Under the pieces are notes generated by a model. That model saw only the letters and a list, made by a program, of their open reading frames with translations, had not been told where the DNA came from and did not search any database. A program made the translations under genes and the position numbers. Positions 1 through 64,000 of a stretch of 64,000 nucleotides of DNA are shown here, piece by piece. This DNA comes from Pedobacter helvus (GTDB taxonomy: Bacteria; Bacteroidota; Bacteroidia; Sphingobacteriales; Sphingobacteriaceae): the NCBI RefSeq assembly GCF_005925325.1, contig NZ_SRMP01000001.1, positions 806,001 through 870,000 on the forward strand, read 5' to 3'. Within the stretch, counting starts at the first letter, position 1. Every line of letters begins with the position of its first letter.

Positions 1-71
1 ACGGTTATGCCTATGATAGAGATGAAATGATCAAAAAAGGATTTAAGTTTTCTTACGGCTTCAATTTGTAG
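1..71 (+). CDS. C-terminal end of an upstream protein (partial)
   Basis: A reading frame open from base 3 runs to the TAG at 69-71, giving about 22 residues ending GFKFSYGFNL. The alternating aromatic/polar pattern at the very C-terminus resembles the last strand of an outer-membrane beta-barrel, but the fragment is too short to name the family. The rest of the gene lies outside the window. It is followed directly by a long inverted repeat. Moderate to low confidence. Confidence 0.45.
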   Translation, partial: GYAYDRDEMIKKGFKFSYGFNL

Positions 72-74
72 TTC

Positions 75-176
75 TTTAGCCACAGATACAGCAGACTTTT
101 ATTTTCAAAGCAATAAATACATCAATTACTAAAACAAATTAGATCAAGTATTTTTATTTGTGCATCCGTGGCTAAA
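75..176. repeat. Intergenic element with inverted ends TTTAGCCAC / GTGGCTAAA
   Basis: TTTAGCCACAGAT at 75-87 is matched by ATCCGTGGCTAAA at 164-176 in inverted orientation with one mismatch, around an AT-rich centre. No open frame lies inside. It looks like a dispersed palindromic element of the kind common between genes in Bacteroidota, and could also form a transcript-end structure for the gene that stops at 71. Confidence 0.6.
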
Positions 177-196
177 ATAATCTGACGAAAATCATG

Positions 197-226
197 TTGC
201 CAAACTCCAAATTAGCCTTATCTTTG
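197..226 (+). promoter_or_regulatory. Bacteroidota-type promoter of trhO
   Basis: TTG at 197-199 and TATCTTTG at 219-226 are separated by 19 bases. This matches the Bacteroidota sigma-A consensus (TTTG or TTG near -33 and TAnnTTTG near -7). The -7 box ends 37 bases before the trhO ATG, leaving a short leader. Confidence 0.6.
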
Positions 227-263
227 TAGCGTTAAACGCCGTTTGCAGCGGTATCAATAAATT

Positions 264-1196
264 ATGACATACAATACCCTACTTTATTACTGCTATTCTC
301 CAATAGCAGATGCAGAACAATTTGCTGCCGATCATTTAAAATTTTGTAAATCTTTAGGTTTAGTTGGCCGTATCATTGTAGCCGACGAAGGTTTAAACGG
401 TACCATTTCTGGCACTGTTGAAGCTTGCAAAATTTACATGGATCACATTCACGCAGATGAACGTTTTGCAAAAACAGAATTCAAAATAGACGAGGTAGAA
501 GAACCTTCTTTTATCAAAATGCATTGTCGATATAAAGCAGAAATCGTACACTCCGGCTTACGCGACACTAGCATCATTGATCCGAACAAAAAAACTGGAA
601 AGCACTTAGAGCCAAAGGAATTTAGCGAAATGTTGGATCAGGAAGATGTGATTGTATTAGATGTAAGGTCTAATTACGAACACAATCTAGGTAGATTTAA
701 AAACGCGATCACGCTTGATATTGAAAATTTCAGAGACTTCCCCGACCAAATTGAGTCTTTAGCACAATATAAAGATAAAAAGGTATTGACCTATTGCACA
801 GGCGGTATCAAATGCGAAAAAGCTTCTGCATTGTTATTGCACCACGGTTTTAACGATGTTTATCAGTTACATGGTGGTATTATCAAATACGGGAAAGAAG
901 CTGGCGGGAAAGATTTTGAAGGCAAATGCTACGTGTTCGACAACAGAATAGCGGTTGATGTAAACACGGTAAACCCCACTATAGCTAGTAAATGCTTAAA
1001 CTGCGGTACTACCACACCTAAAATGATCAACTGCGCTAATCCAGAATGCAATGAGCATTTCACACAATGTGATGCTTGTGGCGAAGAGTTACAAGGCTGT
1101 TGCTCTGTTGAGTGTACCACACATCCACGCAAAAGACCTTACGATGGCACTGGGTATTATGTGAAAGTTCCTCAGCCGGTAGCGGTTAAAGGTTAG
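264..1196 (+). CDS. trhO: tRNA uridine-34 hydroxylase TrhO (rhodanese family, formerly UPF0176/YceA)
   Basis: This 310-residue protein should hydroxylate U34 of tRNA in the oxygen-dependent ho5U/cmo5U route, a family-based assignment. The N-terminal acylphosphatase-like part (about residues 1-95) contains VADEGLNGTISG. A rhodanese domain follows (about 120-215) with the active-site loop CTGGIKCEKA, Cys178 and Cys184 being the conserved pair. The C-terminal tail is Cys-rich (CLNCG, CANPEC, CDACG, CCSVEC), as usual for this family, and may bind zinc. Length is typical. The ATG lies 37 bases after a good promoter. It appears to be monocistronic: the next gene is convergent. Confidence is high for the family. 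Confidence 0.93.
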   Translation: MTYNTLLYYCYSPIADAEQFAADHLKFCKSLGLVGRIIVADEGLNGTISGTVEACKIYMDHIHADERFAKTEFKIDEVEEPSFIKMHCRYKAEIVHSGLRDTSIIDPNKKTGKHLEPKEFSEMLDQEDVIVLDVRSNYEHNLGRFKNAITLDIENFRDFPDQIESLAQYKDKKVLTYCTGGIKCEKASALLLHHGFNDVYQLHGGIIKYGKEAGGKDFEGKCYVFDNRIAVDVNTVNPTIASKCLNCGTTTPKMINCANPECNEHFTQCDACGEELQGCCSVECTTHPRKRPYDGTGYYVKVPQPVAVKG

Positions 1197-1227
1197 TTGA
1201 TGGTTCATATTTTGATAGTCTTGGCTT

Positions 1228-1581
1228 TTATTTGAGAGAATTCTTTAAAGCATTGATCATTTTACACAACTGTTCGTACTCATTATAGAAATAGCTGAAC
1301 TTTTCAGCAGAAATGTAGCTGCTATTCCGAGCCATGAACAAGCAACTAACAACTTCTAATCGCGAACGTGCAGCATACGTTAAGAATCTTGAAAATTCTG
1401 CTTTGGATTGTTCCATACAACCCTCGGCAATATTCAGGTTGACGGAATCGGCAGCTTTCTTAATTTGTGTACTTAAACTAAATAGTTCTGATTTGGGAAA
1501 CAGCTTTACAATGGCATCAATTTCATCGCTTAACAACAGCGAGATTTGCCAAATTTTTAGTTCTTCAAATTTAAAAGCCAT
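1228..1581 (-). CDS. Four-helix-bundle protein (S23 / 23S rRNA intervening-sequence-protein family)
   Basis: A 117-residue, all-helical protein beginning MAFKFEELKIWQ, with the family hallmarks 'IAEG' and 'SRLEVVSCL'. The family was first seen as a protein encoded in 23S rRNA intervening sequences, but solitary chromosomal copies such as this one are frequent in Bacteroidota and their role is unknown. An in-frame ATG nine bases upstream (1590) would add only MPN; I chose the internal ATG because the family usually starts close to the F-x-x-L-x-x-W motif. No rRNA sequence flanks it. It is convergent with trhO. Confidence 0.8.
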   Translation of the reverse strand: MAFKFEELKIWQISLLLSDEIDAIVKLFPKSELFSLSTQIKKAADSVNLNIAEGCMEQSKAEFSRFLTYAARSRLEVVSCLFMARNSSYISAEKFSYFYNEYEQLCKMINALKNSLK

Positions 1582-1735
1582 ATTTGGCAAGGTAGATAGA
1601 TGTTAATTTCGTTAAATTTACTCGGACAAACAATATCCATTTACTAATTTTAATTTTTGCATCCACCAATAGTCAATTCTCAATTGCCAAGTATCGGCTA
1701 TCGACCATAGACTATCAATTATCAACGCATTATAA

Positions 1736-4630
1736 ATGAGGATTAGCCTATCACCATTTTTCTTATCCTTAACGCTCGTTTTAATTGGTATATCGAGCAT
1801 AAAAGCTAACGATATCCCTCGCATTGGTGTACCTTATGTACAAAATTTTCATAAATCATTATATGCAGCAGGAAATCAGAATTGGTCGATAGCGAAAGAC
1901 AAAAAAGGTGTGATGTATTTTGGCAATTCTTCCGGATTATTAAGCTATAATGGCAAGTACTGGGAGAAACACGAAATGCCAAATAAACAAATTGTGCGTT
2001 CAGTTGCCATTGCGGCAGATGGATTAATTTATACTGGCGGCTTTGGAGAGTTTGGTTATTGGGCTTATCGAGATAAAAAACTAAGTTACACGTCCTTAAT
2101 TAATCTACTTCCTAAATCTGTAAAGTTAACCGGAGAAGTATGGAAAATCTACTCCTTAGGTAAGAAAATCTACTTCCAAACCTTCTCTCATATATTCGTC
2201 TATGAGAACAAAAAGATAAAGGCAATAAAGCCACCTAACAACCTACTTTTTCTTCACAAAGTGGACAATAGACTTTTTGCAGAAGTATTAGATCGGGGAT
2301 TATTCGAATTAAAAGGAGATCAATTACAGCAATTAAAAGGCAGTGAAATTTTAGGCAAATCTGGAATTCTGAGCATCCTGTCCTTCAAAAACAATCAATT
2401 ATTAATTGGAACGAGCAAAAATGGACTTTTTACTTTCAACGGAAGTACTTTCATTCCGTTTGCTAACCAAGCTAATTGGTATTTAAAATCGTATCAACTG
2501 AACAATGGTGCTAAGGTCCTTAAAAAGTATTATGCCTTTGGTACTATTTTAAATGGTGTAGTGATTATTGACGACAATGGAAATCTTGTTCAAACCATCA
2601 ATAAAACAAGTGGACTACAAAACAATACTGTACTCAGTATTTACAATGACAATGAAGATAATCTCTGGGCAGGTCTAGATAATGGAATTGATCGTATAGA
2701 ACTTAATTCACCCTTATCTTTCTATTTCGATAAAACAGGGAAGTTTGGGACCGTGTATTCTAGTTTAATAGCAGGCGATAAAATTTACCTAGGTACCAAC
2801 CAAGGATTATTTTATGGCAATTGGAGTAATAACACAGCTAGCAACTTTGATTTTAAACTCATCCCAAATTCACAAGGGCAGGTTTGGGATTTAAGCAGAA
2901 TTGACAATCAGATCATCTGCGGACATAACGATGGCACGTTTTCAGTTGTTGGCGATCAATTTCAAAAAATATCAAGTATTAATGGTGGTTGGACTTTGAA
3001 AAAACTACCATCTACCCCAAATCACTTGATACAAGGTACCTACAATGGATTAACTATCTACACAAAAAATGCTCAGGGAAATTGGATCTTTAGCCATCGC
3101 ATTGAAGGTTTTGGTGAGCCTTCACGTTATGTAGAGCAAGATCATAAGGGAAATATTTGGGTGAGCCATGCTTATAAAGGACTTTACCGCCTCTCTGTTA
3201 GTGCTGATCTTAAAAAAGCTACTAACATACAGTATTACGATGAAAAGAATGGCTTGCCGAGCAGCTTTAACATCAACACTTTTAATCTAGACAACAGGGT
3301 AGTTTTTTCTTCGGATTCAGGCTTTTACATTTACGACGACATCAGTAATCGCTTCAGTAAGTATGGTGCTTTAAACAATAAACTTGGAACTTTTAGTTCT
3401 TCCAATAAAATTATTAAGGCTGCAAATAATAAATATTGGTTCATTAATCAGGGAAGAATGAGCTTAGCTAATTTTAATGAACCTGGAAAAATAAGTATAG
3501 ATTCTAATAGGTTTAACATTTTAGATGGCCGAATGGTACAATACTATGAGAACATTAGCCAGATTAGCGACAACATTTATTTAATTAGCGTAGATGATGG
3601 TTTCGCAATCTATAATAACGCATCGGCAAATTCTTCCAAATCCTCTAAAAAACTTCCGCAAGTATTAATTGGCAAAATTGAAGATATTACTGACAAGTAC
3701 AGTTCGATCACAGAAAGCGGAGATAGTGAAGAAAAAATAGAGATTCCTTTTTCTAGAAACAGTATTAGAATTTCTTTCGCACTACCTTATTATCGTCTAT
3801 CAAAAATTAAATTTCAATACTTTCTAGAAGGATATTCGAAACAATGGTCTGAATGGAATACTGCTACCCAAAAAGATTTTACCAATTTGAGCAGCGGAAC
3901 TTACACATTCAAAGTACGGGCAAAAATTGATGACCAAGCAATTAGCGAAATCAGCTCGGTACAGATTGTCATTTTAGCACCTTGGTATGCTAGCAACTGG
4001 GCTTGGGCATTCTATTTCATTTGCATTGTTGTTGGCTTAATTATAGGTAAGCGTATTTACGAGGCAAAATTGAAAAAAGATCAGCAGAAAATTGCTGATG
4101 CACTGCAAAAAGAGCAGGAAGAGTACTTAAAGAAAAAAGCAGAAGCAACAGAAAAACAGATCACAAAATTAGAGACCGAAAAACTGCAAACAGAGCTCGC
4201 TGGTAAAAGTAGAGAATTAGCCAACTCTGCCATGAGTTTAGTTTACAAGAACGAATTACTGCAAAAAATAAGTCAAGAACTTAATAAACTAAAAGAAGGC
4301 AAAGACCAAAAGCCTCAAGAAGATCAATTGCGTAAAATTCAAAAAATTATTGATGATGGCATGAACGATCAGCGTGATTGGAATTTATTTGAAAACAGTT
4401 TTAATGAAGCTCATGAAAGTTTCTTCAAAAAACTGAAAGTAAACCACCCAGACTTGGTACCAAACGATCTGAAGTTATGCGCTTATCTAAGAATGAATAT
4501 GAGCAGTAAAGAGATGGCATCACTTCTAAATATCTCCGTTAGAGGTGTAGAAATTCGCCGCTATCGTTTACGTAAAAAACTGGCGGTGCCCCATGATAAG
4601 AACCTTACAGAGTTCTTGATCGAATTATAG
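1736..4630 (+). CDS. Membrane sensor/transcription regulator with beta-propeller, Y_Y_Y and LuxR-type HTH domains
   Basis: A 964-residue protein likely to sense an oligosaccharide in the periplasm and switch on the glycan locus that follows. A signal-like N-terminus (about 1-24) precedes a long two-component-regulator propeller region (about 30-640; repeats such as 'DNLWAGLDNGIDRI' and 'GNIWVSHAYKGLYRL'). A Y_Y_Y domain follows (about 665-745, 'FQYFLEGYSKQWSEW'), then one transmembrane helix (about 753-775), a Lys/Glu-rich coiled coil (about 778-860) and a C-terminal LuxR-like HTH (about 900-950, 'SSKEMASLLNISVRGVEIRR'). There is no histidine kinase or receiver domain, so it is not a classical hybrid two-component protein; signalling must pass straight from propeller to HTH. 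The position directly upstream of susC on the same strand supports a local regulator. Confidence 0.88.
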   Translation: MRISLSPFFLSLTLVLIGISSIKANDIPRIGVPYVQNFHKSLYAAGNQNWSIAKDKKGVMYFGNSSGLLSYNGKYWEKHEMPNKQIVRSVAIAADGLIYTGGFGEFGYWAYRDKKLSYTSLINLLPKSVKLTGEVWKIYSLGKKIYFQTFSHIFVYENKKIKAIKPPNNLLFLHKVDNRLFAEVLDRGLFELKGDQLQQLKGSEILGKSGILSILSFKNNQLLIGTSKNGLFTFNGSTFIPFANQANWYLKSYQLNNGAKVLKKYYAFGTILNGVVIIDDNGNLVQTINKTSGLQNNTVLSIYNDNEDNLWAGLDNGIDRIELNSPLSFYFDKTGKFGTVYSSLIAGDKIYLGTNQGLFYGNWSNNTASNFDFKLIPNSQGQVWDLSRIDNQIICGHNDGTFSVVGDQFQKISSINGGWTLKKLPSTPNHLIQGTYNGLTIYTKNAQGNWIFSHRIEGFGEPSRYVEQDHKGNIWVSHAYKGLYRLSVSADLKKATNIQYYDEKNGLPSSFNINTFNLDNRVVFSSDSGFYIYDDISNRFSKYGALNNKLGTFSSSNKIIKAANNKYWFINQGRMSLANFNEPGKISIDSNRFNILDGRMVQYYENISQISDNIYLISVDDGFAIYNNASANSSKSSKKLPQVLIGKIEDITDKYSSITESGDSEEKIEIPFSRNSIRISFALPYYRLSKIKFQYFLEGYSKQWSEWNTATQKDFTNLSSGTYTFKVRAKIDDQAISEISSVQIVILAPWYASNWAWAFYFICIVVGLIIGKRIYEAKLKKDQQKIADALQKEQEEYLKKKAEATEKQITKLETEKLQTELAGKSRELANSAMSLVYKNELLQKISQELNKLKEGKDQKPQEDQLRKIQKIIDDGMNDQRDWNLFENSFNEAHESFFKKLKVNHPDLVPNDLKLCAYLRMNMSSKEMASLLNISVRGVEIRRYRLRKKLAVPHDKNLTEFLIEL

Positions 4631-4887
4631 GCACTACATCATTACCTCTCATATCACTTTCCTGTTACAATACTCATTGAACGAATATACCGTTTTTGTA
4701 GTAGTACCATTTTCTTAATCTAAAGTACAAAATCAGCCATTTTAATACCGTAAGAAGCGGTTTATTAGCGTTGTGAGATAGCCTCAAATTTTGATTTGAT
4801 GTAGTAATGTGCAAGTAGCTTTTGTTGCTCATACCAAACAAAAGTTCAACATTCGTGTATTCAAATAATCAAATATTAAAAAACGGT

Positions 4888-7800
4888 ATGAAAAAAATCT
4901 TTACAGGACTCTCTGTTTTAGCCTGTTTTTGTTTGCTTTTATTATCAGACGTTGCCTTTGCCCAAAACGTTACAGTAAAGGGTACGGTAATCGATGATCA
5001 GAAATTACCTATTCCTGGTGTAAGTATTCTGATAAAAGGCACATCTAATGGCGTACAAACAGACGCATCGGGAAATTACAGCATTAGTGCGCCTTCAAAT
5101 GGCACTTTGGTATTCTCTTTCATTGGTTTCAATAATCAAGAATTACCAGTTAATGGTAAGACAACAATTAACGTAACACTAATATCTTCAACTAATGATC
5201 TACAACAAGTTGTGGTGGTTGGTTATGGAACGCAGCGAAAAAGGGACGTTACCGGAACAATTGCAAGCGTTAAAGGTGAAGAAATTGAAAAATTAACAGC
5301 CACAAACCCAATCAATGCATTACAAGGCAAAGTACCTGGATTAACTATTAGCAATAATGGAACTCCCGGCTCTGCACCTGTAGTTCGTATAAGGGGAATC
5401 AATAGTACTGGTAATGCTGTGAACCCTCTATATATCGTAGATGGACAAATGCAAGAAAACATCGACTACTTAAACCCTGCAGATATTGAAAGCATTGACG
5501 TCCTAAAAGATGCCTCTTCAGTCGCCATTTACGGGTTAAAGGGCGCTAACGGAGTAATTGCGGTTACCACAAAAAGAGCTGCTAAAGGTAAGACTACAGT
5601 AAACTTAAGCAGCGCAATAGGTATTCAGCAAGTTAATGATAAAATTGAGATGGCAGATGCTGAGGGTTTCAAGAAATTGTATTCAGCCCAATTAGCGAAT
5701 ATTAACGCAGCACCTTTTGATTACACCAACTACAATGCAAATACAAACTGGCAAGATTTAATTTTTAGAAGTGCGGTAATTAACACTAATAGCTTAAGCA
5801 TATCTAATACTGGAGAAAAAAGCACTACTTTAATTAATTTGGGATATAATGACCAAGATGGGGTTGTAAAATATAGCAACTACAAAAAATTTATTGCTCG
5901 TTTGAATGAGGAAATCAGAATTACCGATAAAATTAAAGTTGGTGCAAACCTAACTGGTTTCCATTGGAGAAATGAACCGAATACCGTTGGTATTACGAAT
6001 GCACTGTGGGCTGCTCCAATTGTTGCAGTACAAACTAACGGACTATACAATAACATGCCTTCTTTCCAAAGAGCACAAGTTGGAAACCCAGTTTATAGTA
6101 TGGAGCGCAACAGAAATACTTCAATAAATAGAGGTTACAGAATTAGTGGAAATCTGTTTGCGGAAATTAAGTTTCTAAAAGATTTTACTTTATCTTCTAC
6201 CGTTTACACCGATTTAGGTTTTAATAATGTTAGAGGCTATTCTCCACTTCCTTTCAGAACCGTTGATCTTGGCGAAGGTACTTCACCTACCACTACCGTA
6301 TTAGATAATTCTATAAGAACCAGTGTAAATCAACGTGCAGATGAGTATAGAAAATACCAACAAGACCACACGATTACTTATAACAAAGAATTAGCGGGCG
6401 GTCATAAAATTACGGCTGTTGGTGGTTTCAACTCTGTTTACGAATCTTACACTGGCTTAAGTGGTAGTAGAAGAGATACTACGGTTAACGTACCTAACAA
6501 TTCAAATCTTTGGTACTTAGGCATCATTAATCAAAATAATCCAATGGCTAATGGGGGTAGTGGAGAAGAGGAATCAAATGCTGGTGTATTTTTGAGAACC
6601 AGCTATTCATATAAAGATAAATACCTGTTTAACGGTACGATTAGAAGAGATGGAAACTCTAAACTAGCTAACCAAAATAGGTGGAAAACTTTCGGAAGTA
6701 TTGGTTTAGGATGGGTGGCTAGCGAAGAAGATTTCTTTAAAGAAAACGTCAAAGGAATTAACTTCTTAAAAATTAGAGGAGCTTATGGTTCACTTGGAAA
6801 CGGAGGAAGTATTCCTAACAACCTCTTCCAAGTTTTAATGACAACTGCAAGTAATGCAGTATTTGGCGACAATGTATATACAGCACTGGGAAATGCTTAT
6901 TTAGTTAATCCTAACTTGCGCTATGAGCAAATTAAAGGCTTCGACGTTGGTTTAGACCTTAAAGCCTTAAACAATAAATTAAGCGCAGAAATTAACTATT
7001 TCGACAAAAAAACTGAAGACCTTTTAACCACATATTCTCTGCCTGGACCTGCTGGAGATTATACCTATTATGATAACCTGGGAACGGTAACCAATAAGGG
7101 TTTCGAAATCTCTTTGGGTTGGAATGATAAAATTGGGAAAGATTTCAGCTACAGCATTAACCCTAATTTCAGTTATACTGCCAACAAAGTAGTTGCGTTA
7201 GGAAATACGATTAATTTTCAAGTAACAAATGGAATAAACGTAACAGAGTCTGGAAGGTCTATAGGTTATTTCAGAGGTTATAAACAAGTGGGAATTTATC
7301 AATCAGCAGCTGATATGGAAAAAATGCCTGTGATGGCAGGCTCTCAAATTGGTGACATTGCTTATGCCGATGTTAATGGCGATGGCGTAATCAATACAGC
7401 GGACAGAACTCACTTGGGTTCGCCTTTTCCTCCTTACGCTTATGGATTAAGCATTACACTTAATTATAAAGGCTTCGATGCAACCATAGACGGACAGGGA
7501 TTTGCGGGGCATAAAATCTACACGCAACGTAGAACACAGGTTTTTGCTACACTAAATTATGAAGCCAATAGATTAAACGCATGGACTACCCCAGGTTCTA
7601 CTAATATTGAGCCTATTTTAGATAATACTAGAGCTAACAACTTCTTATTTAGTGATTATTTTGTGGAACCAGGCGATTATTTCCGTCTAAGGAACATACA
7701 ACTAGGCTATACTTTTAACCGTGATCTTTTAAGTAAAATCGGTGTATCAAAATTAAGATTATTCATGAGCGGTCAAAATCTTAAAACTTGGAGCAAAACC

Positions 7801-7911
7801 ACAGGTTATTCTCCAGAAGCAATTCTTGGTAACCCAACTACTTCTGGAGCAGACAATGGAGTATATCCAATAGCCGCCGTTTATACATTTGGCTTAAATG
7901 TTACCTTTTAA
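4888..7911 (+). CDS. SusC/RagA-family TonB-linked outer-membrane transporter
   Basis: A 1007-residue receptor that should import oligosaccharides across the outer membrane using TonB energy, with the SusD-like lid encoded next to it. Visible parts are a signal peptide (about 1-25, ending FAQN), a carboxypeptidase-regulatory-like domain (about 28-110, 'IPGVSILIKGTSNGVQTD'), the TonB plug (about 115-225, 'VVVVGYGTQRKRDVTG') and a beta-barrel ending in the aromatic strand 'AVYTFGLNVTF'. An upstream in-frame start at 4822 would put 22 non-signal residues ahead of the signal peptide; the ATG at 4888 (MKKIFTGLS) is preferred. The gap from the regulator gene is 257 bases, enough for a regulated promoter, but I could not place one with confidence. 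Confidence 0.95.
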   Translation: MKKIFTGLSVLACFCLLLLSDVAFAQNVTVKGTVIDDQKLPIPGVSILIKGTSNGVQTDASGNYSISAPSNGTLVFSFIGFNNQELPVNGKTTINVTLISSTNDLQQVVVVGYGTQRKRDVTGTIASVKGEEIEKLTATNPINALQGKVPGLTISNNGTPGSAPVVRIRGINSTGNAVNPLYIVDGQMQENIDYLNPADIESIDVLKDASSVAIYGLKGANGVIAVTTKRAAKGKTTVNLSSAIGIQQVNDKIEMADAEGFKKLYSAQLANINAAPFDYTNYNANTNWQDLIFRSAVINTNSLSISNTGEKSTTLINLGYNDQDGVVKYSNYKKFIARLNEEIRITDKIKVGANLTGFHWRNEPNTVGITNALWAAPIVAVQTNGLYNNMPSFQRAQVGNPVYSMERNRNTSINRGYRISGNLFAEIKFLKDFTLSSTVYTDLGFNNVRGYSPLPFRTVDLGEGTSPTTTVLDNSIRTSVNQRADEYRKYQQDHTITYNKELAGGHKITAVGGFNSVYESYTGLSGSRRDTTVNVPNNSNLWYLGIINQNNPMANGGSGEEESNAGVFLRTSYSYKDKYLFNGTIRRDGNSKLANQNRWKTFGSIGLGWVASEEDFFKENVKGINFLKIRGAYGSLGNGGSIPNNLFQVLMTTASNAVFGDNVYTALGNAYLVNPNLRYEQIKGFDVGLDLKALNNKLSAEINYFDKKTEDLLTTYSLPGPAGDYTYYDNLGTVTNKGFEISLGWNDKIGKDFSYSINPNFSYTANKVVALGNTINFQVTNGINVTESGRSIGYFRGYKQVGIYQSAADMEKMPVMAGSQIGDIAYADVNGDGVINTADRTHLGSPFPPYAYGLSITLNYKGFDATIDGQGFAGHKIYTQRRTQVFATLNYEANRLNAWTTPGSTNIEPILDNTRANNFLFSDYFVEPGDYFRLRNIQLGYTFNRDLLSKIGVSKLRLFMSGQNLKTWSKTTGYSPEAILGNPTTSGADNGVYPIAAVYTFGLNVTF

Positions 7912-7935
7912 TTAAACCATTCAATTGCAATTAAA

Positions 7936-9498
7936 ATGAAAATATTTGATAAAAAAACTAGAAACTTCTCGCTAATTGCTGCTGCATTTACGCTAGCAAT
8001 TATTGGTTCTGGTTGTAAAAAATTCTTGGATACACAAAGACAAGGAGTTTATAGTTCCGATACCTACCCATTTTCTAATGGTACTGGTGATAACCCTTAT
8101 GACCAATATGTTTTTGGAGCGTATACAGAATTACGTTCTTATGACGTTCATGTTGATGGTTTTTTAGTAGCCACCAGTATCAGAAGTGACGATGCAGATA
8201 AGGGTAGTACCCCTACAGACGGTGGTGCAGATGTGATTGGAATGGACAATTTCACCATAGTACCTACTAATGGTAGAGCGAATGCGCTATGGAAAGGCTA
8301 TTACAATTTAATTTCTAAAGCCAACCTTGTTCTAGATCAAGTGGAGAATAACAAAGAAATTATTGCTACAGATGCCGCAAAGATACAGGCACAAGCTGAA
8401 GCTAGATTTTTAAGAGGCTATGCTTATTTCATGTTAGTGAGGCTTTTTGGTCGTGTTCCTTTAGTAGACAAAGTTGTTGGTGTTTCAGACAGTAATATAC
8501 CTCAAAGTACCCCTGCCCAAACTTACGCTTTCATAGAAGCAGACCTGCAATTCGCTGCCGCCAATCTACCAGTTTCGTGGCCTGCAAAATTTGTTGGCCG
8601 TTTAACTAAAGGTGCTGCTAATGGTATCTTGGCAAAGGTTTACCTAACCCAACAAAAATGGTCTGCAGCAATGGCTACCGCTAACATGGTAATGACCTCA
8701 GGACAATACGACCTATCTACTTCCTATGATGTAGTGTTTAGAGAAACTGGTGAGAACAGTAAAGAATCGGTTTTCGAAGTTCAAGCCACTGCAAGTGCAC
8801 AGGTACAGACCGCAAACGGAATACAAACAACTAGCCACCAAGGAATTAGAGGCAGTGGAATTTGGAACTTAGGATGGGGTTGGAACACGCCTAGCACACA
8901 GTTAGAAGCAGCTTACGAAGCTAACGATCCTCGTAAAGCTAGAACCATATTGTACACTAGTACTCCAGGAAATATTCGTCAAACTATATACGGAGAAACT
9001 CTTCCTGTAGGCTTGCCAAATCCGAGATACAATAATAAAGTTTATACCAACCCGGCCATTAGAGCCTCTGTAGGTCATAATTTTGGATACTGGATGAATG
9101 TACGTATCCTCCGTTACGCAGATGTGGTATTAATGTATGCAGAAGCAGCTAATGAAGTTGGTGGAACTGCAAATACGGCTGCAGCCTTAGCAGCGTTGAA
9201 CAGCGTAAGAGAAAGAGCTAGACGCGGCGCCCCTGCTGGTACACTACCAGATATTACAGTAACCGACCAAACTTTGTTAAGAAATGCGATACAACACGAA
9301 AGACGTATTGAGTTAGCTATGGAATACGATCGCTTCTTTGATTTAATTAGATGGGGACCTACCGTAGCTGAAGGAGCTATGACAGCTGCTGGCAAAACAG
9401 CTTTCAGTTACGAAAGAGACAAATATCTACCTATCCCTCAAGCGCAAATAGATTTGAGCAAAGGTGTTTTAACCCAAAACTTTGGTTATAATAATTAA
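7936..9498 (+). CDS. SusD/RagB-family surface glycan-binding lipoprotein
   Basis: A 520-residue lipoprotein that should sit on the SusC channel and capture the glycan at the cell surface. The lipobox is IIGSGC with Cys27 as the lipid site, followed by 'KKFLDTQRQG', the usual SusD start. The N-terminal TPR-like SusD region ('WKGYYNLISKANLVLDQV', 'AQAEARFLRGYAYFMLVRLFG') and the C-terminal 'RYADVVLMYAEAANEV' and 'ERRIELAMEYDRFFDLIRWG' segments are all recognisable. It starts 24 bases after susC and is surely co-transcribed. The length is ordinary for the family and nothing appears truncated. Confidence 0.95.
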   Translation: MKIFDKKTRNFSLIAAAFTLAIIGSGCKKFLDTQRQGVYSSDTYPFSNGTGDNPYDQYVFGAYTELRSYDVHVDGFLVATSIRSDDADKGSTPTDGGADVIGMDNFTIVPTNGRANALWKGYYNLISKANLVLDQVENNKEIIATDAAKIQAQAEARFLRGYAYFMLVRLFGRVPLVDKVVGVSDSNIPQSTPAQTYAFIEADLQFAAANLPVSWPAKFVGRLTKGAANGILAKVYLTQQKWSAAMATANMVMTSGQYDLSTSYDVVFRETGENSKESVFEVQATASAQVQTANGIQTTSHQGIRGSGIWNLGWGWNTPSTQLEAAYEANDPRKARTILYTSTPGNIRQTIYGETLPVGLPNPRYNNKVYTNPAIRASVGHNFGYWMNVRILRYADVVLMYAEAANEVGGTANTAAALAALNSVRERARRGAPAGTLPDITVTDQTLLRNAIQHERRIELAMEYDRFFDLIRWGPTVAEGAMTAAGKTAFSYERDKYLPIPQAQIDLSKGVLTQNFGYNN

Positions 9499-9509
9499 TA
9501 GTTTTTGAC

Positions 9510-10388
9510 ATGAAATTTATTAACTTAAATAAAAATAAACTAGCTGTCCTACTTGCTGCAAGTTTAATGGTTAGTGCCTGCAAAAAAGATGGCAATCCAA
9601 ACAATTTACCTGACGTAGATGCATCTAGTTATGCTGGAAAAATTGATGGTTATGCCAATGCAGACGAGGTGTATGCCAGTAATTTGGTAGCCTATTGGTC
9701 ATTTGACGATACTAACAATGAGCTAAAATCTAACTCAGCTCCAACTAGCGTTGCTAATGCTACCTACGTTACAGGTGTTAAAGGTAAAGCTGTGAAATTA
9801 GCTTCAGGTTATTTGTACTATGCCAAACAGTTCGATGCGCTGAAAACAGATGCATTGAAAAGTTTTACCATTAGCAGCTGGGTACAAATTGCCAACAATG
9901 GTTCTAAAAAAACAATGTTGATGACTATTGCTCGTCCCTCAACCTTTTTAGGGAGTTTAGATTATAGGTTAAATACCAACTCGACTTCTACAACTATGTT
10001 AGGAATTGGTCCAAGATTTACAACTTTGGGCGGTGGTAGTCAAGATAACTTAAATGCAAATCTTTCGCCAGCTTTTGGTGCTAGCGTATGGACCCATCTT
10101 GTATTGACCTATAATGGCGCTACTGGAATTTTCAAAATTTGGGCTGACGGAAAAGATATCGGTTCTTACAACAGCCGTGGAACAGGAAATAATGTTTTCA
10201 AAGCTTATGAGCCCGGAGAATTTATCATTGGTGCTCACTACAACAACATTCCGGGCAAAGAAATAGCTGGTTCCGCAGCCGATTTTGTTGCTATGACTGG
10301 AAGTATTGACGAATTGAGAATTTATAATACAGTTCTTCAAGATGCGAGTATCAAAGCTCTTTACAATTTAGGTAAAGCAGGCAAATAA
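9510..10388 (+). CDS. LamG-domain lipoprotein, candidate surface glycan-binding protein
   Basis: A 292-residue lipoprotein (lipobox MVSAC, Cys24) with a concanavalin-A/LamG-like fold over about residues 60-285 ('LVAYWSFDDTNNEL', 'SFTISSWVQI', 'SGSIDELRIYN'-like end). LamG domains usually bind carbohydrate or protein and are seldom catalytic on their own. Position three in the locus, 11 bases after susD, is where a surface glycan-binding protein (SusE/F position) is normally found, so that is the inferred role. Sequence alone cannot exclude a weak laminarinase-like activity, but I see no E-x-D-x-x-E catalytic signature. Confidence 0.78.
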   Translation: MKFINLNKNKLAVLLAASLMVSACKKDGNPNNLPDVDASSYAGKIDGYANADEVYASNLVAYWSFDDTNNELKSNSAPTSVANATYVTGVKGKAVKLASGYLYYAKQFDALKTDALKSFTISSWVQIANNGSKKTMLMTIARPSTFLGSLDYRLNTNSTSTTMLGIGPRFTTLGGGSQDNLNANLSPAFGASVWTHLVLTYNGATGIFKIWADGKDIGSYNSRGTGNNVFKAYEPGEFIIGAHYNNIPGKEIAGSAADFVAMTGSIDELRIYNTVLQDASIKALYNLGKAGK

Positions 10389-10404
10389 TTTTCAAAATCA
10401 AATA

Positions 10405-10435
10405 AAAGGCACAGTTTGCGCTGTGCCTTTTTATT
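10405..10435 (+). terminator. Intrinsic terminator or attenuator inside the glycan locus
   Basis: A perfect 10-bp stem, AAAGGCACAG at 10405-10414 with CTGTGCCTTT at 10421-10430, has a 6-base loop and a T-rich tail. It lies between the LamG gene and the first GH144 gene, so susCD-LamG transcripts may end here, with the enzymes made from read-through or a second promoter. Confidence 0.75.
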
Positions 10436-10457
10436 ATCTTCAAAACCAATCCAACTA

Positions 10458-12131
10458 ATGAAGTTTTCTACTTGCTTTTCTAAAAACAGATCTTACCTGT
10501 TAGCTTTCTTAATCGTAGCTATGCTAAATTCTTGTAAGAAGAATAATAACGAAGCTCCTATAAATACAGATACTTCATTATACTTTACTGTTAACGAAAC
10601 AAACAATGGCAGCTTGAGGTACACCAATCTCAGCGGCAAACCCGTTGTTAAATTTACTTTCACAGAAGCGATTAATACCGCGACTGTAGCAACTGGGATT
10701 ACATTAAAAGACGCTAGTGGAGCAGCCATTGCTATTACTGCTACTTACGAAAATGGAAACAAGATCGTTAACGTAAGTCCTCAAAGCAATTTTACATCCT
10801 TTAATACCTACATCCTTTCAGTTAACGACCAATTGAAATCTGATAGCGGAGGCCGATTGATCAATCCTGTAAACATTACACTAATGTCGGGTATAGACGA
10901 CACCGACAAATTCCCTCGAATAAGCGACGAAGAATTATTGACGCTTGTTCAACAGCAAACCTTCAAGTATTTCTGGGATTTTGGCCATCCAGCAAGTGGT
11001 ATGGCTAGAGAGAGAAATACCTCTGGCAATACAGTTACTTCTGGCGGATCAGGATTTGGCGTAATGGCCATGGTAACTGGTATTCATCGCAATTTTATTA
11101 GCAGAGCTGATGGACTAGCGAGAGTACAAAAAATCGTTAACTTCCTAAAAACTGCCGATCGTTTTCATGGAGCTTACTCTCATTGGATAGACGGCAACAC
11201 CGGAAAAGCAATCGCGTTTAGCGCAAAAGACAATGGCGGCGACCTAGTAGAAACTTCTCTACTGATGGCTGGCTTGCTTACTGCCCGTCAATATTTTGAT
11301 GGTGCTAATACAGCAGAAACCAACTTAAGAAACGACATTACCACATTATATAACCAAGTTGAATGGAGCTGGTACCAAAATGGCGCAAACTCACTAACTT
11401 GGCACTGGAGCCCAACCTTTAATTGGGATATGAATTTAAAAATACAAGGTTGGAACGAGTGTTTAATCACTTACATTTTAGCAGCCTCATCCCCTACCTA
11501 CACCATTTCAAAAGCAGTTTACGACGAAGGTTGGGCAAGAAACAGTGCAATGAGAAATGGGAACACTTATTACGGTGTACAATTGCCTTTGGGCAGTGCA
11601 AGCGGCGGCCCTTTATTCCTATCTCACTATTCGTTTTTAGGCATCAATCCTAATGGATTAACCGATGCTTACGCCAACTATGAAATGCAAAATAAAGCGC
11701 ATGCCATGATCAACTATAATTATTGTGTAGCTAATCCGGCAAATCATAGTGGCTACGGGCCCGATTGTTGGGGTTTAACAGCTAGCGACATTCCAGGGGG
11801 ATATACGGCAAGTTCGCCGACGAACGACAGAGGCGTAATTGCACCAACTGCGGCGTTAGCTTCATTTCCATATACGCCAACGCAATCTATGGCGGCTCTT
11901 AAATTTTTCTACTATAAATTGGGTGATAAAATTTGGAAAGACTATGGATTTGTAGATGCTTTCAATCTTAATGATCCTTGGTTTGCCACTTCACATTTAG
12001 CGATAGACCAAGGCCCAATCATTATCATGATAGAAAATCATAGAAGTAAATTATTATGGAACTTATTAATGAGTGCACCAGAAATTAAATCTGGAATGGG
12101 GAAGTTAGGTTTCTCTAGTCCAAACCTTTAA
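10458..12131 (+). CDS. GH144-type beta-1,2-glucanase lipoprotein with N-terminal Ig-like domain
   Basis: A 557-residue lipoprotein (lipobox MLNSC, Cys26). Residues about 40-145 form a bacterial Ig-like (Big_5/SbsA-type) domain ('PVVKFTFTEAINTATV'). From about 158 to the end lies the 'glycoamylase' (alpha/alpha)6-barrel domain: 'QTFKYFWDFGHPASGMARER', 'TADRFHGAYSHWID', 'WHWSPTFNWDMNLKIQGWNE', 'GVIAPTAALASFPYTP' and 'IDQGPIIIMIENH'. In Bacteroidota such proteins belong to CAZy family GH144, whose characterised members cut beta-1,2-glucan; that knowledge, not the sequence itself, gives the substrate. An upstream TTG frame (10416) begins inside the terminator loop, so the ATG at 10458 is the start. 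Confidence 0.85.
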   Translation: MKFSTCFSKNRSYLLAFLIVAMLNSCKKNNNEAPINTDTSLYFTVNETNNGSLRYTNLSGKPVVKFTFTEAINTATVATGITLKDASGAAIAITATYENGNKIVNVSPQSNFTSFNTYILSVNDQLKSDSGGRLINPVNITLMSGIDDTDKFPRISDEELLTLVQQQTFKYFWDFGHPASGMARERNTSGNTVTSGGSGFGVMAMVTGIHRNFISRADGLARVQKIVNFLKTADRFHGAYSHWIDGNTGKAIAFSAKDNGGDLVETSLLMAGLLTARQYFDGANTAETNLRNDITTLYNQVEWSWYQNGANSLTWHWSPTFNWDMNLKIQGWNECLITYILAASSPTYTISKAVYDEGWARNSAMRNGNTYYGVQLPLGSASGGPLFLSHYSFLGINPNGLTDAYANYEMQNKAHAMINYNYCVANPANHSGYGPDCWGLTASDIPGGYTASSPTNDRGVIAPTAALASFPYTPTQSMAALKFFYYKLGDKIWKDYGFVDAFNLNDPWFATSHLAIDQGPIIIMIENHRSKLLWNLLMSAPEIKSGMGKLGFSSPNL

Positions 12132-12226
12132 ACACATCAACACAATGAATGCGAAAGGATATCAAAACCAAAACTCAACTGATCCTGAGGCTCCATTTGA
12201 CAAAGAAAACATAACACACATAACAA

Positions 12227-13552
12227 ATGAAACTTAAATTATTAATCCCCATCCTTGCCCTATTAGGAAGCTGCTCCGTCAGTAAAACGAGTAACAGCGT
12301 AAAAAAACTAACCGATGACGAACTTTTAACCGAAGTCCAAAAACAGACTTACAAGTACTTTTACGAAGGTGCAGAACCAACCTCAGGCCTAGCTAGAGAG
12401 CGCTATCATGTCGATGGTGTATATCCAGAAAACGATAAAAACATCATCGCTACTGGTGCTAGTGGCTTTGGCATTATGGGAACCATTGTAGCTATAGAAC
12501 GTAAGTTCATTACTAGAGAGCAAGGTTACGCCCATCTTAAAAAAGGTTTAGATTTCTTGGCAAAAGCAGACAGATTTCATGGTGCTTGGGCACATTGGAT
12601 GCATCCCTCTGGCAAAGCAAAAGAATTTGGTAAAGATGATGATGCGGGAGATATTGTAGAGACATCTTTCATGGCACAGGCTTTAGTTACCTTGCGTCAA
12701 TACTATCAAAATGGTAACGCCGATGAAAAAGCATTAGCAAAAAAAGCAGATGAGCTTTGGAAAGGAATTGAATGGGATTTCTACAGACAAAACAATAAAA
12801 ACGTTTTGTACTGGCATTGGTCGCCAAAATCTGCTTGGAAAATGAACTTTGCCATCACTGGTTATAACGAATGCTTAATCACTTACGTAATGGCTGCCTG
12901 CTCTCCTACTCACGCTATTCCGGCAGAAGTTTACCATCAAGGCTGGGCTAAAAATGGAGCTATCAACACCAACATTTCAATGTATGGTCATCCTATTAAG
13001 TTAAAACATAATGTAGTTGGCGAAAGTGTCGGTCCACTTTTTTGGGCGCACTATTCTTATCTAGGTTTAAATCCGAAAGGTTTGAAAGATAAATATGCAG
13101 ATTACTGGCAAGAGAACAGAAATCAGACCTTAATTAACTACGATTATGCAATTGCCAACCCGAAAGGCTACAAAGGATATGGTAAAAACTCTTGGGGAAT
13201 GACAGCCAGTTACTCGGTGAAAGGTTACGCAGCACACATGCCTAACGAAGATTTCGGGGTAATCAGTCCAACCGCAGCACTTTCATCATATCCGTATACA
13301 CCTAAAGAAAGTATGCAAGTGATTAGAAACTTGTACGACAATATGAAAGATAAGGTTTGGGGCGAATTTGGCTTTTATGATGCCTACAGCGAAACTGCTA
13401 ATTGGTATCCGAAAAGATATTTAGGTATCGACCAAGGTCCAATCGTGGTGATGATCGAAAATGGTCGTACTGGCTTACTTTGGAAACTTTTTATGAGCGC
13501 ACCAGAAATACAACAAGGATTAACAAAACTAGGTTTTACCTACTCAAAATAG
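12227..13552 (+). CDS. Second GH144-type glucanase lipoprotein
   Basis: A 441-residue lipoprotein (lipobox LLGSC, Cys16) that is a paralogue of the preceding gene without the Ig-like domain. The catalytic fold starts near residue 30 ('LLTEVQKQTYKYFYEGAEPTSGLARERYH') and keeps the same landmarks: 'KADRFHGAWAHWMHPSGK', 'WHWSPKSAWKMNFAITGYNECL', 'GVISPTAALSSYPYTPKES' and 'IDQGPIVVMIENGR'. GH144 contains both endo-acting and sophorose-releasing exo-acting enzymes, so the pair may divide these tasks, but I cannot tell which does which. It lies 95 bases after the first paralogue and 6 bases before the GH3 gene. Confidence 0.86.
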   Translation: MKLKLLIPILALLGSCSVSKTSNSVKKLTDDELLTEVQKQTYKYFYEGAEPTSGLARERYHVDGVYPENDKNIIATGASGFGIMGTIVAIERKFITREQGYAHLKKGLDFLAKADRFHGAWAHWMHPSGKAKEFGKDDDAGDIVETSFMAQALVTLRQYYQNGNADEKALAKKADELWKGIEWDFYRQNNKNVLYWHWSPKSAWKMNFAITGYNECLITYVMAACSPTHAIPAEVYHQGWAKNGAINTNISMYGHPIKLKHNVVGESVGPLFWAHYSYLGLNPKGLKDKYADYWQENRNQTLINYDYAIANPKGYKGYGKNSWGMTASYSVKGYAAHMPNEDFGVISPTAALSSYPYTPKESMQVIRNLYDNMKDKVWGEFGFYDAYSETANWYPKRYLGIDQGPIVVMIENGRTGLLWKLFMSAPEIQQGLTKLGFTYSK

Positions 13553-13558
13553 ATATAA

Positions 13559-15850
13559 ATGAAGAGAATATTCGTAGCACTTGCCCTTGCACTAACTTTG
13601 CCAACTTTTGCACAGCAGAAAAAAGCCGCACCTACCGAAAAACAGAAAATGGACACTTTCATTAGCAACCTGATGTCTAAAATGACAGTAGATGAAAAGA
13701 TTGGTCAGTTAAATTTGGTTACCGGAGGCGAAGCAACTACGGGTGCAGCAGTAAGCACTGGTGTGGAAGCTAAAATTGCTAAAGGCAACGTTGGTGGTAT
13801 CTTCAGTTTAACTACGCCACAAAAAATACGTAAGGCGCAAGAAATTGCGATGCGCAGTCGATTAAAAATCCCGATGATTTTTGGTCAGGATGTAATACAC
13901 GGTTACAAAACAACTTTTCCTATTCCATTGGCCTTGGCCGCAAGTTGGGATATGCCTTTGATAGAAAAAACTGCTCGAGTTGCTGCAATTGAAGCAACAG
14001 CCGATGGTTTAAACTGGACTTTCTCGCCAATGGTAGATTTAGCTCGCGACCCACGTTGGGGCCGTGTCGCCGAAGGTAGTGGTGAAGACCCTTTCTTGGG
14101 TTCGGCAATTGCCCGAGCCATGGTAAAAGGTTACCAGGGCGATGATTTAAAAGCTATTAATACCATGATGGCCTGTGTAAAACACTTGGCGCTATACGGC
14201 GCATCTGAAGCTGGTAGAGATTATAACACCACCGATATGAGCTTCGATAGAATGTACAATGAATATCTACCTCCCTACAAAGCCGCAATTGATGCTGGTG
14301 CAGGTAGTGTGATGGTTTCTTTTAATGACATTAACGGTGTTCCGGCTACAGCCAACAAATGGTTACTAACCGATTTACTGCGTAAAGAATGGGGCTTTAA
14401 AGGCTTTGTGGCATCAGATTATACTGGCGTTAGCGAACTTATTGCACATGGTTTAGGCGATTTAAAAACAGTTTCAGGCTTAGCTTTAAAAGCAGGTACA
14501 GACATGGACATGGTGAGCGAAGGTTTCTTAACTACCCTAAAGCAAAACTTAAGCGAAGGTAAAGTAACCATTGCACAAATCAACACTGCTTGTCGCTTAA
14601 TTTTAGAGGCAAAATACAAGTTAGGTTTGTTTGATGACCCATTCAAATATTGCAATGACGAAAGAGCGGCTAAGGAAATATTAACCCCAGAAAACTTAAA
14701 ATTTGCTCGCGAAACTGCCACTAAAACTTTTGTACTGCTAAAGAACGAAAAGCAAACTTTACCACTGCAAAGAAAAGGTACTATTGCTTTAATCGGTCCT
14801 TTGGCTAACACGGCAAGCAATATGCCCGGAACTTGGAGTGTAAATGCTGATATGTCAAAAGTACCTACCCTACTGCAAGGCTTAACTGAAGTTGCTGGCG
14901 ACAAGGTAAAAATTGTACACGCTTTGGGTTCTAATTTAATTGGCGACCCTAACCAACAAATTTGGGGAACGGCTCATGGTAGAGATATCCCTCGTGATAA
15001 CCGCCCCGAAAGTGAAATTATAGCCGAGGCAGTAAAAATTGCAGAAAAAGCTGATGTAGTGGTAGCAGCTTTAGGTGAAGCTTCAGAAATGAGTGGCGAA
15101 GCTTCTAGTCGTACAGATATTGGCATTCCTGATACACAGAAAAGGTTGTTAGAAGCTTTATTAAAGACTGGTAAACCTGTCGTGTTGGTTTTATTCGCTG
15201 GCCGCCCTATGACTTTAACTTGGGAGCAAGCAAACGTTCCGGCAATACTTAATGTTTGGTTTGGTGGCGTGGAGGCTGCAAAAGCAATTGGAGATGTATT
15301 GTTTGGAGATGTAAATCCTTCGGGTAAAATTACCATGACTTTCCCGCAAAACGTTGGACAAATTCCTTTATACTACGCACACAAAAACACTGGTCGTCCG
15401 CTTGGCGACAGACCTTGGTACAGCAGATTTTGGTCTAACTATTTAGATGTAACCAACGACCCACTTTACCCATTTGGTTTTGGTTTAAGTTACACCACTT
15501 TCAACTACGGTGATGTTAAAATCAGCAACAATACCTTAAAACCTGGGCAAAAAATAACCGTGACTACAACCGTAACCAACAGCGGTTCTGTTGCCGGAGA
15601 AGAAGTGGTTCAGCTTTACGTCCGGGATTTAGTAGGCACTAGCACCAGACCAGTAAAAGAATTGAAAGGTTTCCAAAAAATTAGCTTACAACCTGGCGAG
15701 ACCAAAACTGTTAGCTTCTCTATTTCAGAAGATATGTTAAGGTTTTACAATAGCCAGTTAAAATTTGTATCGGAAGCTGGTGATTTCAAAGCATTTGTGG
15801 GTACAAACTCTAGAGACGTGAAAGAAGTTGATTTTAAATTGGTGAAGTAA
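13559..15850 (+). CDS. GH3 beta-glucosidase (BglX-like), periplasmic
   Basis: A 763-residue glycoside hydrolase with a signal peptide (about 1-19, ending TFAQQ). The GH3 N-terminal TIM barrel (about 40-350) contains 'DPRWGRVAEGSGEDPFL', 'KHLALYGASEAGRDYN' and the nucleophile loop 'VASDYTGVSEL' with Asp287. The GH3 C-terminal domain (about 385-625) and a fibronectin-III-like domain (about 665-755, 'GEEVVQLYVRDLVGT') follow. The architecture and length match BglX. It should release glucose from the non-reducing end of oligosaccharides made by the two GH144 enzymes; some related GH3 enzymes act on beta-1,2-gluco-oligosaccharides. Only six bases separate it from the upstream gene, so it belongs to the same transcript. 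Confidence 0.93.
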   Translation: MKRIFVALALALTLPTFAQQKKAAPTEKQKMDTFISNLMSKMTVDEKIGQLNLVTGGEATTGAAVSTGVEAKIAKGNVGGIFSLTTPQKIRKAQEIAMRSRLKIPMIFGQDVIHGYKTTFPIPLALAASWDMPLIEKTARVAAIEATADGLNWTFSPMVDLARDPRWGRVAEGSGEDPFLGSAIARAMVKGYQGDDLKAINTMMACVKHLALYGASEAGRDYNTTDMSFDRMYNEYLPPYKAAIDAGAGSVMVSFNDINGVPATANKWLLTDLLRKEWGFKGFVASDYTGVSELIAHGLGDLKTVSGLALKAGTDMDMVSEGFLTTLKQNLSEGKVTIAQINTACRLILEAKYKLGLFDDPFKYCNDERAAKEILTPENLKFARETATKTFVLLKNEKQTLPLQRKGTIALIGPLANTASNMPGTWSVNADMSKVPTLLQGLTEVAGDKVKIVHALGSNLIGDPNQQIWGTAHGRDIPRDNRPESEIIAEAVKIAEKADVVVAALGEASEMSGEASSRTDIGIPDTQKRLLEALLKTGKPVVLVLFAGRPMTLTWEQANVPAILNVWFGGVEAAKAIGDVLFGDVNPSGKITMTFPQNVGQIPLYYAHKNTGRPLGDRPWYSRFWSNYLDVTNDPLYPFGFGLSYTTFNYGDVKISNNTLKPGQKITVTTTVTNSGSVAGEEVVQLYVRDLVGTSTRPVKELKGFQKISLQPGETKTVSFSISEDMLRFYNSQLKFVSEAGDFKAFVGTNSRDVKEVDFKLVK

Positions 15851-15861
15851 GTTAAGCACTC

Positions 15862-15954
15862 CATCATCTCGACCGCAGTGGAGAGATCTTTTAAGTTAAC
15901 AGATGTACTGCAGATTCAAAGATTTCTCCACTTGCTTCGCATCGGTCGAAATGA
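15862..15954. repeat. Dispersed palindromic element, family A copy 1
   Basis: Nested inverted repeats: TCGACCG near the left end pairs with CGGTCGA near the right end, and TGGAGAGATCTTT pairs with AAAGATTTCTCCA inside. The same plan is found at 35927-36013 and 51190-51270. It lies between the GH3 and esterase genes and may end or stabilise the transcript. Confidence 0.75.
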
Positions 15955-15976
15955 CGACTCTATCAGTTAAGTAATT

Positions 15977-16753
15977 ATGAAAAAAACAGCGGCATTACTC
16001 CTTCTACTCTTTCTAAGCATCAGCACTTATGCGCAAGACTTTTCGCTTTATAAAAAAGAAACATTCGTTACCAAAGGTGATACTTTGAAGTACCGTATCC
16101 TCTACCCCAAAAATTTTGATGCTAATAAAAAATACCCAGTGATACTTTTCTTGCATGGCAGAGGCGAAAGCGGTAACGATAATGAAAGGCAACTTGTAAA
16201 TGGAGGTAAGTTATTCTTAAACGAGAATTTTAGAAACAACAACGAAGTAATTACCGTCTTCCCACAATGCAGCCAGTATAGTTATTGGGCTAATGTAGAG
16301 ATTGACACAGTGAATACTAAACGTTTTTTCACCTTCGTAAAGGGTGGCAAGCCTACAAAAGCCATGGATTTATTAGTTCAATTCACGGATCAGTTTTTCA
16401 AAAACAATTACGTTGATCCAACAAGGATTTATGTAGGCGGTTTGTCTATGGGTGGTATGGGAACCTTCGAAATATTAAGACGAAAACCAAAAACTTTCGC
16501 GGCGGCTTTTGCCATTTGTGGCGGCGATAACGTTAAAAACACGAAAAAATACAAACACGTGCCCCTATGGATTTTCCATGGTGGACTGGATGATGTAGTT
16601 ACACCTCAATTTTCGTATGGTGTTTATAGAGAACTAAAAAAGTTAGGTAGCGAACCAAAATTCACTGTATATTTAAAGGCAAATCATAACAGTTGGGACA
16701 GCGCTTTTGCAGAGCCGGAGCTGCTGCCTTGGTTGTTGTCGCACAAAAAATAA
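15977..16753 (+). CDS. Secreted alpha/beta-hydrolase esterase (PHB-depolymerase/feruloyl-esterase-like)
   Basis: A 258-residue protein with a signal peptide (about 1-19, 'ISTYAQD') and a complete serine-hydrolase triad: nucleophile Ser157 in GLSMGG, acid Asp205 or Asp206 in 'GGLDDVV', and His237 in 'ANHNSWD'. 'VILFLHGRGESG' supplies the oxyanion-hole loop. Similar proteins are annotated as dienelactone-hydrolase, prolyl-oligopeptidase-like or carbohydrate esterases. In this place, after GH144 and GH3 genes, it could remove ester substituents (such as acyl groups) from a glucan; that is inference. A palindromic element separates it from the GH3 gene, so membership of the operon is probable but not certain. 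Confidence 0.83.
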   Translation: MKKTAALLLLLFLSISTYAQDFSLYKKETFVTKGDTLKYRILYPKNFDANKKYPVILFLHGRGESGNDNERQLVNGGKLFLNENFRNNNEVITVFPQCSQYSYWANVEIDTVNTKRFFTFVKGGKPTKAMDLLVQFTDQFFKNNYVDPTRIYVGGLSMGGMGTFEILRRKPKTFAAAFAICGGDNVKNTKKYKHVPLWIFHGGLDDVVTPQFSYGVYRELKKLGSEPKFTVYLKANHNSWDSAFAEPELLPWLLSHKK

Positions 16754-16790
16754 TACAAATAAGAATCAAGCTAAAGTAAGTCCGTGTAGC

Positions 16791-16860
16791 AGATGCTGAA
16801 TTAATTCAGCATTACAAACCGCATAATTGCCGTCACCCTGTATTTATTTCGGAGTCTACC
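16791..16860. repeat. Intergenic palindrome with ATGCTGAATTAATTCAGCAT
   Basis: A perfect 20-base palindrome (ATGCTGAATTAATTCAGCAT, core ATTAAT) lies in the 161-base gap between the esterase and DUF1569 genes, followed by 'CACCCTGTATTTATTTCGG', itself weakly palindromic. It is probably another dispersed intergenic element rather than an operator, but the palindrome could also be a dimer-binding site. Confidence 0.5.
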
Positions 16861-16914
16861 AAGTCATAAGTCGGTTAATTTTTACTTTTCAGTTTTAACT
16901 TTTAACTTGGCACT

Positions 16915-17373
16915 ATGGATCTACCTAATATATTTACCAAAGAAGTAGCAGACGGTGTTATCGAAAGAATAAATCAGCTTACCCCAAGTTCGCAACCAGT
17001 ATGGGGAAAAATGAACGTGGCACAAATGTTTGCACATTGCTGCGTATCTTACGAAATGGTTTATACAGACAAACATCCAAAACCAGGCTTTTTCATGGGA
17101 TTTATTCTAAAAACTTTTATTAAAAAAGCAGTGGTAAGCGACAAACCGTATCCGAAAAACTCTAAAACAGCACCAGCATTTTTAATTAGCGATGAAAGAG
17201 ATTTTGAAGCCGAAAAAAAACGTTTAGTAGATTATATTAGAGAAACTCAGGTATTAGGCGCCTATATATTTGACGGCAAAATGTCGCACTCTTTCGGCCC
17301 GTTAAGTGATAATGAATGGAATAACATGTTTTACAAACACCTAGACCATCATTTAAAGCAGTTTGGAGTTTAA
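16915..17373 (+). CDS. DUF1569 / DinB-like four-helix protein
   Basis: A 152-residue soluble protein of the DUF1569 family, part of the DinB/YfiT-like metalloenzyme superfamily. Family features are 'PVWGKMNVAQMFAHCCVSYEM' near residue 40 and the C-terminal 'HSFGPLSDNEWNNMFYKHLDHHLKQFGV', with His residues at the positions where this superfamily usually places its metal ligands. The biochemical role is unknown; relatives in the superfamily transfer thiols or bind small molecules. It is followed 81 bases later by a GyrI-like gene, a frequent kind of neighbour, but there is no firm evidence for one operon. Confidence 0.8.
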   Translation: MDLPNIFTKEVADGVIERINQLTPSSQPVWGKMNVAQMFAHCCVSYEMVYTDKHPKPGFFMGFILKTFIKKAVVSDKPYPKNSKTAPAFLISDERDFEAEKKRLVDYIRETQVLGAYIFDGKMSHSFGPLSDNEWNNMFYKHLDHHLKQFGV

Positions 17374-17454
17374 AAAAATTAAAAAACCGCACTGCCATAG
17401 GGTTGTCGCCAACGCTATTAAGTTTGCTTCATATTCAATAATAAATAAAAGAAA

Positions 17455-17922
17455 ATGAGCAATCAAATCATTCAAAAATTTTACGTCATCGGCATCGCTA
17501 CGAGAACAACTAACGAAAATGGCCAATCTGCCAAAGATATCGAAATGCTATGGACTAGATTTTGGGGCGAAGAAATTCAAAGACAAATCCCTAACAAAGT
17601 AAATGAAGACATTTACGCTGTTTATACAGATTACGAAACAGATTTCACCAAACCTTATACTACGATCATAGGATCAGCAGTAAGTTCGTTAGAAAATATT
17701 CCAAATGGTTTTGTAGGCATTACAATTGAAACCACGACATATCAGAAGTTTATTTCGAAAGGAAAAATGCCCGAAGCTGTTTTTAACACTTGGTTGGAAA
17801 TATGGGGCGATAAAGATTTGAACTCGCAACGCTCTTACAAGGCTGATTTCACTATTCATGGCAAAAAATACTACGATGGAGATCATGCCGAAGTGGAAAC
17901 TTATATCGCTGTGAAACGATAG
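17455..17922 (+). CDS. GyrI-like / AraC effector-binding-domain protein
   Basis: A 155-residue stand-alone effector-binding domain. Family marks are 'FYVIGIATRTTNENGQSAKDIEMLWTRF', the middle 'IYAVYTDYETDFTKPYTTIIGSAV' and the end 'YDGDHAEVETYIAVKR'. There is no DNA-binding domain, so it probably binds a small ligand directly, as stand-alone GyrI-like proteins do. The 3' end is odd: a degenerate second copy of its last coding bases occurs 155 bases downstream (18050-18090), on the far side of a palindromic insert. Confidence 0.82.
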   Translation: MSNQIIQKFYVIGIATRTTNENGQSAKDIEMLWTRFWGEEIQRQIPNKVNEDIYAVYTDYETDFTKPYTTIIGSAVSSLENIPNGFVGITIETTTYQKFISKGKMPEAVFNTWLEIWGDKDLNSQRSYKADFTIHGKKYYDGDHAEVETYIAVKR

Positions 17923-18207
17923 ATAGTAGCACCTTCCGTAAAAGGACTTAAGTGAAGGATGTAAACACGTAGGCGAGGATGCCAACGTAAGAATCTAGTC
18001 CGGTGACGCTAAAGTAGGAAGTCTCCGGTCTTGGCGTCCTCGCCAAGCTTGAAAGTTATATAGCGGTGAAAGGATAAAGGTTGATAGTAGTAAAACAAGC
18101 TATAAATTAGCCCCGATAAAAGCTAGCATCCCGATTTTTATCGGGATAAAGCGGATAGCGGGACTTTCGGAGCCGATGAGCATGAAACCTGAGCTTCAAA
18201 ATGGTGC
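17923..18207. repeat. Gene-free stretch made of palindromic elements
   Basis: No gene is visible in this stretch. GGCGAGGATGCCAA (17972-17985) pairs with TTGGCGTCCTCGCC (18031-18044) with one mismatch, forming a long hairpin. ATCCCGAT (18128-18135) pairs with ATCGGGAT (18140-18147). 'AAAGCGGATAGCGGGACT' near 18148-18165 resembles 'AAAGCGAATAGCGGGGCT' near 51576-51593. At 18050-18090 the 3' end of the upstream GyrI-like gene is repeated in degenerate form. This reads as nested insertion of REP-like elements next to a gene end. Confidence 0.6.
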
Positions 18208-18246
18208 AAAAAAAATGCCTCGCAAGTTAAGACCTGCAAGGCATTT
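18208..18246 (-). terminator. Terminator of yebC
   Basis: AAATGCCTCGCA (18213-18224) pairs with TGCAAGGCATTT (18235-18246) with one G-T-type mismatch. On the minus strand the stem is followed by a run of eight T (A run at 18208-18215). It lies 19 bases beyond the yebC stop. Confidence 0.85.
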
Positions 18247-18264
18247 CATAATCATTCAAAACGA

Positions 18265-18993
18265 TTACTCAGCCATATTATGATAAACCGCTTGAACGTC
18301 ATCGTCCTCTTCTAGTTTATCAATCAATTTCATCACGTCTGCAGCTTGCTCTTCCGTTACTTGGTGGTGAGATAAAGCAATACGTTCTAATTTAGAGCTT
18401 TTTAACTCAATCCCTTTCTCCTCTAATGCTTTTTGTAAAGACCCAAAGTTCTCAAATGCACCCTGCGCAACTACTACATCATTTCCTTCTTCATCAGCCT
18501 CTACATAAAGTTCCTCTAAACCAGCATCAATTAATTCAAACTCTAGTTCTTCCAAATCTAAATCTTCGGCAGGTACGAACCTGAAAATAGACTTACGGCT
18601 AAAAACGAAATCCAATGATCCTGTTTTACCCAATGAGCCATCAGTTTTATTGAAGTAACTACGCACGTTAGCTACGGTACGGTTGGTATTATCTGTTGCA
18701 GTTTCAATTAAAACCGCTACACCATGAGGCGCATAACCTTCGTATACAATTTCCTCGTAGTTCGCTAATGATTTATCAGAAGCACGCTTAATTGCCGCCT
18801 CTACCCTATCTTTTGGCATGTTTACTGCCTTGGCATTTTGCATTGCAGTACGTAATCGAGAGTTCGTTTCTGGATTTGGACCAGACTCCTTAACCGCCAT
18901 TACAATATCTTTACCAATACGCGTAAACTGTACGGCCATTTTAGACCAACGCTTAAATTTTCTTTCTTTTCTAAATTCGAATGCTCTTCCCAT
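18265..18993 (-). CDS. YebC/PmpR-family protein (translation factor / DNA-binding regulator)
   Basis: A 242-residue protein of the YebC family, recognised from 'MGRAFEFRKERKFKRWSKMAVQFTRIGKDI', 'NAKAVNMPKDRVEAAIKRAS', 'EGYAPHGVAVLIETATDNTNRT', 'VRSYFNKTDGSLGKTGSLDFVF' and 'SKLERIALSHHQVTEEQA'. The family was long listed as transcription regulators (PmpR) and recent work gives some members a role in relieving ribosome stalling, so I leave the exact job open. The N-terminal 'FEFRKERKFKRW' insertion before 'MAVQFTRIGKDI' is typical for the Bacteroidota branch. It is cytoplasmic, has its own terminator and is upstream-adjacent to an unrelated dehydrogenase gene. Confidence 0.92.
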   Translation of the reverse strand: MGRAFEFRKERKFKRWSKMAVQFTRIGKDIVMAVKESGPNPETNSRLRTAMQNAKAVNMPKDRVEAAIKRASDKSLANYEEIVYEGYAPHGVAVLIETATDNTNRTVANVRSYFNKTDGSLGKTGSLDFVFSRKSIFRFVPAEDLDLEELEFELIDAGLEELYVEADEEGNDVVVAQGAFENFGSLQKALEEKGIELKSSKLERIALSHHQVTEEQAADVMKLIDKLEEDDDVQAVYHNMAE

Positions 18994-19032
18994 TTTTTAT
19001 TGTTTTGAGTTAAGCGATAAGCGGAAGCGAAA

Positions 19033-19059
19033 AACGCCAAACGCTGAACGCCAAACGCT
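19033..19059. repeat. Tandem 13-bp repeat AACGCCAAACGCT x2
   Basis: Two exact copies of AACGCCAAACGCT (19033-19045 and 19047-19059) separated by one G, directly after the stop codon of the dehydrogenase gene. A related 'AAGCGATAAGCGGAAGCG' precedes it. It is an intergenic spacer repeat with no visible coding or promoter role. Confidence 0.7.
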
Positions 19060-19060
19060 T

Positions 19061-20005
19061 TTATTTTTTCAAATTCATTAACATGTCTGAAGTCAATTTT
19101 GCAATATCAAACTCTGGTTTCCAACCCCATTCTTTTCTTGCAAAACTATCGTCTATAGATTTTGGCCAGCTATCTGCAATTTGCTGTCTTGGGTCATTTT
19201 CTGCATAAGTTAGTTTAAAATCTGGAATGTGTTTTCTAATTTCTGCAGCCAATACTTCTGGAGTAAAACTTACACCGCCAAAATTGTAACTAGAACGAAT
19301 ACTTAACTGATCCGCCGGAGCGTCCATTAATTCTATCGTACCACGAATAGCATCGTCCATGTACATCATTGGCAATTCGGTTTCTGCCGATAAAAATGAA
19401 GAGTAGCTTCCTTTTCTCAGTGCATCATGGAAAATGTGTATCGCATAATCAGTCGTTCCTCCACCTGGAGCAGCTTTCCAACTGATCAATCCAGGGTAAC
19501 GGATACTCCTTACATCTAATCCATATTTTTCATGATAGTACTCACACCAGCGCTCCCCAGCCAATTTACTAATACCGTAAATGGTATTTGGATCCATGGT
19601 ACAATACTGAGGCGTATTACTTTTTGGAGAATTTGGACCAAATACCGCGATTGAACTCGGCCAATAAACTTTTGCAGTTTGATAAAACAACGCCAAGTCA
19701 AGCACATTTAGTAAGCCATTCATATTTAAATCCCAAGCTAGCTTCGGATTTTGCTCACCGGTTGCTGATAAAAGTGCAGCTAATAAATAAACCTGTGTTG
19801 GATTATATTTTTTAAAAATAGCATGCAAAGTATCTTTATCTAATACGTTTACAAACTCAAACGGTCCAGCATTTTTGAGCTCATAATCTGGTCTCCTAAT
19901 ATCGCAAGCAACTACGTTATCATTACCATAAGTAGCGCGAAGTGCGGTAACTAGTTCGGTACCTATTTGTCCGTTTGAGCCTAAAACTAATATTTTATCT
20001 TTCAT
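19061..20005 (-). CDS. SDR-type L-threonine 3-dehydrogenase (NAD-dependent epimerase family)
   Basis: A 314-residue extended short-chain dehydrogenase. A Rossmann motif ILVLGSNGQIGTE lies at residues 4-16 and the catalytic Tyr143-x-x-x-Lys147 in 'TIYGISKLAGERW'. The segment 'RYPGLISWKAAPGGGTTDYA' with 'LPMMYMDDAIRGTIEL' is characteristic of the UDP-galactose-epimerase-like L-threonine dehydrogenases and separates them from sugar epimerases. It should oxidise L-threonine to 2-amino-3-ketobutyrate with NAD+ in the cytoplasm. No kbl lyase gene is near. The start at 20005 (MKDKILVLG) is preferred over one seven codons upstream because the Rossmann strand normally begins close to the N-terminus. 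Confidence 0.85.
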   Translation of the reverse strand: MKDKILVLGSNGQIGTELVTALRATYGNDNVVACDIRRPDYELKNAGPFEFVNVLDKDTLHAIFKKYNPTQVYLLAALLSATGEQNPKLAWDLNMNGLLNVLDLALFYQTAKVYWPSSIAVFGPNSPKSNTPQYCTMDPNTIYGISKLAGERWCEYYHEKYGLDVRSIRYPGLISWKAAPGGGTTDYAIHIFHDALRKGSYSSFLSAETELPMMYMDDAIRGTIELMDAPADQLSIRSSYNFGGVSFTPEVLAAEIRKHIPDFKLTYAENDPRQQIADSWPKSIDDSFARKEWGWKPEFDIAKLTSDMLMNLKK

Positions 20006-20102
20006 GAATAAATTGAAATTTGACAAAGGTAAAAAAATGAATGCAATCTAGATACTTCCGCACATTGTATATTATTTTGTTAAAAATTATTTTGCAATAA
20101 GG

Positions 20103-20133
20103 TTGTTAAACATTCTTAATTGCTATAGATTTA
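20103..20133 (+). promoter_or_regulatory. Possible promoter of the ECF sigma gene
   Basis: TTG (20103-20105) and TAGATTTA (20126-20133) are separated by 20 bases. The second box matches TAnnTTTG in seven of eight positions. It lies 30 bases before the sigma factor ATG. A weak call, based on pattern only. Confidence 0.35.
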
Positions 20134-20163
20134 CATTAACCAAATAACAAAACAAACCGAACG

Positions 20164-20727
20164 ATGTTAAATGAAAAAGAAGGTTTAGACCCAGACTTTC
20201 TTCGTTTAAAGGCCGATGATGTGCTTGCTTATGAGCTTATTTATAACAAATATGCTAAGCTACTGCTGCGCCATGCTTTTAACAAAACATCTGATAAAAT
20301 TGTAGCAGAAGAATTAGTCCAAAATATCTTCATATCTCTTTGGGAAAATCGCCAAAAATTGGAAGTAGTTAATGGACAGCGCTATTTATTTAGTGCATTG
20401 AAATTTAGTGTGATCAATCATTATCGTTCTTTGGTAGTACAAAACAAGTATGAAGATTACCTGAAAGCAAACTCCCCAATTACCGAAGATAACGCGTCGC
20501 ACATTTTTGAAGAAAAGGAACTTTCGCAACAAGTTGAGCTAGCTTTAAATCATCTGCCAGAAAAAACAAAAGAGGTTTTCAAGCTGAGCAGAATGGAACA
20601 TCAAAGCAACAAAGAAATTTCTTCGAAGCTTAACATTTCTGAAAAAGCGGTAGAATATCACATTACCCAATCACTAAAATGGCTACGCCAATTCCTTAAA
20701 AAAAGAGTACTATCTATTTTTTTATAA
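20164..20727 (+). CDS. ECF RNA polymerase sigma-70 factor (Bacteroidota FecI-like)
   Basis: A 187-residue sigma factor with region 2 at about residues 22-90 ('LIYNKYAKLLLRHAFNKTSD', 'AEELVQNIFISLWENRQKLE') and region 4 at about 125-180 ('LNHLPEKTKEVFKLSRMEHQSNKEISSKLNISEKAVEYHITQSL'). The FecR-type anti-sigma and an STN-domain TonB receptor follow, giving a complete cell-surface signalling set. It should direct polymerase to the receptor gene and perhaps to the sugar-oxidation cluster beyond. Length is normal. Confidence 0.92.
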   Translation: MLNEKEGLDPDFLRLKADDVLAYELIYNKYAKLLLRHAFNKTSDKIVAEELVQNIFISLWENRQKLEVVNGQRYLFSALKFSVINHYRSLVVQNKYEDYLKANSPITEDNASHIFEEKELSQQVELALNHLPEKTKEVFKLSRMEHQSNKEISSKLNISEKAVEYHITQSLKWLRQFLKKRVLSIFL

Positions 20728-20813
20728 CTAGAAATCAATTAGTTATAAATTATTTAATTTTTCTTTTAGGGATAACCCTGAATTAAGTGACTTCATTTAT
20801 ATAACCAAATATT

Positions 20814-21830
20814 ATGAGCAAAACATCTTTTTTAAATTTGCTTAGTAGATATCAATCTAACACCTGTACAGAAACCGAAAGGAAAATGGTTGAGGAGTGG
20901 TATGATATGCTCGGTCAGGATTATGACCAACAGCTTTCTGATACGGAACTTAATGCCATGCACAATCGCATTTGGAAAAATGTTACTCCACAAGAAAAAA
21001 CTTTAAAACTTTCACGATGGAAATACATCGGCGTAGCTGCTTCTGTAGCTATACTAATCGTTAGTAGTGTATTATTATTCAATTACAATAACAGCGAGCG
21101 CTATTTCAAGGAGGCTGTTTCGTATGCTTCTTTATCAACGTATAAAAACAATACAGCTAAAACCGTAGAGATTGTATTGAGCGATCAATCTGTAGTGACA
21201 CTAAACCCTGGAGCATCCATCGATTATCCGAACCATTTTGCTGGTGCTAAAAGAGAGGTTTTTTTAAGCGGCGATGCTTTCTTCAAAATTTCGCACAACC
21301 CTAAAAAGCCTTTTTACGTACACAACAAGGAAATCATTGTAAAAGTTTTGGGAACCAGCTTTTACGTAAAAGAAACATCAAAATCTGCAGAAGTTGCTGT
21401 AAAAAACGGAAAGGTGATGGTAAAAGAGAATATCCACGCATCTTTATTTGGACAAAAGAAGAACTATTCAAAGGTGCTAATTACAGCTAACCAAATGGCA
21501 GCATTCGATACCGAAGAGAAAAAGTTACAAACTGCTATTATTGAAAAACCACTGCCATTATATGAAGCTTACGATTTACCGAAACCAGCAAACTCGATAG
21601 AAAGCCAGAGGTTTTATGATACACCGTTAGATAAAGTTTTTGAAATGATCTCTAAAACCTACGGCATCGAGATTAAGCTCAACAACGAAGGGTTAAAAAA
21701 ATGTACGTTCACTGGCGACATCAGCAATAAGGAACTGAAAGAACAACTGAGCTTGATTTGCCAAACCATCTCTGGCACCTACACTACCGAACAAACTACC
21801 ATCTATATAAAAGGCGGTACCTGCAACTAA
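20814..21830 (+). CDS. FecR-family anti-sigma factor with DUF4974 domain
   Basis: A 338-residue inner-membrane regulator. A cytoplasmic N-terminal segment (1-68) is followed by one transmembrane helix (about 70-89, 'YIGVAASVAILIVSSVLLF'). The periplasmic FecR domain (about 112-207, 'VVTLNPGASIDYP', 'VFLSGDAFFKISHNPKKPFYV', 'VKVLGTSFYVKE') and a C-terminal DUF4974 domain (about 264-336, 'RFYDTPLDKVFEMISKTYGIEI') follow. It should hold the ECF factor inactive until the receptor's STN domain signals that substrate is bound. It starts 86 bases after the sigma gene. Confidence 0.93.
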   Translation: MSKTSFLNLLSRYQSNTCTETERKMVEEWYDMLGQDYDQQLSDTELNAMHNRIWKNVTPQEKTLKLSRWKYIGVAASVAILIVSSVLLFNYNNSERYFKEAVSYASLSTYKNNTAKTVEIVLSDQSVVTLNPGASIDYPNHFAGAKREVFLSGDAFFKISHNPKKPFYVHNKEIIVKVLGTSFYVKETSKSAEVAVKNGKVMVKENIHASLFGQKKNYSKVLITANQMAAFDTEEKKLQTAIIEKPLPLYEAYDLPKPANSIESQRFYDTPLDKVFEMISKTYGIEIKLNNEGLKKCTFTGDISNKELKEQLSLICQTISGTYTTEQTTIYIKGGTCN

Positions 21831-21952
21831 AAAACAAAACAATAACCAAATACTAACCTTTTAATTATGAACCACAAAATTTCACAAAACTCCTCCTAGG
21901 CTAATAAATCGACTACTTTCCGATTATTTAATTAAATGATATTATACAAAAA

Positions 21953-21979
21953 AACCGACAATGGTGGGCATTGCCGGTT
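21953..21979. promoter_or_regulatory. Leader hairpin upstream of the TonB receptor gene
   Basis: AACCGACAATG (21953-21963) pairs with CATTGCCGGTT (21969-21979) with one mismatch around a five-base loop. It has an A-run before it and no T-run after it, so it is not a plus-strand terminator. It lies in the 222-base gap between the fecR-like and receptor genes and could be part of the receptor mRNA leader. Confidence 0.4.
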
Positions 21980-22052
21980 CAGCACAAGTACTAATATCAT
22001 GCGTATTTTTTATGCCCGAAATTTCTCTTTAACGAACACAAAAAACTAAGTT

Positions 22053-25013
22053 ATGAAAAAAAATGAAATTATTTCATTAGCTAAACTTGCTATGCGGATT
22101 TCTTTATATCAATTCTTAATATTAACCATCTTTTCTTTTGCTGCATCGGCCTATAATGTGAAGGCTCAGGGCGCTTTAGATAAGCAGGTGACGCTTTCCG
22201 CAAAAAATCAGAACATTAAATCTATTATTGATAAAATTGAACTATTAACCAGCGTTAAATTTGTCTACAGCCCCAAATCAATTGATGCATTAAGAAAAAT
22301 ATCTGTTAATGCGAACAAACAAAAACTAGGAGATTTATTAAATGATTATTTAGAGCCTCACGATGTGGGATTTAAAGTAGTGGATGATAGAATTTTACTA
22401 TATTCTATCAGCGCTGCAAAAGAAAATGGCTTAATTCTACCAAGACCAGAAATGCGCAGAGACGGCGTAATTACCGGAACGGTTACTGATGGCAAAGGTG
22501 GACCTATTGTGGGTGCAAGTGTGCAAATAAAAGGCACAATTACTGGTGCTACAACAGATGCTAATGGTAAATTCGTAATCAAAAAGCTGGAAGCTGGGAG
22601 TTATACTATTGTTGTTACTTATGTTGGTTTTATTTCTAAGGAAGTGGTTGTAGATATTAGAGACGAAAATAAAACCTTAGATATTGCCTTATCAGAAGAC
22701 AACTTACAATTAGAAGGCGTGGTAGTTACTGGTGGTGGTAATCCGAAAACTAAATTAGAATCTAGTGTTGCCCTAACTTCTGTAAGTAGAAAGGATATCG
22801 TAAATCGTGCACCTCTCAACAGTACTGATTTATTGAAAGCGATCCCAGGGTTAACGGTAGAAAGTACTGGTGGTGATGGTCCGGGTAATGTTTGGGTACG
22901 TGGATTTCCGCAACAAGGTGGTTATATCTATTTAGGTATCCAAGAGGATGGTTTACCATTATTGCCTACAGGTTTCAATACTAACCCTTCTGTAGATCAA
23001 TACTACAAAACCGACCTTACTATACAAAACATAGAGGCAATTAGAGGTGGTAATGCATCCATCATCCAATACAACACACCTGGTGCGGTGGTAAATAACT
23101 TAAGCTACACTGGTGCCGACAAACAGTATGGTTCATTTAAGTTTACTTCTGGTTTCTCTCAAGGTCTCTACCGTTTTGATGGTAACACTGGTGGAGCTAT
23201 CAGCGAGAATGTTAAATATAATATCGGAGGTTTTTATAGAACAGACCAAGGTGTGGTAGATCCGGGTTACAGCCCTGCTAACGTAGGTGGACAAGTAAAA
23301 GGTAACATCACCTTTGGTTTTAAAAACAAAAAAGGATTTGTGAGGGTTTACGGTAAATACTTAAATGATATTACGCAATTTCTATTGACCAGCTATTATC
23401 CTTACGATGGTACAGGTAAACCAACCACCTATAAAGGATTTGATATGGTAACCATGTCTATGTCGCCAATAGATACAAAATGGGCATTTACCGATCAATA
23501 TAGCGGCAACAGCTACAACTTCAACCTAGAACAAGGCATGCATACCAAATTGGGATCAGGTGCTGTGCAGTTCAATTACACCACCGATAATGGCTGGAGA
23601 ATAAACAATACCTTTAAATACCAAAAAACGTCTACCGATGCAAATTACTCGGCACCAAATGGTATTGCAGCTCGTGCAGCGGCTACACAATATTATTATA
23701 TAGATGGTACTCCTGCTCCATTTGCTGCGAGCGATCAAGTAATCACTACTGCTTCTAATGCTCAACTAAATCGCGATGTACAAATTGTGAATTACCTAGA
23801 TTTCAAAAAACAGGTGAAAGACCATGCTCTATTTTTCGGTACAGGTATCCATCAATACAATAGAGACGATTTACGTTATGCTTTCAGGACACAATCTGAA
23901 TTCAAAGAAAATCCACGCTTGTTAGTTACTACAGCTACACCTACAACAGCTAACGGCAGAACGGTTCAAACCAAAACTACGGTAATCGGTGATACTCGTG
24001 CCCTGTCTTTATATGGTGGTGATGAATGGAAAATTTCAGAGAAATTGAGATTAGATTTGGGTGTACGTTTAGACAATCAAAATGTGGATGGCAAAAGACC
24101 TTACTACGGCGTATTGGCCAACGGAAGCCCTAACATTAATGCGGCTTCGTCACCTAACATCTTAGGCTATACAGATTACAACATCACTACAACAAATTGG
24201 GCAGCTTCAATTGGTGCCAATTATAAAGTTAGCCCAACGGCAAGTACTTTCCTAAGAATTACTAAAGCCTATAACATGCCAAACATTGGTGACTACAATG
24301 CTTCTGCATACAACCCAGATAATATCAAAAGTCGTCCGGTATATTTAGCAGAAGTAGGCTACAAATACGCTAAAAATAATCTAGGTATTTTTGCTTCTGG
24401 AAGTTACTCAGCTATCAAAAATGCTTCGTTAACCATCAATGTACCAACTACAGCAGCAGGTTTACAATCACTAATTGCATTTGGTTCTACTAGAACATGG
24501 AGTGCCGAGTGGGAGATTTCTTATAAAGTAGTTAAACCGTTAACATTAAGATGGACTGGTACAGTACAAGACTCTAGGTACACTGATTATTCGGCACCTA
24601 CCAGCAGAAATGCAGCAGTAGCAGCACAATATGGAGATAGAGTATATAGTTTCACTGGTAACAGAACTGAGCGTGTACCTTCGTTGAACTCTGAACTATC
24701 TGGAACACTTGATATCCAGAAATTCAATCTGTTCGTATCTACCAATTATGTAGGCAACAGATTTACCTCTCCAGCAGAAAGCTACAAATTACCAGCTTAC
24801 GTGGTGATGAAAGCTGGCGCTGGCTATAACTTCACTAAAACATTATCAGTGAGAGTTTGGGCCGATAACTTAACCAATGCTAGGGTATTAACCGAAGGTG
24901 ATGTTAGAGGAGATCAATTCCGAGACTTCGCCAACGTGGCTCCTGGTACGTTAATGATTGGTAGAACCTTATTACAAAGAACGTTCTTCGGATCTTTAGC
25001 TTATTCCTTCTAG
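22053..25013 (+). CDS. TonB-dependent receptor with STN signalling domain (FecA-like)
   Basis: A 986-residue outer-membrane receptor. The signal peptide ends near residue 39 ('YNVKAQG'). An STN domain (about 45-120, 'QNIKSIIDKIELLTSVKFVYSP') receives the signal for the FecR/ECF pair; a carboxypeptidase-regulatory-like domain (about 140-225), a TonB plug (about 228-345, 'LKAIPGLTVESTGGDGPGNV', 'DLTIQNIEAIRGGNASII') and a barrel ending 'FFGSLAYSF' follow. Unlike the SusC protein earlier in the window it has no SusD partner and its plug is of the siderophore/FecA kind, so it may import a small solute (a chelate, or a glycoside) rather than a polymer. The neighbouring sugar-oxidation genes favour a sugar derivative, but this is inference. 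Confidence 0.93.
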   Translation: MKKNEIISLAKLAMRISLYQFLILTIFSFAASAYNVKAQGALDKQVTLSAKNQNIKSIIDKIELLTSVKFVYSPKSIDALRKISVNANKQKLGDLLNDYLEPHDVGFKVVDDRILLYSISAAKENGLILPRPEMRRDGVITGTVTDGKGGPIVGASVQIKGTITGATTDANGKFVIKKLEAGSYTIVVTYVGFISKEVVVDIRDENKTLDIALSEDNLQLEGVVVTGGGNPKTKLESSVALTSVSRKDIVNRAPLNSTDLLKAIPGLTVESTGGDGPGNVWVRGFPQQGGYIYLGIQEDGLPLLPTGFNTNPSVDQYYKTDLTIQNIEAIRGGNASIIQYNTPGAVVNNLSYTGADKQYGSFKFTSGFSQGLYRFDGNTGGAISENVKYNIGGFYRTDQGVVDPGYSPANVGGQVKGNITFGFKNKKGFVRVYGKYLNDITQFLLTSYYPYDGTGKPTTYKGFDMVTMSMSPIDTKWAFTDQYSGNSYNFNLEQGMHTKLGSGAVQFNYTTDNGWRINNTFKYQKTSTDANYSAPNGIAARAAATQYYYIDGTPAPFAASDQVITTASNAQLNRDVQIVNYLDFKKQVKDHALFFGTGIHQYNRDDLRYAFRTQSEFKENPRLLVTTATPTTANGRTVQTKTTVIGDTRALSLYGGDEWKISEKLRLDLGVRLDNQNVDGKRPYYGVLANGSPNINAASSPNILGYTDYNITTTNWAASIGANYKVSPTASTFLRITKAYNMPNIGDYNASAYNPDNIKSRPVYLAEVGYKYAKNNLGIFASGSYSAIKNASLTINVPTTAAGLQSLIAFGSTRTWSAEWEISYKVVKPLTLRWTGTVQDSRYTDYSAPTSRNAAVAAQYGDRVYSFTGNRTERVPSLNSELSGTLDIQKFNLFVSTNYVGNRFTSPAESYKLPAYVVMKAGAGYNFTKTLSVRVWADNLTNARVLTEGDVRGDQFRDFANVAPGTLMIGRTLLQRTFFGSLAYSF

Positions 25014-25031
25014 TTATATTTTTTAAAGCAT

Positions 25032-25059
25032 GGCCGAGCCTCAAAGTTCGGCCTTTTTT
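25032..25059 (+). terminator. Intrinsic terminator after the TonB receptor gene
   Basis: GGCCGA (25032-25037) pairs with TCGGCC (25048-25053), followed by six T. It lies 19 bases beyond the receptor stop codon and only 13 bases before the next ATG, so the following isomerase gene is reached by read-through or a promoter inside this gap. Confidence 0.8.
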
Positions 25060-25072
25060 AACTCCACACATC

Positions 25073-25975
25073 ATGACTTCGAGAAGAGATTTTATTAAAA
25101 AATCGAGTATCGGCTTTGCCGGACTTTTGATTACACCTTCCCTATTTAACAACATATTATTAGATAATAAGCAAGATATTGGCATTCAGCTGTTCACCGT
25201 TCGCGACCAGCTAAACCAAGATGTAAAACTTACGTTTAAAAAAATTGCAGATATAGGTTTTAAACAAGTAGAAACTTTTTATGGCTATGGCGATAAGATG
25301 TCGGGCAAAGGTTTTTGGGGCCTAGACGCTAAAGAGTTAGCGCAATTATTGAAAACTTACGGTCTAAAATCAACTAGCGGTCATTACAACACTACCCAAT
25401 ATCTTACCGACGGCAATACCGAAATCCTCAAACAACAAATAGAAGTAGCCAATACACTTTCACAAAAATTTTATACCATACCAGCAATGGCGCCAAATGT
25501 AAGGCAGAACGGAACTGTTGATGGTTATAAAAAGATGGCAGAGCTTTTCAATAAAGCTGGAGAGTTGTGCAAAAGCAATGGTATCACTTTAGCTTACCAC
25601 AACCATGCTTTTGAGTTTGTACCTCTAGAAAATAAACAAACTGGGTTCGAAATCCTCCTCAAAGAAACTGATGTAAAACTGGTAAAATTTGAGCTAGATA
25701 TTTTTTGGGTAGTCAATGCTAAAGTTGATCCGATTACGTTATTTAAAGAGAACCAAGGCCGCTTTGCGATGTGGCATGTGAAGGATATGGATAAAACCGA
25801 CAACAAAGTTTTCACAGAAGTTGGCACCGGCCGAATTGATTATCAAACCATCTTTGAAAACAGAAAACTAGCCGGCAATAAATTCATCTTTGTAGAACAA
25901 GATGTAATTAAAATAGATCCTTTTGACAGCATAGCTCAAAGTTTCAGATATGTAAAGCAAAATTTATTGAAATAA
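25073..25975 (+). CDS. TIM-barrel sugar phosphate isomerase/epimerase-like protein with Tat-type leader (paralogue A)
   Basis: A 300-residue protein of the xylose-isomerase-like TIM-barrel (AP-endonuclease 2) family. The leader 'TSRRDFIKKSSIGFAGLL' has the twin-arginine pattern, so it is likely exported. The barrel shows 'IGIQLFTVRDQL', 'YHNHAFEFVPL', 'VKFELDIFWVV' and 'MWHVKDMDKTDN', whose His, Glu and Asp residues typically bind a metal. It is clearly paralogous to the protein at 35041-35922, and the two bracket the cluster. Some family members were recently linked to processing of 3-keto sugars (hydration of the enol product); that activity is a suggestion here. Confidence 0.85.
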   Translation: MTSRRDFIKKSSIGFAGLLITPSLFNNILLDNKQDIGIQLFTVRDQLNQDVKLTFKKIADIGFKQVETFYGYGDKMSGKGFWGLDAKELAQLLKTYGLKSTSGHYNTTQYLTDGNTEILKQQIEVANTLSQKFYTIPAMAPNVRQNGTVDGYKKMAELFNKAGELCKSNGITLAYHNHAFEFVPLENKQTGFEILLKETDVKLVKFELDIFWVVNAKVDPITLFKENQGRFAMWHVKDMDKTDNKVFTEVGTGRIDYQTIFENRKLAGNKFIFVEQDVIKIDPFDSIAQSFRYVKQNLLK

Positions 25976-26259
25976 AAAAATATTTCGAAGTATTACGTCT
26001 TAAAATGTATTTTTAACAAAAAAGAAACAAAACGAAGCACTACATCAATACTAAACCGGCCATTTTATGTAAGTTTTTGTGAAGTAAAGGTTTGCAGTGG
26101 TTTTATTTTTTGACTTTAACAGTTGCCAAAATAGTTCGAAATTGATGTTAATATTGTACCAAAATTGTAACAAGTATTGATATCATAATTTTAATTCCTA
26201 TTATTACGTAAATTTAAATAGTGTAAAAAACACACTTAGAAACCAAAATATACCAGTAT

Positions 26260-26844
26260 ATGGACAGAAGATCAGCACTCAGAAATGTAGCCATCCTTTT
26301 AGGAACTGCTATTTCTGCCGGAACAACGGATATCTTGTTCAGCAGTTATACGTTACCAGAAAGTGAAAAAAATGCAGTTAATTTTTCTGCGGAACAGTTA
26401 AAAGCATTAACGGAAATTGCGGACGTGATTATCCCTACCACCAAATCGTCACCTGGCGCAAAAGCAGCGGGTGTAGGTAAGTTTATTCCTATGATGGTGA
26501 GAGATTGTTATCCTGCAAAACAGCAACAATCATTCTACAACGGATTGGCAGCTTTCGAAGCCAGAGCAAAAAAGACCTACAAAAAAAGCTTTGCTTTAAT
26601 TCCTTTGGTAGAGCGCAAGAAAATGTTAACTACACTTAGGCAGGAAACTTTAGATCAGAAAACGAATAAAATTCCGGAGAAAGCAGACCTTACTTATTTC
26701 TTTACTGTGGTGAGAGATCTTACTTCTTTAGGTTATTTTGCTTCAGAAATTGGATGTACACAAGCTCGCGAATACCTAATGATCCCTGGTCGTTACGATG
26801 GTGCTTATCCGCTTAAGCCGGGACAAAAATCTTGGGCTACCTAA
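26260..26844 (+). CDS. Gluconate 2-dehydrogenase subunit 3-like protein (small subunit of a GMC dehydrogenase)
   Basis: A 194-residue protein of the Gluconate_2-dh3 family (PF13618 type). The leader 'MDRRSALRNVAILLGTAISAG' looks like a Tat signal, needed because the FAD-loaded partner is exported with it. Family features are 'LKALTEIADVIIPTTKSSPGAKAAGVGKFIPMMVRDCY' and the end 'REYLMIPGRYDGAYPLKPGQ'. It should form a complex with the GMC oxidoreductase encoded 35 bases later, as in glucoside 3-dehydrogenase and gluconate dehydrogenase complexes. It is preceded by 284 AT-rich bases in which I see no clear element, probably holding the operon promoter. Confidence 0.9.
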   Translation: MDRRSALRNVAILLGTAISAGTTDILFSSYTLPESEKNAVNFSAEQLKALTEIADVIIPTTKSSPGAKAAGVGKFIPMMVRDCYPAKQQQSFYNGLAAFEARAKKTYKKSFALIPLVERKKMLTTLRQETLDQKTNKIPEKADLTYFFTVVRDLTSLGYFASEIGCTQAREYLMIPGRYDGAYPLKPGQKSWAT

Positions 26845-26879
26845 ACAAACCTTTCCCTAAACAAAACAGAACAAACAGA

Positions 26880-28583
26880 ATGAACTTAAATATAAATCTA
26901 AAAGCCGAAAATACTTACGATGCGATTGTAGTAGGCTCGGGTATAAGTGGCGGTTGGGCTGCTAAAGAACTAACCGAAAAAGGTTTAAAAGTATTAATGC
27001 TAGAAAGAGGGATGAACATTGAGCACATCAAAGATTATGATGGCGCCATGAAAAACCCTTGGGATGTTAAACACGCAGGCAGGTTAACCGAGGAGATGAA
27101 AAGAACTCACCCTGTGCAAAAAAGAGATTACCCATACAATGAAGTAACCGAAAAATGGTGGGTAAACGATTTGGAATGTCCATATACAGAAGTAAAAAGA
27201 TTTGACTGGTATAGAGGTTTTCACGTTGGTGGAAAATCATTGATGTGGGGACGTCAAAGCTACCGTTTCGGAGATGTTAACTTCGAAGAAAATTCAAAAG
27301 ATGGCTACGGTAACGACTGGCCTATCAGATATAAAGATTTAGCTCCTTGGTACGATTATACTGAGAAATTTGCAGGTATCAGTGGACAGAACGAAGGTTT
27401 AGAAGGTATTTTACCAGATGGCCAGTTTCTTCCTCCGATGGATTTAAACATCGTAGAGAAATCTGTGAAAGAAAGCATCAAACAAAAATGGGGTAACGAG
27501 CGCTTATTGACTATCGGTCGTGTGGCCAATTTAACGGTACCTCACAACGGTCGTGGCAATTGCCAATATCGTAATTTATGCAGCCGTGGTTGTCCGTTTG
27601 GCGCTTATTTCAGTACGCAATCATCTACCCTACCAGCGGCAGTTGAAACTGGAAACTTAACCTTAAGACCATACTCTATCGTAAACCACATCATCTACGA
27701 TAAAGACACTAAAAAAGCAAAAGGCGTAGCCGTAATTGATGCTTTGACTAATAAAACGATGGAGTTTTATGCTAAAATCGTTTTCGTTAATGGTTCAACT
27801 TTAGGTACTACTTTCATTTTATTAAACTCAACTTCAGACGAGCATCCTAATGGTCTAGGTAATGGCAGCGGACAGTTGGGCCACAACTTGATGGATCACC
27901 ATTTCCGTTGCGGAGCTAATGGCGAGTTTGAAGGCTTTGAGAAGTTTTATACCTACGGTAGACGTGCGAACGGCTTCTATATTCCTCGTTTCAGAAACGT
28001 AGGCAGCGATAAACGCGATTACTTAAGAGGGTTCGGTTACCAAGGAAGTGCGTCGAGACAAAACTGGCAAAGTGATGTAGCCGAATTAGCATTTGGTGCA
28101 GACTTTAAACAGAAAATGACTACTCCTGGTCCGTGGAAAATGGGTATGGGAGGTTTTGGTGAAATGTTGCCTTACTACGAAAACCGTGCTTATATCGACC
28201 ATTCGAAAAAAGATAAATGGGGACAATCGGTATTGGCTATCGACTGTGAATACAAAGAGAACGAGAAAAAAATGCGTCAGGATATGATGAACGACGCTGC
28301 CGAAATGCTTGAAGCTGCAGGTGCCAAAAACATCAAAACTTACGATAACGACTGCTATCCTGGTATGGCTATCCACGAAATGGGCACCGCAAGAATGGGT
28401 AAAGACCCTAAAACTTCGGTACTTAACGAATGGAACCAAATGCACGAAGTGAAAAACGTTTTTGTTACCGACGGTGCTTGTATGCCATCTATTGGTTGCC
28501 AAAACCCTTCGTTAACATTTATGGCTTTAACAGCTCGTGCAGCAGATTTTGCAGTAAAAGAATTGAAAAAAGGAAACCTTTAG
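26880..28583 (+). CDS. GMC-family FAD oxidoreductase, candidate glucoside 3-dehydrogenase catalytic subunit
   Basis: A 567-residue flavoprotein. The FAD-binding motif 'VVGSGISGGWAAKEL' is near residue 18. The Cys-rich loop 'NCQYRNLCSRGCPFGAY' has Cys228, Cys234 and Cys238, as in gluconate- and glucoside-dehydrogenase subunits. The catalytic pair is His499 ('AIHEMGTARMG') and Asn542 ('CQNPSLTFMALT'). It probably oxidises a sugar hydroxyl and passes electrons to a cytochrome c. With the small subunit and the cytochrome c at 31053 it matches the three-part glucoside 3-dehydrogenase set known from Agrobacterium and relatives, but gluconate or another polyol remains possible. The start at 26880 is chosen; an upstream frame overlapping the previous gene adds only 16 residues of no family likeness. 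Confidence 0.88.
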   Translation: MNLNINLKAENTYDAIVVGSGISGGWAAKELTEKGLKVLMLERGMNIEHIKDYDGAMKNPWDVKHAGRLTEEMKRTHPVQKRDYPYNEVTEKWWVNDLECPYTEVKRFDWYRGFHVGGKSLMWGRQSYRFGDVNFEENSKDGYGNDWPIRYKDLAPWYDYTEKFAGISGQNEGLEGILPDGQFLPPMDLNIVEKSVKESIKQKWGNERLLTIGRVANLTVPHNGRGNCQYRNLCSRGCPFGAYFSTQSSTLPAAVETGNLTLRPYSIVNHIIYDKDTKKAKGVAVIDALTNKTMEFYAKIVFVNGSTLGTTFILLNSTSDEHPNGLGNGSGQLGHNLMDHHFRCGANGEFEGFEKFYTYGRRANGFYIPRFRNVGSDKRDYLRGFGYQGSASRQNWQSDVAELAFGADFKQKMTTPGPWKMGMGGFGEMLPYYENRAYIDHSKKDKWGQSVLAIDCEYKENEKKMRQDMMNDAAEMLEAAGAKNIKTYDNDCYPGMAIHEMGTARMGKDPKTSVLNEWNQMHEVKNVFVTDGACMPSIGCQNPSLTFMALTARAADFAVKELKKGNL

Positions 28584-28664
28584 AATTTTAAGTGGTACGT
28601 TATAAGTTTTAAGTGGTGCTATTCAACGTATAACTTATTACTTATAACCTACAACCTTCGAAAT

Positions 28665-29822
28665 ATGAAAGAAAAAATAAGAATGGGCATGATAGGCGGC
28701 GGCAAAGATGCATTCATCGGAGCTGTTCACCGTATTGCCGCCAATATGGATGGGTTAATTGAACTTTGCTGTGGCGCATTGAGCATTAATCCAGAAACTG
28801 CAATAGAATCAGGCAAACTGTTGTTTCTTCCTGAAGACAGAACTTATCTGAGCTACGAAGAAATGATCAAAAAAGAAAGTGAGCTTCCAGAGAATGAAAG
28901 AATTCACTTTATAACTATTGTTACACCAAACTTTGCTCACTTTGCGCCTGCAATGATGGCTTTAGAGCATGGCTTTAACGTAGTAATAGAAAAACCGATG
29001 ACTTTAACTTTAGAAGAAGCAAAATTGCTACAACAAAAAGTGGAAGAAACTGGTCTTACTTTGTGCCTTACGCACACTTATTCGGGGTATCCGATGGTGA
29101 AACAAGCCAAAGAAATGGTGAAGGACGGTGTTTTAGGAAAGATTAGAAAAATCATTGTAGAATATCCACAAGGTTGGTTAAGCACACTGAGTGAAAGAGA
29201 AGGAAATGCACAGGCAGCATGGCGTACAGATCCTAAAAAATCTGGAAAAAGTGGTTGTATTGGTGATATTGGCACCCACGCTGCACATTTAGCTGAATAT
29301 ATCTCTGGTTTAAAAATCACTCAAATTTGTGCAGATTTAAATATCGTTGTAGAGGGTAGAAACATTGATGATGATGGCAACATCTTGTTGAAATTCGATA
29401 ATGGCGCAAACGGCGTTTTAATTGCATCGCAAATTGCTGCTGGCGAAGAAAATGCGCTTAACATCAGAATTTACGGTGAAAAAGGAGGATTAGAGTGGTT
29501 CCAACACGAGCCAAATACTTTGCTAGTAAAATGGTTAAACAAACCTACCGAAATCTACAGAGCTGGTAACGGTTATTTAGGCGATTTTGCAAAACATAAC
29601 ACCAGAACTCCAGGTGGCCACCCAGAGGGATTGCTAGAGGCCTTTGCAAATATTTACAGAAACTTCGCATTAACTTTAGCAGCAAAGCTGAACAATGAAG
29701 AGCCTACGCCTCAAATGTTAGATTTCCCTAACGTTTACGATGGTGTAAGAGGTATGGCGCTAATTGAAAATGCGGTGGCATCCAACGAATCGGATAAGAA
29801 ATGGCATGATTTTATAGTGTAA
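28665..29822 (+). CDS. Gfo/Idh/MocA-family oxidoreductase, cytoplasmic
   Basis: A 385-residue NAD(P)-dependent sugar dehydrogenase of the Gfo/Idh/MocA family. The Rossmann start is 'RMGMIGGGKDAFIGAVHR' and the family motif 'VVIEKPMTLTLEEA' carries the EKP lysine. The C-terminal alpha/beta domain contains 'GKSGCIGDIGTHAAHLAEY', where the catalytic Asp/His lie. There is no signal peptide, so it works in the cytoplasm. It likely interconverts a keto sugar and a hydroxy sugar, for instance reducing 3-keto-glucose to glucose or the reverse. It is followed by an isomerase gene, a common pairing. Confidence 0.88.
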   Translation: MKEKIRMGMIGGGKDAFIGAVHRIAANMDGLIELCCGALSINPETAIESGKLLFLPEDRTYLSYEEMIKKESELPENERIHFITIVTPNFAHFAPAMMALEHGFNVVIEKPMTLTLEEAKLLQQKVEETGLTLCLTHTYSGYPMVKQAKEMVKDGVLGKIRKIIVEYPQGWLSTLSEREGNAQAAWRTDPKKSGKSGCIGDIGTHAAHLAEYISGLKITQICADLNIVVEGRNIDDDGNILLKFDNGANGVLIASQIAAGEENALNIRIYGEKGGLEWFQHEPNTLLVKWLNKPTEIYRAGNGYLGDFAKHNTRTPGGHPEGLLEAFANIYRNFALTLAAKLNNEEPTPQMLDFPNVYDGVRGMALIENAVASNESDKKWHDFIV

Positions 29823-29936
29823 ACTTTAGCAACTAGCATATAGTTGATGGCTCATGGTTGATAACCTATATTGAATAATGGCTACAGTCATAAACTATCA
29901 ACTATGAACCACAAGCAATCAACCTAAAAACAAAAA
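29823..29936. repeat. Intergenic spacer with 'TAGTTGAT / ATCAACTA' inverted repeats
   Basis: 'TATAGTTGATGG' near 29840 is mirrored by 'CATAAACTATCAACTA' near 29888-29903, and 'GGCTCATGGTTGATAACC' lies between. Similar words occur at 1195-1225 and 1660-1730. It is a degenerate dispersed element between two cluster genes; no promoter is obvious. Confidence 0.45.
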
Positions 29937-30989
29937 ATGACTACAATACAAGGACCTGCAGTATTTCTAGCACAATTTATCAGTGATGAAGCACCTTTCA
30001 ATTCTTTAGATTCGATTTGTAAATGGGCTGCTGACTTAGGTTTTAAAGGTATCCAAATGCCAACCCTAGACAGTCGCTTTATTGATTTGAAACTAGCAGC
30101 AGAAAGTAAAACCTATGCTGATGAATTGACTGGAAGAGTAGCTGCTCACGGTTTGCAAATCACCGAACTTTCTACACACCTACAAGGTCAATTGGTAGCA
30201 GTTCATCCAGCTTATAACGAATTGTTCGACGCTTTTGCAGCACCAGAAGTAAAAAATATTCCAAAAGCACGTACAGAATGGGCTATACAACAATTGAAAT
30301 ATGCAGCCAAAGCATCCCAAAACTTGGGATTAAATGCGCATGCAACATTTAGTGGCTCGCTGTTATGGCAATTTTTCCATCCTTGGCCGCAACGCCCTGA
30401 CGGTTTGGTTGACGAAGCTTTTACAGAGCTGGCTAAACGTTGGTTACCAATATTAAATGAATTTGATAATTGTGGTGTAGATGTTTGCTACGAAATTCAT
30501 CCTGGAGAAGATTTATTTGATGGTATTACCTACGAAATGTTCTTGGATAAGGTAAATCAACACCCTAGAGCTTGTTTATTGTATGATCCATCGCACTTTG
30601 TGTTGCAACAATTAGATTACATCCAATATATCGATTTATATCACGAAAGAATCAAAGCTTTCCACGTAAAAGATTCTGAATTTAATCCAACAGGAAAACA
30701 AGGAACTTTTGGTGGTTACCAAGGCTGGGCAAATCGTGCTGGCCGTTACCGTTCACCAGGCGATGGTCAAGTAGATTTTAAAACCATTTTCAGTAAACTA
30801 GCGCAATACGATTTCAAAGGCTGGGCAGTAATGGAATGGGAGTGCTGTATTAAAAACCAACAAGATGGTGCTCGCGAAGGCGCAGAATTCATCAAAAAAC
30901 ATATTATTAATGTAACTGATAAAGCATTTGATGACTTTGCGGCTGCTGGAAGTGACGCTGCCTTCAATAAAAAAATACTTGGAATTTAA
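29937..30989 (+). CDS. TIM-barrel sugar phosphate isomerase/epimerase family protein, cytoplasmic
   Basis: A 350-residue TIM-barrel protein of the xylose-isomerase-like family without any export signal. Recognisable parts are 'KWAADLGFKGIQMPTLDSRF', 'NAHATFSGSLLWQFFHPWPQ', 'VDVCYEIHPGEDLFDGITYEMFL', 'CLLYDPSHFVLQQLDYIQYI', 'IKAFHVKDSEFNPTG' and 'AVMEWECCIK', which provide the usual Glu/Asp/His metal site. It is longer than the two Tat-type paralogues in the cluster and distinct from them. It probably isomerises or hydrates the sugar product handled by the adjacent Gfo/Idh enzyme; the exact reaction cannot be read from the sequence. Confidence 0.85.
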   Translation: MTTIQGPAVFLAQFISDEAPFNSLDSICKWAADLGFKGIQMPTLDSRFIDLKLAAESKTYADELTGRVAAHGLQITELSTHLQGQLVAVHPAYNELFDAFAAPEVKNIPKARTEWAIQQLKYAAKASQNLGLNAHATFSGSLLWQFFHPWPQRPDGLVDEAFTELAKRWLPILNEFDNCGVDVCYEIHPGEDLFDGITYEMFLDKVNQHPRACLLYDPSHFVLQQLDYIQYIDLYHERIKAFHVKDSEFNPTGKQGTFGGYQGWANRAGRYRSPGDGQVDFKTIFSKLAQYDFKGWAVMEWECCIKNQQDGAREGAEFIKKHIINVTDKAFDDFAAAGSDAAFNKKILGI

Positions 30990-31052
30990 AGGTCTCCACT
31001 TTTGACTTTCGACTTTTTACTTTTAACTTAATACCCCTAATACAAAACACAT

Positions 31053-31445
31053 ATGAAACGAACTTTTTTAATTCTTGGAGTAACTTCAATATTTGTTGCT
31101 TCATTATCAGCATTTAAACCAGAGCCAAAAACAGAACCTGCAGTAACTATTAATACACCGGCAATGCCTAAAATAGCAACCATGCAAATGAGCGGTGGCG
31201 AGTTGTTAATCAATAAATCTGACTGTATTGGCTGCCACCACAAAATCAATAAATTAATTGGCCCATCTTACACAGATATTGCTAAGAAATATCCTAATAC
31301 AGATAAAAACCAACTTCTATTAGCTGAGAAGATCATCAAAGGTGGATCTGGCGTTTGGGGTAAAATCCCAATGACACCACATCCAAAAATTTCGCAAGGT
31401 GATGCAAAGTTGATGGCAAAATATATCCTTTCGTTAAAAAAATAA
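31053..31445 (+). CDS. Class I c-type cytochrome, periplasmic
   Basis: A 130-residue exported mono-haem cytochrome c. The signal peptide is about 1-20 ('LILGVTSIFVASLSA'). The haem site is C58-I-G-C61-H62 and the distal ligand is probably Met107 in 'GKIPMTPHP'. 'GPSYTDIAKKYP' and 'GGSGVWGKIPM' are typical of cytochromes of the c551/c552 kind. Encoded between sugar oxidoreductase genes, it is a natural electron acceptor for the GMC dehydrogenase encoded 2.5 kb upstream. Only 25 bases separate it from the following gene. Confidence 0.92.
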   Translation: MKRTFLILGVTSIFVASLSAFKPEPKTEPAVTINTPAMPKIATMQMSGGELLINKSDCIGCHHKINKLIGPSYTDIAKKYPNTDKNQLLLAEKIIKGGSGVWGKIPMTPHPKISQGDAKLMAKYILSLKK

Positions 31446-31470
31446 CTGACCCCTTCCTAAACCAAAATAT

Positions 31471-32919
31471 ATGAACCAAGACAACAACCAAAGCAGACGT
31501 AACTTCCTCAAAATGGGAGCTGTTGCAACTGCTGCATTTACCATTGTCCCTCGTCACGTTTTAGGTGGCAAGGGATTTCTTGCACCAAGCGATAGGCTAA
31601 TTGTAGCTGGTATTGGTGTAGGTGGCAAAGGAGATAGCGATTTGCGTTTAATCCACGAAAGTGGTAAAGCAGAAATCGCTTATTTATGCGATGTAGACAC
31701 AAGAAGAGCAGCTAATAGCGTGAAACGTTTCCCTAAAGCTAAGTTCTATAAAGACTGGCGTGAAATGTTTGACAAAGAGCACAAGCATTTTGATGCGGTT
31801 ACGGTGTCTACTCCAGATCATAACCACGCTATCCAAACCTTAGCTGCAATGCAATTGCGTAAGCATGTTTACGTTCAAAAGCCATTAACTCACGATATTT
31901 ACGAAGCCCGCATCTTAACCGCAGCAGCGAAGAAATATAAAGTGGTAACGCAAATGGGTAATCAAGGTGCTAGTAATGATGGCCCTCGTTTATTACGTGA
32001 GTGGTATGATGCTGGTTTAATTGGTGATGTTCATACCATTTATGCTTGGACAGACAGACCAGTTTGGCCTCAAGGTATTCCTTGGTCGGCAAATAAAGCG
32101 GAAGTTCCTAAAGATTTAGATTGGGATTTATGGTTAGGCACCGCTCCTTACAAAGATTACGTTGAGAAACTAGTTCCTTTCAACTGGCGTGGTTGGTGGG
32201 ATTACGGAACTGGTGCTCTGGGCGATATGGGTTGTCACTTATTGGAAACTCCTTTTAGCGTACTTAATTTGAAATATGCTACAGAAGTTGAAGCTAGTGT
32301 TGGTTCGGTTTATGTGGATGAGTTTAAACGTGGATATTTCCCTGAAAGCTGCCCTCCTTCTAGTCATGTAACCTTAAAATTCCCTAAAACAGATAAAACG
32401 CAGGGCGAAGTTACCGTTCACTGGATGGATGGTGGTATTCAACCTACTCGTCCAGAAGAATTAGGTGCTGACGAAGTATTTGGCGATGGTGGTAACGGAA
32501 CATTGTTTATTGGTACCAAAGGCAAAATGATGTCTAATACCTATGGCGATAAAGCGAGGTTGATTCCACTTTCTCGCAACGAGAATTTAAATGTGGCTCA
32601 AAAATTTGCTCGTGTTCCTGGTCAGGCTAATGGCCATTACGGACAATGGGTAGAAGGCTGTATCGCTGGCTACGGTAAAAAAGAACTGAGCTCTCCTTTC
32701 GAAATTGCTGGCCCTTTAACCGAGTGTTTATTAATGGCAAACTTGGCCATTAGGGCTGCTGATGTTAAGAGAATTGACGATAAAGGCAAAACAAGTTTCC
32801 CAGGCAGATACAGAAAACTACTTTGGGATAACGACCAAATGAAGGTAACCAACTTCGACGATGTGAACCAATTTGTGAAGAGAGATTATCGCGAAGGCTG
32901 GAAATTAGGAGAGAAATAG
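31471..32919 (+). CDS. Gfo/Idh/MocA-family oxidoreductase with Tat signal, periplasmic
   Basis: A 482-residue oxidoreductase with a clear twin-arginine leader ('QSRRNFLKMGAVATAAFTIV'), so it is exported with its nucleotide cofactor bound. The Rossmann domain starts at 'LIVAGIGVGGKGDSDLRL'; 'TVSTPDHNHAIQTLAAM' and 'HVYVQKPLTHDIYEARIL' carry the family's catalytic lysine motif (QKP in place of EKP, usual for this subgroup). The C-terminal domain has 'WWDYGTGALGDMGCHLLETP'. Exported members of this subgroup in Bacteroidota include glycosidases and sugar oxidoreductases working with a tightly held NAD. Here it may oxidise or epimerise a glycoside at C3. Confidence 0.88.
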   Translation: MNQDNNQSRRNFLKMGAVATAAFTIVPRHVLGGKGFLAPSDRLIVAGIGVGGKGDSDLRLIHESGKAEIAYLCDVDTRRAANSVKRFPKAKFYKDWREMFDKEHKHFDAVTVSTPDHNHAIQTLAAMQLRKHVYVQKPLTHDIYEARILTAAAKKYKVVTQMGNQGASNDGPRLLREWYDAGLIGDVHTIYAWTDRPVWPQGIPWSANKAEVPKDLDWDLWLGTAPYKDYVEKLVPFNWRGWWDYGTGALGDMGCHLLETPFSVLNLKYATEVEASVGSVYVDEFKRGYFPESCPPSSHVTLKFPKTDKTQGEVTVHWMDGGIQPTRPEELGADEVFGDGGNGTLFIGTKGKMMSNTYGDKARLIPLSRNENLNVAQKFARVPGQANGHYGQWVEGCIAGYGKKELSSPFEIAGPLTECLLMANLAIRAADVKRIDDKGKTSFPGRYRKLLWDNDQMKVTNFDDVNQFVKRDYREGWKLGEK

Positions 32920-32926
32920 TTATCAC

Positions 32927-32952
32927 GTCATTCCCGCGTAGGCGGGAATCTT
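32927..32952. repeat. REP-like hairpin ATTCCCGC / GCGGGAAT
   Basis: ATTCCCGC (32930-32937) and GCGGGAAT (32942-32949) form a perfect 8-bp stem with loop GTAG. The sequence around it, 'CGTCATTCCCGCG', is a widespread bacterial REP type. It lies between the Tat-type oxidoreductase and the DUF1080 gene and may protect or reduce the downstream transcript. Confidence 0.75.
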
Positions 32953-32988
32953 AAAGCGTTAAACGGGAATTATCAGAAATAATAATAG

Positions 32989-33669
32989 ATGAAAAAAATA
33001 TTAATAGCAGCATTTATGGTTGCTTCAATTAGTGCTAATGCACAAAAGAAAAAAGGCTTCACTCCTCTTTTCGATGGTAAAACCACTACAGGTTGGCACA
33101 CCTACGGAAAAAACTTTGTAGGCAAAGCTTGGAACGCAGAAAATGGCGTACTGCACTTCGACCCAAAATTGAAAAATAAAGATGGCGGCGATTTAGTAAC
33201 CGATAAAGAATATGGTAACTTTCATTTAAAACTAGAATGGAAAGTAGCTCCTAAAGCCAATAGCGGTATCATTTTCTTCGTACACGAAGACCCTGCAAAA
33301 TATAAGCAAACCTATCTCACTGGTCCAGAAATGCAGGTGATCGACAACGACGGTCATCCGGATGGAAAAATCACTAAACACCGTGCTGGTGATTTGTACG
33401 ACATGGTTAAAAGCAAAAGCGAGCCTGTAAAAGCAGTTGGCGAGTGGAATTTGGCAGAAATTATAAGCAATAATGGCAAGCTTACTCTTAAGCTAAATGG
33501 TAAGAAAATTGTAGAAACCACCATGTGGGATGACAACTGGAAAAACCTAATCGCAGGAAGCAAGTTTGCCAAATGGGAAGGTTTTGGAACTTACAAAACA
33601 GGCAAAATTGCTCTACAAGATCATGGCGATGAAGTTTGGTTCCGTAACATAGAGATTAAAGAATTATAA
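32989..33669 (+). CDS. DUF1080 / 3-keto-disaccharide hydrolase (lyase) family protein, exported
   Basis: A 226-residue protein with a signal peptide (about 1-18, 'VASISANAQ') and a single concanavalin-like DUF1080 domain (PF06439, '3-keto-disaccharide hydrolase'): 'FTPLFDGKTTTGWHTYGK', 'GDLVTDKEYGNFHLKLEWKV', 'ANSGIIFFVHED', 'GPEMQVIDNDGHPDG' and 'GKIALQDHGDEVWFRNIEI'. The family cleaves glycosides that have been oxidised at C3, and recent work on gut Bacteroides treats some members as elimination-type lyases. This gene is the strongest pointer that the cluster handles 3-keto glycosides. Confidence 0.88.
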   Translation: MKKILIAAFMVASISANAQKKKGFTPLFDGKTTTGWHTYGKNFVGKAWNAENGVLHFDPKLKNKDGGDLVTDKEYGNFHLKLEWKVAPKANSGIIFFVHEDPAKYKQTYLTGPEMQVIDNDGHPDGKITKHRAGDLYDMVKSKSEPVKAVGEWNLAEIISNNGKLTLKLNGKKIVETTMWDDNWKNLIAGSKFAKWEGFGTYKTGKIALQDHGDEVWFRNIEIKEL

Positions 33670-33758
33670 AATAGGGATCGGGAATTAGTGGTCAGGTATT
33701 AGTACAATACGCTGACCAAAAAACTAACATAATCCAAAAGAATCAACCCCAAGTGCAT

Positions 33759-33798
33759 TTCTCTCCCTTTTTCGGAGAGATACCAAAGGCAGAGAGGG
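33759..33798 (-). repeat. Dispersed element, family B copy 1 (inverted)
   Basis: Read on the minus strand this is CCCTCTCTGCC, a short spacer, ATCTCTCCG, then AAAGGGAGAGAAA, the same order as at 43158-43199 and 51341-51382. The inner CTCTCC/GGAGAG words form a hairpin. It lies in front of the MFS transporter gene. Confidence 0.75.
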
Positions 33799-33819
33799 GC
33801 TCTAAAACCAAAAAACTAA

Positions 33820-35034
33820 ATGAACTCAACAACTCGCTTCAAGTTATCCTTTATGATGTTCCTCGAATTCTTTATTTGGGGTGGATGGTTTGTAACTATG
33901 GGTACTTACCTAACTAAAAATCTTTCTGCTGATGGTGTTCAAATCGGTTCAGCATATAGTACCCAGTCTCTTGGCGCTATTATAGCTCCTTTTATCATAG
34001 GTCTAATTGCCGACAAGTTTTTTGCAGCTCAAAAAATCCTTGGCTTTTTACACATTGCTGGAGGTATTTTACTATGGTTCGCTTCAACTTCCCTGAATTT
34101 TGATGCTTTTTTCCCATTCATTTTAGGATACATGATTGCTTTCATGCCAACATTAGCATTAGTAAATTCCATTTCTTTCAAACAGCTTAAAAACCCTGGA
34201 AAAGAATTCCCTTCAATTAGAGTATTTGGGACTATTGGATGGATTGTAGCTGGTTTAGTGATAGGATGGTTGAATTGGGAGCAAGATGGAAATCTTATAC
34301 TTACATTTAAAATGGCATCTGTAGCCTCATTACTGTTAGGTGTATTTAGTTTTGCATTACCTAATACACCACCAGTTAAAAAAGGCGAAAAAACTTCTTT
34401 TGGAGATATAATTGGATTAGATGCAATAGGCTTGCTGAAAAACAGGTCATATCTACTGTTCTTCATAGCTTCTGTTGCTATTTGTATACCATTAGCTTTT
34501 TATTACAATTTCACTAATCCATTTCTTAACGAAGTTGGAATGAAGGCTGCAGCAGGTAAACAATCGCTGGGTCAAGTGTCAGAAACATTATTTATGTTGC
34601 TAATGCCATTCTTTTTTGTTCGTTTAGGGGTGAAAAAAATGTTAGCTATTGGTATGATTGCTTGGGTAGTCCGCTATTTATTCTTCGCATTTGGCAACGC
34701 AGACAGCAATTATTGGATGTTAATTGGTGGTATAATTTTACACGGTATTTGCTACGATTTCTTTTTTGTTACTGGACAAATTTATACAGACAGGTTGGCT
34801 GGAGAAAAATTCAAGAGTGCCGCACAAGGTTTCATTACATTAGCTACTTACGGAGTTGGAATGTTATTCGGTTCAATTATATCAGGTATCGTGGTTGATA
34901 AATATGTGATAGACGGAGGCCATAACTGGTACAATATCTGGATCATCCCTGCCGCGATAGCTGCCGTAGTTGCATTTTTGTTTTTACTGTTTTTTAGAGA
35001 CGATAATAAATCAGCTGTGGCTGAACAACAATAA
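33820..35034 (+). CDS. MFS transporter, nucleoside:H+ symporter (NupG)-like
   Basis: A 404-residue inner-membrane protein with about twelve hydrophobic segments. The start 'LSFMMFLEFFIWGGWFVTMGTYL' and 'APFIIGLIADKFFAAQKILGFLH' are typical of the nucleoside:proton symporter family. Members in Bacteroidota sit beside sugar isomerase and Gfo/Idh genes and probably carry sugars rather than nucleosides. It most likely imports the monosaccharide or keto-sugar product from the periplasm. It ends six bases before the next gene, so the two are co-transcribed. Confidence 0.88.
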   Translation: MNSTTRFKLSFMMFLEFFIWGGWFVTMGTYLTKNLSADGVQIGSAYSTQSLGAIIAPFIIGLIADKFFAAQKILGFLHIAGGILLWFASTSLNFDAFFPFILGYMIAFMPTLALVNSISFKQLKNPGKEFPSIRVFGTIGWIVAGLVIGWLNWEQDGNLILTFKMASVASLLLGVFSFALPNTPPVKKGEKTSFGDIIGLDAIGLLKNRSYLLFFIASVAICIPLAFYYNFTNPFLNEVGMKAAAGKQSLGQVSETLFMLLMPFFFVRLGVKKMLAIGMIAWVVRYLFFAFGNADSNYWMLIGGIILHGICYDFFFVTGQIYTDRLAGEKFKSAAQGFITLATYGVGMLFGSIISGIVVDKYVIDGGHNWYNIWIIPAAIAAVVAFLFLLFFRDDNKSAVAEQQ

Positions 35035-35040
35035 TTTGAT

Positions 35041-35922
35041 ATGACTACAAGAAGAAATTTTATAAAAGAAACAGGCTTATTAGCTGCAAGTTTAGCCTTA
35101 GCCCCTTCGTTGACTAAAGCTTTTGCCCCTGCCCAACGTGCTGTTGGCATACAACTTTACAGCTTGAGAGACATTATTGGCAAGGATGTAAAAGGCGTAA
35201 TTGAGAAAGTTGCCAAAGCGGGTTTTAAAGAAGTGGAAACTTATGGCTACGCACCAAATGGAAGTTTCTGGGGATTAAGTCCTAAAGATTTTAAAGCCTT
35301 ATTAGATACTAATGGTTTATACTCTCCAAGTGGTCACTTTAGTTTCGACAATTATATTTCAACTGGGAATTTAGATGATATCAAGTCATACATTGATGCT
35401 TCGAATGTTTTAGGAAGTAAGTACGTTGTTGCGCCTTGGTTAAGTGAAAACTTACGCAAAACCACTGACGACTATAAAAAAGTGGCGGAGCGATTGAATA
35501 AAGCCGGTGAACTTTGTATCCAGGCAGGTATCAATGTTGGTTATCATAATCACGGTTTCGAGTTCGATAAACATGTTGATACTACAGGTTTCGAAATCTT
35601 GTTAGCTGAAACAGATCCAAATTTAGTTTACTTCGAGTTGGATTTATATTGGGCTGTTTTTGCAGGTCATAATCCAGTAGATATCTTTAAAAAACATCCT
35701 CGCAGATTTAAAATGTGGCATGTAAAAGATATGGATAAAACTAAAAAGACTTGGAACACGGAAGTTGGTAACGGCAGCATCGATTTCAAATCGATATTTG
35801 CACAGGCAAAACTATCTGGTGTAAAACATATCTATTTAGAGCAAGAAACCAACTACAAGCCAGATCAAATTGGCTCAATCAAAACAAGCATCGACTACAT
35901 TAAAGGTAGCTTGTTGAAATAA
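35041..35922 (+). CDS. TIM-barrel sugar phosphate isomerase/epimerase-like protein with Tat-type leader (paralogue B)
   Basis: A 293-residue protein with a twin-arginine-like leader ('TTRRNFIKETGLLAASLAL'). The barrel repeats paralogue A at 25073-25975 segment by segment: 'VGIQLYSLRDIIGKDVK', 'GFKEVETYGYAPNG', 'FWGLSPKDFKALLDTNGL', 'YHNHGFEFDK', 'FELDLYWAV' and 'MWHVKDMDKTKK'. Its Glu/Asp/His set suggests a metal-dependent enzyme acting in the periplasm. Both paralogues could hydrate or isomerise the product of the DUF1080 enzyme, on two different sugars. It is the last gene of the cluster; a family A palindrome follows five bases after the stop. Confidence 0.86.
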   Translation: MTTRRNFIKETGLLAASLALAPSLTKAFAPAQRAVGIQLYSLRDIIGKDVKGVIEKVAKAGFKEVETYGYAPNGSFWGLSPKDFKALLDTNGLYSPSGHFSFDNYISTGNLDDIKSYIDASNVLGSKYVVAPWLSENLRKTTDDYKKVAERLNKAGELCIQAGINVGYHNHGFEFDKHVDTTGFEILLAETDPNLVYFELDLYWAVFAGHNPVDIFKKHPRRFKMWHVKDMDKTKKTWNTEVGNGSIDFKSIFAQAKLSGVKHIYLEQETNYKPDQIGSIKTSIDYIKGSLLK

Positions 35923-35926
35923 CTTT

Positions 35927-36013
35927 GTCATTTCGACTGGAGTGCTAACGTAATGGAGAAATCTTTGATAAGTGGTTATACACTTCAAAGATTTCTCCCT
36001 GCTTCGATATGAC
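35927..36013. repeat. Dispersed palindromic element, family A copy 2
   Basis: GGAGAAATCTTTGA (35955-35968) and TCAAAGATTTCTCC (35985-35998) are perfect inverted repeats of 14 bases. Outer GTCATTTCGA (35927-35936) pairs with TCGATATGAC (36004-36013) with a mismatch. It sits between two converging genes and may serve both as transcript end. Confidence 0.85.
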
Positions 36014-36038
36014 ATTTTACGAAAAAGATGGGGTTGTA

Positions 36039-36788
36039 TTAAGTTATTCCTAACTTTGTCACTACATAACCAACCCACTCCTTCAATAAAAACTCCCAGC
36101 CCTCTAGTGCCTTAGCCTGCGGTATTAAATAATCTTCCATAGAATAATTATCAACCAAAGAATTAGTTGAATAATAATCTACATTTTTCAATCCCTGTTT
36201 CTCGGCCAACAACTTCGTTCTAGGAATGTGCCAAGCACTGGTAATCACTAAAATCTTGGCGTCAGGCTTGTTCAAGGTGTATAATATTTTAGCGGCGTAT
36301 TGGAAGTTTTCTTTAGTGTTTCTACTCTCCTTTTCGATAATTACAGCACTATCTGGAATACGGATTGCCTTAAGGTAGGCATCTGTATACGTCGCTTCTG
36401 GTGGATTTTTTTCTAAAAAACCCCCACTTCCTCCACTCATCAAAATTCTATCAATTTTACCTTCTTGATAAAGTCTGATGGTCTGCGTTAACCTATCTCC
36501 AGCAAATTCTGTCGTTAAAGACTTTGTACTTTCGTTGTAGCTTGAAAATCCACCTAAAAGCAAACCAATATCATAATGCTTGTTTGGATAAGATTTAGGC
36601 TCGTACCAACTAGCTACTGTAACAAGAATAAAGTTATTCGACAAAAACACAAATAAGACAATTAAAGTGATTAATGCACGTTTTTTATTCCGCCTACTTT
36701 TAGAAAACAAACTATAAAGAGCTAAAACCACAAGCCACACCAAAGGACGGATGATGAACAGCAAAAATTTAGAAAGAAAAAATGACAT
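36039..36788 (-). CDS. YdcF/SanA family protein (DUF218), membrane-anchored
   Basis: A 249-residue protein with two N-terminal hydrophobic segments (about 5-25 and 37-55) and a DUF218 domain ('HYDIGLLLGGFSS', 'GKIDRILMSGGSGG', 'ESRNTKENFQYAAKIL', 'ILVITSAWHIPRTKLLAEKQGL'). Members such as ElyC and SanA affect envelope or peptidoglycan precursor metabolism; the reaction is not settled. It starts seven bases after the lamin-tail protein gene on the same strand, so they form a two-gene operon. Confidence 0.85.
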   Translation of the reverse strand: MSFFLSKFLLFIIRPLVWLVVLALYSLFSKSRRNKKRALITLIVLFVFLSNNFILVTVASWYEPKSYPNKHYDIGLLLGGFSSYNESTKSLTTEFAGDRLTQTIRLYQEGKIDRILMSGGSGGFLEKNPPEATYTDAYLKAIRIPDSAVIIEKESRNTKENFQYAAKILYTLNKPDAKILVITSAWHIPRTKLLAEKQGLKNVDYYSTNSLVDNYSMEDYLIPQAKALEGWEFLLKEWVGYVVTKLGIT

Positions 36789-36795
36789 TAGTTTT

Positions 36796-39402
36796 TTAAT
36801 TTAGCTTAGCAGCTAATACGCAAGTTTGTTTAAAATGATCAGTATTACCATTGACGTTGAAAACCTCAAATTTTAATACATAAAGACCAACTTTACATAA
36901 CTGGCCGCCGTCATTTAAACCATCCCAATTAATAGTGCCTTTTGTAGGCATGGTAATGTTTCTTGCCAATCTGCGTACTAGAACTCCTTTATCTGTGTAA
37001 ATATTTATAGTGGCTAAGTTACCATTTTCCTTAAAGTGATAATTGATTTCCAACAAATCTTCAAAACCATCATTGTCTGGGGAAAAAATTTTATTGGCGA
37101 TAATCATTGTATTTTTAATTCCAGTGCCTTCATTTTGCGAATTTTGATAAGTTGGCGTTGCAAAACCAACAGAAGCTGCTGCCGACTGTAAATTCCCTAG
37201 ATCATTCCCGCTCCTAGCAAAAGACACTCGTTCTAAAGAAACTCCTTTTACCTCCTTCAGCAAGGTATGATGCATTTTTTCGGTATAAGAAATTTCATCT
37301 ACTAAGTCATCGCCTTTCCAAATAGAAACTGTCCCTTTATCATTATTGTAAGCTGGCATACTCGCTACTTGAACCATTTGATTAGGGTTTTTCACTTCAT
37401 AATGTTGTTTCACAATCTCCGGGTTGGCCGTTAATAACCAATAAGTTTTAGGCTTGATGAAAACCGATGTTGCACTAATTGACCTTTTTGTAGTGCTTGT
37501 TGCCGTTGGGTTAGAGATGGTAAGCTCTTTTAAATCCAATATCTTATTGGTATCGTTATAAACTTCCACAAAATCTACTCCACCTGTTTTAGGGTTGAAA
37601 AGAATTTCACTGATCAAAATCTCTTTTGCTTTAATTGCGTCAGTAACTAATATCACGGCAGTATTTGCATCAGCGCTTATTAGTACCCCGTTGCAGTTAG
37701 ACAAGTTACTTACCGTAAGTAGACTTTCCACTCCTACCACAAGCGGATTTCCTAAGGTTAATTTTACGCTTTGGCTAGAGCCGTTAAGAGCAACAGATAC
37801 AGGTGTTCCAATTCCATTGTTAATGTTATAATTATTAACATCGGTAAGCATAGCAGCAGAAATTTCCTTATCAAATTCTAACTGAATTTCTGTTAAAGAC
37901 AAAACTGTAGCTGTCAATAATTTGGGTGCTACATTATCTACATTTAAAGGATTATAAACCGAATTCTGTGTTCCTGGGGTACCATTATCAGTTCCTGTAC
38001 TGGCGGTCCAATTGAATGCTCCACCACAAGGTCCGTTTGGATTAATCAATTCTAATGCATAACCAGTTTTCTTTGCATTATCTCTGTACCAAGTATCCGT
38101 ATAAGATACAAAATCGATTACTGTGGTTCCATCTGGTAAAAACAGATTAAGATCGTCTTTATCATTATTTAAAGCCGGCCAAGGCGAGATACCCAACGTT
38201 TTACCGTATACTTTAAACTGCTCTACATCGGCATTTGCGCATATAATACGATATGATTTAGGCGCTAATGTATCTGCCGAAAAAGTAGCAATAGATGTAG
38301 AAGCATCTTTATATTTCCAACCGGTCACAATGATATACTTATCTGTAGTGTTGTAAAGTTCGAAGTACTCTTTGTTTAACTTAGCTGCTGTAGAAATTGG
38401 TGCTGCCATAATTTCATTGAATACAACATCTCCCTTTTTCGCGGTGTAAGGTTCTACATAGATAAAAGTTTTAGTAGAAGGTATCGTAATTGCATTTCCC
38501 TTTACATCAGCTACATTATTAACTGTCAAATAATATTCGCCAGAAGTGAATTCGTTCGCATAAGTTAGGTTAACAACATTACTTGTACTACCCATTACCG
38601 CTGTTAAGGGGCTTCCCGCTCCTTTGGACAAAGAATAATTTGTTGCCAATTGTGCAGAAGTAACGTCTACAGGTTCATCAAAAGTAACTTCGATTGTTTT
38701 GGTATTTAATGATTTGACAGCAGCTACCTTTGGAGCAGCGTTATCTACATAAGTTTCTATTTTAAAGTCATCAAATTTAAATAGATTATACCTAGAAGCT
38801 GTACTGTAACGGCAGTAAATGCCAAAATAAGATGTAGTGGTATAAGTATTATCTACAATAAAACCATCGTGAGTAAAGTTTCGTCCTCCAGTAAAGTCAG
38901 TATAAAAATCCCACCTACCAACTGCGGTGCGTTCTACCCTAACTCTAACGGAAACATTACTGGCACTACTTCTGGCCTTATCTGGCAGCGTCAGTAATGT
39001 GTTGGTGGTAGCACCATTTTGTCTTACAAATGAAAAATTTTCTGCACTGCTACTAGATCCCAATTGTAAGTAATAGGCTTGCTTACCAGTGGTCGTTAAT
39101 AAATCTTGCTGATTGGATATCAAATAGATGCGAGGATAATTAGTAGTACTTGGATCGAAAGCTAAATTCACCAAAAACTCCCAAGCTACGTCATTTGATA
39201 AAGAATTGGGCGTTGATAAATACAAAGTGCTCGTAGACTGCGGCCCATTAGAGGTTAACACTCCATCAATTATCTGAAAATAGGTTGTTGTACCGCTCCA
39301 AACTGGATTGTTTGAGAAATCTCCGTCACTAAAATTGTCATTTAATTGAGCAAAAGCAAGTTTAGTGCAGAATAACAGTAAAAAGACTAAAGTTTTTCTC
39401 AT
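36796..39402 (-). CDS. Large secreted protein with lamin-tail and Ig-like domains and gliding-type C-terminus
   Basis: An 868-residue exported protein (signal about 1-18). From N- to C-terminus: a LamG-like beta-rich region (about 20-220), a Big_5/SbsA-like Ig domain (about 225-315, 'EVTFDEPVDVTSAQLATNYSL'), a lamin-tail domain (about 322-450, 'VFNEIMAAPIS', 'EYFELYNTTDKYI'), a second Ig-like domain (about 490-580), a second lamin-tail domain (about 585-700, 'ILISEILFNPKTGGVDFVEVYN') and a C-terminal FlgD/CHU_C-like domain (about 770-868, 'FSPDNDGFEDLLEINYHF', 'INWDGLNDGGQLCKVGLYVLKFEVF'). Such proteins are likely surface or matrix proteins of Bacteroidota. No enzyme domain is visible. Confidence 0.8.
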   Translation of the reverse strand: MRKTLVFLLLFCTKLAFAQLNDNFSDGDFSNNPVWSGTTTYFQIIDGVLTSNGPQSTSTLYLSTPNSLSNDVAWEFLVNLAFDPSTTNYPRIYLISNQQDLLTTTGKQAYYLQLGSSSSAENFSFVRQNGATTNTLLTLPDKARSSASNVSVRVRVERTAVGRWDFYTDFTGGRNFTHDGFIVDNTYTTTSYFGIYCRYSTASRYNLFKFDDFKIETYVDNAAPKVAAVKSLNTKTIEVTFDEPVDVTSAQLATNYSLSKGAGSPLTAVMGSTSNVVNLTYANEFTSGEYYLTVNNVADVKGNAITIPSTKTFIYVEPYTAKKGDVVFNEIMAAPISTAAKLNKEYFELYNTTDKYIIVTGWKYKDASTSIATFSADTLAPKSYRIICANADVEQFKVYGKTLGISPWPALNNDKDDLNLFLPDGTTVIDFVSYTDTWYRDNAKKTGYALELINPNGPCGGAFNWTASTGTDNGTPGTQNSVYNPLNVDNVAPKLLTATVLSLTEIQLEFDKEISAAMLTDVNNYNINNGIGTPVSVALNGSSQSVKLTLGNPLVVGVESLLTVSNLSNCNGVLISADANTAVILVTDAIKAKEILISEILFNPKTGGVDFVEVYNDTNKILDLKELTISNPTATSTTKRSISATSVFIKPKTYWLLTANPEIVKQHYEVKNPNQMVQVASMPAYNNDKGTVSIWKGDDLVDEISYTEKMHHTLLKEVKGVSLERVSFARSGNDLGNLQSAAASVGFATPTYQNSQNEGTGIKNTMIIANKIFSPDNDGFEDLLEINYHFKENGNLATINIYTDKGVLVRRLARNITMPTKGTINWDGLNDGGQLCKVGLYVLKFEVFNVNGNTDHFKQTCVLAAKLN

Positions 39403-39452
39403 ATTTGGTAAATGAACAATTAATTTAAATAAAATATATAAATAATCAAAAA

Positions 39453-40442
39453 ATGAAAGTTGCAGTTGTAGGTGCCACAGGACTAGTAGGCACTGTTATG
39501 TTAAAAGTATTGGAAGAAAGAAATTTCCCTTTGACCGAATTAATCCCAGTAGCATCTGAGAAGAGCGTTGGTAAGTTAATTAAGTTTAAGGGTAAGGAGT
39601 ATCCAATCGTTAGCATTGATACTGCAATTGCTTTAGCTCCAGAAATTGCTATTTTTTCTGCTGGCGGAAGTACTTCGTTAGAAGTTGCCCCTCGTTTTGC
39701 TGAAGTTGGCACTACCGTTATCGATAACTCTTCGGCTTGGAGAATGGATCCAACTAAGAAATTGGTAGTTCCTGAGGTAAATGCACACGTATTAACTAAA
39801 GAAGATAAAATTATTGCTAACCCGAACTGTTCAACTATCCAAATGGTAGTTGCTTTACAACCATTGCACGAAAAATACAAAATTAAACGTGTGGTAGTAT
39901 CTACTTACCAATCGGTAACTGGCACTGGTGTTAAAGCAGTAGACCAATTAATGAATGAGCGTAAAGGTATCGATGGTCCTAAAGCTTATCCTTACGAAAT
40001 TGACTTGAACGTTTTACCTCATATCGATGTTTTCCAAGATAACGGTTACACCAAAGAAGAAATGAAAATGGTGAAGGAAACCAACAAAATTATGGGTGAT
40101 GATAGCATCAAAGTTACGGCTACTACCGTTCGTATCCCTGTAATGGGTGGCCACTCTGAATCGGTAAACGTTGAGTTTGAAAACGATTTTGATTTGGCTG
40201 AAGTACGTAGTATATTGGAAGCAGCTCCAGGTTTGATTGTGGTAGATGATGTTGCTAACTTGAAATATCCGATGCCTAAAGATGCTCATGAGAAAGATGA
40301 GGTATTTGTAGGTCGTTTACGTAGAGACGAATCACACGATAAAGCATTAAATATGTGGATTGTTGCCGACAACTTGCGTAAAGGTGCTGCTACAAACACC
40401 GTACAAATTGCAGAATATCTAGTAGAGAACAAGCTTGTTTAA
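39453..40442 (+). CDS. asd: Aspartate-semialdehyde dehydrogenase
   Basis: A 329-residue cytoplasmic enzyme that reduces aspartyl phosphate to aspartate semialdehyde for lysine/diaminopimelate, threonine and methionine synthesis. The NADP-binding start is 'MKVAVVGATGLVGTVMLKVLEERNFP'; the catalytic Cys126 is in 'ANPNCSTIQM'; 'VRIPVMGGHSESVNVEFEND' is the substrate-binding region. Length is standard. It is divergent from the lamin-tail gene with only 50 bases between starts, and a strong terminator follows. Confidence 0.96.
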   Translation: MKVAVVGATGLVGTVMLKVLEERNFPLTELIPVASEKSVGKLIKFKGKEYPIVSIDTAIALAPEIAIFSAGGSTSLEVAPRFAEVGTTVIDNSSAWRMDPTKKLVVPEVNAHVLTKEDKIIANPNCSTIQMVVALQPLHEKYKIKRVVVSTYQSVTGTGVKAVDQLMNERKGIDGPKAYPYEIDLNVLPHIDVFQDNGYTKEEMKMVKETNKIMGDDSIKVTATTVRIPVMGGHSESVNVEFENDFDLAEVRSILEAAPGLIVVDDVANLKYPMPKDAHEKDEVFVGRLRRDESHDKALNMWIVADNLRKGAATNTVQIAEYLVENKLV

Positions 40443-40461
40443 ACTAGCATAACCATAAAAG

Positions 40462-40490
40462 AAAAGTGATGTGATAGCATCACTTTTTTT
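40462..40490 (+). terminator. Terminator of asd
   Basis: AAAAGTGATG (40462-40471) pairs perfectly with CATCACTTTT (40478-40487) around a six-base loop, followed by more T. It begins 20 bases after the asd stop codon. Confidence 0.9.
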
Positions 40491-40519
40491 ACGACCAAAC
40501 TTTTCGAACAACCAACCAC

Positions 40520-41707
40520 ATGATAAAAAAAATCATTGTTTTAGCCATTTTCAACTGTCTATTTCACGTTTCAAATACTTCCGCACAAGACAGCTTGATT
40601 ACTACGCTAGCAAAAAAGAATCAAACAAGTTTTGCAAAAGATGCAAGCCAACTGAAAGGATTAGGTTGGGATAAAATCATCGAAAAAGCTAAAAAAAGCA
40701 GTAATGTACTAATTGGTGAAGATCATTTCACCGACGAGATTCCATTCTTTGTTTCAAAAATTGCCGAACAAATTAAATTTGATAATTTCTTCTGTGAGAT
40801 TGACCCCGTTACGGCGCATATTTTTGAGCAAAAGATCAAGACACTTTCAGCAGAAGCTTTAAAGAAATACACATCTGATTATGGGAACACCTTCTCTTTC
40901 TATGCGTTCGAATCAGAGTTTGACTTACTTAAGCAACTGGTAAACGGAAAGACTAATCTTCGTGGTACAGATCAAATTTTATTGGTTGCCGATCGCTTAA
41001 TTTGCAATGAACTAATGCAATCAACCAGAAATAAAAGAGCGAAAGAAATATATGAAAGTATTAGAGATCAATCCAAGACGCATTTTTCAGCTTTCCTAAA
41101 AGATCAGAAAAACCCATTTTATCTACTTACAGAAGATTTCGAAAAAAAAGTTAATGAACTGTCCACGTTAAAATTAAGTAGCGAAGAACAAAAAATAATA
41201 GCAGCTTTAAAGCTAACTGCTAAAATTTATAAAACTCAAGACCACCATCTACGTATACAGTTGATGAAAAATCAATTAATGGCAGATTATAATAACTGGG
41301 CAAGTAGGAAAAACCTTTACAAATATGGCGCTAACCACGCTGCTAAAGGCGAAAGTCTGTTAGAGATTTACGATATTGGCAATTTGGTTAATAATGTTGC
41401 CGATAGCCAGTTTACTAATTCTTTGCATATTATGATTATTGGAATGTCAGGCTTCCAAGCTTCACCATTCCAAGGGTTTCCAGCATCGAAAATTGACGAA
41501 AATGAAGGTTCTTTAAAAACATTGAAACCGTTCTTTAAATTAGTTAATGGCAGTGACTGGCAATGCTTTGATATGGCTCCAATTAAAAAAGCCCTCGAAA
41601 GTGGAAAAATCAAGGTAACAGATATCAAGTTATCACGCATTATTAAAGGTTTTGATTTTCTCGTGATTATTCCAGAAGTTACCGCTAGTCAATTCCCAAA
41701 ATCATAA
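40520..41707 (+). CDS. Secreted protein, possibly of the EreA/ChaN/TIKI superfamily
   Basis: A 395-residue protein with a signal peptide (about 1-22, 'SNTSAQD'). 'SNVLIGEDHFTDEIPFF' near residue 63 and 'LYKYGANHAAKGESLLEI' near 273 resemble the GExH and NxxH-type motifs of the erythromycin-esterase-like / ChaN / TIKI superfamily, which includes proteases and haem-binding proteins. The middle is helical and charged. I do not recognise a closer family, so the substrate is unknown. A D-Ala-D-Ala carboxypeptidase gene follows 40 bases later on the same strand. Confidence 0.55.
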   Translation: MIKKIIVLAIFNCLFHVSNTSAQDSLITTLAKKNQTSFAKDASQLKGLGWDKIIEKAKKSSNVLIGEDHFTDEIPFFVSKIAEQIKFDNFFCEIDPVTAHIFEQKIKTLSAEALKKYTSDYGNTFSFYAFESEFDLLKQLVNGKTNLRGTDQILLVADRLICNELMQSTRNKRAKEIYESIRDQSKTHFSAFLKDQKNPFYLLTEDFEKKVNELSTLKLSSEEQKIIAALKLTAKIYKTQDHHLRIQLMKNQLMADYNNWASRKNLYKYGANHAAKGESLLEIYDIGNLVNNVADSQFTNSLHIMIIGMSGFQASPFQGFPASKIDENEGSLKTLKPFFKLVNGSDWQCFDMAPIKKALESGKIKVTDIKLSRIIKGFDFLVIIPEVTASQFPKS

Positions 41708-41747
41708 AATCTAGTTTTATAAGTTATACTACAAAACCCATATCTTG

Positions 41748-43154
41748 ATGAAAAGAACTCTGATCCTCTTACTTTTTGCGATACCTCAACTTGTAAACGC
41801 TCAAACCACTGCACAAAAACTAGAGAAAGCTTATCAAATCCTGGTTAAAGATGAACAAGCAAAATACGCTACAACCTCGCTTTGTGTACTTGATGCTAAC
41901 ACAGGAAAAGTGATCTTTGCAGACAAGGAAAATGTAGGTTTAGCTACTGCGTCTACTTTAAAAACCATTACATCGGCTACTGCCTTTTATACGCTAGGTA
42001 AGGATTTCAGATACGAAACCAAACTTTCTTATACTGGAAATATTACTACGGACGGCACTTTACAAGGTGACATCATCATCACCGGTTCTGGCGACCCAAC
42101 CTTAGCTTCGTGGCGTTACGAGCAGACCAAAGAAAATAACATACTTAACCAATGGGTAACAGCTATCAAAGCTGCAGGTATTAAAAAAATTGTAGGTAGT
42201 ATAATTAGTGACGACAGCACTTTCGGCACCTCTACTATTCCAACTGGATGGATTTGGCAAGACATTGGCAACTACTACGGTGCTGGCGCAGGCTCTATCT
42301 GTTGGCGAGAAAATCAGTTTGATGTGCATCTTAAACCTGGATCAAGCACAGGTAGTGAGGTGCAGATTGTAAAAACAGTACCAGCAACGCCATACATCCA
42401 ATTGGTTAATGAACTGAAAACTGGCAGTAGTGGTACTGGCGACAATGCTTACGGATTTCTAGCGCCATACACCAATATTGGATATTTGCGTGGTACATGG
42501 GGAATAGGCATCAGGAAGGCAGGTATATCATTGTCGCTGCCAGATGCAGCTTATGATGCCGCTTATCGATTACAGGATACTTTAAAAAGATTGAGCATCG
42601 AATGTAGTAAAAATGCTAGCTCTACCCGATTATTGGGATTGGAGAACAAGCAAATTGCCAAAGAACAGAAGCCGTTGTTGAGTATCTTCTCTCCTACTTT
42701 AAGTCAGATGGTGTATTGGTTCCAGAAAAAAAGCATTAATCTTTATGGCGAACAGTTACTAAAAACCATGGCTTATAAGCAAGGAAAAGAAGGCAGTACC
42801 AGAAATGGTGCAAGAACTGTAATCGATTTTTGGGCTGGCAAAGGCATTGATAAAAATGCGCTGAACATGATTGATGGCAGCGGACTTTCGCCCGGTAACA
42901 GAGTTACCACCATGGCGATGGCATCTATCCTATTCCAAGCGCAGAAGGAAGAATGGTTTGCTGATTATATCAAATCGTTTCCAGATTATAATGGTATGAG
43001 TATTAAAAGTGGCAATATCAACGATGTGACGGCTTACGCCGGCTACTATACCGACAAAAATGGAAACAAATATGTAGCTGTGATTAATATTAACAACTAT
43101 AGTGGCTCTGGAATTAGTAAGAAATTATTTCAGGTTTTGGACGCGTTAAAGTAA
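41748..43154 (+). CDS. dacB: D-alanyl-D-alanine carboxypeptidase/endopeptidase (PBP4, DacB family)
   Basis: A 468-residue periplasmic peptidoglycan hydrolase (MEROPS S13 type) with a signal peptide (about 1-19). The three penicillin-binding motifs are present: Ser69-T-L-Lys72 ('TASTLKT'), Ser329-I-Asn331 ('KKSINLYGE') and Lys420-Ser421-Gly422 ('SIKSGNIND'). 'GDIIITGSGDPTL' belongs to the inserted domain usual for PBP4. The frame is open from a TTG one codon upstream, but the ATG at 41748 gives a proper signal peptide. It should trim peptide side chains and cross-links of the wall. Confidence 0.92.
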   Translation: MKRTLILLLFAIPQLVNAQTTAQKLEKAYQILVKDEQAKYATTSLCVLDANTGKVIFADKENVGLATASTLKTITSATAFYTLGKDFRYETKLSYTGNITTDGTLQGDIIITGSGDPTLASWRYEQTKENNILNQWVTAIKAAGIKKIVGSIISDDSTFGTSTIPTGWIWQDIGNYYGAGAGSICWRENQFDVHLKPGSSTGSEVQIVKTVPATPYIQLVNELKTGSSGTGDNAYGFLAPYTNIGYLRGTWGIGIRKAGISLSLPDAAYDAAYRLQDTLKRLSIECSKNASSTRLLGLENKQIAKEQKPLLSIFSPTLSQMVYWFQKKSINLYGEQLLKTMAYKQGKEGSTRNGARTVIDFWAGKGIDKNALNMIDGSGLSPGNRVTTMAMASILFQAQKEEWFADYIKSFPDYNGMSIKSGNINDVTAYAGYYTDKNGNKYVAVININNYSGSGISKKLFQVLDALK

Positions 43155-43157
43155 AGG

Positions 43158-43199
43158 CCCTCTCTGCCCTAGCAGGCATCTCTCCCCAAAAGGGAGAGA
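43158..43199 (+). repeat. Dispersed element, family B copy 2
   Basis: CCCTCTCTGCCCT, then GCATCTCTCCCC, then AAAAGGGAGAGAAA. The CTCTCCC/GGGAGAG words pair into a hairpin. It starts three bases after the dacB stop and corresponds to the copies at 33759 (inverted) and 51341. Confidence 0.8.
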
Positions 43200-43390
43200 A
43201 AGCGACTCGCCTAATCAAACTAACAATCTACTCACACTTCTTTAAAAGTGCTTGGTAAATTTGATTAGCAAAAACTTAATTCTTATTCCTTAATGTTTAA
43301 TAGCAATTAGTTTTTAATATTTTTTAATAATTAGATTGTCTAAGCCACACATAATTGGTAAATTGCAAGTTCACACAACCAACATATAAC

Positions 43391-45355
43391 ATGAAACTAC
43401 TCCTTTCGTCTTTCCTAATTTCCTTATCGCTCGGTTCAGTAGCGCAAAATACTGTTACGGCTACAGAAGGTATAGATATTAGCCAAAACGCTAGTCATGC
43501 TCATAGCGAAATTGCGATTATCCCCGAACCTGTAACCATTACCAAACAAGAAGGCCACTTTGTTCTGCCAGAAAACATTTTAATACAAACAGCCAAACCT
43601 ACAGAACTAAAACAATCCATTGCTTTCTTGCAAGAACGTTTAGGTGTACCGACTGGATATTTTGTGAGTTCAACTGCAGCAGCTTCAAATACTGCTAACA
43701 TCAGATTGGTTTTAACAGATAAAAACGATGCCGTGATTGGTGCAGAGGGTTATCATTTGCAAGTTACCCCTCAACAAATTATAATTACCGCTAATAAACC
43801 CGCAGGTATTTTTTACGGCGTACAAACGCTAATACAATTGCTGCCAAAAGAGATAGAGAGCAAGGAAGAAGTTAGGGATATCAAATGGAAAGTTCCATGT
43901 GTAAATATCACAGACTATCCACGTTTGGGTTGGAGAGGTTTGATGTTCGATGTGGCGAGACATTTCTTTACCAAAGACGAAGTGAAACAGTACATCGATG
44001 CGATGGTACGTTACAAATACAACATTCTCCACCTACATTTAACTGATGATGAAGGCTGGAGGATTGAAATTAAAGGTTATCCTAAACTAACTGAAGTAGG
44101 TGCCTGGAATGTAAAACGTGTAGGTTCGTTCGGTAATTTTATTCCGCCAAAATCAGATGAACCTCGTAACTACGGAGGTTTTTATACACAAGAAGATTTA
44201 AAGGAATTGGTTGCCTATGCAAAAGAGCGTTTCGTGAATATATTACCAGAGGTAGATGTTCCCGGACATAGCTTAGCTGCCGTTGCTTCTTATCCAGAGC
44301 TTTCGTGCACACCAGATGCCGTAAACTACAAAGTTCGTAGTGGCGAGCGTATCATGGATTGGAGCCGCGGTGCTCCGCCTTTAGCAATGGTAGACAATAC
44401 ACTTTGTCCAGCAAACGAGAAAGTTTATGAATTTTTAGATACAGTTGTTTCTCAAGTAGCTAAAATTTTTCCTTTCGAATATATGCACATGGGTGGCGAC
44501 GAAGCGCCTCATAATTTCTGGGAAAAAACCCCTCAAATCCTTGATTTAATGAAGCGAGAAAATTTGAAAAACATGCATCAAGTACAAAGTTATTTCGAGC
44601 GTAGGTTAGAAAAAATTGTATCTAAACATGGTAAGCGCTTCATGGCTTGGGATGAAGTTTTAGAAGGTGGTGTATCGCAAAGTACAGCTGTGATGAGCTG
44701 GAGAGATATGAAATATGGTATTCAGGCAGCAAAAAATAAACACGAGGTGGTGATGAGCCCAACGCAATATGCCTACCTAGATTACATGCAAGCTGATGAA
44801 ATTACCGAACCTAAGGTTTACAAAGGCTTAAGGCTCAGCAAAACTTACCAGTTCGATCCAGTTCCAGATGGTGTAGATCCAAAGTATATCAAAGGTGGTC
44901 AAGGTAATTTATGGACAGAGCAGGTTTATAACATCCGCCAGGCCGAATACCAAACTTGGCCACGCGGTTTTGCATTGGCAGAAAGTGTTTGGAGCCCTAA
45001 AGAAAAGAAAAATTGGAATAACTTCTTTGCTCGTACCGAACAACATTTCGAGCGTTTAGATATTGCAGAAACCAAGTATGCGCCTAGTGTTTATGATCCA
45101 ATCTTTACTGTTAAACGCACCGCTGATGGAAAGCTACTGGTAACACTTGACAAAGAAGTAGAAGATTTAGATATCTATTACAGTTTCGACAATTCATTCC
45201 CAGATCATTTCTATCCAAAATATAGTGAGCCTTTAGTGGTTCCAATAGATGCAAATATGTTGAGGGTAATCACCTATCGTAATAAAAAACCTATCGGTAG
45301 AATGATGAATATGTCGATTGAAGAATTGAACAAAAGGGCACCAGTGAAAAAATAA
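43391..45355 (+). CDS. GH20 beta-N-acetylhexosaminidase, exported
   Basis: A 654-residue enzyme with a signal peptide (about 1-18, 'LGSVAQN'). A GH20b N-terminal domain (about 40-160, 'GYHLQVTPQQIIITANKPAGIFYGVQTL') is followed by the GH20 catalytic barrel (about 165-520): 'DVARHFFTKDEVKQYIDAM', 'LHLHLTDDEGWRIEIKGYP', the catalytic Asp370-Glu371 pair in 'HMGGDEAPHNFW', and 'WTEQVYNIRQAEYQTWPR'. It removes terminal GlcNAc or GalNAc by substrate-assisted catalysis. The protein ends in a chitobiase-like C-terminal domain. The ATG at 43391 is used; the frame extends upstream only to a TTG with no signal. Confidence 0.94.
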   Translation: MKLLLSSFLISLSLGSVAQNTVTATEGIDISQNASHAHSEIAIIPEPVTITKQEGHFVLPENILIQTAKPTELKQSIAFLQERLGVPTGYFVSSTAAASNTANIRLVLTDKNDAVIGAEGYHLQVTPQQIIITANKPAGIFYGVQTLIQLLPKEIESKEEVRDIKWKVPCVNITDYPRLGWRGLMFDVARHFFTKDEVKQYIDAMVRYKYNILHLHLTDDEGWRIEIKGYPKLTEVGAWNVKRVGSFGNFIPPKSDEPRNYGGFYTQEDLKELVAYAKERFVNILPEVDVPGHSLAAVASYPELSCTPDAVNYKVRSGERIMDWSRGAPPLAMVDNTLCPANEKVYEFLDTVVSQVAKIFPFEYMHMGGDEAPHNFWEKTPQILDLMKRENLKNMHQVQSYFERRLEKIVSKHGKRFMAWDEVLEGGVSQSTAVMSWRDMKYGIQAAKNKHEVVMSPTQYAYLDYMQADEITEPKVYKGLRLSKTYQFDPVPDGVDPKYIKGGQGNLWTEQVYNIRQAEYQTWPRGFALAESVWSPKEKKNWNNFFARTEQHFERLDIAETKYAPSVYDPIFTVKRTADGKLLVTLDKEVEDLDIYYSFDNSFPDHFYPKYSEPLVVPIDANMLRVITYRNKKPIGRMMNMSIEELNKRAPVKK

Positions 45356-45677
45356 TAGCAAGGCACAGCGAATAGACGTTGTGCCTTTTTTCTTGAATAC
45401 GAAGCAAATTAGTTTTATCTCGCAAACATCCTCTCTAGTTAAAATCGCACTCTTTCTAACAAACTTTTACACTAAAAATCTAATACAATTAAACATTCAA
45501 GTTTTTAAAAATGGAATAAGTTTTGCTGTAAAAGCTGTATAAATCGTATCCGAAAAAATCATTCCAACGGCTCAAAGACACAAGATCATCTAGCATTAAA
45601 ATGTGAAGATTTTCTTTTTAATAAAAGCTTAAGGAATATTAAATATTACTGATGTAAAACTGTTCTAAAGCAAAACT
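45356..45677. other. Gene-free stretch between GH20 and SPFH genes
   Basis: 322 bases hold a terminator at the left end (AAGGCACAGCG at 45360-45370 pairing with CGTTGTGCCTT at 45377-45387 with one mismatch, then T-rich) and an AT-rich remainder with no open frame of note. The promoter of the SPFH cluster must be in the right half, but no box matched the consensus well. Confidence 0.6.
45360..45391 (+). terminator. Terminator of the GH20 gene
   Basis: AAGGCACAGCG (45360-45370) pairs with CGTTGTGCCTT (45377-45387) with one mismatch around a six-base loop, followed by TTTT. It begins five bases after the stop codon. Confidence 0.85.
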
Positions 45678-46622
45678 ATGGCCTTACCATTTATTGAGAT
45701 TATTGAAGCTATTACTCCAGATCCAAACTTACTCATGTGGAAATATCCAGATGAAGACAAAGAAATCAAAAATGGTGCTAAGCTTACCGTAAGAGAATCG
45801 CAAATTGCCTTGTTTTTAAATGAAGGCCAACTGGCTGATGTATTCCACCCTGGTTTGCATACATTAAAAACTGAGAACATACCTTTACTTAGTAGTTTAA
45901 AAGGTTGGAAATATGGTTTTAATAGTCCGTTTAAAGCCGACATTTATTTCATCAACACCAGACAATTTGTAAATAATAAATGGGGAACTCCAGCTCCTAT
46001 TTTGATGACGGATCCTCAATTCGGCCAGATTAGAGTTAGAGCTTTTGGCACTTTCGATATCCAAATCAAAGATATCAGCACGTTCTTTAGGCAATATGCG
46101 GCTGCTTACAAAACCTTCTCCATTTTCGAATTGCAGTATGAATTGCGAGATTTCATTGCTCCAAAATTTGGTGAAGTATTAGCACAAGAAAACATATCAA
46201 TAACAGATGTGGCGGGTAACATTAGTGACCTAAGTAAAAAAGTAACTCCGTTTTTAAAACCTTATTTTGAGCAGTTCGGTATTGAGCTTATTACGTTCAC
46301 CATTAGCAGCGTAACCTTACCAGAGGAAGTTTTAACCCATTATGATAAAATCACCAATATGAATATGGTGACTGATATGGATAAGTTTACCAAGTTTAAT
46401 ACGGCAACAGCTATAGGCGAAAAGGGTACAGCGCTAAACGATGCTACACAAAATGCAATGGCGATGGGTGTAATGATGAACCAAATGCTACAAAACAACT
46501 CACAACCAGCGCAAGAAGACATTGCTGCCAGACTGCAAAAACTAAAAGCACTTTTCGAAAATGGGTTGATAGATGAACAGGAATATAAAGCCAAGAAAGC
46601 AGATTTGATTGATAAACTCTAA
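45678..46622 (+). CDS. SPFH-domain protein with C-terminal SHOCT motif
   Basis: A 314-residue cytoplasmic or membrane-peripheral protein of the SPFH/YdjI ('virion core'-like) family. The SPFH region is about 20-225 ('ANLKLTVRESQIALFLNEGQ'-like start, 'DVFHPGLHTLKTENIPLL', 'RVRAFGTFDIQIKDISTFF', 'GIELITFTISSVTLPEEV'). The last 32 residues form a SHOCT segment ('RLQKLKALFENGLIDEQEYK'), often found in oligomerising or nucleic-acid-linked proteins. No transmembrane helix is visible. It begins a tight four-gene operon whose other members carry zinc ribbons, suggesting one complex. In other bacteria such SPFH proteins join membrane-stress responses. Confidence 0.85.
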   Translation: MALPFIEIIEAITPDPNLLMWKYPDEDKEIKNGAKLTVRESQIALFLNEGQLADVFHPGLHTLKTENIPLLSSLKGWKYGFNSPFKADIYFINTRQFVNNKWGTPAPILMTDPQFGQIRVRAFGTFDIQIKDISTFFRQYAAAYKTFSIFELQYELRDFIAPKFGEVLAQENISITDVAGNISDLSKKVTPFLKPYFEQFGIELITFTISSVTLPEEVLTHYDKITNMNMVTDMDKFTKFNTATAIGEKGTALNDATQNAMAMGVMMNQMLQNNSQPAQEDIAARLQKLKALFENGLIDEQEYKAKKADLIDKL

Positions 46623-46624
46623 GT

Positions 46625-46876
46625 ATGGAACCAGAAAAAGCACCAAAACTATCGCTCATAGAAAGAATGAAACAAAAATCTTTGAATCAAAAAAACTATG
46701 GCGGTGATTACAAGGAAGAAGAGGCGAAAATAAATGTACGAGATTGCCCCAACTGCGGAGCAGGCAGAGCGAAGCAGGATGGATTAACACATTGTGCCTA
46801 TTGCGGTTTCGAATTTCTCTCTATAACCATAACTGATGGTATCAATCTTAAAAAAGAAGATAATTCTAGACGATAA
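46625..46876 (+). CDS. Small zinc-ribbon protein
   Basis: An 83-residue protein. 'CPNCGAGRAKQDGLTHCAYCGFEF' gives two CxxC knuckles, a treble-clef or zinc-ribbon fold expected to bind one Zn. The N-terminal 35 residues are basic and probably flexible. It starts two bases after the SPFH gene stop and ends three bases before the next start, so translation is tightly coupled. The family is not recognised; it is likely an adaptor of the SPFH complex. Confidence 0.75.
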   Translation: MEPEKAPKLSLIERMKQKSLNQKNYGGDYKEEEAKINVRDCPNCGAGRAKQDGLTHCAYCGFEFLSITITDGINLKKEDNSRR

Positions 46877-46879
46877 CTT

Positions 46880-47857
46880 ATGTTCAATTTCTCTACCAAC
46901 GAAGATAAAATACAATTGCAAGCACTACAAAACGAAATGAACGAAACCCAAAATCGGTTTTTTGCCTTTGTTGAAAAGTTAGAAATTCGGATGAAGGAGT
47001 TTACGGAAGAGTCTATACCCGAATTAATAGCACTGAGCCAAGATGATGACGACAGCTTTAAACGAAGCTATCATCGGTTAAAATCTGCTGTATTGGGACA
47101 GTTGAATAGCATTCGTCAAAAAGCCAACGATGTACTGGAAGAAAAAGTCGATCATTTTCAACATATAGCGCAGCCGCAAAATAGAAACGCTTTCTATGAT
47201 TTCCGTAGTCATTGCAACGAGCGTATGACTGAATTTGAAAAATTATACCATCAATACCAAGAAAGAATTGAAGCGACTGATCAGGAAGATTTCGAAATCG
47301 CATACCAAAAAATACTAGATGAATTTGAAGAAATCAAAACCAAATTCAAATGTGTACAATGTAGCGCTCCTATTTTGATAGACCAGCTATATTTTACTAC
47401 GACTTACATTACTTGTCCGAGTTGCCAAACGCAAAACACTTACGAACCAAGTACGCAAGCTAAAGGCTTAGAACATTTGGGTAGAAGCCTTGCCGAACAA
47501 CGTACGGCACATTTGTTAAAAGCCTACACTGAAACTTCAACCATAGATCAAGAGCTTTACTTACAAAAACATCAATTAGAATGCAGTTTGTTCAACGAAC
47601 GTGATCAAAAAATTATCGCAGAAAAAACTGCTAAAATAGAAGAATTAGCAAAACAGCGACAAGATTTAGAAACCAACCGACCTATTTTATACCAGACCTA
47701 CTTACGTGCGATGTTCGACGAGTGGAACAAGATTAACCCGGCGATGCAACAGGAACATGAAAAATTTTATACACGATTGTTAAACGAAAATAGAAAATCC
47801 TATCAAAACTATGAGCAACCCATTATTAGAACCAATTCACGGCATATCTCTTTTTGA
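46880..47857 (+). CDS. Coiled-coil protein with central zinc ribbon, function unknown
   Basis: A 325-residue soluble protein. About residues 5-150 are helical and acidic ('LQALQNEMNETQNRFFAFVEKLE', 'DQEDFEIAYQKILDEFEEIK'). A zinc ribbon follows at about 155-185 ('CVQCSAPILID', 'ITCPSCQTQNTYE'), then more helix with 'AEKTAKIEELAKQRQDLE'. Its 3' end overlaps the next gene by 47 bases, which is unusually long and implies coupled translation. I do not recognise the family; the second zinc ribbon of the operon suggests a shared partner or nucleic acid. Confidence 0.7.
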   Translation: MFNFSTNEDKIQLQALQNEMNETQNRFFAFVEKLEIRMKEFTEESIPELIALSQDDDDSFKRSYHRLKSAVLGQLNSIRQKANDVLEEKVDHFQHIAQPQNRNAFYDFRSHCNERMTEFEKLYHQYQERIEATDQEDFEIAYQKILDEFEEIKTKFKCVQCSAPILIDQLYFTTTYITCPSCQTQNTYEPSTQAKGLEHLGRSLAEQRTAHLLKAYTETSTIDQELYLQKHQLECSLFNERDQKIIAEKTAKIEELAKQRQDLETNRPILYQTYLRAMFDEWNKINPAMQQEHEKFYTRLLNENRKSYQNYEQPIIRTNSRHISF

Positions 47858-48377
47858 TTACGCTGCAATTTGCGGGAAAACCGCGGCAGGAATTCCAGAA
47901 GAAGAACTTTTAAAAGCATTAGGTATAGAAAAATCTGTTTACGAAGAAGCATCAGCGCTTTGGATAGCTAGAATGCAAGAAGACAGCACCTGGGAAGTAA
48001 CTACAAAATTTGGAGAATACTTTGGCAGTGTAGATACGCATCCAAAACTAGGAAATTTAAAAGGTGATGTTTCTGAGGAAGGAAGTAACAACTTGGAGAA
48101 ACTAAAAACTGATCGTTATTTCTATGAAGAGTTAAATGGTGCACGTCAAGCGGCGTACGAATATGGGTTAGATGGTGCACAATGGATACAAGATAACTTC
48201 GGCATCAACCTAGGCGATTTTCAGGCGGTGGCCATGCAATGGATGACAGCTACCAACAACGAAGATTATGAAACTGTTAGAGTTTATTTAGACTACAGAG
48301 AACAAAAACAGGAAGAATATGCAGCGAAATTCGCCAATGATCAGGGAGGCAATGTTGCAGATGATATAGAATTCTAA
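47811..48377 (+). CDS. Hypothetical acidic protein of the SPFH cluster
   Basis: A 188-residue acidic soluble protein ('ISLFDYAAICGKTAAGIPEEELLKALGIEKSVYEEASALW', 'GEYFGSVDTHPKLGNLKGD', 'RQAAYEYGLDGAQWIQDNFGINLGDFQAVAMQW'). It has no signal peptide or membrane segment. The ATG lies inside the 3' end of the preceding gene (47-base overlap). It is the last gene of the SPFH/zinc-ribbon operon, followed by a terminator hairpin. I cannot name a function. Confidence 0.7.
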   Translation: MSNPLLEPIHGISLFDYAAICGKTAAGIPEEELLKALGIEKSVYEEASALWIARMQEDSTWEVTTKFGEYFGSVDTHPKLGNLKGDVSEEGSNNLEKLKTDRYFYEELNGARQAAYEYGLDGAQWIQDNFGINLGDFQAVAMQWMTATNNEDYETVRVYLDYREQKQEEYAAKFANDQGGNVADDIEF

Positions 48378-48392
48378 CTAACCGGCGATAAC

Positions 48393-48422
48393 AAAAAAAG
48401 CATCGGTAAAATCCCGATGCTT
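48393..48422 (-). terminator. Terminator between converging genes
   Basis: AAGCATCGG (48398-48406) pairs with CCGATGCTT (48414-48422). The A-run at 48393-48399 becomes a T-run on the minus strand, so it best serves the AsmA gene (its stop is at 48436), though the plus-strand SPFH operon may end here too. Confidence 0.8.
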
Positions 48423-48435
48423 AAATTGAAGATAA

Positions 48436-51030
48436 TTATAAAGTATCTTTTTTCTTCTTGTTGAATAAACCTTTTAGCTTATTGCCAATCTCACTAGTTG
48501 CTTTATCAACCGCTTTTTTCTTCAAGGTGTCTACTTTCTCTTTGGCCTTAGCTTCTATCTCTGCTTTCTTTTCTGCAACAACCTGATTAACTACTGTTTT
48601 CGCAGCACTTCCTGCTGTTCCTTCGCCAGCTCCATATTTCAGTTTGATATTTGGTTTCAAGAAAGTACCCAACAAATCAGCATTAATTTTAATGGTTTCG
48701 CCCATAGCCACATTAGTACCCAACTTGCTATTTAAAGCAGCCATTGCAGAATTTGCTGCATTATTCGCTGCACTGCCCAGCATTGCCCTTGGTACATTTA
48801 ATACTAGATCATAATCCATAGACTGATCTATACCGTTAGAACCTTGAACGTTCATACTCACACCTTTCACTTTAATATCAAAAGGAGCAACAATTAAACG
48901 ACCATTATCAATTCTAAACTTCGTTTTCAAATCATTCACTTCTAATTTTTTCAACTCTGTTGCACCCAAAGTGTTAGCCAACTTGGTTACAGGCTCAAAA
49001 CCATCTACTACTGCCTGGATGATATTTGCCAAACCTTCTGCATTAATCGAAGAGTAAATTGGCATCATTTTCTCATCCAAATCAGAATTAAATTTTAAAT
49101 TGGTAGAGAAACTTCCTTTCGCATACTGCGCAATTGGCGCCAATAATTTCACCGTATTAAATGCATTAAACGCTTGTTGAATATCGATTTTTTCCATTCC
49201 AAAATCTACATCTACCTTAGGCTTTTTAGGGTTGGTAGTAGCGTACGATCCATTCATTTTGATTGTTCCACCAACCATATCCAAACCTAAATTCTTAAAG
49301 TAAACGGTTCTATCTTTTACTTGCAAAGCACCTTTAGCATTCTTGATATCGTATTTATCGTACTTCAACTGGTTAGCCTTTAAATCCATGTTGAAATTGA
49401 TATTTGCAGGTACTTCAAAAACGGTCAATGGCACTTCTTCTTTAGCTTTTGCTTGTTCAGTAGCGCTTGGCCCCATCAATTCATTAACATCAATGTAGTT
49501 AGATGAAAGATTGAAATTACCTTCCAACAATTGGTTCTTCTTGAAAACGTAATTTAGATAGTTATTTATCGAACCATTCGCAGCAAAATCACTTTTACCC
49601 AACTTAGCACTCAAATTAGCTAAGGTAATATTCTTCGGACTGAAAGTCATTTTTGCAGATGGAATGCTTACCGGCATAGGTACGTTTTTGCCTGCATAAA
49701 CAAAATTACTTGCCTGCATTTGCCCAGACGCTTTAAAGTCTTGGTATTGTCCTTTATCTACCGATGACTTTCTTCCTGCAGCTTGAACATCCGCATTTAA
49801 CACTCCAGAAATCGTCATGTCTTTCAATGGGAAAATGGTCGTCAGTTGCTTTAAATCTAAATTTCCTTTCAAAGCCATATCTACAAAAGGGTCACTCATT
49901 GGGTTTTTAACCAATAAACGTCCATCTAAAGGCGCTTTGCCAAACTCTAAATGAAAAGCCGGAATATTTACCACAGTGTGATCAATTACGCCATCTGGGT
50001 TAGCAATATTTGCTTTTACTTGTATGTGATTAATGGCAGATGGTAACGAAGGATATTTGATTTTTCCGTCTACAATGCCTAAGTTCAAATTAAAAGTTGG
50101 AATGGTTTTCTCGTTATAAGTTCCTTTTACCACACCATCTACACTGAATTTCCCAGTCGCTTCCATATCTTTAAAGTTGGCGGCATAAATAGCAGGGATT
50201 AACGAAAGGAAGTTCTTCAAATCCGATTGTTGCGCATCAAACTTCAGGTCCATTACCATATCTGTTTGATTTGGTATCGCTAGATAACCCACCGCCGAAA
50301 GCACCAATTCGTTCAGTTTGATTTTATTTTCGCCGAACGTGAATTTCATCTGCTTCATGTCCATCTCTAACGGTAAGCTAGCATCTAATACAACACTATT
50401 CAAATACGGAATGCCACCATATTTCACTGTTAGTTTTTCGATATCAGACAATGTGGTTAGCGTGAAAATATCTTGTGTAAAGTTTCCTTTACCACTGTGG
50501 TTTAAATTTTCTGCTTGCAAAAAGAAATTCAAAGAAGCATCATCGTAAGTGATTTTTCCCTTTTCAATCGAATATTTTTCTAGAGCAGCTTTAAATGCCG
50601 TGCTAGCTGTATCGCTAGGTGTTGCAGCGCTATCTGGCTTCATGATATCCCAGTTAGCTTTACCGCTTTTTAACACTTTTGCCAAAATGGTCGGCTCCTG
50701 CAAACTCACTGCGTTTATTTCATAGGTTTCACCCTTAATTACGCTCATCAAATTCAAATCGAGCTGTAACTGTTTGATGTTAGCTAGGGTATCTTGAGCA
50801 AAACTATCTACACCCACCACCGATAAATCGTTTAATCGAATCCCCATTTTTGGGAACGAACGAATTAAAGTGAGGTCGAATTCTTTGAAATCTACTTTAG
50901 CATTTACCTTTTCGTTAATGACTGACTTCACTTTGGCTACAATCTGGTCCTTAAAAAGATAAGGCACAGCCGCTGCAGAAATCAGCAAGACAGCGAAAAC
51001 AATAGCGATGGTAATTAAAACTTTTTTCAT
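48436..51030 (-). CDS. AsmA-family envelope protein
   Basis: An 864-residue protein anchored by one N-terminal hydrophobic helix ('MKKVLITIAIVFAVLLISAAAVPYL' region, residues 1-26) with the AsmA start 'VNAKVDFKEFDLTLIRSFPKMGIRLNDLSVVG'. The long beta-rich body and 'SFSTNLKFNSDLDEKMMPIYSSINAEGLANI' are typical of the AsmA/AsmA_2 C-terminal region. The last 70 residues are rich in Lys/Glu/Ala and probably helical. Family members form periplasmic bridges for phospholipid or outer-membrane biogenesis; the exact role here is not shown. It is a single-gene unit. Confidence 0.9.
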   Translation of the reverse strand: MKKVLITIAIVFAVLLISAAAVPYLFKDQIVAKVKSVINEKVNAKVDFKEFDLTLIRSFPKMGIRLNDLSVVGVDSFAQDTLANIKQLQLDLNLMSVIKGETYEINAVSLQEPTILAKVLKSGKANWDIMKPDSAATPSDTASTAFKAALEKYSIEKGKITYDDASLNFFLQAENLNHSGKGNFTQDIFTLTTLSDIEKLTVKYGGIPYLNSVVLDASLPLEMDMKQMKFTFGENKIKLNELVLSAVGYLAIPNQTDMVMDLKFDAQQSDLKNFLSLIPAIYAANFKDMEATGKFSVDGVVKGTYNEKTIPTFNLNLGIVDGKIKYPSLPSAINHIQVKANIANPDGVIDHTVVNIPAFHLEFGKAPLDGRLLVKNPMSDPFVDMALKGNLDLKQLTTIFPLKDMTISGVLNADVQAAGRKSSVDKGQYQDFKASGQMQASNFVYAGKNVPMPVSIPSAKMTFSPKNITLANLSAKLGKSDFAANGSINNYLNYVFKKNQLLEGNFNLSSNYIDVNELMGPSATEQAKAKEEVPLTVFEVPANINFNMDLKANQLKYDKYDIKNAKGALQVKDRTVYFKNLGLDMVGGTIKMNGSYATTNPKKPKVDVDFGMEKIDIQQAFNAFNTVKLLAPIAQYAKGSFSTNLKFNSDLDEKMMPIYSSINAEGLANIIQAVVDGFEPVTKLANTLGATELKKLEVNDLKTKFRIDNGRLIVAPFDIKVKGVSMNVQGSNGIDQSMDYDLVLNVPRAMLGSAANNAANSAMAALNSKLGTNVAMGETIKINADLLGTFLKPNIKLKYGAGEGTAGSAAKTVVNQVVAEKKAEIEAKAKEKVDTLKKKAVDKATSEIGNKLKGLFNKKKKDTL

Positions 51031-51189
51031 GGTATGTAATTTATAAACAAAAATATGTTTTTTGACTGGTGTTTAATGTGTTGGTTCAATAGTTCATTAG
51101 TTACTTTTTCGGTTGAAAACCTTTGTTCTGGTTTCAATGGCAAATACAGTCTTGCTTTACACTGTAATCTTTTTGCCTTCCGTTTGCCG

Positions 51190-51270
51190 TCATTTCGAAC
51201 GTATGTGAGAAATCTATAAGCTACGTTTCACTAACTAACAGATTTCTCAGTCATTCCTCTTTCGAAATTA
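51190..51270. repeat. Dispersed palindromic element, family A copy 3
   Basis: ATTTCGAA (51192-51199) and TTCGAAAT (51261-51268) form the outer arms; TGAGAAATCT (51206-51215) and AGATTTCTCA (51240-51249) the inner arms. Arm order and spacing match the copies at 15862 and 35927. Confidence 0.8.
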
Positions 51271-51340
51271 CCTACAAAAAGTATTTCCGCTTCAATCGGG
51301 TTTATAAAACTCAAACCTGTGCAAAACACTTGCCAATTTA

Positions 51341-51382
51341 CCCTCTCTGCCCTTTAAGCATCTCTCCCTGATAGGGAGAGAA
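51341..51382 (+). repeat. Dispersed element, family B copy 3
   Basis: CCCTCTCTGCCCTTT, then GCATCTCTCCCTG, then ATAGGGAGAGAAAA. It is in the same order as the copies at 43158 and (inverted) 33759, with variation mainly in the two short spacers. Confidence 0.8.
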
Positions 51383-51526
51383 AAGCAAATAAACGCTAGA
51401 AAGGGCTAACGCAAATTATAGCAATAAACAAATTTAACTTGCATCTCCAGTTTCCTCTCCTTTTCAAGGAGAGGATTAAGGTGAGGTTCTTTTCCAATCA
51501 CATTAAGAAAAACCCTGCCAATTAAA

Positions 51527-51600
51527 CCCGATAGCAGCGAGCACGTAGTGGCAAACCTGTGTGTTTGCCCGAAGTAAAGCGAATAGCGGGGCTACACATT
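51527..51600. repeat. REP-like block containing AAAGCGAATAGCGGGGCT
   Basis: CCCGATAGCAGCG near the left end and CGAATAGCGGG near the right, with GGCAAACCTG / TGTTTGCC arms in the middle, make an imperfect palindrome. The right-hand word recurs near 18148-18165. Confidence 0.6.
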
Positions 51601-51728
51601 AATAGATGCATCAATCTTGCTTTTCAAAACCTTTTCAATCAACATCCATAACTTTTTAATCATTGATTATTGGAGCTTGATTATTTTTAAGTCTGATTAT
51701 ACTACTTTTACGGTCTACAACATTAAAC

Positions 51729-53435
51729 ATGAAAAGACTAGTTTTTATTGTATTGACGGTATTGGCGTTCAATGCAGCGGCTCAAAGCCAAAAAGAACAA
51801 TATTTTAAATTAACCAGAGCTGGTTTTAACGAGAAAAACGCTTTTGCCACAACCGCATTTGTGGAACAATTTTTCCGTTTGCCTGGCAACAAAGGCTTTG
51901 ATGCAAGCATTTACCGCGTAGAAGAAATTCTGAAAAAGGCCGGTTACGTAGTACAAAACAAAGATGAATTTGAAGCACCGCTAACCTATCGCATTGAGAA
52001 GAGAAAGATGAAAAATGATGCATGGGAACCCGTAGATGCAAGCATCAGTATTGTCGGCGAAAAATTACCATTGCAATCTTTTAAAACTAACAGAAACATG
52101 ATCCCAATTAATTGTGTTTCTACGCCTGCCGAAGGTGTAACTGCTGAAGTAGTTTTTATAAACAAAGCTAGTAAAGAGGATTTAGCCGGGAAGGATTTAA
52201 AGGGGAAAATTGTTTTTGGCGACATACCTACGCAAAGTTTAGTAAGTTTTGCGGCCAAAGCTGGTGCTATTGGTGCATTAGGTTTTTCGCTACCAGATTT
52301 CAATCAGCCTACTAAACACACCACTTCCATACAATTTAACCCAATGCAAAGGAATGTTGGTATTTGGGCTTTGTTTTTATCTTATTCATCTAAAGAAAAA
52401 TTAAAAGACGCTTGCCTTAAAGGTAAAGTAGAACTGAAAGTAAATATCACTACTAAAACCTATCCGGCAGAAGAATTAACGATTGTAGCTAATGTTCGTG
52501 GTAGCATTAAGCCACAAGAGCGTTTTGTTTACAGTGCACACGTTCAAGAACCTGGCGCTAATGATAATGCTTCGGGCGTTGGCACTTTAGCAGAAATGGC
52601 TCGTTTAACCGCTCAGCTGGTTAAAGGAGGAAAGTTAAAACCACAGCGTAGCTTAACTTTTTTATGGGGTGATGAAATTACTTCGACACGTAGATACATT
52701 GTTGAAGATAGTACCAGAGCCAAAGGGATTTTGTGGGGAATGAGTTTGGATATGGTTGGAGAAGACACCGAGAAAACTGGCGGTACTTTCCTGTTAGAAA
52801 AAATGCCAGATCCATCAGCAATTTGGACCAGAGGCGAAGATAAACACTCTGAGTGGGGAGCTGGAGAGGTAAAAGAGAAAGACCTATTCCCTCATTATTT
52901 CAATGATTTTGTATTTGATATTTGCAAAGAGCAAGGCAAGTTTGCGAAATGGATGGTAAAATTTAATCCGTTTGAAGGCGGCAGCGACCATACCCCATTT
53001 TTGAAAAATAACATCCCAGGATTATTGATGTGGCATTTTACCGATGTATTTTACCATACAGATAATGATAGAATTGATAAAGTTTCTGCTAAGACAATGA
53101 AAAATGTTGGCGTGAGTGCCTTAACCGCAGCTTACACTTTAATTACCGCCGACGAAAACACCGCTTCGGCTACTGTAACTCAGGTGAAAGAAGATGCACT
53201 TGCTCGTTTAAAAATCGAATTTGAATTGAGTAAAAAGGCAATTGCTGAGGGCAAATCTGCTAAGGACGAAAAACATATCGTTGAAGTTTGGGGCAAATGG
53301 TATGTGGATGCATTGGCGACTATTGGAAAATTAGCCGTCGACCCGAAAACTACCCGTGTGGGTTCTGGTATTAAAGTGGCAACACTGGCTGTAGAAAAAC
53401 AGACCCAAGAATATTTAGAGCAATTGGGCAAATAG
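51729..53435 (+). CDS. M28-family zinc aminopeptidase with PA domain, exported
   Basis: A 568-residue exported peptidase with a signal peptide (about 1-18, 'LAFNAAAQS'). A PA-domain insertion lies at about 125-235 ('LAGKDLKGKIVFGDIPTQ'). The M28 catalytic part shows the zinc ligands His271 ('YSAHVQEPGAND') and Asp279 ('NDNASGVGTLAEM'), then 'FLWGDEITSTRRYI' (normally GDE/EE region), 'LDMVGED' and 'GGSDHTPFL' with the last His. It should release amino acids from peptides in the periplasm or at the surface. It is a monocistronic gene with a terminator after it. Confidence 0.88.
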   Translation: MKRLVFIVLTVLAFNAAAQSQKEQYFKLTRAGFNEKNAFATTAFVEQFFRLPGNKGFDASIYRVEEILKKAGYVVQNKDEFEAPLTYRIEKRKMKNDAWEPVDASISIVGEKLPLQSFKTNRNMIPINCVSTPAEGVTAEVVFINKASKEDLAGKDLKGKIVFGDIPTQSLVSFAAKAGAIGALGFSLPDFNQPTKHTTSIQFNPMQRNVGIWALFLSYSSKEKLKDACLKGKVELKVNITTKTYPAEELTIVANVRGSIKPQERFVYSAHVQEPGANDNASGVGTLAEMARLTAQLVKGGKLKPQRSLTFLWGDEITSTRRYIVEDSTRAKGILWGMSLDMVGEDTEKTGGTFLLEKMPDPSAIWTRGEDKHSEWGAGEVKEKDLFPHYFNDFVFDICKEQGKFAKWMVKFNPFEGGSDHTPFLKNNIPGLLMWHFTDVFYHTDNDRIDKVSAKTMKNVGVSALTAAYTLITADENTASATVTQVKEDALARLKIEFELSKKAIAEGKSAKDEKHIVEVWGKWYVDALATIGKLAVDPKTTRVGSGIKVATLAVEKQTQEYLEQLGK

Positions 53436-53452
53436 ATTGAATAAATAGTTAA

Positions 53453-53481
53453 ACGTCACTGCAATGCGGTGGCGTTTTTTG
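53453..53481 (+). terminator. Terminator of the M28 peptidase gene
   Basis: AACGTCACTGC (53453-53463) pairs with GCGGTGGCGTT (53467-53477) using two G-T pairs, loop AAT, followed by T-rich sequence. It begins 17 bases after the stop codon. Confidence 0.85.
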
Positions 53482-53527
53482 TTTTTATAGGTTTTGGTAT
53501 TTTTAATTACCTCCTACGAAAAACAAA

Positions 53528-54064
53528 ATGCATTATCAATTCAACAGACAATCGCTTAGATTGCGAGGATACGATTATTCAAAAGAGGGGCTATATTTTA
53601 TCACGATTTGTTGTCAGGATAGAATTCATCGTTTTGGTAAAATCGTTAATGGTGTAATGATTTTAAACGATGCCGGTAAACAGACAGAAATTTGTTGGAT
53701 GGCAATACCCAAACACTTCACGAATGTTGTTTTGCATGACTTTGTTGTGATGCCCAATCATATACACGGTATCGTTGAAATTACCGCACCACTTGTAAGG
53801 GCGAAACATTTTTCGCCCTCTCATATATGGGCAAATGATGATTTGCCCATACGGCATGGTACATCACGAACCGTCGGTTCTATTGTACGCGGTTTTAAAA
53901 TCGGTGTTACCAAATGGTTTATTGAAAATCATAACAAAAAAAATATTTGGCAACGCAACTATTATGAACATATCATCCGTAATGAAAACGCTTATCAAAA
54001 TATTTCCAATTACATCCAAAACAACCCTTTAAATTGGGAAGAAGATAAATTCTACCTACAATAA
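53528..54064 (+). CDS. REP-associated tyrosine transposase (RAYT, Y1_Tnp-related)
   Basis: A 178-residue protein of the RAYT family, relatives of IS200/IS605 Y1 transposases. The HUH motif is His78-I-His80 in 'VMPNHIHGIVEI'; the C-terminal helix 'ENAYQNISNYIQNNPLNW' contains the candidate catalytic tyrosines Tyr156 and Tyr162; 'GLYFITICCQDRIHRFG' is the usual N-terminal strand. RAYTs are single domestic genes linked to the spread of REP palindromes, not complete IS elements, and none of the usual terminal repeats is seen here. Residues about 91-108 are encoded by two perfect hairpins, discussed separately. It is apparently intact. Confidence 0.88.
   Translation: MHYQFNRQSLRLRGYDYSKEGLYFITICCQDRIHRFGKIVNGVMILNDAGKQTEICWMAIPKHFTNVVLHDFVVMPNHIHGIVEITAPLVRAKHFSPSHIWANDDLPIRHGTSRTVGSIVRGFKIGVTKWFIENHNKKNIWQRNYYEHIIRNENAYQNISNYIQNNPLNWEEDKFYLQ
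53798..53851. repeat. Two perfect hairpins inside the RAYT coding sequence
   Basis: AGGGCGAAA (53798-53806) with TTTCGCCCT (53811-53819), loop CATT; and TATGGGCAAAT (53826-53836) with ATTTGCCCATA (53841-53851), loop GATG. They lie between the HUH motif and the tyrosine helix and are translated in frame as 'RAKHFSPSHIWANDDLPIR'. Confidence 0.9.
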
Positions 54065-54109
54065 AAATTCTCCTTTTATCATCCTTTTGTAAAACCATAT
54101 TGCAAGCTA

Positions 54110-54141
54110 TTGCAATTTAATCAATCGATTGATTAAATTTG
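54110..54141 (+). promoter_or_regulatory. Promoter and TetR operator of the efflux operon
   Basis: TTG (54110-54112) and TAAATTTG (54134-54141) fit the Bacteroidota promoter consensus with a 21-base spacer. A perfect 26-base palindrome (54114-54139, centre ATCGAT, arms AATTTAATCAATC) fills the spacer and overlaps the -7 box. This is what a self-repressing TetR operator would look like. Confidence 0.8.
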
Positions 54142-54157
54142 CCCCGTCAAAAAACAA

Positions 54158-54781
54158 ATGATGGAAAAAACCGATAAAAAGACCGACATTCTTGTAGCAG
54201 CTGAAAAGCTTTTCTGCGAGTATGGCTTTGAAGGGACTTCTACCCGTCAAATTGCTGCAGAATCTGGAGCAAACATGGCCATGATTAACTACTATTTTGG
54301 AAGCAAAATGGGCGTTTTCAAGGAAATTATGGAAGACAGGGTGATGAGTTTCAAATCGCAATTGAACCAAATCAAAGATGAAAACATCTCTGCGAAGGAA
54401 AAATTAATGAAAGTAATTGATCAATATGCTACCCGTATTTTGAGCAACGCTAACTTCCATAAAATGATGCATAGAGAGCTTTCCCTTTCTCTTCGTCCAG
54501 AAGTTTTTGATCAGATTAAAGGTGCCATGGGGCAAAATTTAATCGTTATCGAAGACATCATTAAAGAAGGAATAGCATGTGGAGATTTTAGGGATGTAGA
54601 CATTAGAATGACCATTGTAAGTGTAATGGGCACCATTTCTATGGTAACTACGTCTCCTAACAAAATTGCTCCAGATACAAGCTACGATCTCGACAATGAA
54701 AAAGACAGGGAAGTAATCAAAACTCGATTGATTGCCCACTTGCAAGACATGATACTTACGCATTTAACACCCAAACAATGA
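54158..54781 (+). CDS. TetR/AcrR-family repressor of the efflux operon
   Basis: A 207-residue TetR-type repressor. The N-terminal HTH is at about residues 10-55 ('ILVAAEKLFCEYGFEGTSTRQIAAESGANMAMINYYFGSK'). The C-terminal part is the ligand-binding domain ('RILSNANFHKMMHRELSLSLRP'). The gene starts 18 bases after a perfect palindrome that overlaps its own promoter, so autoregulation is likely. Its stop overlaps the next start in an ATGA arrangement, tying repressor and pump to one transcript. The inducing drug or metabolite cannot be read from the sequence. A second ATG (54161) one codon on is equally possible. Confidence 0.93.
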   Translation: MMEKTDKKTDILVAAEKLFCEYGFEGTSTRQIAAESGANMAMINYYFGSKMGVFKEIMEDRVMSFKSQLNQIKDENISAKEKLMKVIDQYATRILSNANFHKMMHRELSLSLRPEVFDQIKGAMGQNLIVIEDIIKEGIACGDFRDVDIRMTIVSVMGTISMVTTSPNKIAPDTSYDLDNEKDREVIKTRLIAHLQDMILTHLTPKQ

Positions 54782-56142
54782 TACCAATAACCCCAAATTC
54801 CCCTAAAGGGGATTTTAATTTCTCGGTAAAACTTAAACTGTTTTTATTGAGTTTGCTTTTTATCCCTTTAGCATTAAATGCTCAAAATGTAAAGCAATTA
54901 AGTCTACAAGAGGCTGTAGATTTAGGCGTTGCCAATAGCAAAAACCTAAAACTGTCTCAACAAAAAATAGATGAAGCCGTTGCCAAATTAGCTGTAGTTA
55001 AGGATAATGCCTTACCAAGTGCTACGGCAAGTTTCATGTATAACCATGCCGAAATCCCTACAAATACCTTAAAAATTGGAGAAGCAGATCCAATCCATTT
55101 ACCAAAAAGAGCAGATGCCTTTGTTGGAACAGCGGCCGTACAAGAATTAGTCTATGGTGGTGGCAAGCTTAGATACGCACAGGAATCTACTAAGCTTTTA
55201 AAAGAAATTGCCTTATTAGATGCCGACAAAAACAAGGAAGAAGTTAGCTATGCTGTAGTAAACGGATATTTCTCGCTATACAAATTGTTGCAAAGTAAAA
55301 AAGTGGTAGCGCAAAACTTAGCAGCTATTGCAAAACAGTTGAAACAAGCACAACGTTTTTACGAACAAGGTTTAGTGACTAAGAACGATGTATTGAGATT
55401 TCAATTACAACAAGCCAATGTTTCTTTAACTGATTTAGAAATTGAGAACAACAGAAAAATTGTCAACTATAATTTGGATATCCTTTTAGGCTTAGCTGAA
55501 AATACGGATATTGAAATTAAGGATGCCGATGCTGTTTTGCCTAAATTAACTTCGTTTTCTGAGTATTTAAGTGCGGCTTTATCTACTAGACAAGAATTAC
55601 AACAATTCGATCTACAACACAAAGCAGCAGATTACAACATCAAATCTATTAAAGCCAATACCAGGCCAACGGTAGGTTTAGGGGCCAATTTGTACTACGT
55701 TAATCCGAGTGGCAATTTCATCCCTAGCAACCAACAATTTGTAATGCCCATTACTTTAGGTGCTACTGTTTCTTGGAACATCGCCTCGCTATGGACCAAC
55801 AAAAACAAAGTTGCCGAAGCTAAAGTACAACAGTTAGAGATAGACACACAAAAAGACATTTTTACAGATAATGTAAAAACTGAATTGAATAGAAACTATC
55901 AAAACTACCAGCTAGCGGTACAAAAGATTAACGTATTGGAAACTTCCATTGCACAAGCTACCGAAAACGACAGATTGTTAGAATCTAAATATCAAAACAA
56001 TATTGCGTCTGCAACAGATAGAATAGATGCAGAAACCTTATTATATCAAGCTAAAATTAACTTGGAATTGGCAAAAGCCGAAGCCAAACTAGCTTACTAT
56101 ACTTTATTAAAATCAACAGGAAAAATATCACAATATAACTAA
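54778..56142 (+). CDS. TolC-family outer-membrane efflux channel
   Basis: A 454-residue outer-membrane factor. A signal peptide is present at about 17-38 ('LKLFLLSLLFIPLALNAQN'), followed by two OEP repeats ('LSLQEAVDLGVANSKNLKLSQQKIDEA', 'ATDRIDAETLLYQAKINLELAKAEAKL'). It should form the exit duct for the EmrA/EmrB-like pump encoded next. The first 16 residues are odd: 'ITPNSPKGDFNF' is encoded by 'CCCCTAAAGGGG', a palindromic repeat word, so a dispersed element may have extended the N-terminus. The start overlaps the tetR stop by four bases. Confidence 0.9.
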   Translation: MIPITPNSPKGDFNFSVKLKLFLLSLLFIPLALNAQNVKQLSLQEAVDLGVANSKNLKLSQQKIDEAVAKLAVVKDNALPSATASFMYNHAEIPTNTLKIGEADPIHLPKRADAFVGTAAVQELVYGGGKLRYAQESTKLLKEIALLDADKNKEEVSYAVVNGYFSLYKLLQSKKVVAQNLAAIAKQLKQAQRFYEQGLVTKNDVLRFQLQQANVSLTDLEIENNRKIVNYNLDILLGLAENTDIEIKDADAVLPKLTSFSEYLSAALSTRQELQQFDLQHKAADYNIKSIKANTRPTVGLGANLYYVNPSGNFIPSNQQFVMPITLGATVSWNIASLWTNKNKVAEAKVQQLEIDTQKDIFTDNVKTELNRNYQNYQLAVQKINVLETSIAQATENDRLLESKYQNNIASATDRIDAETLLYQAKINLELAKAEAKLAYYTLLKSTGKISQYN

Positions 56143-56151
56143 GCATATCCC

Positions 56152-57189
56152 ATGACAAAGCCCGCAAAAAAGAAAAATAAAGTTATTCCTATCATTTTAG
56201 GAGTACTGATCTTGGTAGGTGCCATTTTTGGTTACACAGAATATAATTACTATAGCAAACACGTAGATACTGACGACGCTCAGATCGATGGCGATATCAG
56301 CCCGGTAATTGCGAGAGTAAGCGGTTACGTAAAAGACATCAACTTCGAAGAAAACTCTAAAGTAAATCAAGACCAAGTTTTGGTAACGTTGGATGATAGC
56401 GATTACAAAATCAAATTAGAGCAAGCACAAGCTGGTCAAGTTGGTGCTAACGCAGGAGTTGGCGTCTCTCAGGCGCAGATTGCTGCAACAGCCGCTAACA
56501 CCGCTACTGCAAAAGCAAATATCGAAGCTGCTAGAGTAAAATTAGATTTAGCAAAAAAAGATTTTGATAGATACGAAAACTTGGTGAAAGATGGTTCGAT
56601 CACTAGACAAGCATTTGATCAAGCTAAAGCGCAAAAAGAAACTGCACAAGCGACCTACGATGCGGCGGTTGATCAATACAATGCTGCTGTGAAACAAGTT
56701 GGCACTACACAATCACAATTAAGTGTCAGTAATTCTGGTGTTACGCAACGTCAGGCAGATGTTGATTTCGCAAAACTTCAACTATCATACACTCAAATCA
56801 AAGCACCAACAACAGGTATTGTGGGCAAGAAAAGTGTGCAAAAAGGTCAGTTAGTGCAAGCTGGACAATCTTTATTCTCTATCGTGAACGATAATAGCAT
56901 TTATGTAACTGCCAACTTTAAAGAAACGCAATTAGAGAAAATCCGTTCTGGACAAAAAGTAAAAATTGATGTTGATGCTTACCCAGATCAAGAAATTGAA
57001 GGCGAAGTGTACAACTTTTCTCCGATAACAGGTGCTAAAGGATCTTTATTACCTCCAGATAACGCTACAGGTAATTTCGTAAAAGTAATTCAACGTGTAC
57101 CCGTTAAAATCAAAATCAATAATAAAGACAAAGCAATATTAGAGAAATTACGTCCAGGAATGAGCGTGAAAGTATCTGTGGCGATATAA
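56152..57189 (+). CDS. HlyD/EmrA-family membrane-fusion protein
   Basis: A 345-residue periplasmic adaptor with an N-terminal transmembrane helix (about 10-28, 'VIPIILGVLILVGAIFGYTE'), the lipoyl half-motif 'VDTDDAQIDGDISPVIARVSGYV', a helical hairpin (about 85-185) rich in Ala/Gln and the beta-barrel part 'YTQIKAPTTGIVGKKSVQKGQLV'. It links the inner-membrane EmrB-like pump to the TolC channel. It starts nine bases after the tolC-like gene. Confidence 0.92.
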   Translation: MTKPAKKKNKVIPIILGVLILVGAIFGYTEYNYYSKHVDTDDAQIDGDISPVIARVSGYVKDINFEENSKVNQDQVLVTLDDSDYKIKLEQAQAGQVGANAGVGVSQAQIAATAANTATAKANIEAARVKLDLAKKDFDRYENLVKDGSITRQAFDQAKAQKETAQATYDAAVDQYNAAVKQVGTTQSQLSVSNSGVTQRQADVDFAKLQLSYTQIKAPTTGIVGKKSVQKGQLVQAGQSLFSIVNDNSIYVTANFKETQLEKIRSGQKVKIDVDAYPDQEIEGEVYNFSPITGAKGSLLPPDNATGNFVKVIQRVPVKIKINNKDKAILEKLRPGMSVKVSVAI

Positions 57190-57191
57190 AA

Positions 57192-57286
57192 GCCCACCCC
57201 TGCCCTCCCAAAGGGAGGGAGATTTACAGTGGAGTTTAGAATTTACCATGCGTCTCCCCTCCTTTGGAGGGGTTGGGGGAGGCTTC
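57192..57286. repeat. Palindromic element between emrA-like and emrB-like genes
   Basis: Two hairpins, CCCTCCCAAAGGGAGGG and CCCCTCCTTTGGAGGGG, face each other; the outer arms AGCCCACCCC and GTTGGGGGAGGCTT also pair imperfectly. It is inside the efflux operon, so it must be transcribed, and may lower pump-gene expression compared with the adaptor. Confidence 0.8.
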
Positions 57287-57298
57287 AATACTAAAATA

Positions 57299-58846
57299 AT
57301 GGCCGAAGTAGGTTTAAAAAAATGGATAATCACGATTACGGTAATCACTGCATCTTTATTAGAGCTCATTGATACCACCATTGTAAACGTTGCATTACCA
57401 CAAATACAAGGTAACTTGGGCGCCACGCTAGAAGATGTGGCCTGGTTATCTACCGGCTACGCCGTAGCCAACGTAATTATTTTACCCATGTCGGGCTGGT
57501 TAGGCAGCAGATTTGGGCGTAAAAATTACTTCTTATTTTCTATTATACTTTTTACTGTTGCCTCATTTTTATGTGGTAACGCAGATAATTTATGGGAACT
57601 TGTAGCCTTCCGTATTTTGCAGGGACTAGCCGGTGGCGGATTAATTTCTACCGCACAAGCCATCTTAATTGAAACTTGGCCTCGTGAAGATGTAGGTATT
57701 GCTACTGCCCTATTTGGTTTAGGTGCAGTTGTTGGACCAACCGTTGGACCAACTATTGGTGGTTACATTCTGGAAATTACCACTTGGCCTTGGATTTTCT
57801 ACGTAAATATCCCAGTGGGGATTCTTGCCGCTTACCTAACCTATATGTTTGTCCGAGAAACGCCCAAAGATGGTAAAGGCACTCCTATCGATTGGTGGGG
57901 CATCATATTACTTGCTGTAGCCGTTGGTAGTTTACAAACCGTACTAGAAAAAGGTGAAAGCGAAGATTGGTTTGCTACACCCTACATTACTGCACTAGCA
58001 GTAGCTTCGGTATTTGGTCTTTTACTCTTCATTTGGAGAGAATTAAGTACCGACCACCCTATCGTGAACTTCAAAATCATGAGACACCGAAGTTTTTCTA
58101 TTGGGATGGTTACTTCCTTTGTTTTAGGTTTTGGTTTGTACGGTTCAGTATTCGTATTCCCAATTTTCTGTCAGAGTTTGTTAGGCTTTTCGCCATTACA
58201 AACTGGAGAACTTTTCATCGCTGGCGGTATCTGTACCATCGCCATGATGCCTTTTATTGGCATCATGCTTAAAAAAGGCGTGCCAGCTCAAATTATGGCT
58301 ACGGGAGGGATGATTTTATTCTTCATCTTCTGTCACATGTTGAGTAAATCGACACTGTCATCTGGTACAGATCAATTTTTCTGGCCTCTGGTAATTAGAG
58401 GGTTTGGTATGGCTTTATTATTCGTGCCATTAACTACTTTGGCAATCCAAGACTTGAAAGGTGCAGAAATTGGCCAAGGCTCTGGTTTAAATAACATGAT
58501 GCGCCAATTAGGTGGTTCATTTGGTATTGCCGCTTTAACTACGCTGATCCACGTTCGCCAAGGCTTTCATCGTAGTAATTTATTAGTAAATGTGAACGAA
58601 CAAAATCCTGCATTTACAGAAAGATTAAATGGCTTGATGCACAATTTCATGGCAAAAGGAGCTTCTTTCTTAGATGCCAAATTGATGGCCATGAAAGCCA
58701 TTGAAGGTGCTGTTATTAAACAAACGATGCTACTTACTTATAGTGATGCTTATTGGGTAGCTGGCGCCGTAATGCTTTGCTCTATCCCACTGTTGTTCCT
58801 ACAGAAATTCAAGAAAAATGTGAACATTCCTGTAGATGCACATTAA
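57299..58846 (+). CDS. DHA2-family (EmrB/QacA) drug:H+ antiporter
   Basis: A 515-residue inner-membrane pump with about fourteen hydrophobic segments. Family motifs are 'LLELIDTTIVNVALPQIQGNLGA' (motif D1), 'GWLGSRFGRKNYF' (motif A) and 'FGLGAVVGPTVGPTIGGYI' (motif C, antiporter signature). With the preceding HlyD and TolC genes it forms a tripartite exporter. The frame continues upstream to 57248, but that part would be translated from a palindromic repeat ('PSFGGVGGG'), so the ATG at 57299 is the start. A terminator follows. Confidence 0.93.
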   Translation: MAEVGLKKWIITITVITASLLELIDTTIVNVALPQIQGNLGATLEDVAWLSTGYAVANVIILPMSGWLGSRFGRKNYFLFSIILFTVASFLCGNADNLWELVAFRILQGLAGGGLISTAQAILIETWPREDVGIATALFGLGAVVGPTVGPTIGGYILEITTWPWIFYVNIPVGILAAYLTYMFVRETPKDGKGTPIDWWGIILLAVAVGSLQTVLEKGESEDWFATPYITALAVASVFGLLLFIWRELSTDHPIVNFKIMRHRSFSIGMVTSFVLGFGLYGSVFVFPIFCQSLLGFSPLQTGELFIAGGICTIAMMPFIGIMLKKGVPAQIMATGGMILFFIFCHMLSKSTLSSGTDQFFWPLVIRGFGMALLFVPLTTLAIQDLKGAEIGQGSGLNNMMRQLGGSFGIAALTTLIHVRQGFHRSNLLVNVNEQNPAFTERLNGLMHNFMAKGASFLDAKLMAMKAIEGAVIKQTMLLTYSDAYWVAGAVMLCSIPLLFLQKFKKNVNIPVDAH

Positions 58847-58870
58847 AACACTCCTACACACAATAACAAT

Positions 58871-58903
58871 GAGGTCAGTGATTTTTTTCACTGGCCTCTT
58901 TTT
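58871..58903 (+). terminator. Terminator of the efflux operon
   Basis: GAGGTCAGTGA (58871-58881) pairs with TCACTGGCCTC (58888-58898) with one G-T-type mismatch, followed by TTTTT. It begins 25 bases after the pump gene stop. Confidence 0.9.
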
Positions 58904-58911
58904 GTATTAAT

Positions 58912-58941
58912 AAAAAAGTCGGAAGATTGTTCTTCCGACTT
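58912..58941 (-). terminator. Terminator of the csbD-like gene
   Basis: AAGTCGGAAGA (58916-58926) and TCTTCCGACTT (58931-58941) are perfect inverted repeats; the A-run at 58912-58917 gives the T-run on the minus strand. It lies 20 bases beyond the csbD-like stop. Confidence 0.9.
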
Positions 58942-58961
58942 AGAAAGTACGATTTATTTGC

Positions 58962-59147
58962 TTAAAGCGATTTGATCCAAGTAACCAGTTCGTCTCTACC
59001 TTTTCCGGTTTTTTGCTGAAGTCTACCTAAAAGTTCATCGTCTTTTCCTTCCTCATATTTTAAGTCGTCATCGGTTAAATCTGCATAAGCTTGTTTCACT
59101 TTACCCTTTAACTCGTTCCATTTTCCTTTTAATTCTAACTTATCCAT
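58962..59147 (-). CDS. CsbD-family small stress protein
   Basis: A 61-residue, highly charged protein beginning '[29 protein letters not shown]', the CsbD signature, with the end '[21 protein letters not shown]'. Family members accumulate in stress or stationary phase in many bacteria; the molecular role is unknown. It is cytoplasmic, a single gene with a strong terminator, opposite in direction to the next gene. Confidence 0.93.
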
Positions 59148-59290
59148 AATGTATATTTTAAATTAATTTCTGATTGAGATAGAAGAACAACTTGTCATCA
59201 ACTATGTTTGAAAAAATTACTAAGTCGTCTAAAAATGAAATATTTATGAGACACGTGCTTTTTATAGCTTGTAAAAGCCTATTTTTAAAA

Positions 59291-61693
59291 ATGCGCTGGT
59301 TTCTCATCTCTATTATTTGTTCATTTATTGTCTTTAAAGCATCTAGTCAATCTAAAGTAGCCCAAAAGATCGCTTTAAATAATTCAGTCAATCCAACCAC
59401 CAATCTTTTTGTACACTTCGACAAAAATGTTTATTCCAATAATGAAACTGTTTATTTCACGGCGTATATTTTAAAAACTGGAAAATTCGAATTAAAGGAT
59501 CATAAAATTTTGGCCGTTGCTTTAATCAGAGATGTAGACACATCGATAATTAAGGTTGATAAATTTGTGACACAGGATGGTTTAGCCTTCGGAAATATAC
59601 TTATTCCCGATTCTGTAGCAACTGGAAATTATCATCTTTTAGCTTATACCGACAAACTCGTTAATGGCAAGCCCGAACTTATTTTTAAACAACCAATCAC
59701 TATTAAAACGAATATAGAACTTCCTTTCAGAGCAAACATTAAACTGATTGATAAGCCTAATATAGACAGTAAAGACAACAAGGTTTTAATCTCTGTAACC
59801 ACCCACGATTACAAGTTTTTGGCCAAACCCGTAACTGTTAATTACAAATACGGCTCGCTGCAAAAAACGGAGAAAACAGATGCTTCTGGACAACTATTAC
59901 TCACTATTCCAAAGCAAGAAAACCTCATAGATCCAAATATTCAAGTTAAGCTTAAACACCAAACAGATAGTAGTTTTTTAAGTGTGCCTTTACCTTCAGG
60001 AAAAACTAAAGCGTATGTAAAATTCTATCCCGAAAGCGGAAATCTAGTAAACAATGTAGTTTCGACAGTGGCTTGGGAAGTTACCGATTTGCAAAAAAGA
60101 CCAATTGCGTTAAAGGCATTTTTATTTAAGGACAATTCGCCAATTGATACTATAGAGACCAACAGTTATGGCATTGGAAAATTTAGATTATTGGCAGATG
60201 AGAATGCGGTTTATACTGTCAAATTAGATAACCAGAACCTTAAAGATTCTACCTACACGTTACCCAAAGCTCTTAATACTGGTTTAGTGATTAACATAGA
60301 AAATGCTGTGGTAAAAGATACATTAAGTTTAATCTTGAGAAATACCGGCAATCAAAAAGTTTTTATACGCGTACATAATTTCAAGCAATGCTTCTTAGAT
60401 ATTCCATTTGACATGAAGGTCAAGATGAGAAAACTAAAAATACCTTTAACAGATATACCTAAAGGAATAAGCACCATTACCATTACTGATAGTTTAGACA
60501 GGCCTCTAGCCGAACGATTATTTTTCGCAAATTACAATGATAAAGAAGTTCTATCAGCAAATACAGACAAAACAGTATATCAACAGCGAGAAAAAGTAAC
60601 ACTTAAATTGGAGTCAAAAAAGCTTCAAAATTCGATTGTATCCATTGCGGTTGTACAAGAAAACAGAATTGCATTGAAAAACAGTAATGATATTGAAAGT
60701 TATACCTACATTAAAAACGAGCTCGAAAATATATCACCCAATGGAAAAAGCTCTATCTATAAAGACCAAGATTATTTAGAACAGATTTTAAGGGTAAAAG
60801 GGTGGAGAAAATACACATGGCAACAAACCTTTAACAATAAACCATCAGATACTATCAAAACTACAGATAGTTTACTGATCACAGGTTTGGTAAAAAGAAC
60901 TAATAAAAAACCAATCACTTCGCCAATTAACTTAACCACTTTAGGTGATGATCAAATAAGAATTGTTAACACTTCAGCAGCCGGGATTTTTGATTTAAAT
61001 ACGCCTAATCTGGTCACAGAACATGGCAAGAAAATGTATCTATTCGTTAATGCAAACAATAGAGGAGATTATGGCATTCAAATTAATGATATGTTTGATA
61101 AGGCCAGTAAAATTTTGAGCGAAACAGAAGTTTCTTTTATTTCAACCGAACCTTTAAATTTAGCCAACAACTCAGATCTGGTTTTTAAGAATAACGAAAA
61201 AGCCATCCGACTAAAAGAAGTAGTCATCAAAAAAACTGACGACAGACGCTTTCACTATGCGAGAGGTGGCGCCGGCGCTAATGCATGTGGCGATTATGTA
61301 TGTATATACAATATATTGAATTGCAGAAATCATGTCGCTGATGTGGGTAATACACAACCTATTGCCGGAGTTACTTACAAAGGGAGTAATGGCCCATACC
61401 AAGAATGTAATAACTATGCAAAAGATGATAAATCATACGTAGAATTTGCAGGCATTCGTTACCATAAGGAATTTTACTTAGACGACTATAAAGATCCTTT
61501 GGAACCGGCTTTCTTTTCTACAATTTATTGGAATTACGGAACCATCTTGGATCAGAAAAAAGAAACTGAATTAACTTTTTACACAAGTGATATTACTGGA
61601 CCATTTAAAGTAATTATACAGGGTGTTACCGGTGGAGATGTAATTTATGCAGAAAAGAAATTTGAAGTAAAACAAAAAGGGCAAGTTAATTAA
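59291..61693 (+). CDS. Large exported MG2-like beta-rich protein of unknown function
   Basis: An 800-residue protein with a signal peptide from the ATG at 59291 ('MRWFLISIICSFIVFKASSQ'). About residues 35-140 resemble the MG2 domain of alpha-2-macroglobulin-like proteins ('LFVHFDKNVYSNNETVYFTAYIL'). More Ig-like stretches follow, and 'LRVKGWRKYTWQQTF' resembles Bacteroidota proteins annotated as carboxypeptidase-regulatory-like. The C-terminal 180 residues hold four Cys (CGDYVC, NCRN, EC) after 'EVVIKK', possibly a disulfide-bonded module. Earlier starts (TTG 59192, ATG 59204) would place 29-33 residues before the signal, so they are not preferred. Its role is not known. Confidence 0.65.
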   Translation: MRWFLISIICSFIVFKASSQSKVAQKIALNNSVNPTTNLFVHFDKNVYSNNETVYFTAYILKTGKFELKDHKILAVALIRDVDTSIIKVDKFVTQDGLAFGNILIPDSVATGNYHLLAYTDKLVNGKPELIFKQPITIKTNIELPFRANIKLIDKPNIDSKDNKVLISVTTHDYKFLAKPVTVNYKYGSLQKTEKTDASGQLLLTIPKQENLIDPNIQVKLKHQTDSSFLSVPLPSGKTKAYVKFYPESGNLVNNVVSTVAWEVTDLQKRPIALKAFLFKDNSPIDTIETNSYGIGKFRLLADENAVYTVKLDNQNLKDSTYTLPKALNTGLVINIENAVVKDTLSLILRNTGNQKVFIRVHNFKQCFLDIPFDMKVKMRKLKIPLTDIPKGISTITITDSLDRPLAERLFFANYNDKEVLSANTDKTVYQQREKVTLKLESKKLQNSIVSIAVVQENRIALKNSNDIESYTYIKNELENISPNGKSSIYKDQDYLEQILRVKGWRKYTWQQTFNNKPSDTIKTTDSLLITGLVKRTNKKPITSPINLTTLGDDQIRIVNTSAAGIFDLNTPNLVTEHGKKMYLFVNANNRGDYGIQINDMFDKASKILSETEVSFISTEPLNLANNSDLVFKNNEKAIRLKEVVIKKTDDRRFHYARGGAGANACGDYVCIYNILNCRNHVADVGNTQPIAGVTYKGSNGPYQECNNYAKDDKSYVEFAGIRYHKEFYLDDYKDPLEPAFFSTIYWNYGTILDQKKETELTFYTSDITGPFKVIIQGVTGGDVIYAEKKFEVKQKGQVN

Positions 61694-61705
61694 AACCTGC
61701 CCTTT
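61676..61705. terminator. Bidirectional terminator between converging genes
   Basis: AAAGGGCA (61676-61683) pairs with TGCCCTTT (61698-61705). The left arm overlaps the end of the MG2-like gene and the right arm lies 18 bases before the acs stop, so it can serve both strands. No long T-run is present. Confidence 0.6.
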
Positions 61706-61723
61706 GCTATGATTTAAAAAGCC

Positions 61724-63616
61724 TTAAGCTTTTGCCGCTTCGATAATCTCTTCTACTACTGCCGGATCTAACAAAGTTGAAATATCGCCTAAGTTTGAGG
61801 TTTCACCTTCGGCAATTTTCCTCAAAATCCTACGCATAATTTTACCAGATCTAGTTTTTGGCAAACCCGATACAAATAACATTTTATCAGGTTTGGCAAT
61901 AGCACCAATTACCCTCGTCACCGTTTGAAGGATATCTTTTTTAGTCAATTCTGCATCTTGATGATGATTTGGGTAAATGATGAAAGCGTAAATACCTTGT
62001 CCTTTCACATCATGAGGATAACCAACTACAGCACTTTCTACCACACCAGCATGCATATTAATTGCATTTTCAACTTCTGCGGTACCAATTCTATGTCCAG
62101 AAACGTTCAACACATCATCTACCCTACCTGTAATTCTGTAGTAACCATCCTCATCTCTTAAACAGCCATCTCCAGTAAAGTACATACCAGGATAAGTAGA
62201 GAAGTAAGTTTGTTTACAACGCTCATGATCCCCATAAGTGGTACGCAACATACCTGGCCAAGGAAACTTGATGCAAAGATTTCCACTTACGTCATTACCT
62301 TCAATCTCGTTACCATTTTCATCTACCAAAACAGGCTGAATACCTGGCAACGGCAAAGTCGCATAACTAGGTTTGGTTTTAGTTACAGTAGCAATTGGCG
62401 AAATCATGATACCACCAGTTTCTGTTTGCCACCAAGTATCTACAATCGGAGCTTTTCCACCACCAATTTTTTCATCAAACCAGTGCCAAGCTTCTTCGTT
62501 AATAGGTTCTCCTACCGAACCCAACACTCTCAACGAGCTTAAATCTTTTCCTTTCAGTGGTTCATCACCGAAGCCCATTAAAGATCTAATTGCAGTTGGA
62601 GCAGTGTAAAGCGTGTTCACTTTGTGTTTTTCTACAATATCCCAAAAACGAGAAGGTGTTGGATAAGTTGGAACGCCTTCGAAAATTAATGAGGTAGCTC
62701 CTTGAGAAAGTGGCCCATAAACAATATAAGAATGGCCAGTAATCCAACCGATATCTGCCGTACAGAAATAAACTTCATCTGGTTGATAATTGAAAACATT
62801 ACTGAAGGTATAACCAGCATAAACCATGTAACCACCACAAGTGTGCACCACGCCTTTCGGTTTTCCGGTAGAGCCAGAAGTATATAAAATGAAAAGCAAA
62901 TCTTCTGCGTCCATCTCTTCAGCTTCGCAAACTGCATTTACGTGCTTTACTTCATCTTCCCACCAAACATCTCTGCCTTTCAACATACTTACAGGTGTTC
63001 TTACATGCGTAAGTACAATAACTTTCTCTACAGTAGGACAACCAATTAATGCATCATCAATTACATCTTTTAGAGGAATAGGTTTTGCACCGCGATATAC
63101 ACCATCTGCAGTCACTACCAATTTACATTGCGAATCGTTAATTCTATCAGCAATAGATTTAGCAGAAAAACCACCGAAAATTACCGAATGGACTGCACCA
63201 ATACGAGCACAAGCTAAAACAGCAATAGCCAATTCTGGAACCATTGGCATATAAATACAAATACGATCTCCTTTTTGCGCCCCATTTCTTTTTAATACGT
63301 TAGCAAAGCGACAAACGGCTTCGTGCAACATTTTATAAGTTAAAATAATACTGTCTTGATCTGGGTTATTTGGTTCCCAGATAATTGCAGGCTTATCTGC
63401 GCTATGTTCTAAATGTCTGTCTAAACAATTTTCGGTAATATTAAGCTTAGCTCCTTCGAACCACTTAATTTCTGGTTCTTCAAAATTCCATGAAAGAACT
63501 TTGTACCAAGGTTTTCTCCATTGAAAGTTTTGAGCTACTTCGCCCCAAAACTGCTCTGGGTTTTCGATGCTTTTTTTGTAGCTTTCTTCATACTGCTCAA
63601 AAGATTTGATTTGCAT
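61724..63616 (-). CDS. acs: Acetyl-CoA synthetase (AMP-forming)
   Basis: A 630-residue cytoplasmic enzyme that activates acetate with ATP and CoA. The AMP-binding motif is 'LYTSGSTGKPKGVVHT', with 'VDTWWQTETGGIM' and 'YFTGDGCLRDEDGYYRITGRVDDVLNVSGHRIGTAEVE' marking the Acs family. The catalytic Lys592 lies in 'KTRSGKIMRR', the site commonly regulated by acetylation. Length is close to the usual 630-650. It is a single gene; a promoter must be in the 63617-63700 region, where no box matched the consensus well. Confidence 0.96.
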   Translation of the reverse strand: MQIKSFEQYEESYKKSIENPEQFWGEVAQNFQWRKPWYKVLSWNFEEPEIKWFEGAKLNITENCLDRHLEHSADKPAIIWEPNNPDQDSIILTYKMLHEAVCRFANVLKRNGAQKGDRICIYMPMVPELAIAVLACARIGAVHSVIFGGFSAKSIADRINDSQCKLVVTADGVYRGAKPIPLKDVIDDALIGCPTVEKVIVLTHVRTPVSMLKGRDVWWEDEVKHVNAVCEAEEMDAEDLLFILYTSGSTGKPKGVVHTCGGYMVYAGYTFSNVFNYQPDEVYFCTADIGWITGHSYIVYGPLSQGATSLIFEGVPTYPTPSRFWDIVEKHKVNTLYTAPTAIRSLMGFGDEPLKGKDLSSLRVLGSVGEPINEEAWHWFDEKIGGGKAPIVDTWWQTETGGIMISPIATVTKTKPSYATLPLPGIQPVLVDENGNEIEGNDVSGNLCIKFPWPGMLRTTYGDHERCKQTYFSTYPGMYFTGDGCLRDEDGYYRITGRVDDVLNVSGHRIGTAEVENAINMHAGVVESAVVGYPHDVKGQGIYAFIIYPNHHQDAELTKKDILQTVTRVIGAIAKPDKMLFVSGLPKTRSGKIMRRILRKIAEGETSNLGDISTLLDPAVVEEIIEAAKA

Positions 63617-64000
63617 AGTATATTTATAATAGGTTTTGGATTTGTTTGATTGCCAAATTAAGTAATTAAATACTATAAAAACATCAAAATCGTATCAATT
63701 TTACAAACATCCTATCAATAAATATGAGGTTTCATTTCAATTATGTTAACCTAGTAACCTTAACTAAAAAAGCCTTCACTTGTTAGCGAAGGCTTGGCGT
63801 TGAGCTTATAACTTAGTTCTATATTTTTTGAACATTTAAAACTAAAACAAAAGTAACTCACGTTATAAACATATCAAATACCGAAAAAATGGTATTTTCA
63901 TCATTATTTATAGCATTTTAAAGTCTGTTTAGTGTTAAAAACCTAATTTATACTTTTAGCCTTAACAGCTAGCAATTTATCTGTTTTGAGGAACAGATAA
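63617..64000. other. Gene-free right edge with three hairpins
   Basis: 384 bases without a supported gene. AAGCCTTC (63770-63777) with GAAGGCTT (63788-63795), preceded by an A-run, looks like a minus-strand terminator. AAATACC (63876-63882) pairs with GGTATTT (63891-63897). TTATCTGTT (63977-63985) pairs with AACAGATAA (63992-64000) at the very edge. A small RNA or the end of a gene outside the window is possible. Confidence 0.5.
63766..63795 (-). terminator. Terminator-like hairpin reading leftwards
   Basis: AAGCCTTC (63770-63777) and GAAGGCTT (63788-63795) form a perfect 8-bp stem with an A-run on the left that is a T-run on the minus strand. The gene it would serve must end between here and the right edge or outside the window. 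Confidence 0.55.

What the first reader, a model, noticed from the sequence alone, without database searches (positions are those of the whole stretch)
25073..35922. Ten-gene cluster that may be a complete periplasmic sugar C3-oxidation (3-keto-glycoside) pathway
Within 11 kb on one strand are a Gluconate_2-dh3 small subunit, a GMC dehydrogenase with the Cys loop of glucoside/gluconate dehydrogenases, a mono-haem cytochrome c, a Tat-exported Gfo/Idh enzyme, a cytoplasmic Gfo/Idh enzyme, a DUF1080 3-keto-disaccharide hydrolase/lyase, three TIM-barrel isomerase-type proteins (two Tat-exported) and an MFS transporter. Known chemistry of these families fits oxidation at C3, cleavage or elimination, hydration, import and reduction. 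Both a cytochrome-linked and an NAD-linked oxidant are present, which is an unusual redundancy. The assignment of each step is inference.
Basis: partly seen in the sequence, partly recalled or inferred. Interest (0 to 1): 0.8.

Follow-up and report, generated by a model that had tools for sequence, protein, structure and literature searches.

The report
Bacterial sugar-cutting operon by oxidation-elimination
This is a Pedobacter operon that most likely frees glucose from sugar conjugates by oxidising, splitting, re-hydrating and reducing the sugar ring instead of hydrolysing it; the pathway type is already known, and the points worth testing are that two different oxidising enzymes sit together in it and that the work seems divided between two cell compartments.

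Summary
In detail: ten same-strand genes at 25073-35922 have the stated families. The middle TIM barrel is an orthologue of the solved 2-hydroxy-3-keto-glucal hydratase (E 6.6e-165). The two Tat-exported barrels keep both histidines mutated in the Agrobacterium beta-eliminase. The DUF1080 protein matches a 3-keto-glycoside eliminase/hydratase. The GMC protein keeps the cysteine spacing of FAD-sugar dehydrogenases. The route looks split, not wholly periplasmic: hydratase and reductase show no export leader. The core is nine genes, in order in 63 of 70 named loci, including Flavobacterium saccharophilum; the first barrel goes with a variable sigma/FecR/TonB-receptor cassette. The double oxidant is conserved: GMC and Tat-Gfo lie within 12 kb in 74 of 88 family genomes listed with both, and this Tat-Gfo scores below the BT2158-family cut-off. 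Its role beside the GMC enzyme is open.

The parts
20164..25013 (+). sig-fecR-TBDR cassette: ECF sigma factor (20164-20727), FecR anti-sigma (20814-21830), TonB-dependent receptor (22053-25013); no SusD found
   Evidence: receptor in 13 of 73 named loci with >=6.5 kb upstream, in all 13 with T1; place
25073..25975 (+). T1: Tat-exported TIM barrel, probable 3-keto-glycoside beta-eliminase; goes with the TBDR cassette
   Evidence: 8tcd, 8bvk; His aligned with AtOGE H134 and H189 invariant; T1 in 14 of 73 loci, 13 of them with the receptor
26260..26844 (+). S: Gluconate_2-dh3 small subunit with Tat signal (LacC type)
   Evidence: PF13618 126 bits; RR in the first 45 residues of 115 of 116 distinct homologues
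26880..28583 (+). G: GMC/FAD sugar 3-dehydrogenase (LacA type), no leader of its own, C-x5-C-x3-C loop
   Evidence: fructose and glucose dehydrogenase subunits; motif in 118 of 118 distinct homologues
28665..29822 (+). R: Gfo/Idh without leader, probable cytoplasmic 3-keto-glucose reductase
   Evidence: 3v5n, E 9.2e-104; next to H in Hymenobacter 61% and Sphingobium 42%
29937..30989 (+). H: TIM barrel without leader, 2-hydroxy-3-keto-glucal hydratase
   Evidence: (8ro4, E 6.6e-165 over the whole length)
31053..31445 (+). C: exported mono-haem cytochrome c (LacB type), probable electron acceptor of G
   Evidence: exactly one CxxCH in 82 of 82 distinct homologues
31471..32919 (+). D: Tat-exported Gfo/Idh related to glycoside 3-dehydrogenase BT2158; GMC-linked subfamily with QKP motif
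   Evidence: NF058561 478 bits, cut-off 750; 8tdf, E 6.5e-96
32989..33669 (+). K: exported DUF1080 (PF06439), 3-keto-glycoside eliminase/hydratase
33820..35034 (+). M: MFS transporter, PF03825, probable importer of the glycal or 3-keto-sugar
   Evidence: 392 bits; a permease stands next to H and R in Hymenobacter (71% to M) and Sphingobium (30%) plasmids
35041..35922 (+). T3: Tat-exported TIM barrel, probable 3-keto-glycoside beta-eliminase
   Evidence: YHNH and HxKD in 107 of 107 distinct homologues

Best explanation
The nine-gene operon S-G-R-H-C-D-K-M-T3 (plus T1) encodes a non-hydrolytic glycoside-utilisation pathway. In the periplasm the GMC flavoenzyme G, exported with the Tat-signal small subunit S, oxidises C3 of a glucosyl residue and passes electrons through an FeS cluster to cytochrome c (C). 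The Tat-exported lyases T1/T3 (probably beta-glycosides) and DUF1080 K (probably alpha-glycosides; recalled) eliminate the aglycone, leaving 2-hydroxy-3-keto-glucal. M carries this glycal, or 3-keto-glucose, into the cytoplasm, where H adds water and R reduces 3-keto-glucose to glucose with NAD(P)H. D, a Tat-exported Gfo/Idh enzyme, is a second C3 redox enzyme; as free NAD is not expected in the periplasm, it may keep its cofactor bound and exchange hydride between sugars, with G-C as the net electron outlet. Shown: gene content, families, leaders, active-site residues, conservation. Inferred from homologues: steps of G, T, K, H, R. Inference only: cargo of M, exact partition between compartments, role of D, natural substrate.
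Against: No enzyme of this locus has been assayed. C3 regiospecificity cannot be read from sequence; the solved relatives of G oxidise other positions (recalled) and are distant. D fails the BT_2158_fam cut-off (478 of 750 bits), its model was too poor to use (pLDDT 57), and no GFOR or AAOR chain came up for D at E<=1e-3, though they did for R: hydride exchange by D has no sequence support beyond the superfamily. In Pedobacter GW460 none of ten DUF1080 genes had a lactose phenotype, put down to possible redundancy; in B. thetaiotaomicron single BT2157 or BT2158 deletions grew normally on raffinose-family sugars. A Sphingomonas plasmid locus with much of the same content has no D-like match at E<=1e-60, so D is not needed for the basic chemistry. 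7 of 70 named loci lack part of the order. T3 lacks RR in 4 of 107 distinct homologues.
Confidence: 0.82

Rival explanations
1. Price et al. version: the DUF1080 protein hydrolyses the 3-keto-disaccharide in the periplasm; transporter, 'epimerases' and reductase then handle a free 3-keto-hexose.
For: PMC9007349 section 10; Pfam name of PF06439.
Against: Relatives of K are titled eliminase/hydratase and one is solved with the glycal; the 'epimerase' H is a glycal hydratase orthologue; T1/T3 keep the AtOGE histidines. Elimination plus hydration by K alone would look like hydrolysis, so the two versions overlap.
Confidence: 0.2
2. The GMC complex is a gluconate/aldose (C1 or C2) dehydrogenase and the TIM barrels are true sugar or inosose isomerases.
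For: Pfam name Gluconate_2-dh3; weak IolE hits; 8tcd/8tcs/8tct are labelled isomerase or TIM barrel in the PDB field.
Against: IolE hits are 53-63 bits against a cut-off of 290; H is a full-length hydratase orthologue; the cytochrome has one haem site (multi-haem cytochromes of gluconate 2-dehydrogenase are recalled); fixed neighbourhood with DUF1080 and eliminase-like lyases.
Confidence: 0.05
3. D is simply a second, independent C3 dehydrogenase with a different substrate range (BT2158-like), not a partner of G.
For: Long matches to 8tdf/8tdh and to the glycoside 3-dehydrogenase model; 14 of 88 family genomes listed with both do not show G and D within 12 kb.
Against: The 74 D copies near a listed G are all of the >=700-bit class (74 of 98); 0 of 25 weaker homologues lie near a listed G; D is rare on plasmids where G is common (6 against 138 records at E<=1e-60). 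Linkage does not prove a shared reaction.
Confidence: 0.45

Closest known systems
LacABC/DUF1080 loci of Caulobacter, Indibacter, Algoriphagus and Halomonas, with fitness data for a Pedobacter GW460 lactose dehydrogenase (PMC9007349, section 10 read)
   Same: LacABC dehydrogenase near DUF1080; [quoted passage not shown] Bacteroidota members already named
   Different: That text proposes hydrolysis and leaves the 3-keto-sugar fate open; it does not mention a Tat-exported Gfo/Idh (the figure itself was not seen)
Agrobacterium tumefaciens GlycDH/AtOGE/AtHYD/Gfo operon (PMC10628242, section 7 and passages)
   Same: Same four chemical steps; H is an orthologue of a solved hydratase of that name; T1/T3 keep AtOGE histidines
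   Different: Here also D, DUF1080, cytochrome c and an MFS carrier; the lyases carry Tat signals
Bacteroides thetaiotaomicron BT2156-BT2160 operon (PMC11300592, PMC12385236, PMC11501099 passages)
   Same: BT2157-like DUF1080 (3osd is BT2157), BT2158-like Gfo/Idh; BT2156 as a TIM barrel is recalled
   Different: Here a GMC-cytochrome oxidant is present, and D is a QKP subfamily below the BT2158 cut-off
Glucose-fructose and aldose-aldose oxidoreductases (GFOR/AAOR; PMC4628093 passages)
   Same: Exported Gfo/Idh enzymes acting on two sugars at once: the model proposed for D
   Different: No GFOR/AAOR chain matched D at E<=1e-3; bound cofactor not tested

Membership tests
LacABC-type sugar 3-dehydrogenase | GMC subunit, Tat-signal Gluconate_2-dh3 subunit and mono-haem cytochrome c in one operon | tested here: met
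   (operon from spacing only)
LacABC-type sugar 3-dehydrogenase | FeS cysteine triad C-x5-C-x3-C as in FAD-GDH/FDH (ligand role recalled) | tested here: met
   (118 of 118 distinct homologues)
LacABC-type sugar 3-dehydrogenase | oxidises C3 of glycosides | not testable with these tools
   needs enzyme assay
PF06439 3-keto-glycoside eliminase/hydratase | domain above gathering score and same fold as solved members | tested here: met
   (174 of 26.8 bits)
2-hydroxy-3-keto-glucal hydratase (8ro4) | full-length match | tested here: met
O-glycoside beta-eliminase AtOGE family | His134 and His189 equivalents | tested here: met
   (motifs in 107 of 107 distinct T3, 16 of 16 distinct T1)
BT_2158_fam glycoside 3-dehydrogenase (NF058561) | score above curated cut-off 750 bits | tested here: not met
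   478 bits
GFOR/AAOR-like redox-neutral oxidoreductase | tightly bound NAD(P) and hydride exchange between two sugars | not testable with these tools
   model of D too poor; no sequence match of D to these chains at E<=1e-3
SusC/SusD polysaccharide utilisation locus | SusC above cut-off with a SusD partner | tested here: not met
   97 of 368 bits; no SusD among the 20 proteins scanned
IolE inosose dehydratase | score above cut-off 290 bits | tested here: not met
   53, 63 and 57 bits for T1, H and T3

The most novel reading that the evidence does not exclude
D is a periplasmic, cofactor-bound 3-keto-sugar exchanger dedicated to the GMC-cytochrome dehydrogenase: it oxidises fresh glycoside while reducing 3-keto-glucose to glucose, so that G-C needs only to prime the pool. 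One aerobic locus would then join the Bacteroides (NAD) and Proteobacteria (cytochrome) versions of the pathway into a two-compartment cycle with the glycal as the traded intermediate.
Probability: 0.2. Interest if true: 0.6.

Novelty: new member of a known kind. Interest (0 to 1): 0.36.

Why it matters
It supplies step-by-step gene assignments, with a likely compartment for each, for a pathway in which published work left the fate of the 3-keto-sugar open. It recasts the 'two oxidants' oddity as a recurrent pairing worth testing. It also points to likely genes of the sugar-oxidising system of Flavobacterium saccharophilum, the organism in which (recalled) glucoside 3-dehydrogenase and its cytochrome c551 were purified in the 1980s, and which was used to make valienamine from validamycin A (passages).

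Tried and rejected
Structure of D: predicted from 17 sequences, pLDDT 57, not used. The fingerprint of the recalled Ca-dependent 3-ketovalidoxylamine lyase (36 kDa, 5 His, 0 Cys; all from memory) was compared with the four DUF1080 proteins of F. saccharophilum DSM 1811: none fits all three values, so no assignment is claimed; the TIM-barrel lyases were not compared. TBDR as part of the sugar operon: linkage to T1 supports it, but a terminator-like hairpin lies between them at 25032-25053; the scan as a whole found 7 such sites against 8.9 in shuffles, so this is weak either way. Promoter scan uninformative (31 against 28.7 in shuffles). SusC/D locus, IolE and gluconate dehydrogenase readings rejected as in the membership table and rivals. 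GC content of the cluster (38.6%) is like that of the window (37.7%): no sign of recent foreign origin. Whether the GMC/Tat-Gfo pairing is already in print was not settled: the listings of ten library searches showed no paper on it, but few were aimed at it, and two likely papers (Nature 2024, Angewandte 2024; contents recalled) are not held.
Full report
Observation. I use short names: T1 25073-25975, S 26260-26844, G 26880-28583, R 28665-29822, H 29937-30989, C 31053-31445, D 31471-32919, K 32989-33669, M 33820-35034, T3 35041-35922. Gaps are 6-150 bp except 284 bp before S. The GMC gene probably starts at ATG 26880. The window lies in a 4.6 Mb genome. G is 98% identical to a Pedobacter ureilyticus protein; the genome G105, of the window's genus, has G on a contig of the same length as that species' record (249754 bases), so the window's genus is that of P. 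ureilyticus. The Pedobacter xixiisoli locus L081 has the same order, upstream cassette included.

Compartments. RR occurs in the first 45 residues of S (115 of 116 distinct), D (94 of 94), T1 (16 of 16) and T3 (103 of 107). A hydrophobic N-terminal stretch (a plain hydropathy rule, not a signal-peptide predictor) is found in 79 of 82 distinct C and 78 of 84 K, but in 1 of 88 H, 1 of 90 R and 0 of 118 G; G is expected to travel with S (inference). The genome has TatC. So oxidation and elimination would be periplasmic, hydration and reduction cytoplasmic, with M importing the glycal or keto-sugar.

Conservation. The seven others are L106, L124, L129, L147, L150, L153 and L155. C was found in 60 of 70; ORFs under 90 residues were not searched, so this is a lower bound. 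An extra Tat-type TIM barrel (X, 293-297 aa in the loci) lies between M and T3 in 56 of 66 such loci but not in the window. Flavobacterium saccharophilum DSM 1811 (L114) has the whole order and only one match to G at E<=1e-3. That this species is the classical source of glucoside 3-dehydrogenase and cytochrome c551 is recalled; the papers were not seen, and the strain used then may differ.

Upstream cassette. T1 occurs in 14 of 73 loci with at least 6.5 kb upstream; 13 of these also have the TonB receptor, and none of the 73 has the receptor without T1 (the exception is L127). In near relatives the same gap holds other genes: a GDSL lipase in L037 and a 713-aa protein in L038. The receptor is below the SusC cut-off (97 of 368 bits).

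Two oxidants. In 121 family genomes G is found in 92 (E<=1e-60) and D in 90 (E<=1e-80). From the printed match rows, which list G in 91 genomes, 88 have both, and in 74 of these G and D start within 12 kb; the other 14 are farther apart or on different contigs. The rows for G were cut, so 74 is a lower bound. Of D matches of 700 bits or more, 74 of 98 lie near a listed G; of weaker ones, 0 of 25. In 296 phylum genomes (E<=1e-100) G is in 85, D in 75, both in 69 (Fisher p 3e-44, not corrected for shared descent). That E limit probably leaves out enzymes as distant as 8tdf/8tdh (E 6.5e-96 and 4.4e-93 in the PDB search). QKP stands where 8tdf has EKP in 91 of 92 distinct D of at least 60% identity. 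On plasmids, at E<=1e-60, G has 138 records, mostly Proteobacteria by the genus counts, and D six, five of them Bacteroidota and one of at least 60% identity. A Sphingomonas plasmid has cytochrome, H, TIM barrels, MFS, DUF1080, S, GMC and one annotated Gfo and is not among the six D records. So D looks like a Bacteroidota addition to a LacABC-type locus. A periplasmic Gfo/Idh without free NAD could work by hydride exchange, as GFOR and AAOR do (exported enzymes: PMC4628093 passages; bound cofactor recalled). Against this, no GFOR or AAOR chain matched D at E<=1e-3, while R did match them. Hydride exchange by D is a proposal, not a result.

Known or new. Price et al. (PMC9007349, section 10 read) describe LacABC-DUF1080 loci in Caulobacter, Halomonas, Algoriphagus and Indibacter, and fitness data for a Pedobacter GW460 dehydrogenase; I did not see their figure, nor whether that Pedobacter locus is this one. 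The Nature Communications 2023 paper (section 7 and passages) gives the four-step route. [quoted passage not shown] PMC11501099 (passage) found no growth defect on raffinose-family sugars in single BT2157 or BT2158 deletions. A Rhizobium radiobacter mono-haem cytochrome is stated to accept electrons from glucoside 3-dehydrogenase (PMC9915066 passages). The cluster is therefore a new member of a known kind. The compartment split and the GMC-linked D subfamily are the points I did not find described in what I read.

Noticed in passing
window 20164-25975: Sigma-FecR-TonB receptor-T1 cassette is present or absent between the epimerase and S genes in Pedobacter loci; other genes take the same site in some relatives.
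   Followed up: partly
L172:6019-14308 (own genome C7): Second locus with a two-domain DUF1080 protein, two Tat-type Gfo/Idh proteins (22-24% to D), an ApbE protein, a FAD_oxidored protein and a GH5-like protein: perhaps a parallel 3-keto pathway; no GMC match seen in this 20 kb stretch.
   Followed up: partly
L174:9598-11997 (own genome C5): A second GMC plus Gluconate_2-dh3 pair (32% and 26% to G and S) without the other pathway genes nearby, save a Gfo/Idh protein 26.5% identical to R.
   Followed up: no
L166 (Hymenobacter volaticus plasmid NZ_CP095062.1): GMC, small subunit, permease, Gfo, hydratase, cytochrome, TIM barrels and DUF1080 together on a plasmid; its D homologue (73%) lies elsewhere on the same plasmid.
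   Followed up: partly
L114: Flavobacterium saccharophilum DSM 1811 carries the syntenic operon with the only G-type match found in its genome.
   Followed up: partly
L054, L055, L056: In one genus of the family the S-G pair (68% G) sits among unidentified genes with no R, H, D or K match in the stretch: G may serve other pathways there.
   Followed up: no
window 36796-39402: Large lamin-tail-domain, Big_5 protein with a CHU_C type IX secretion match just below cut-off, unrelated to the operon.
   Followed up: no
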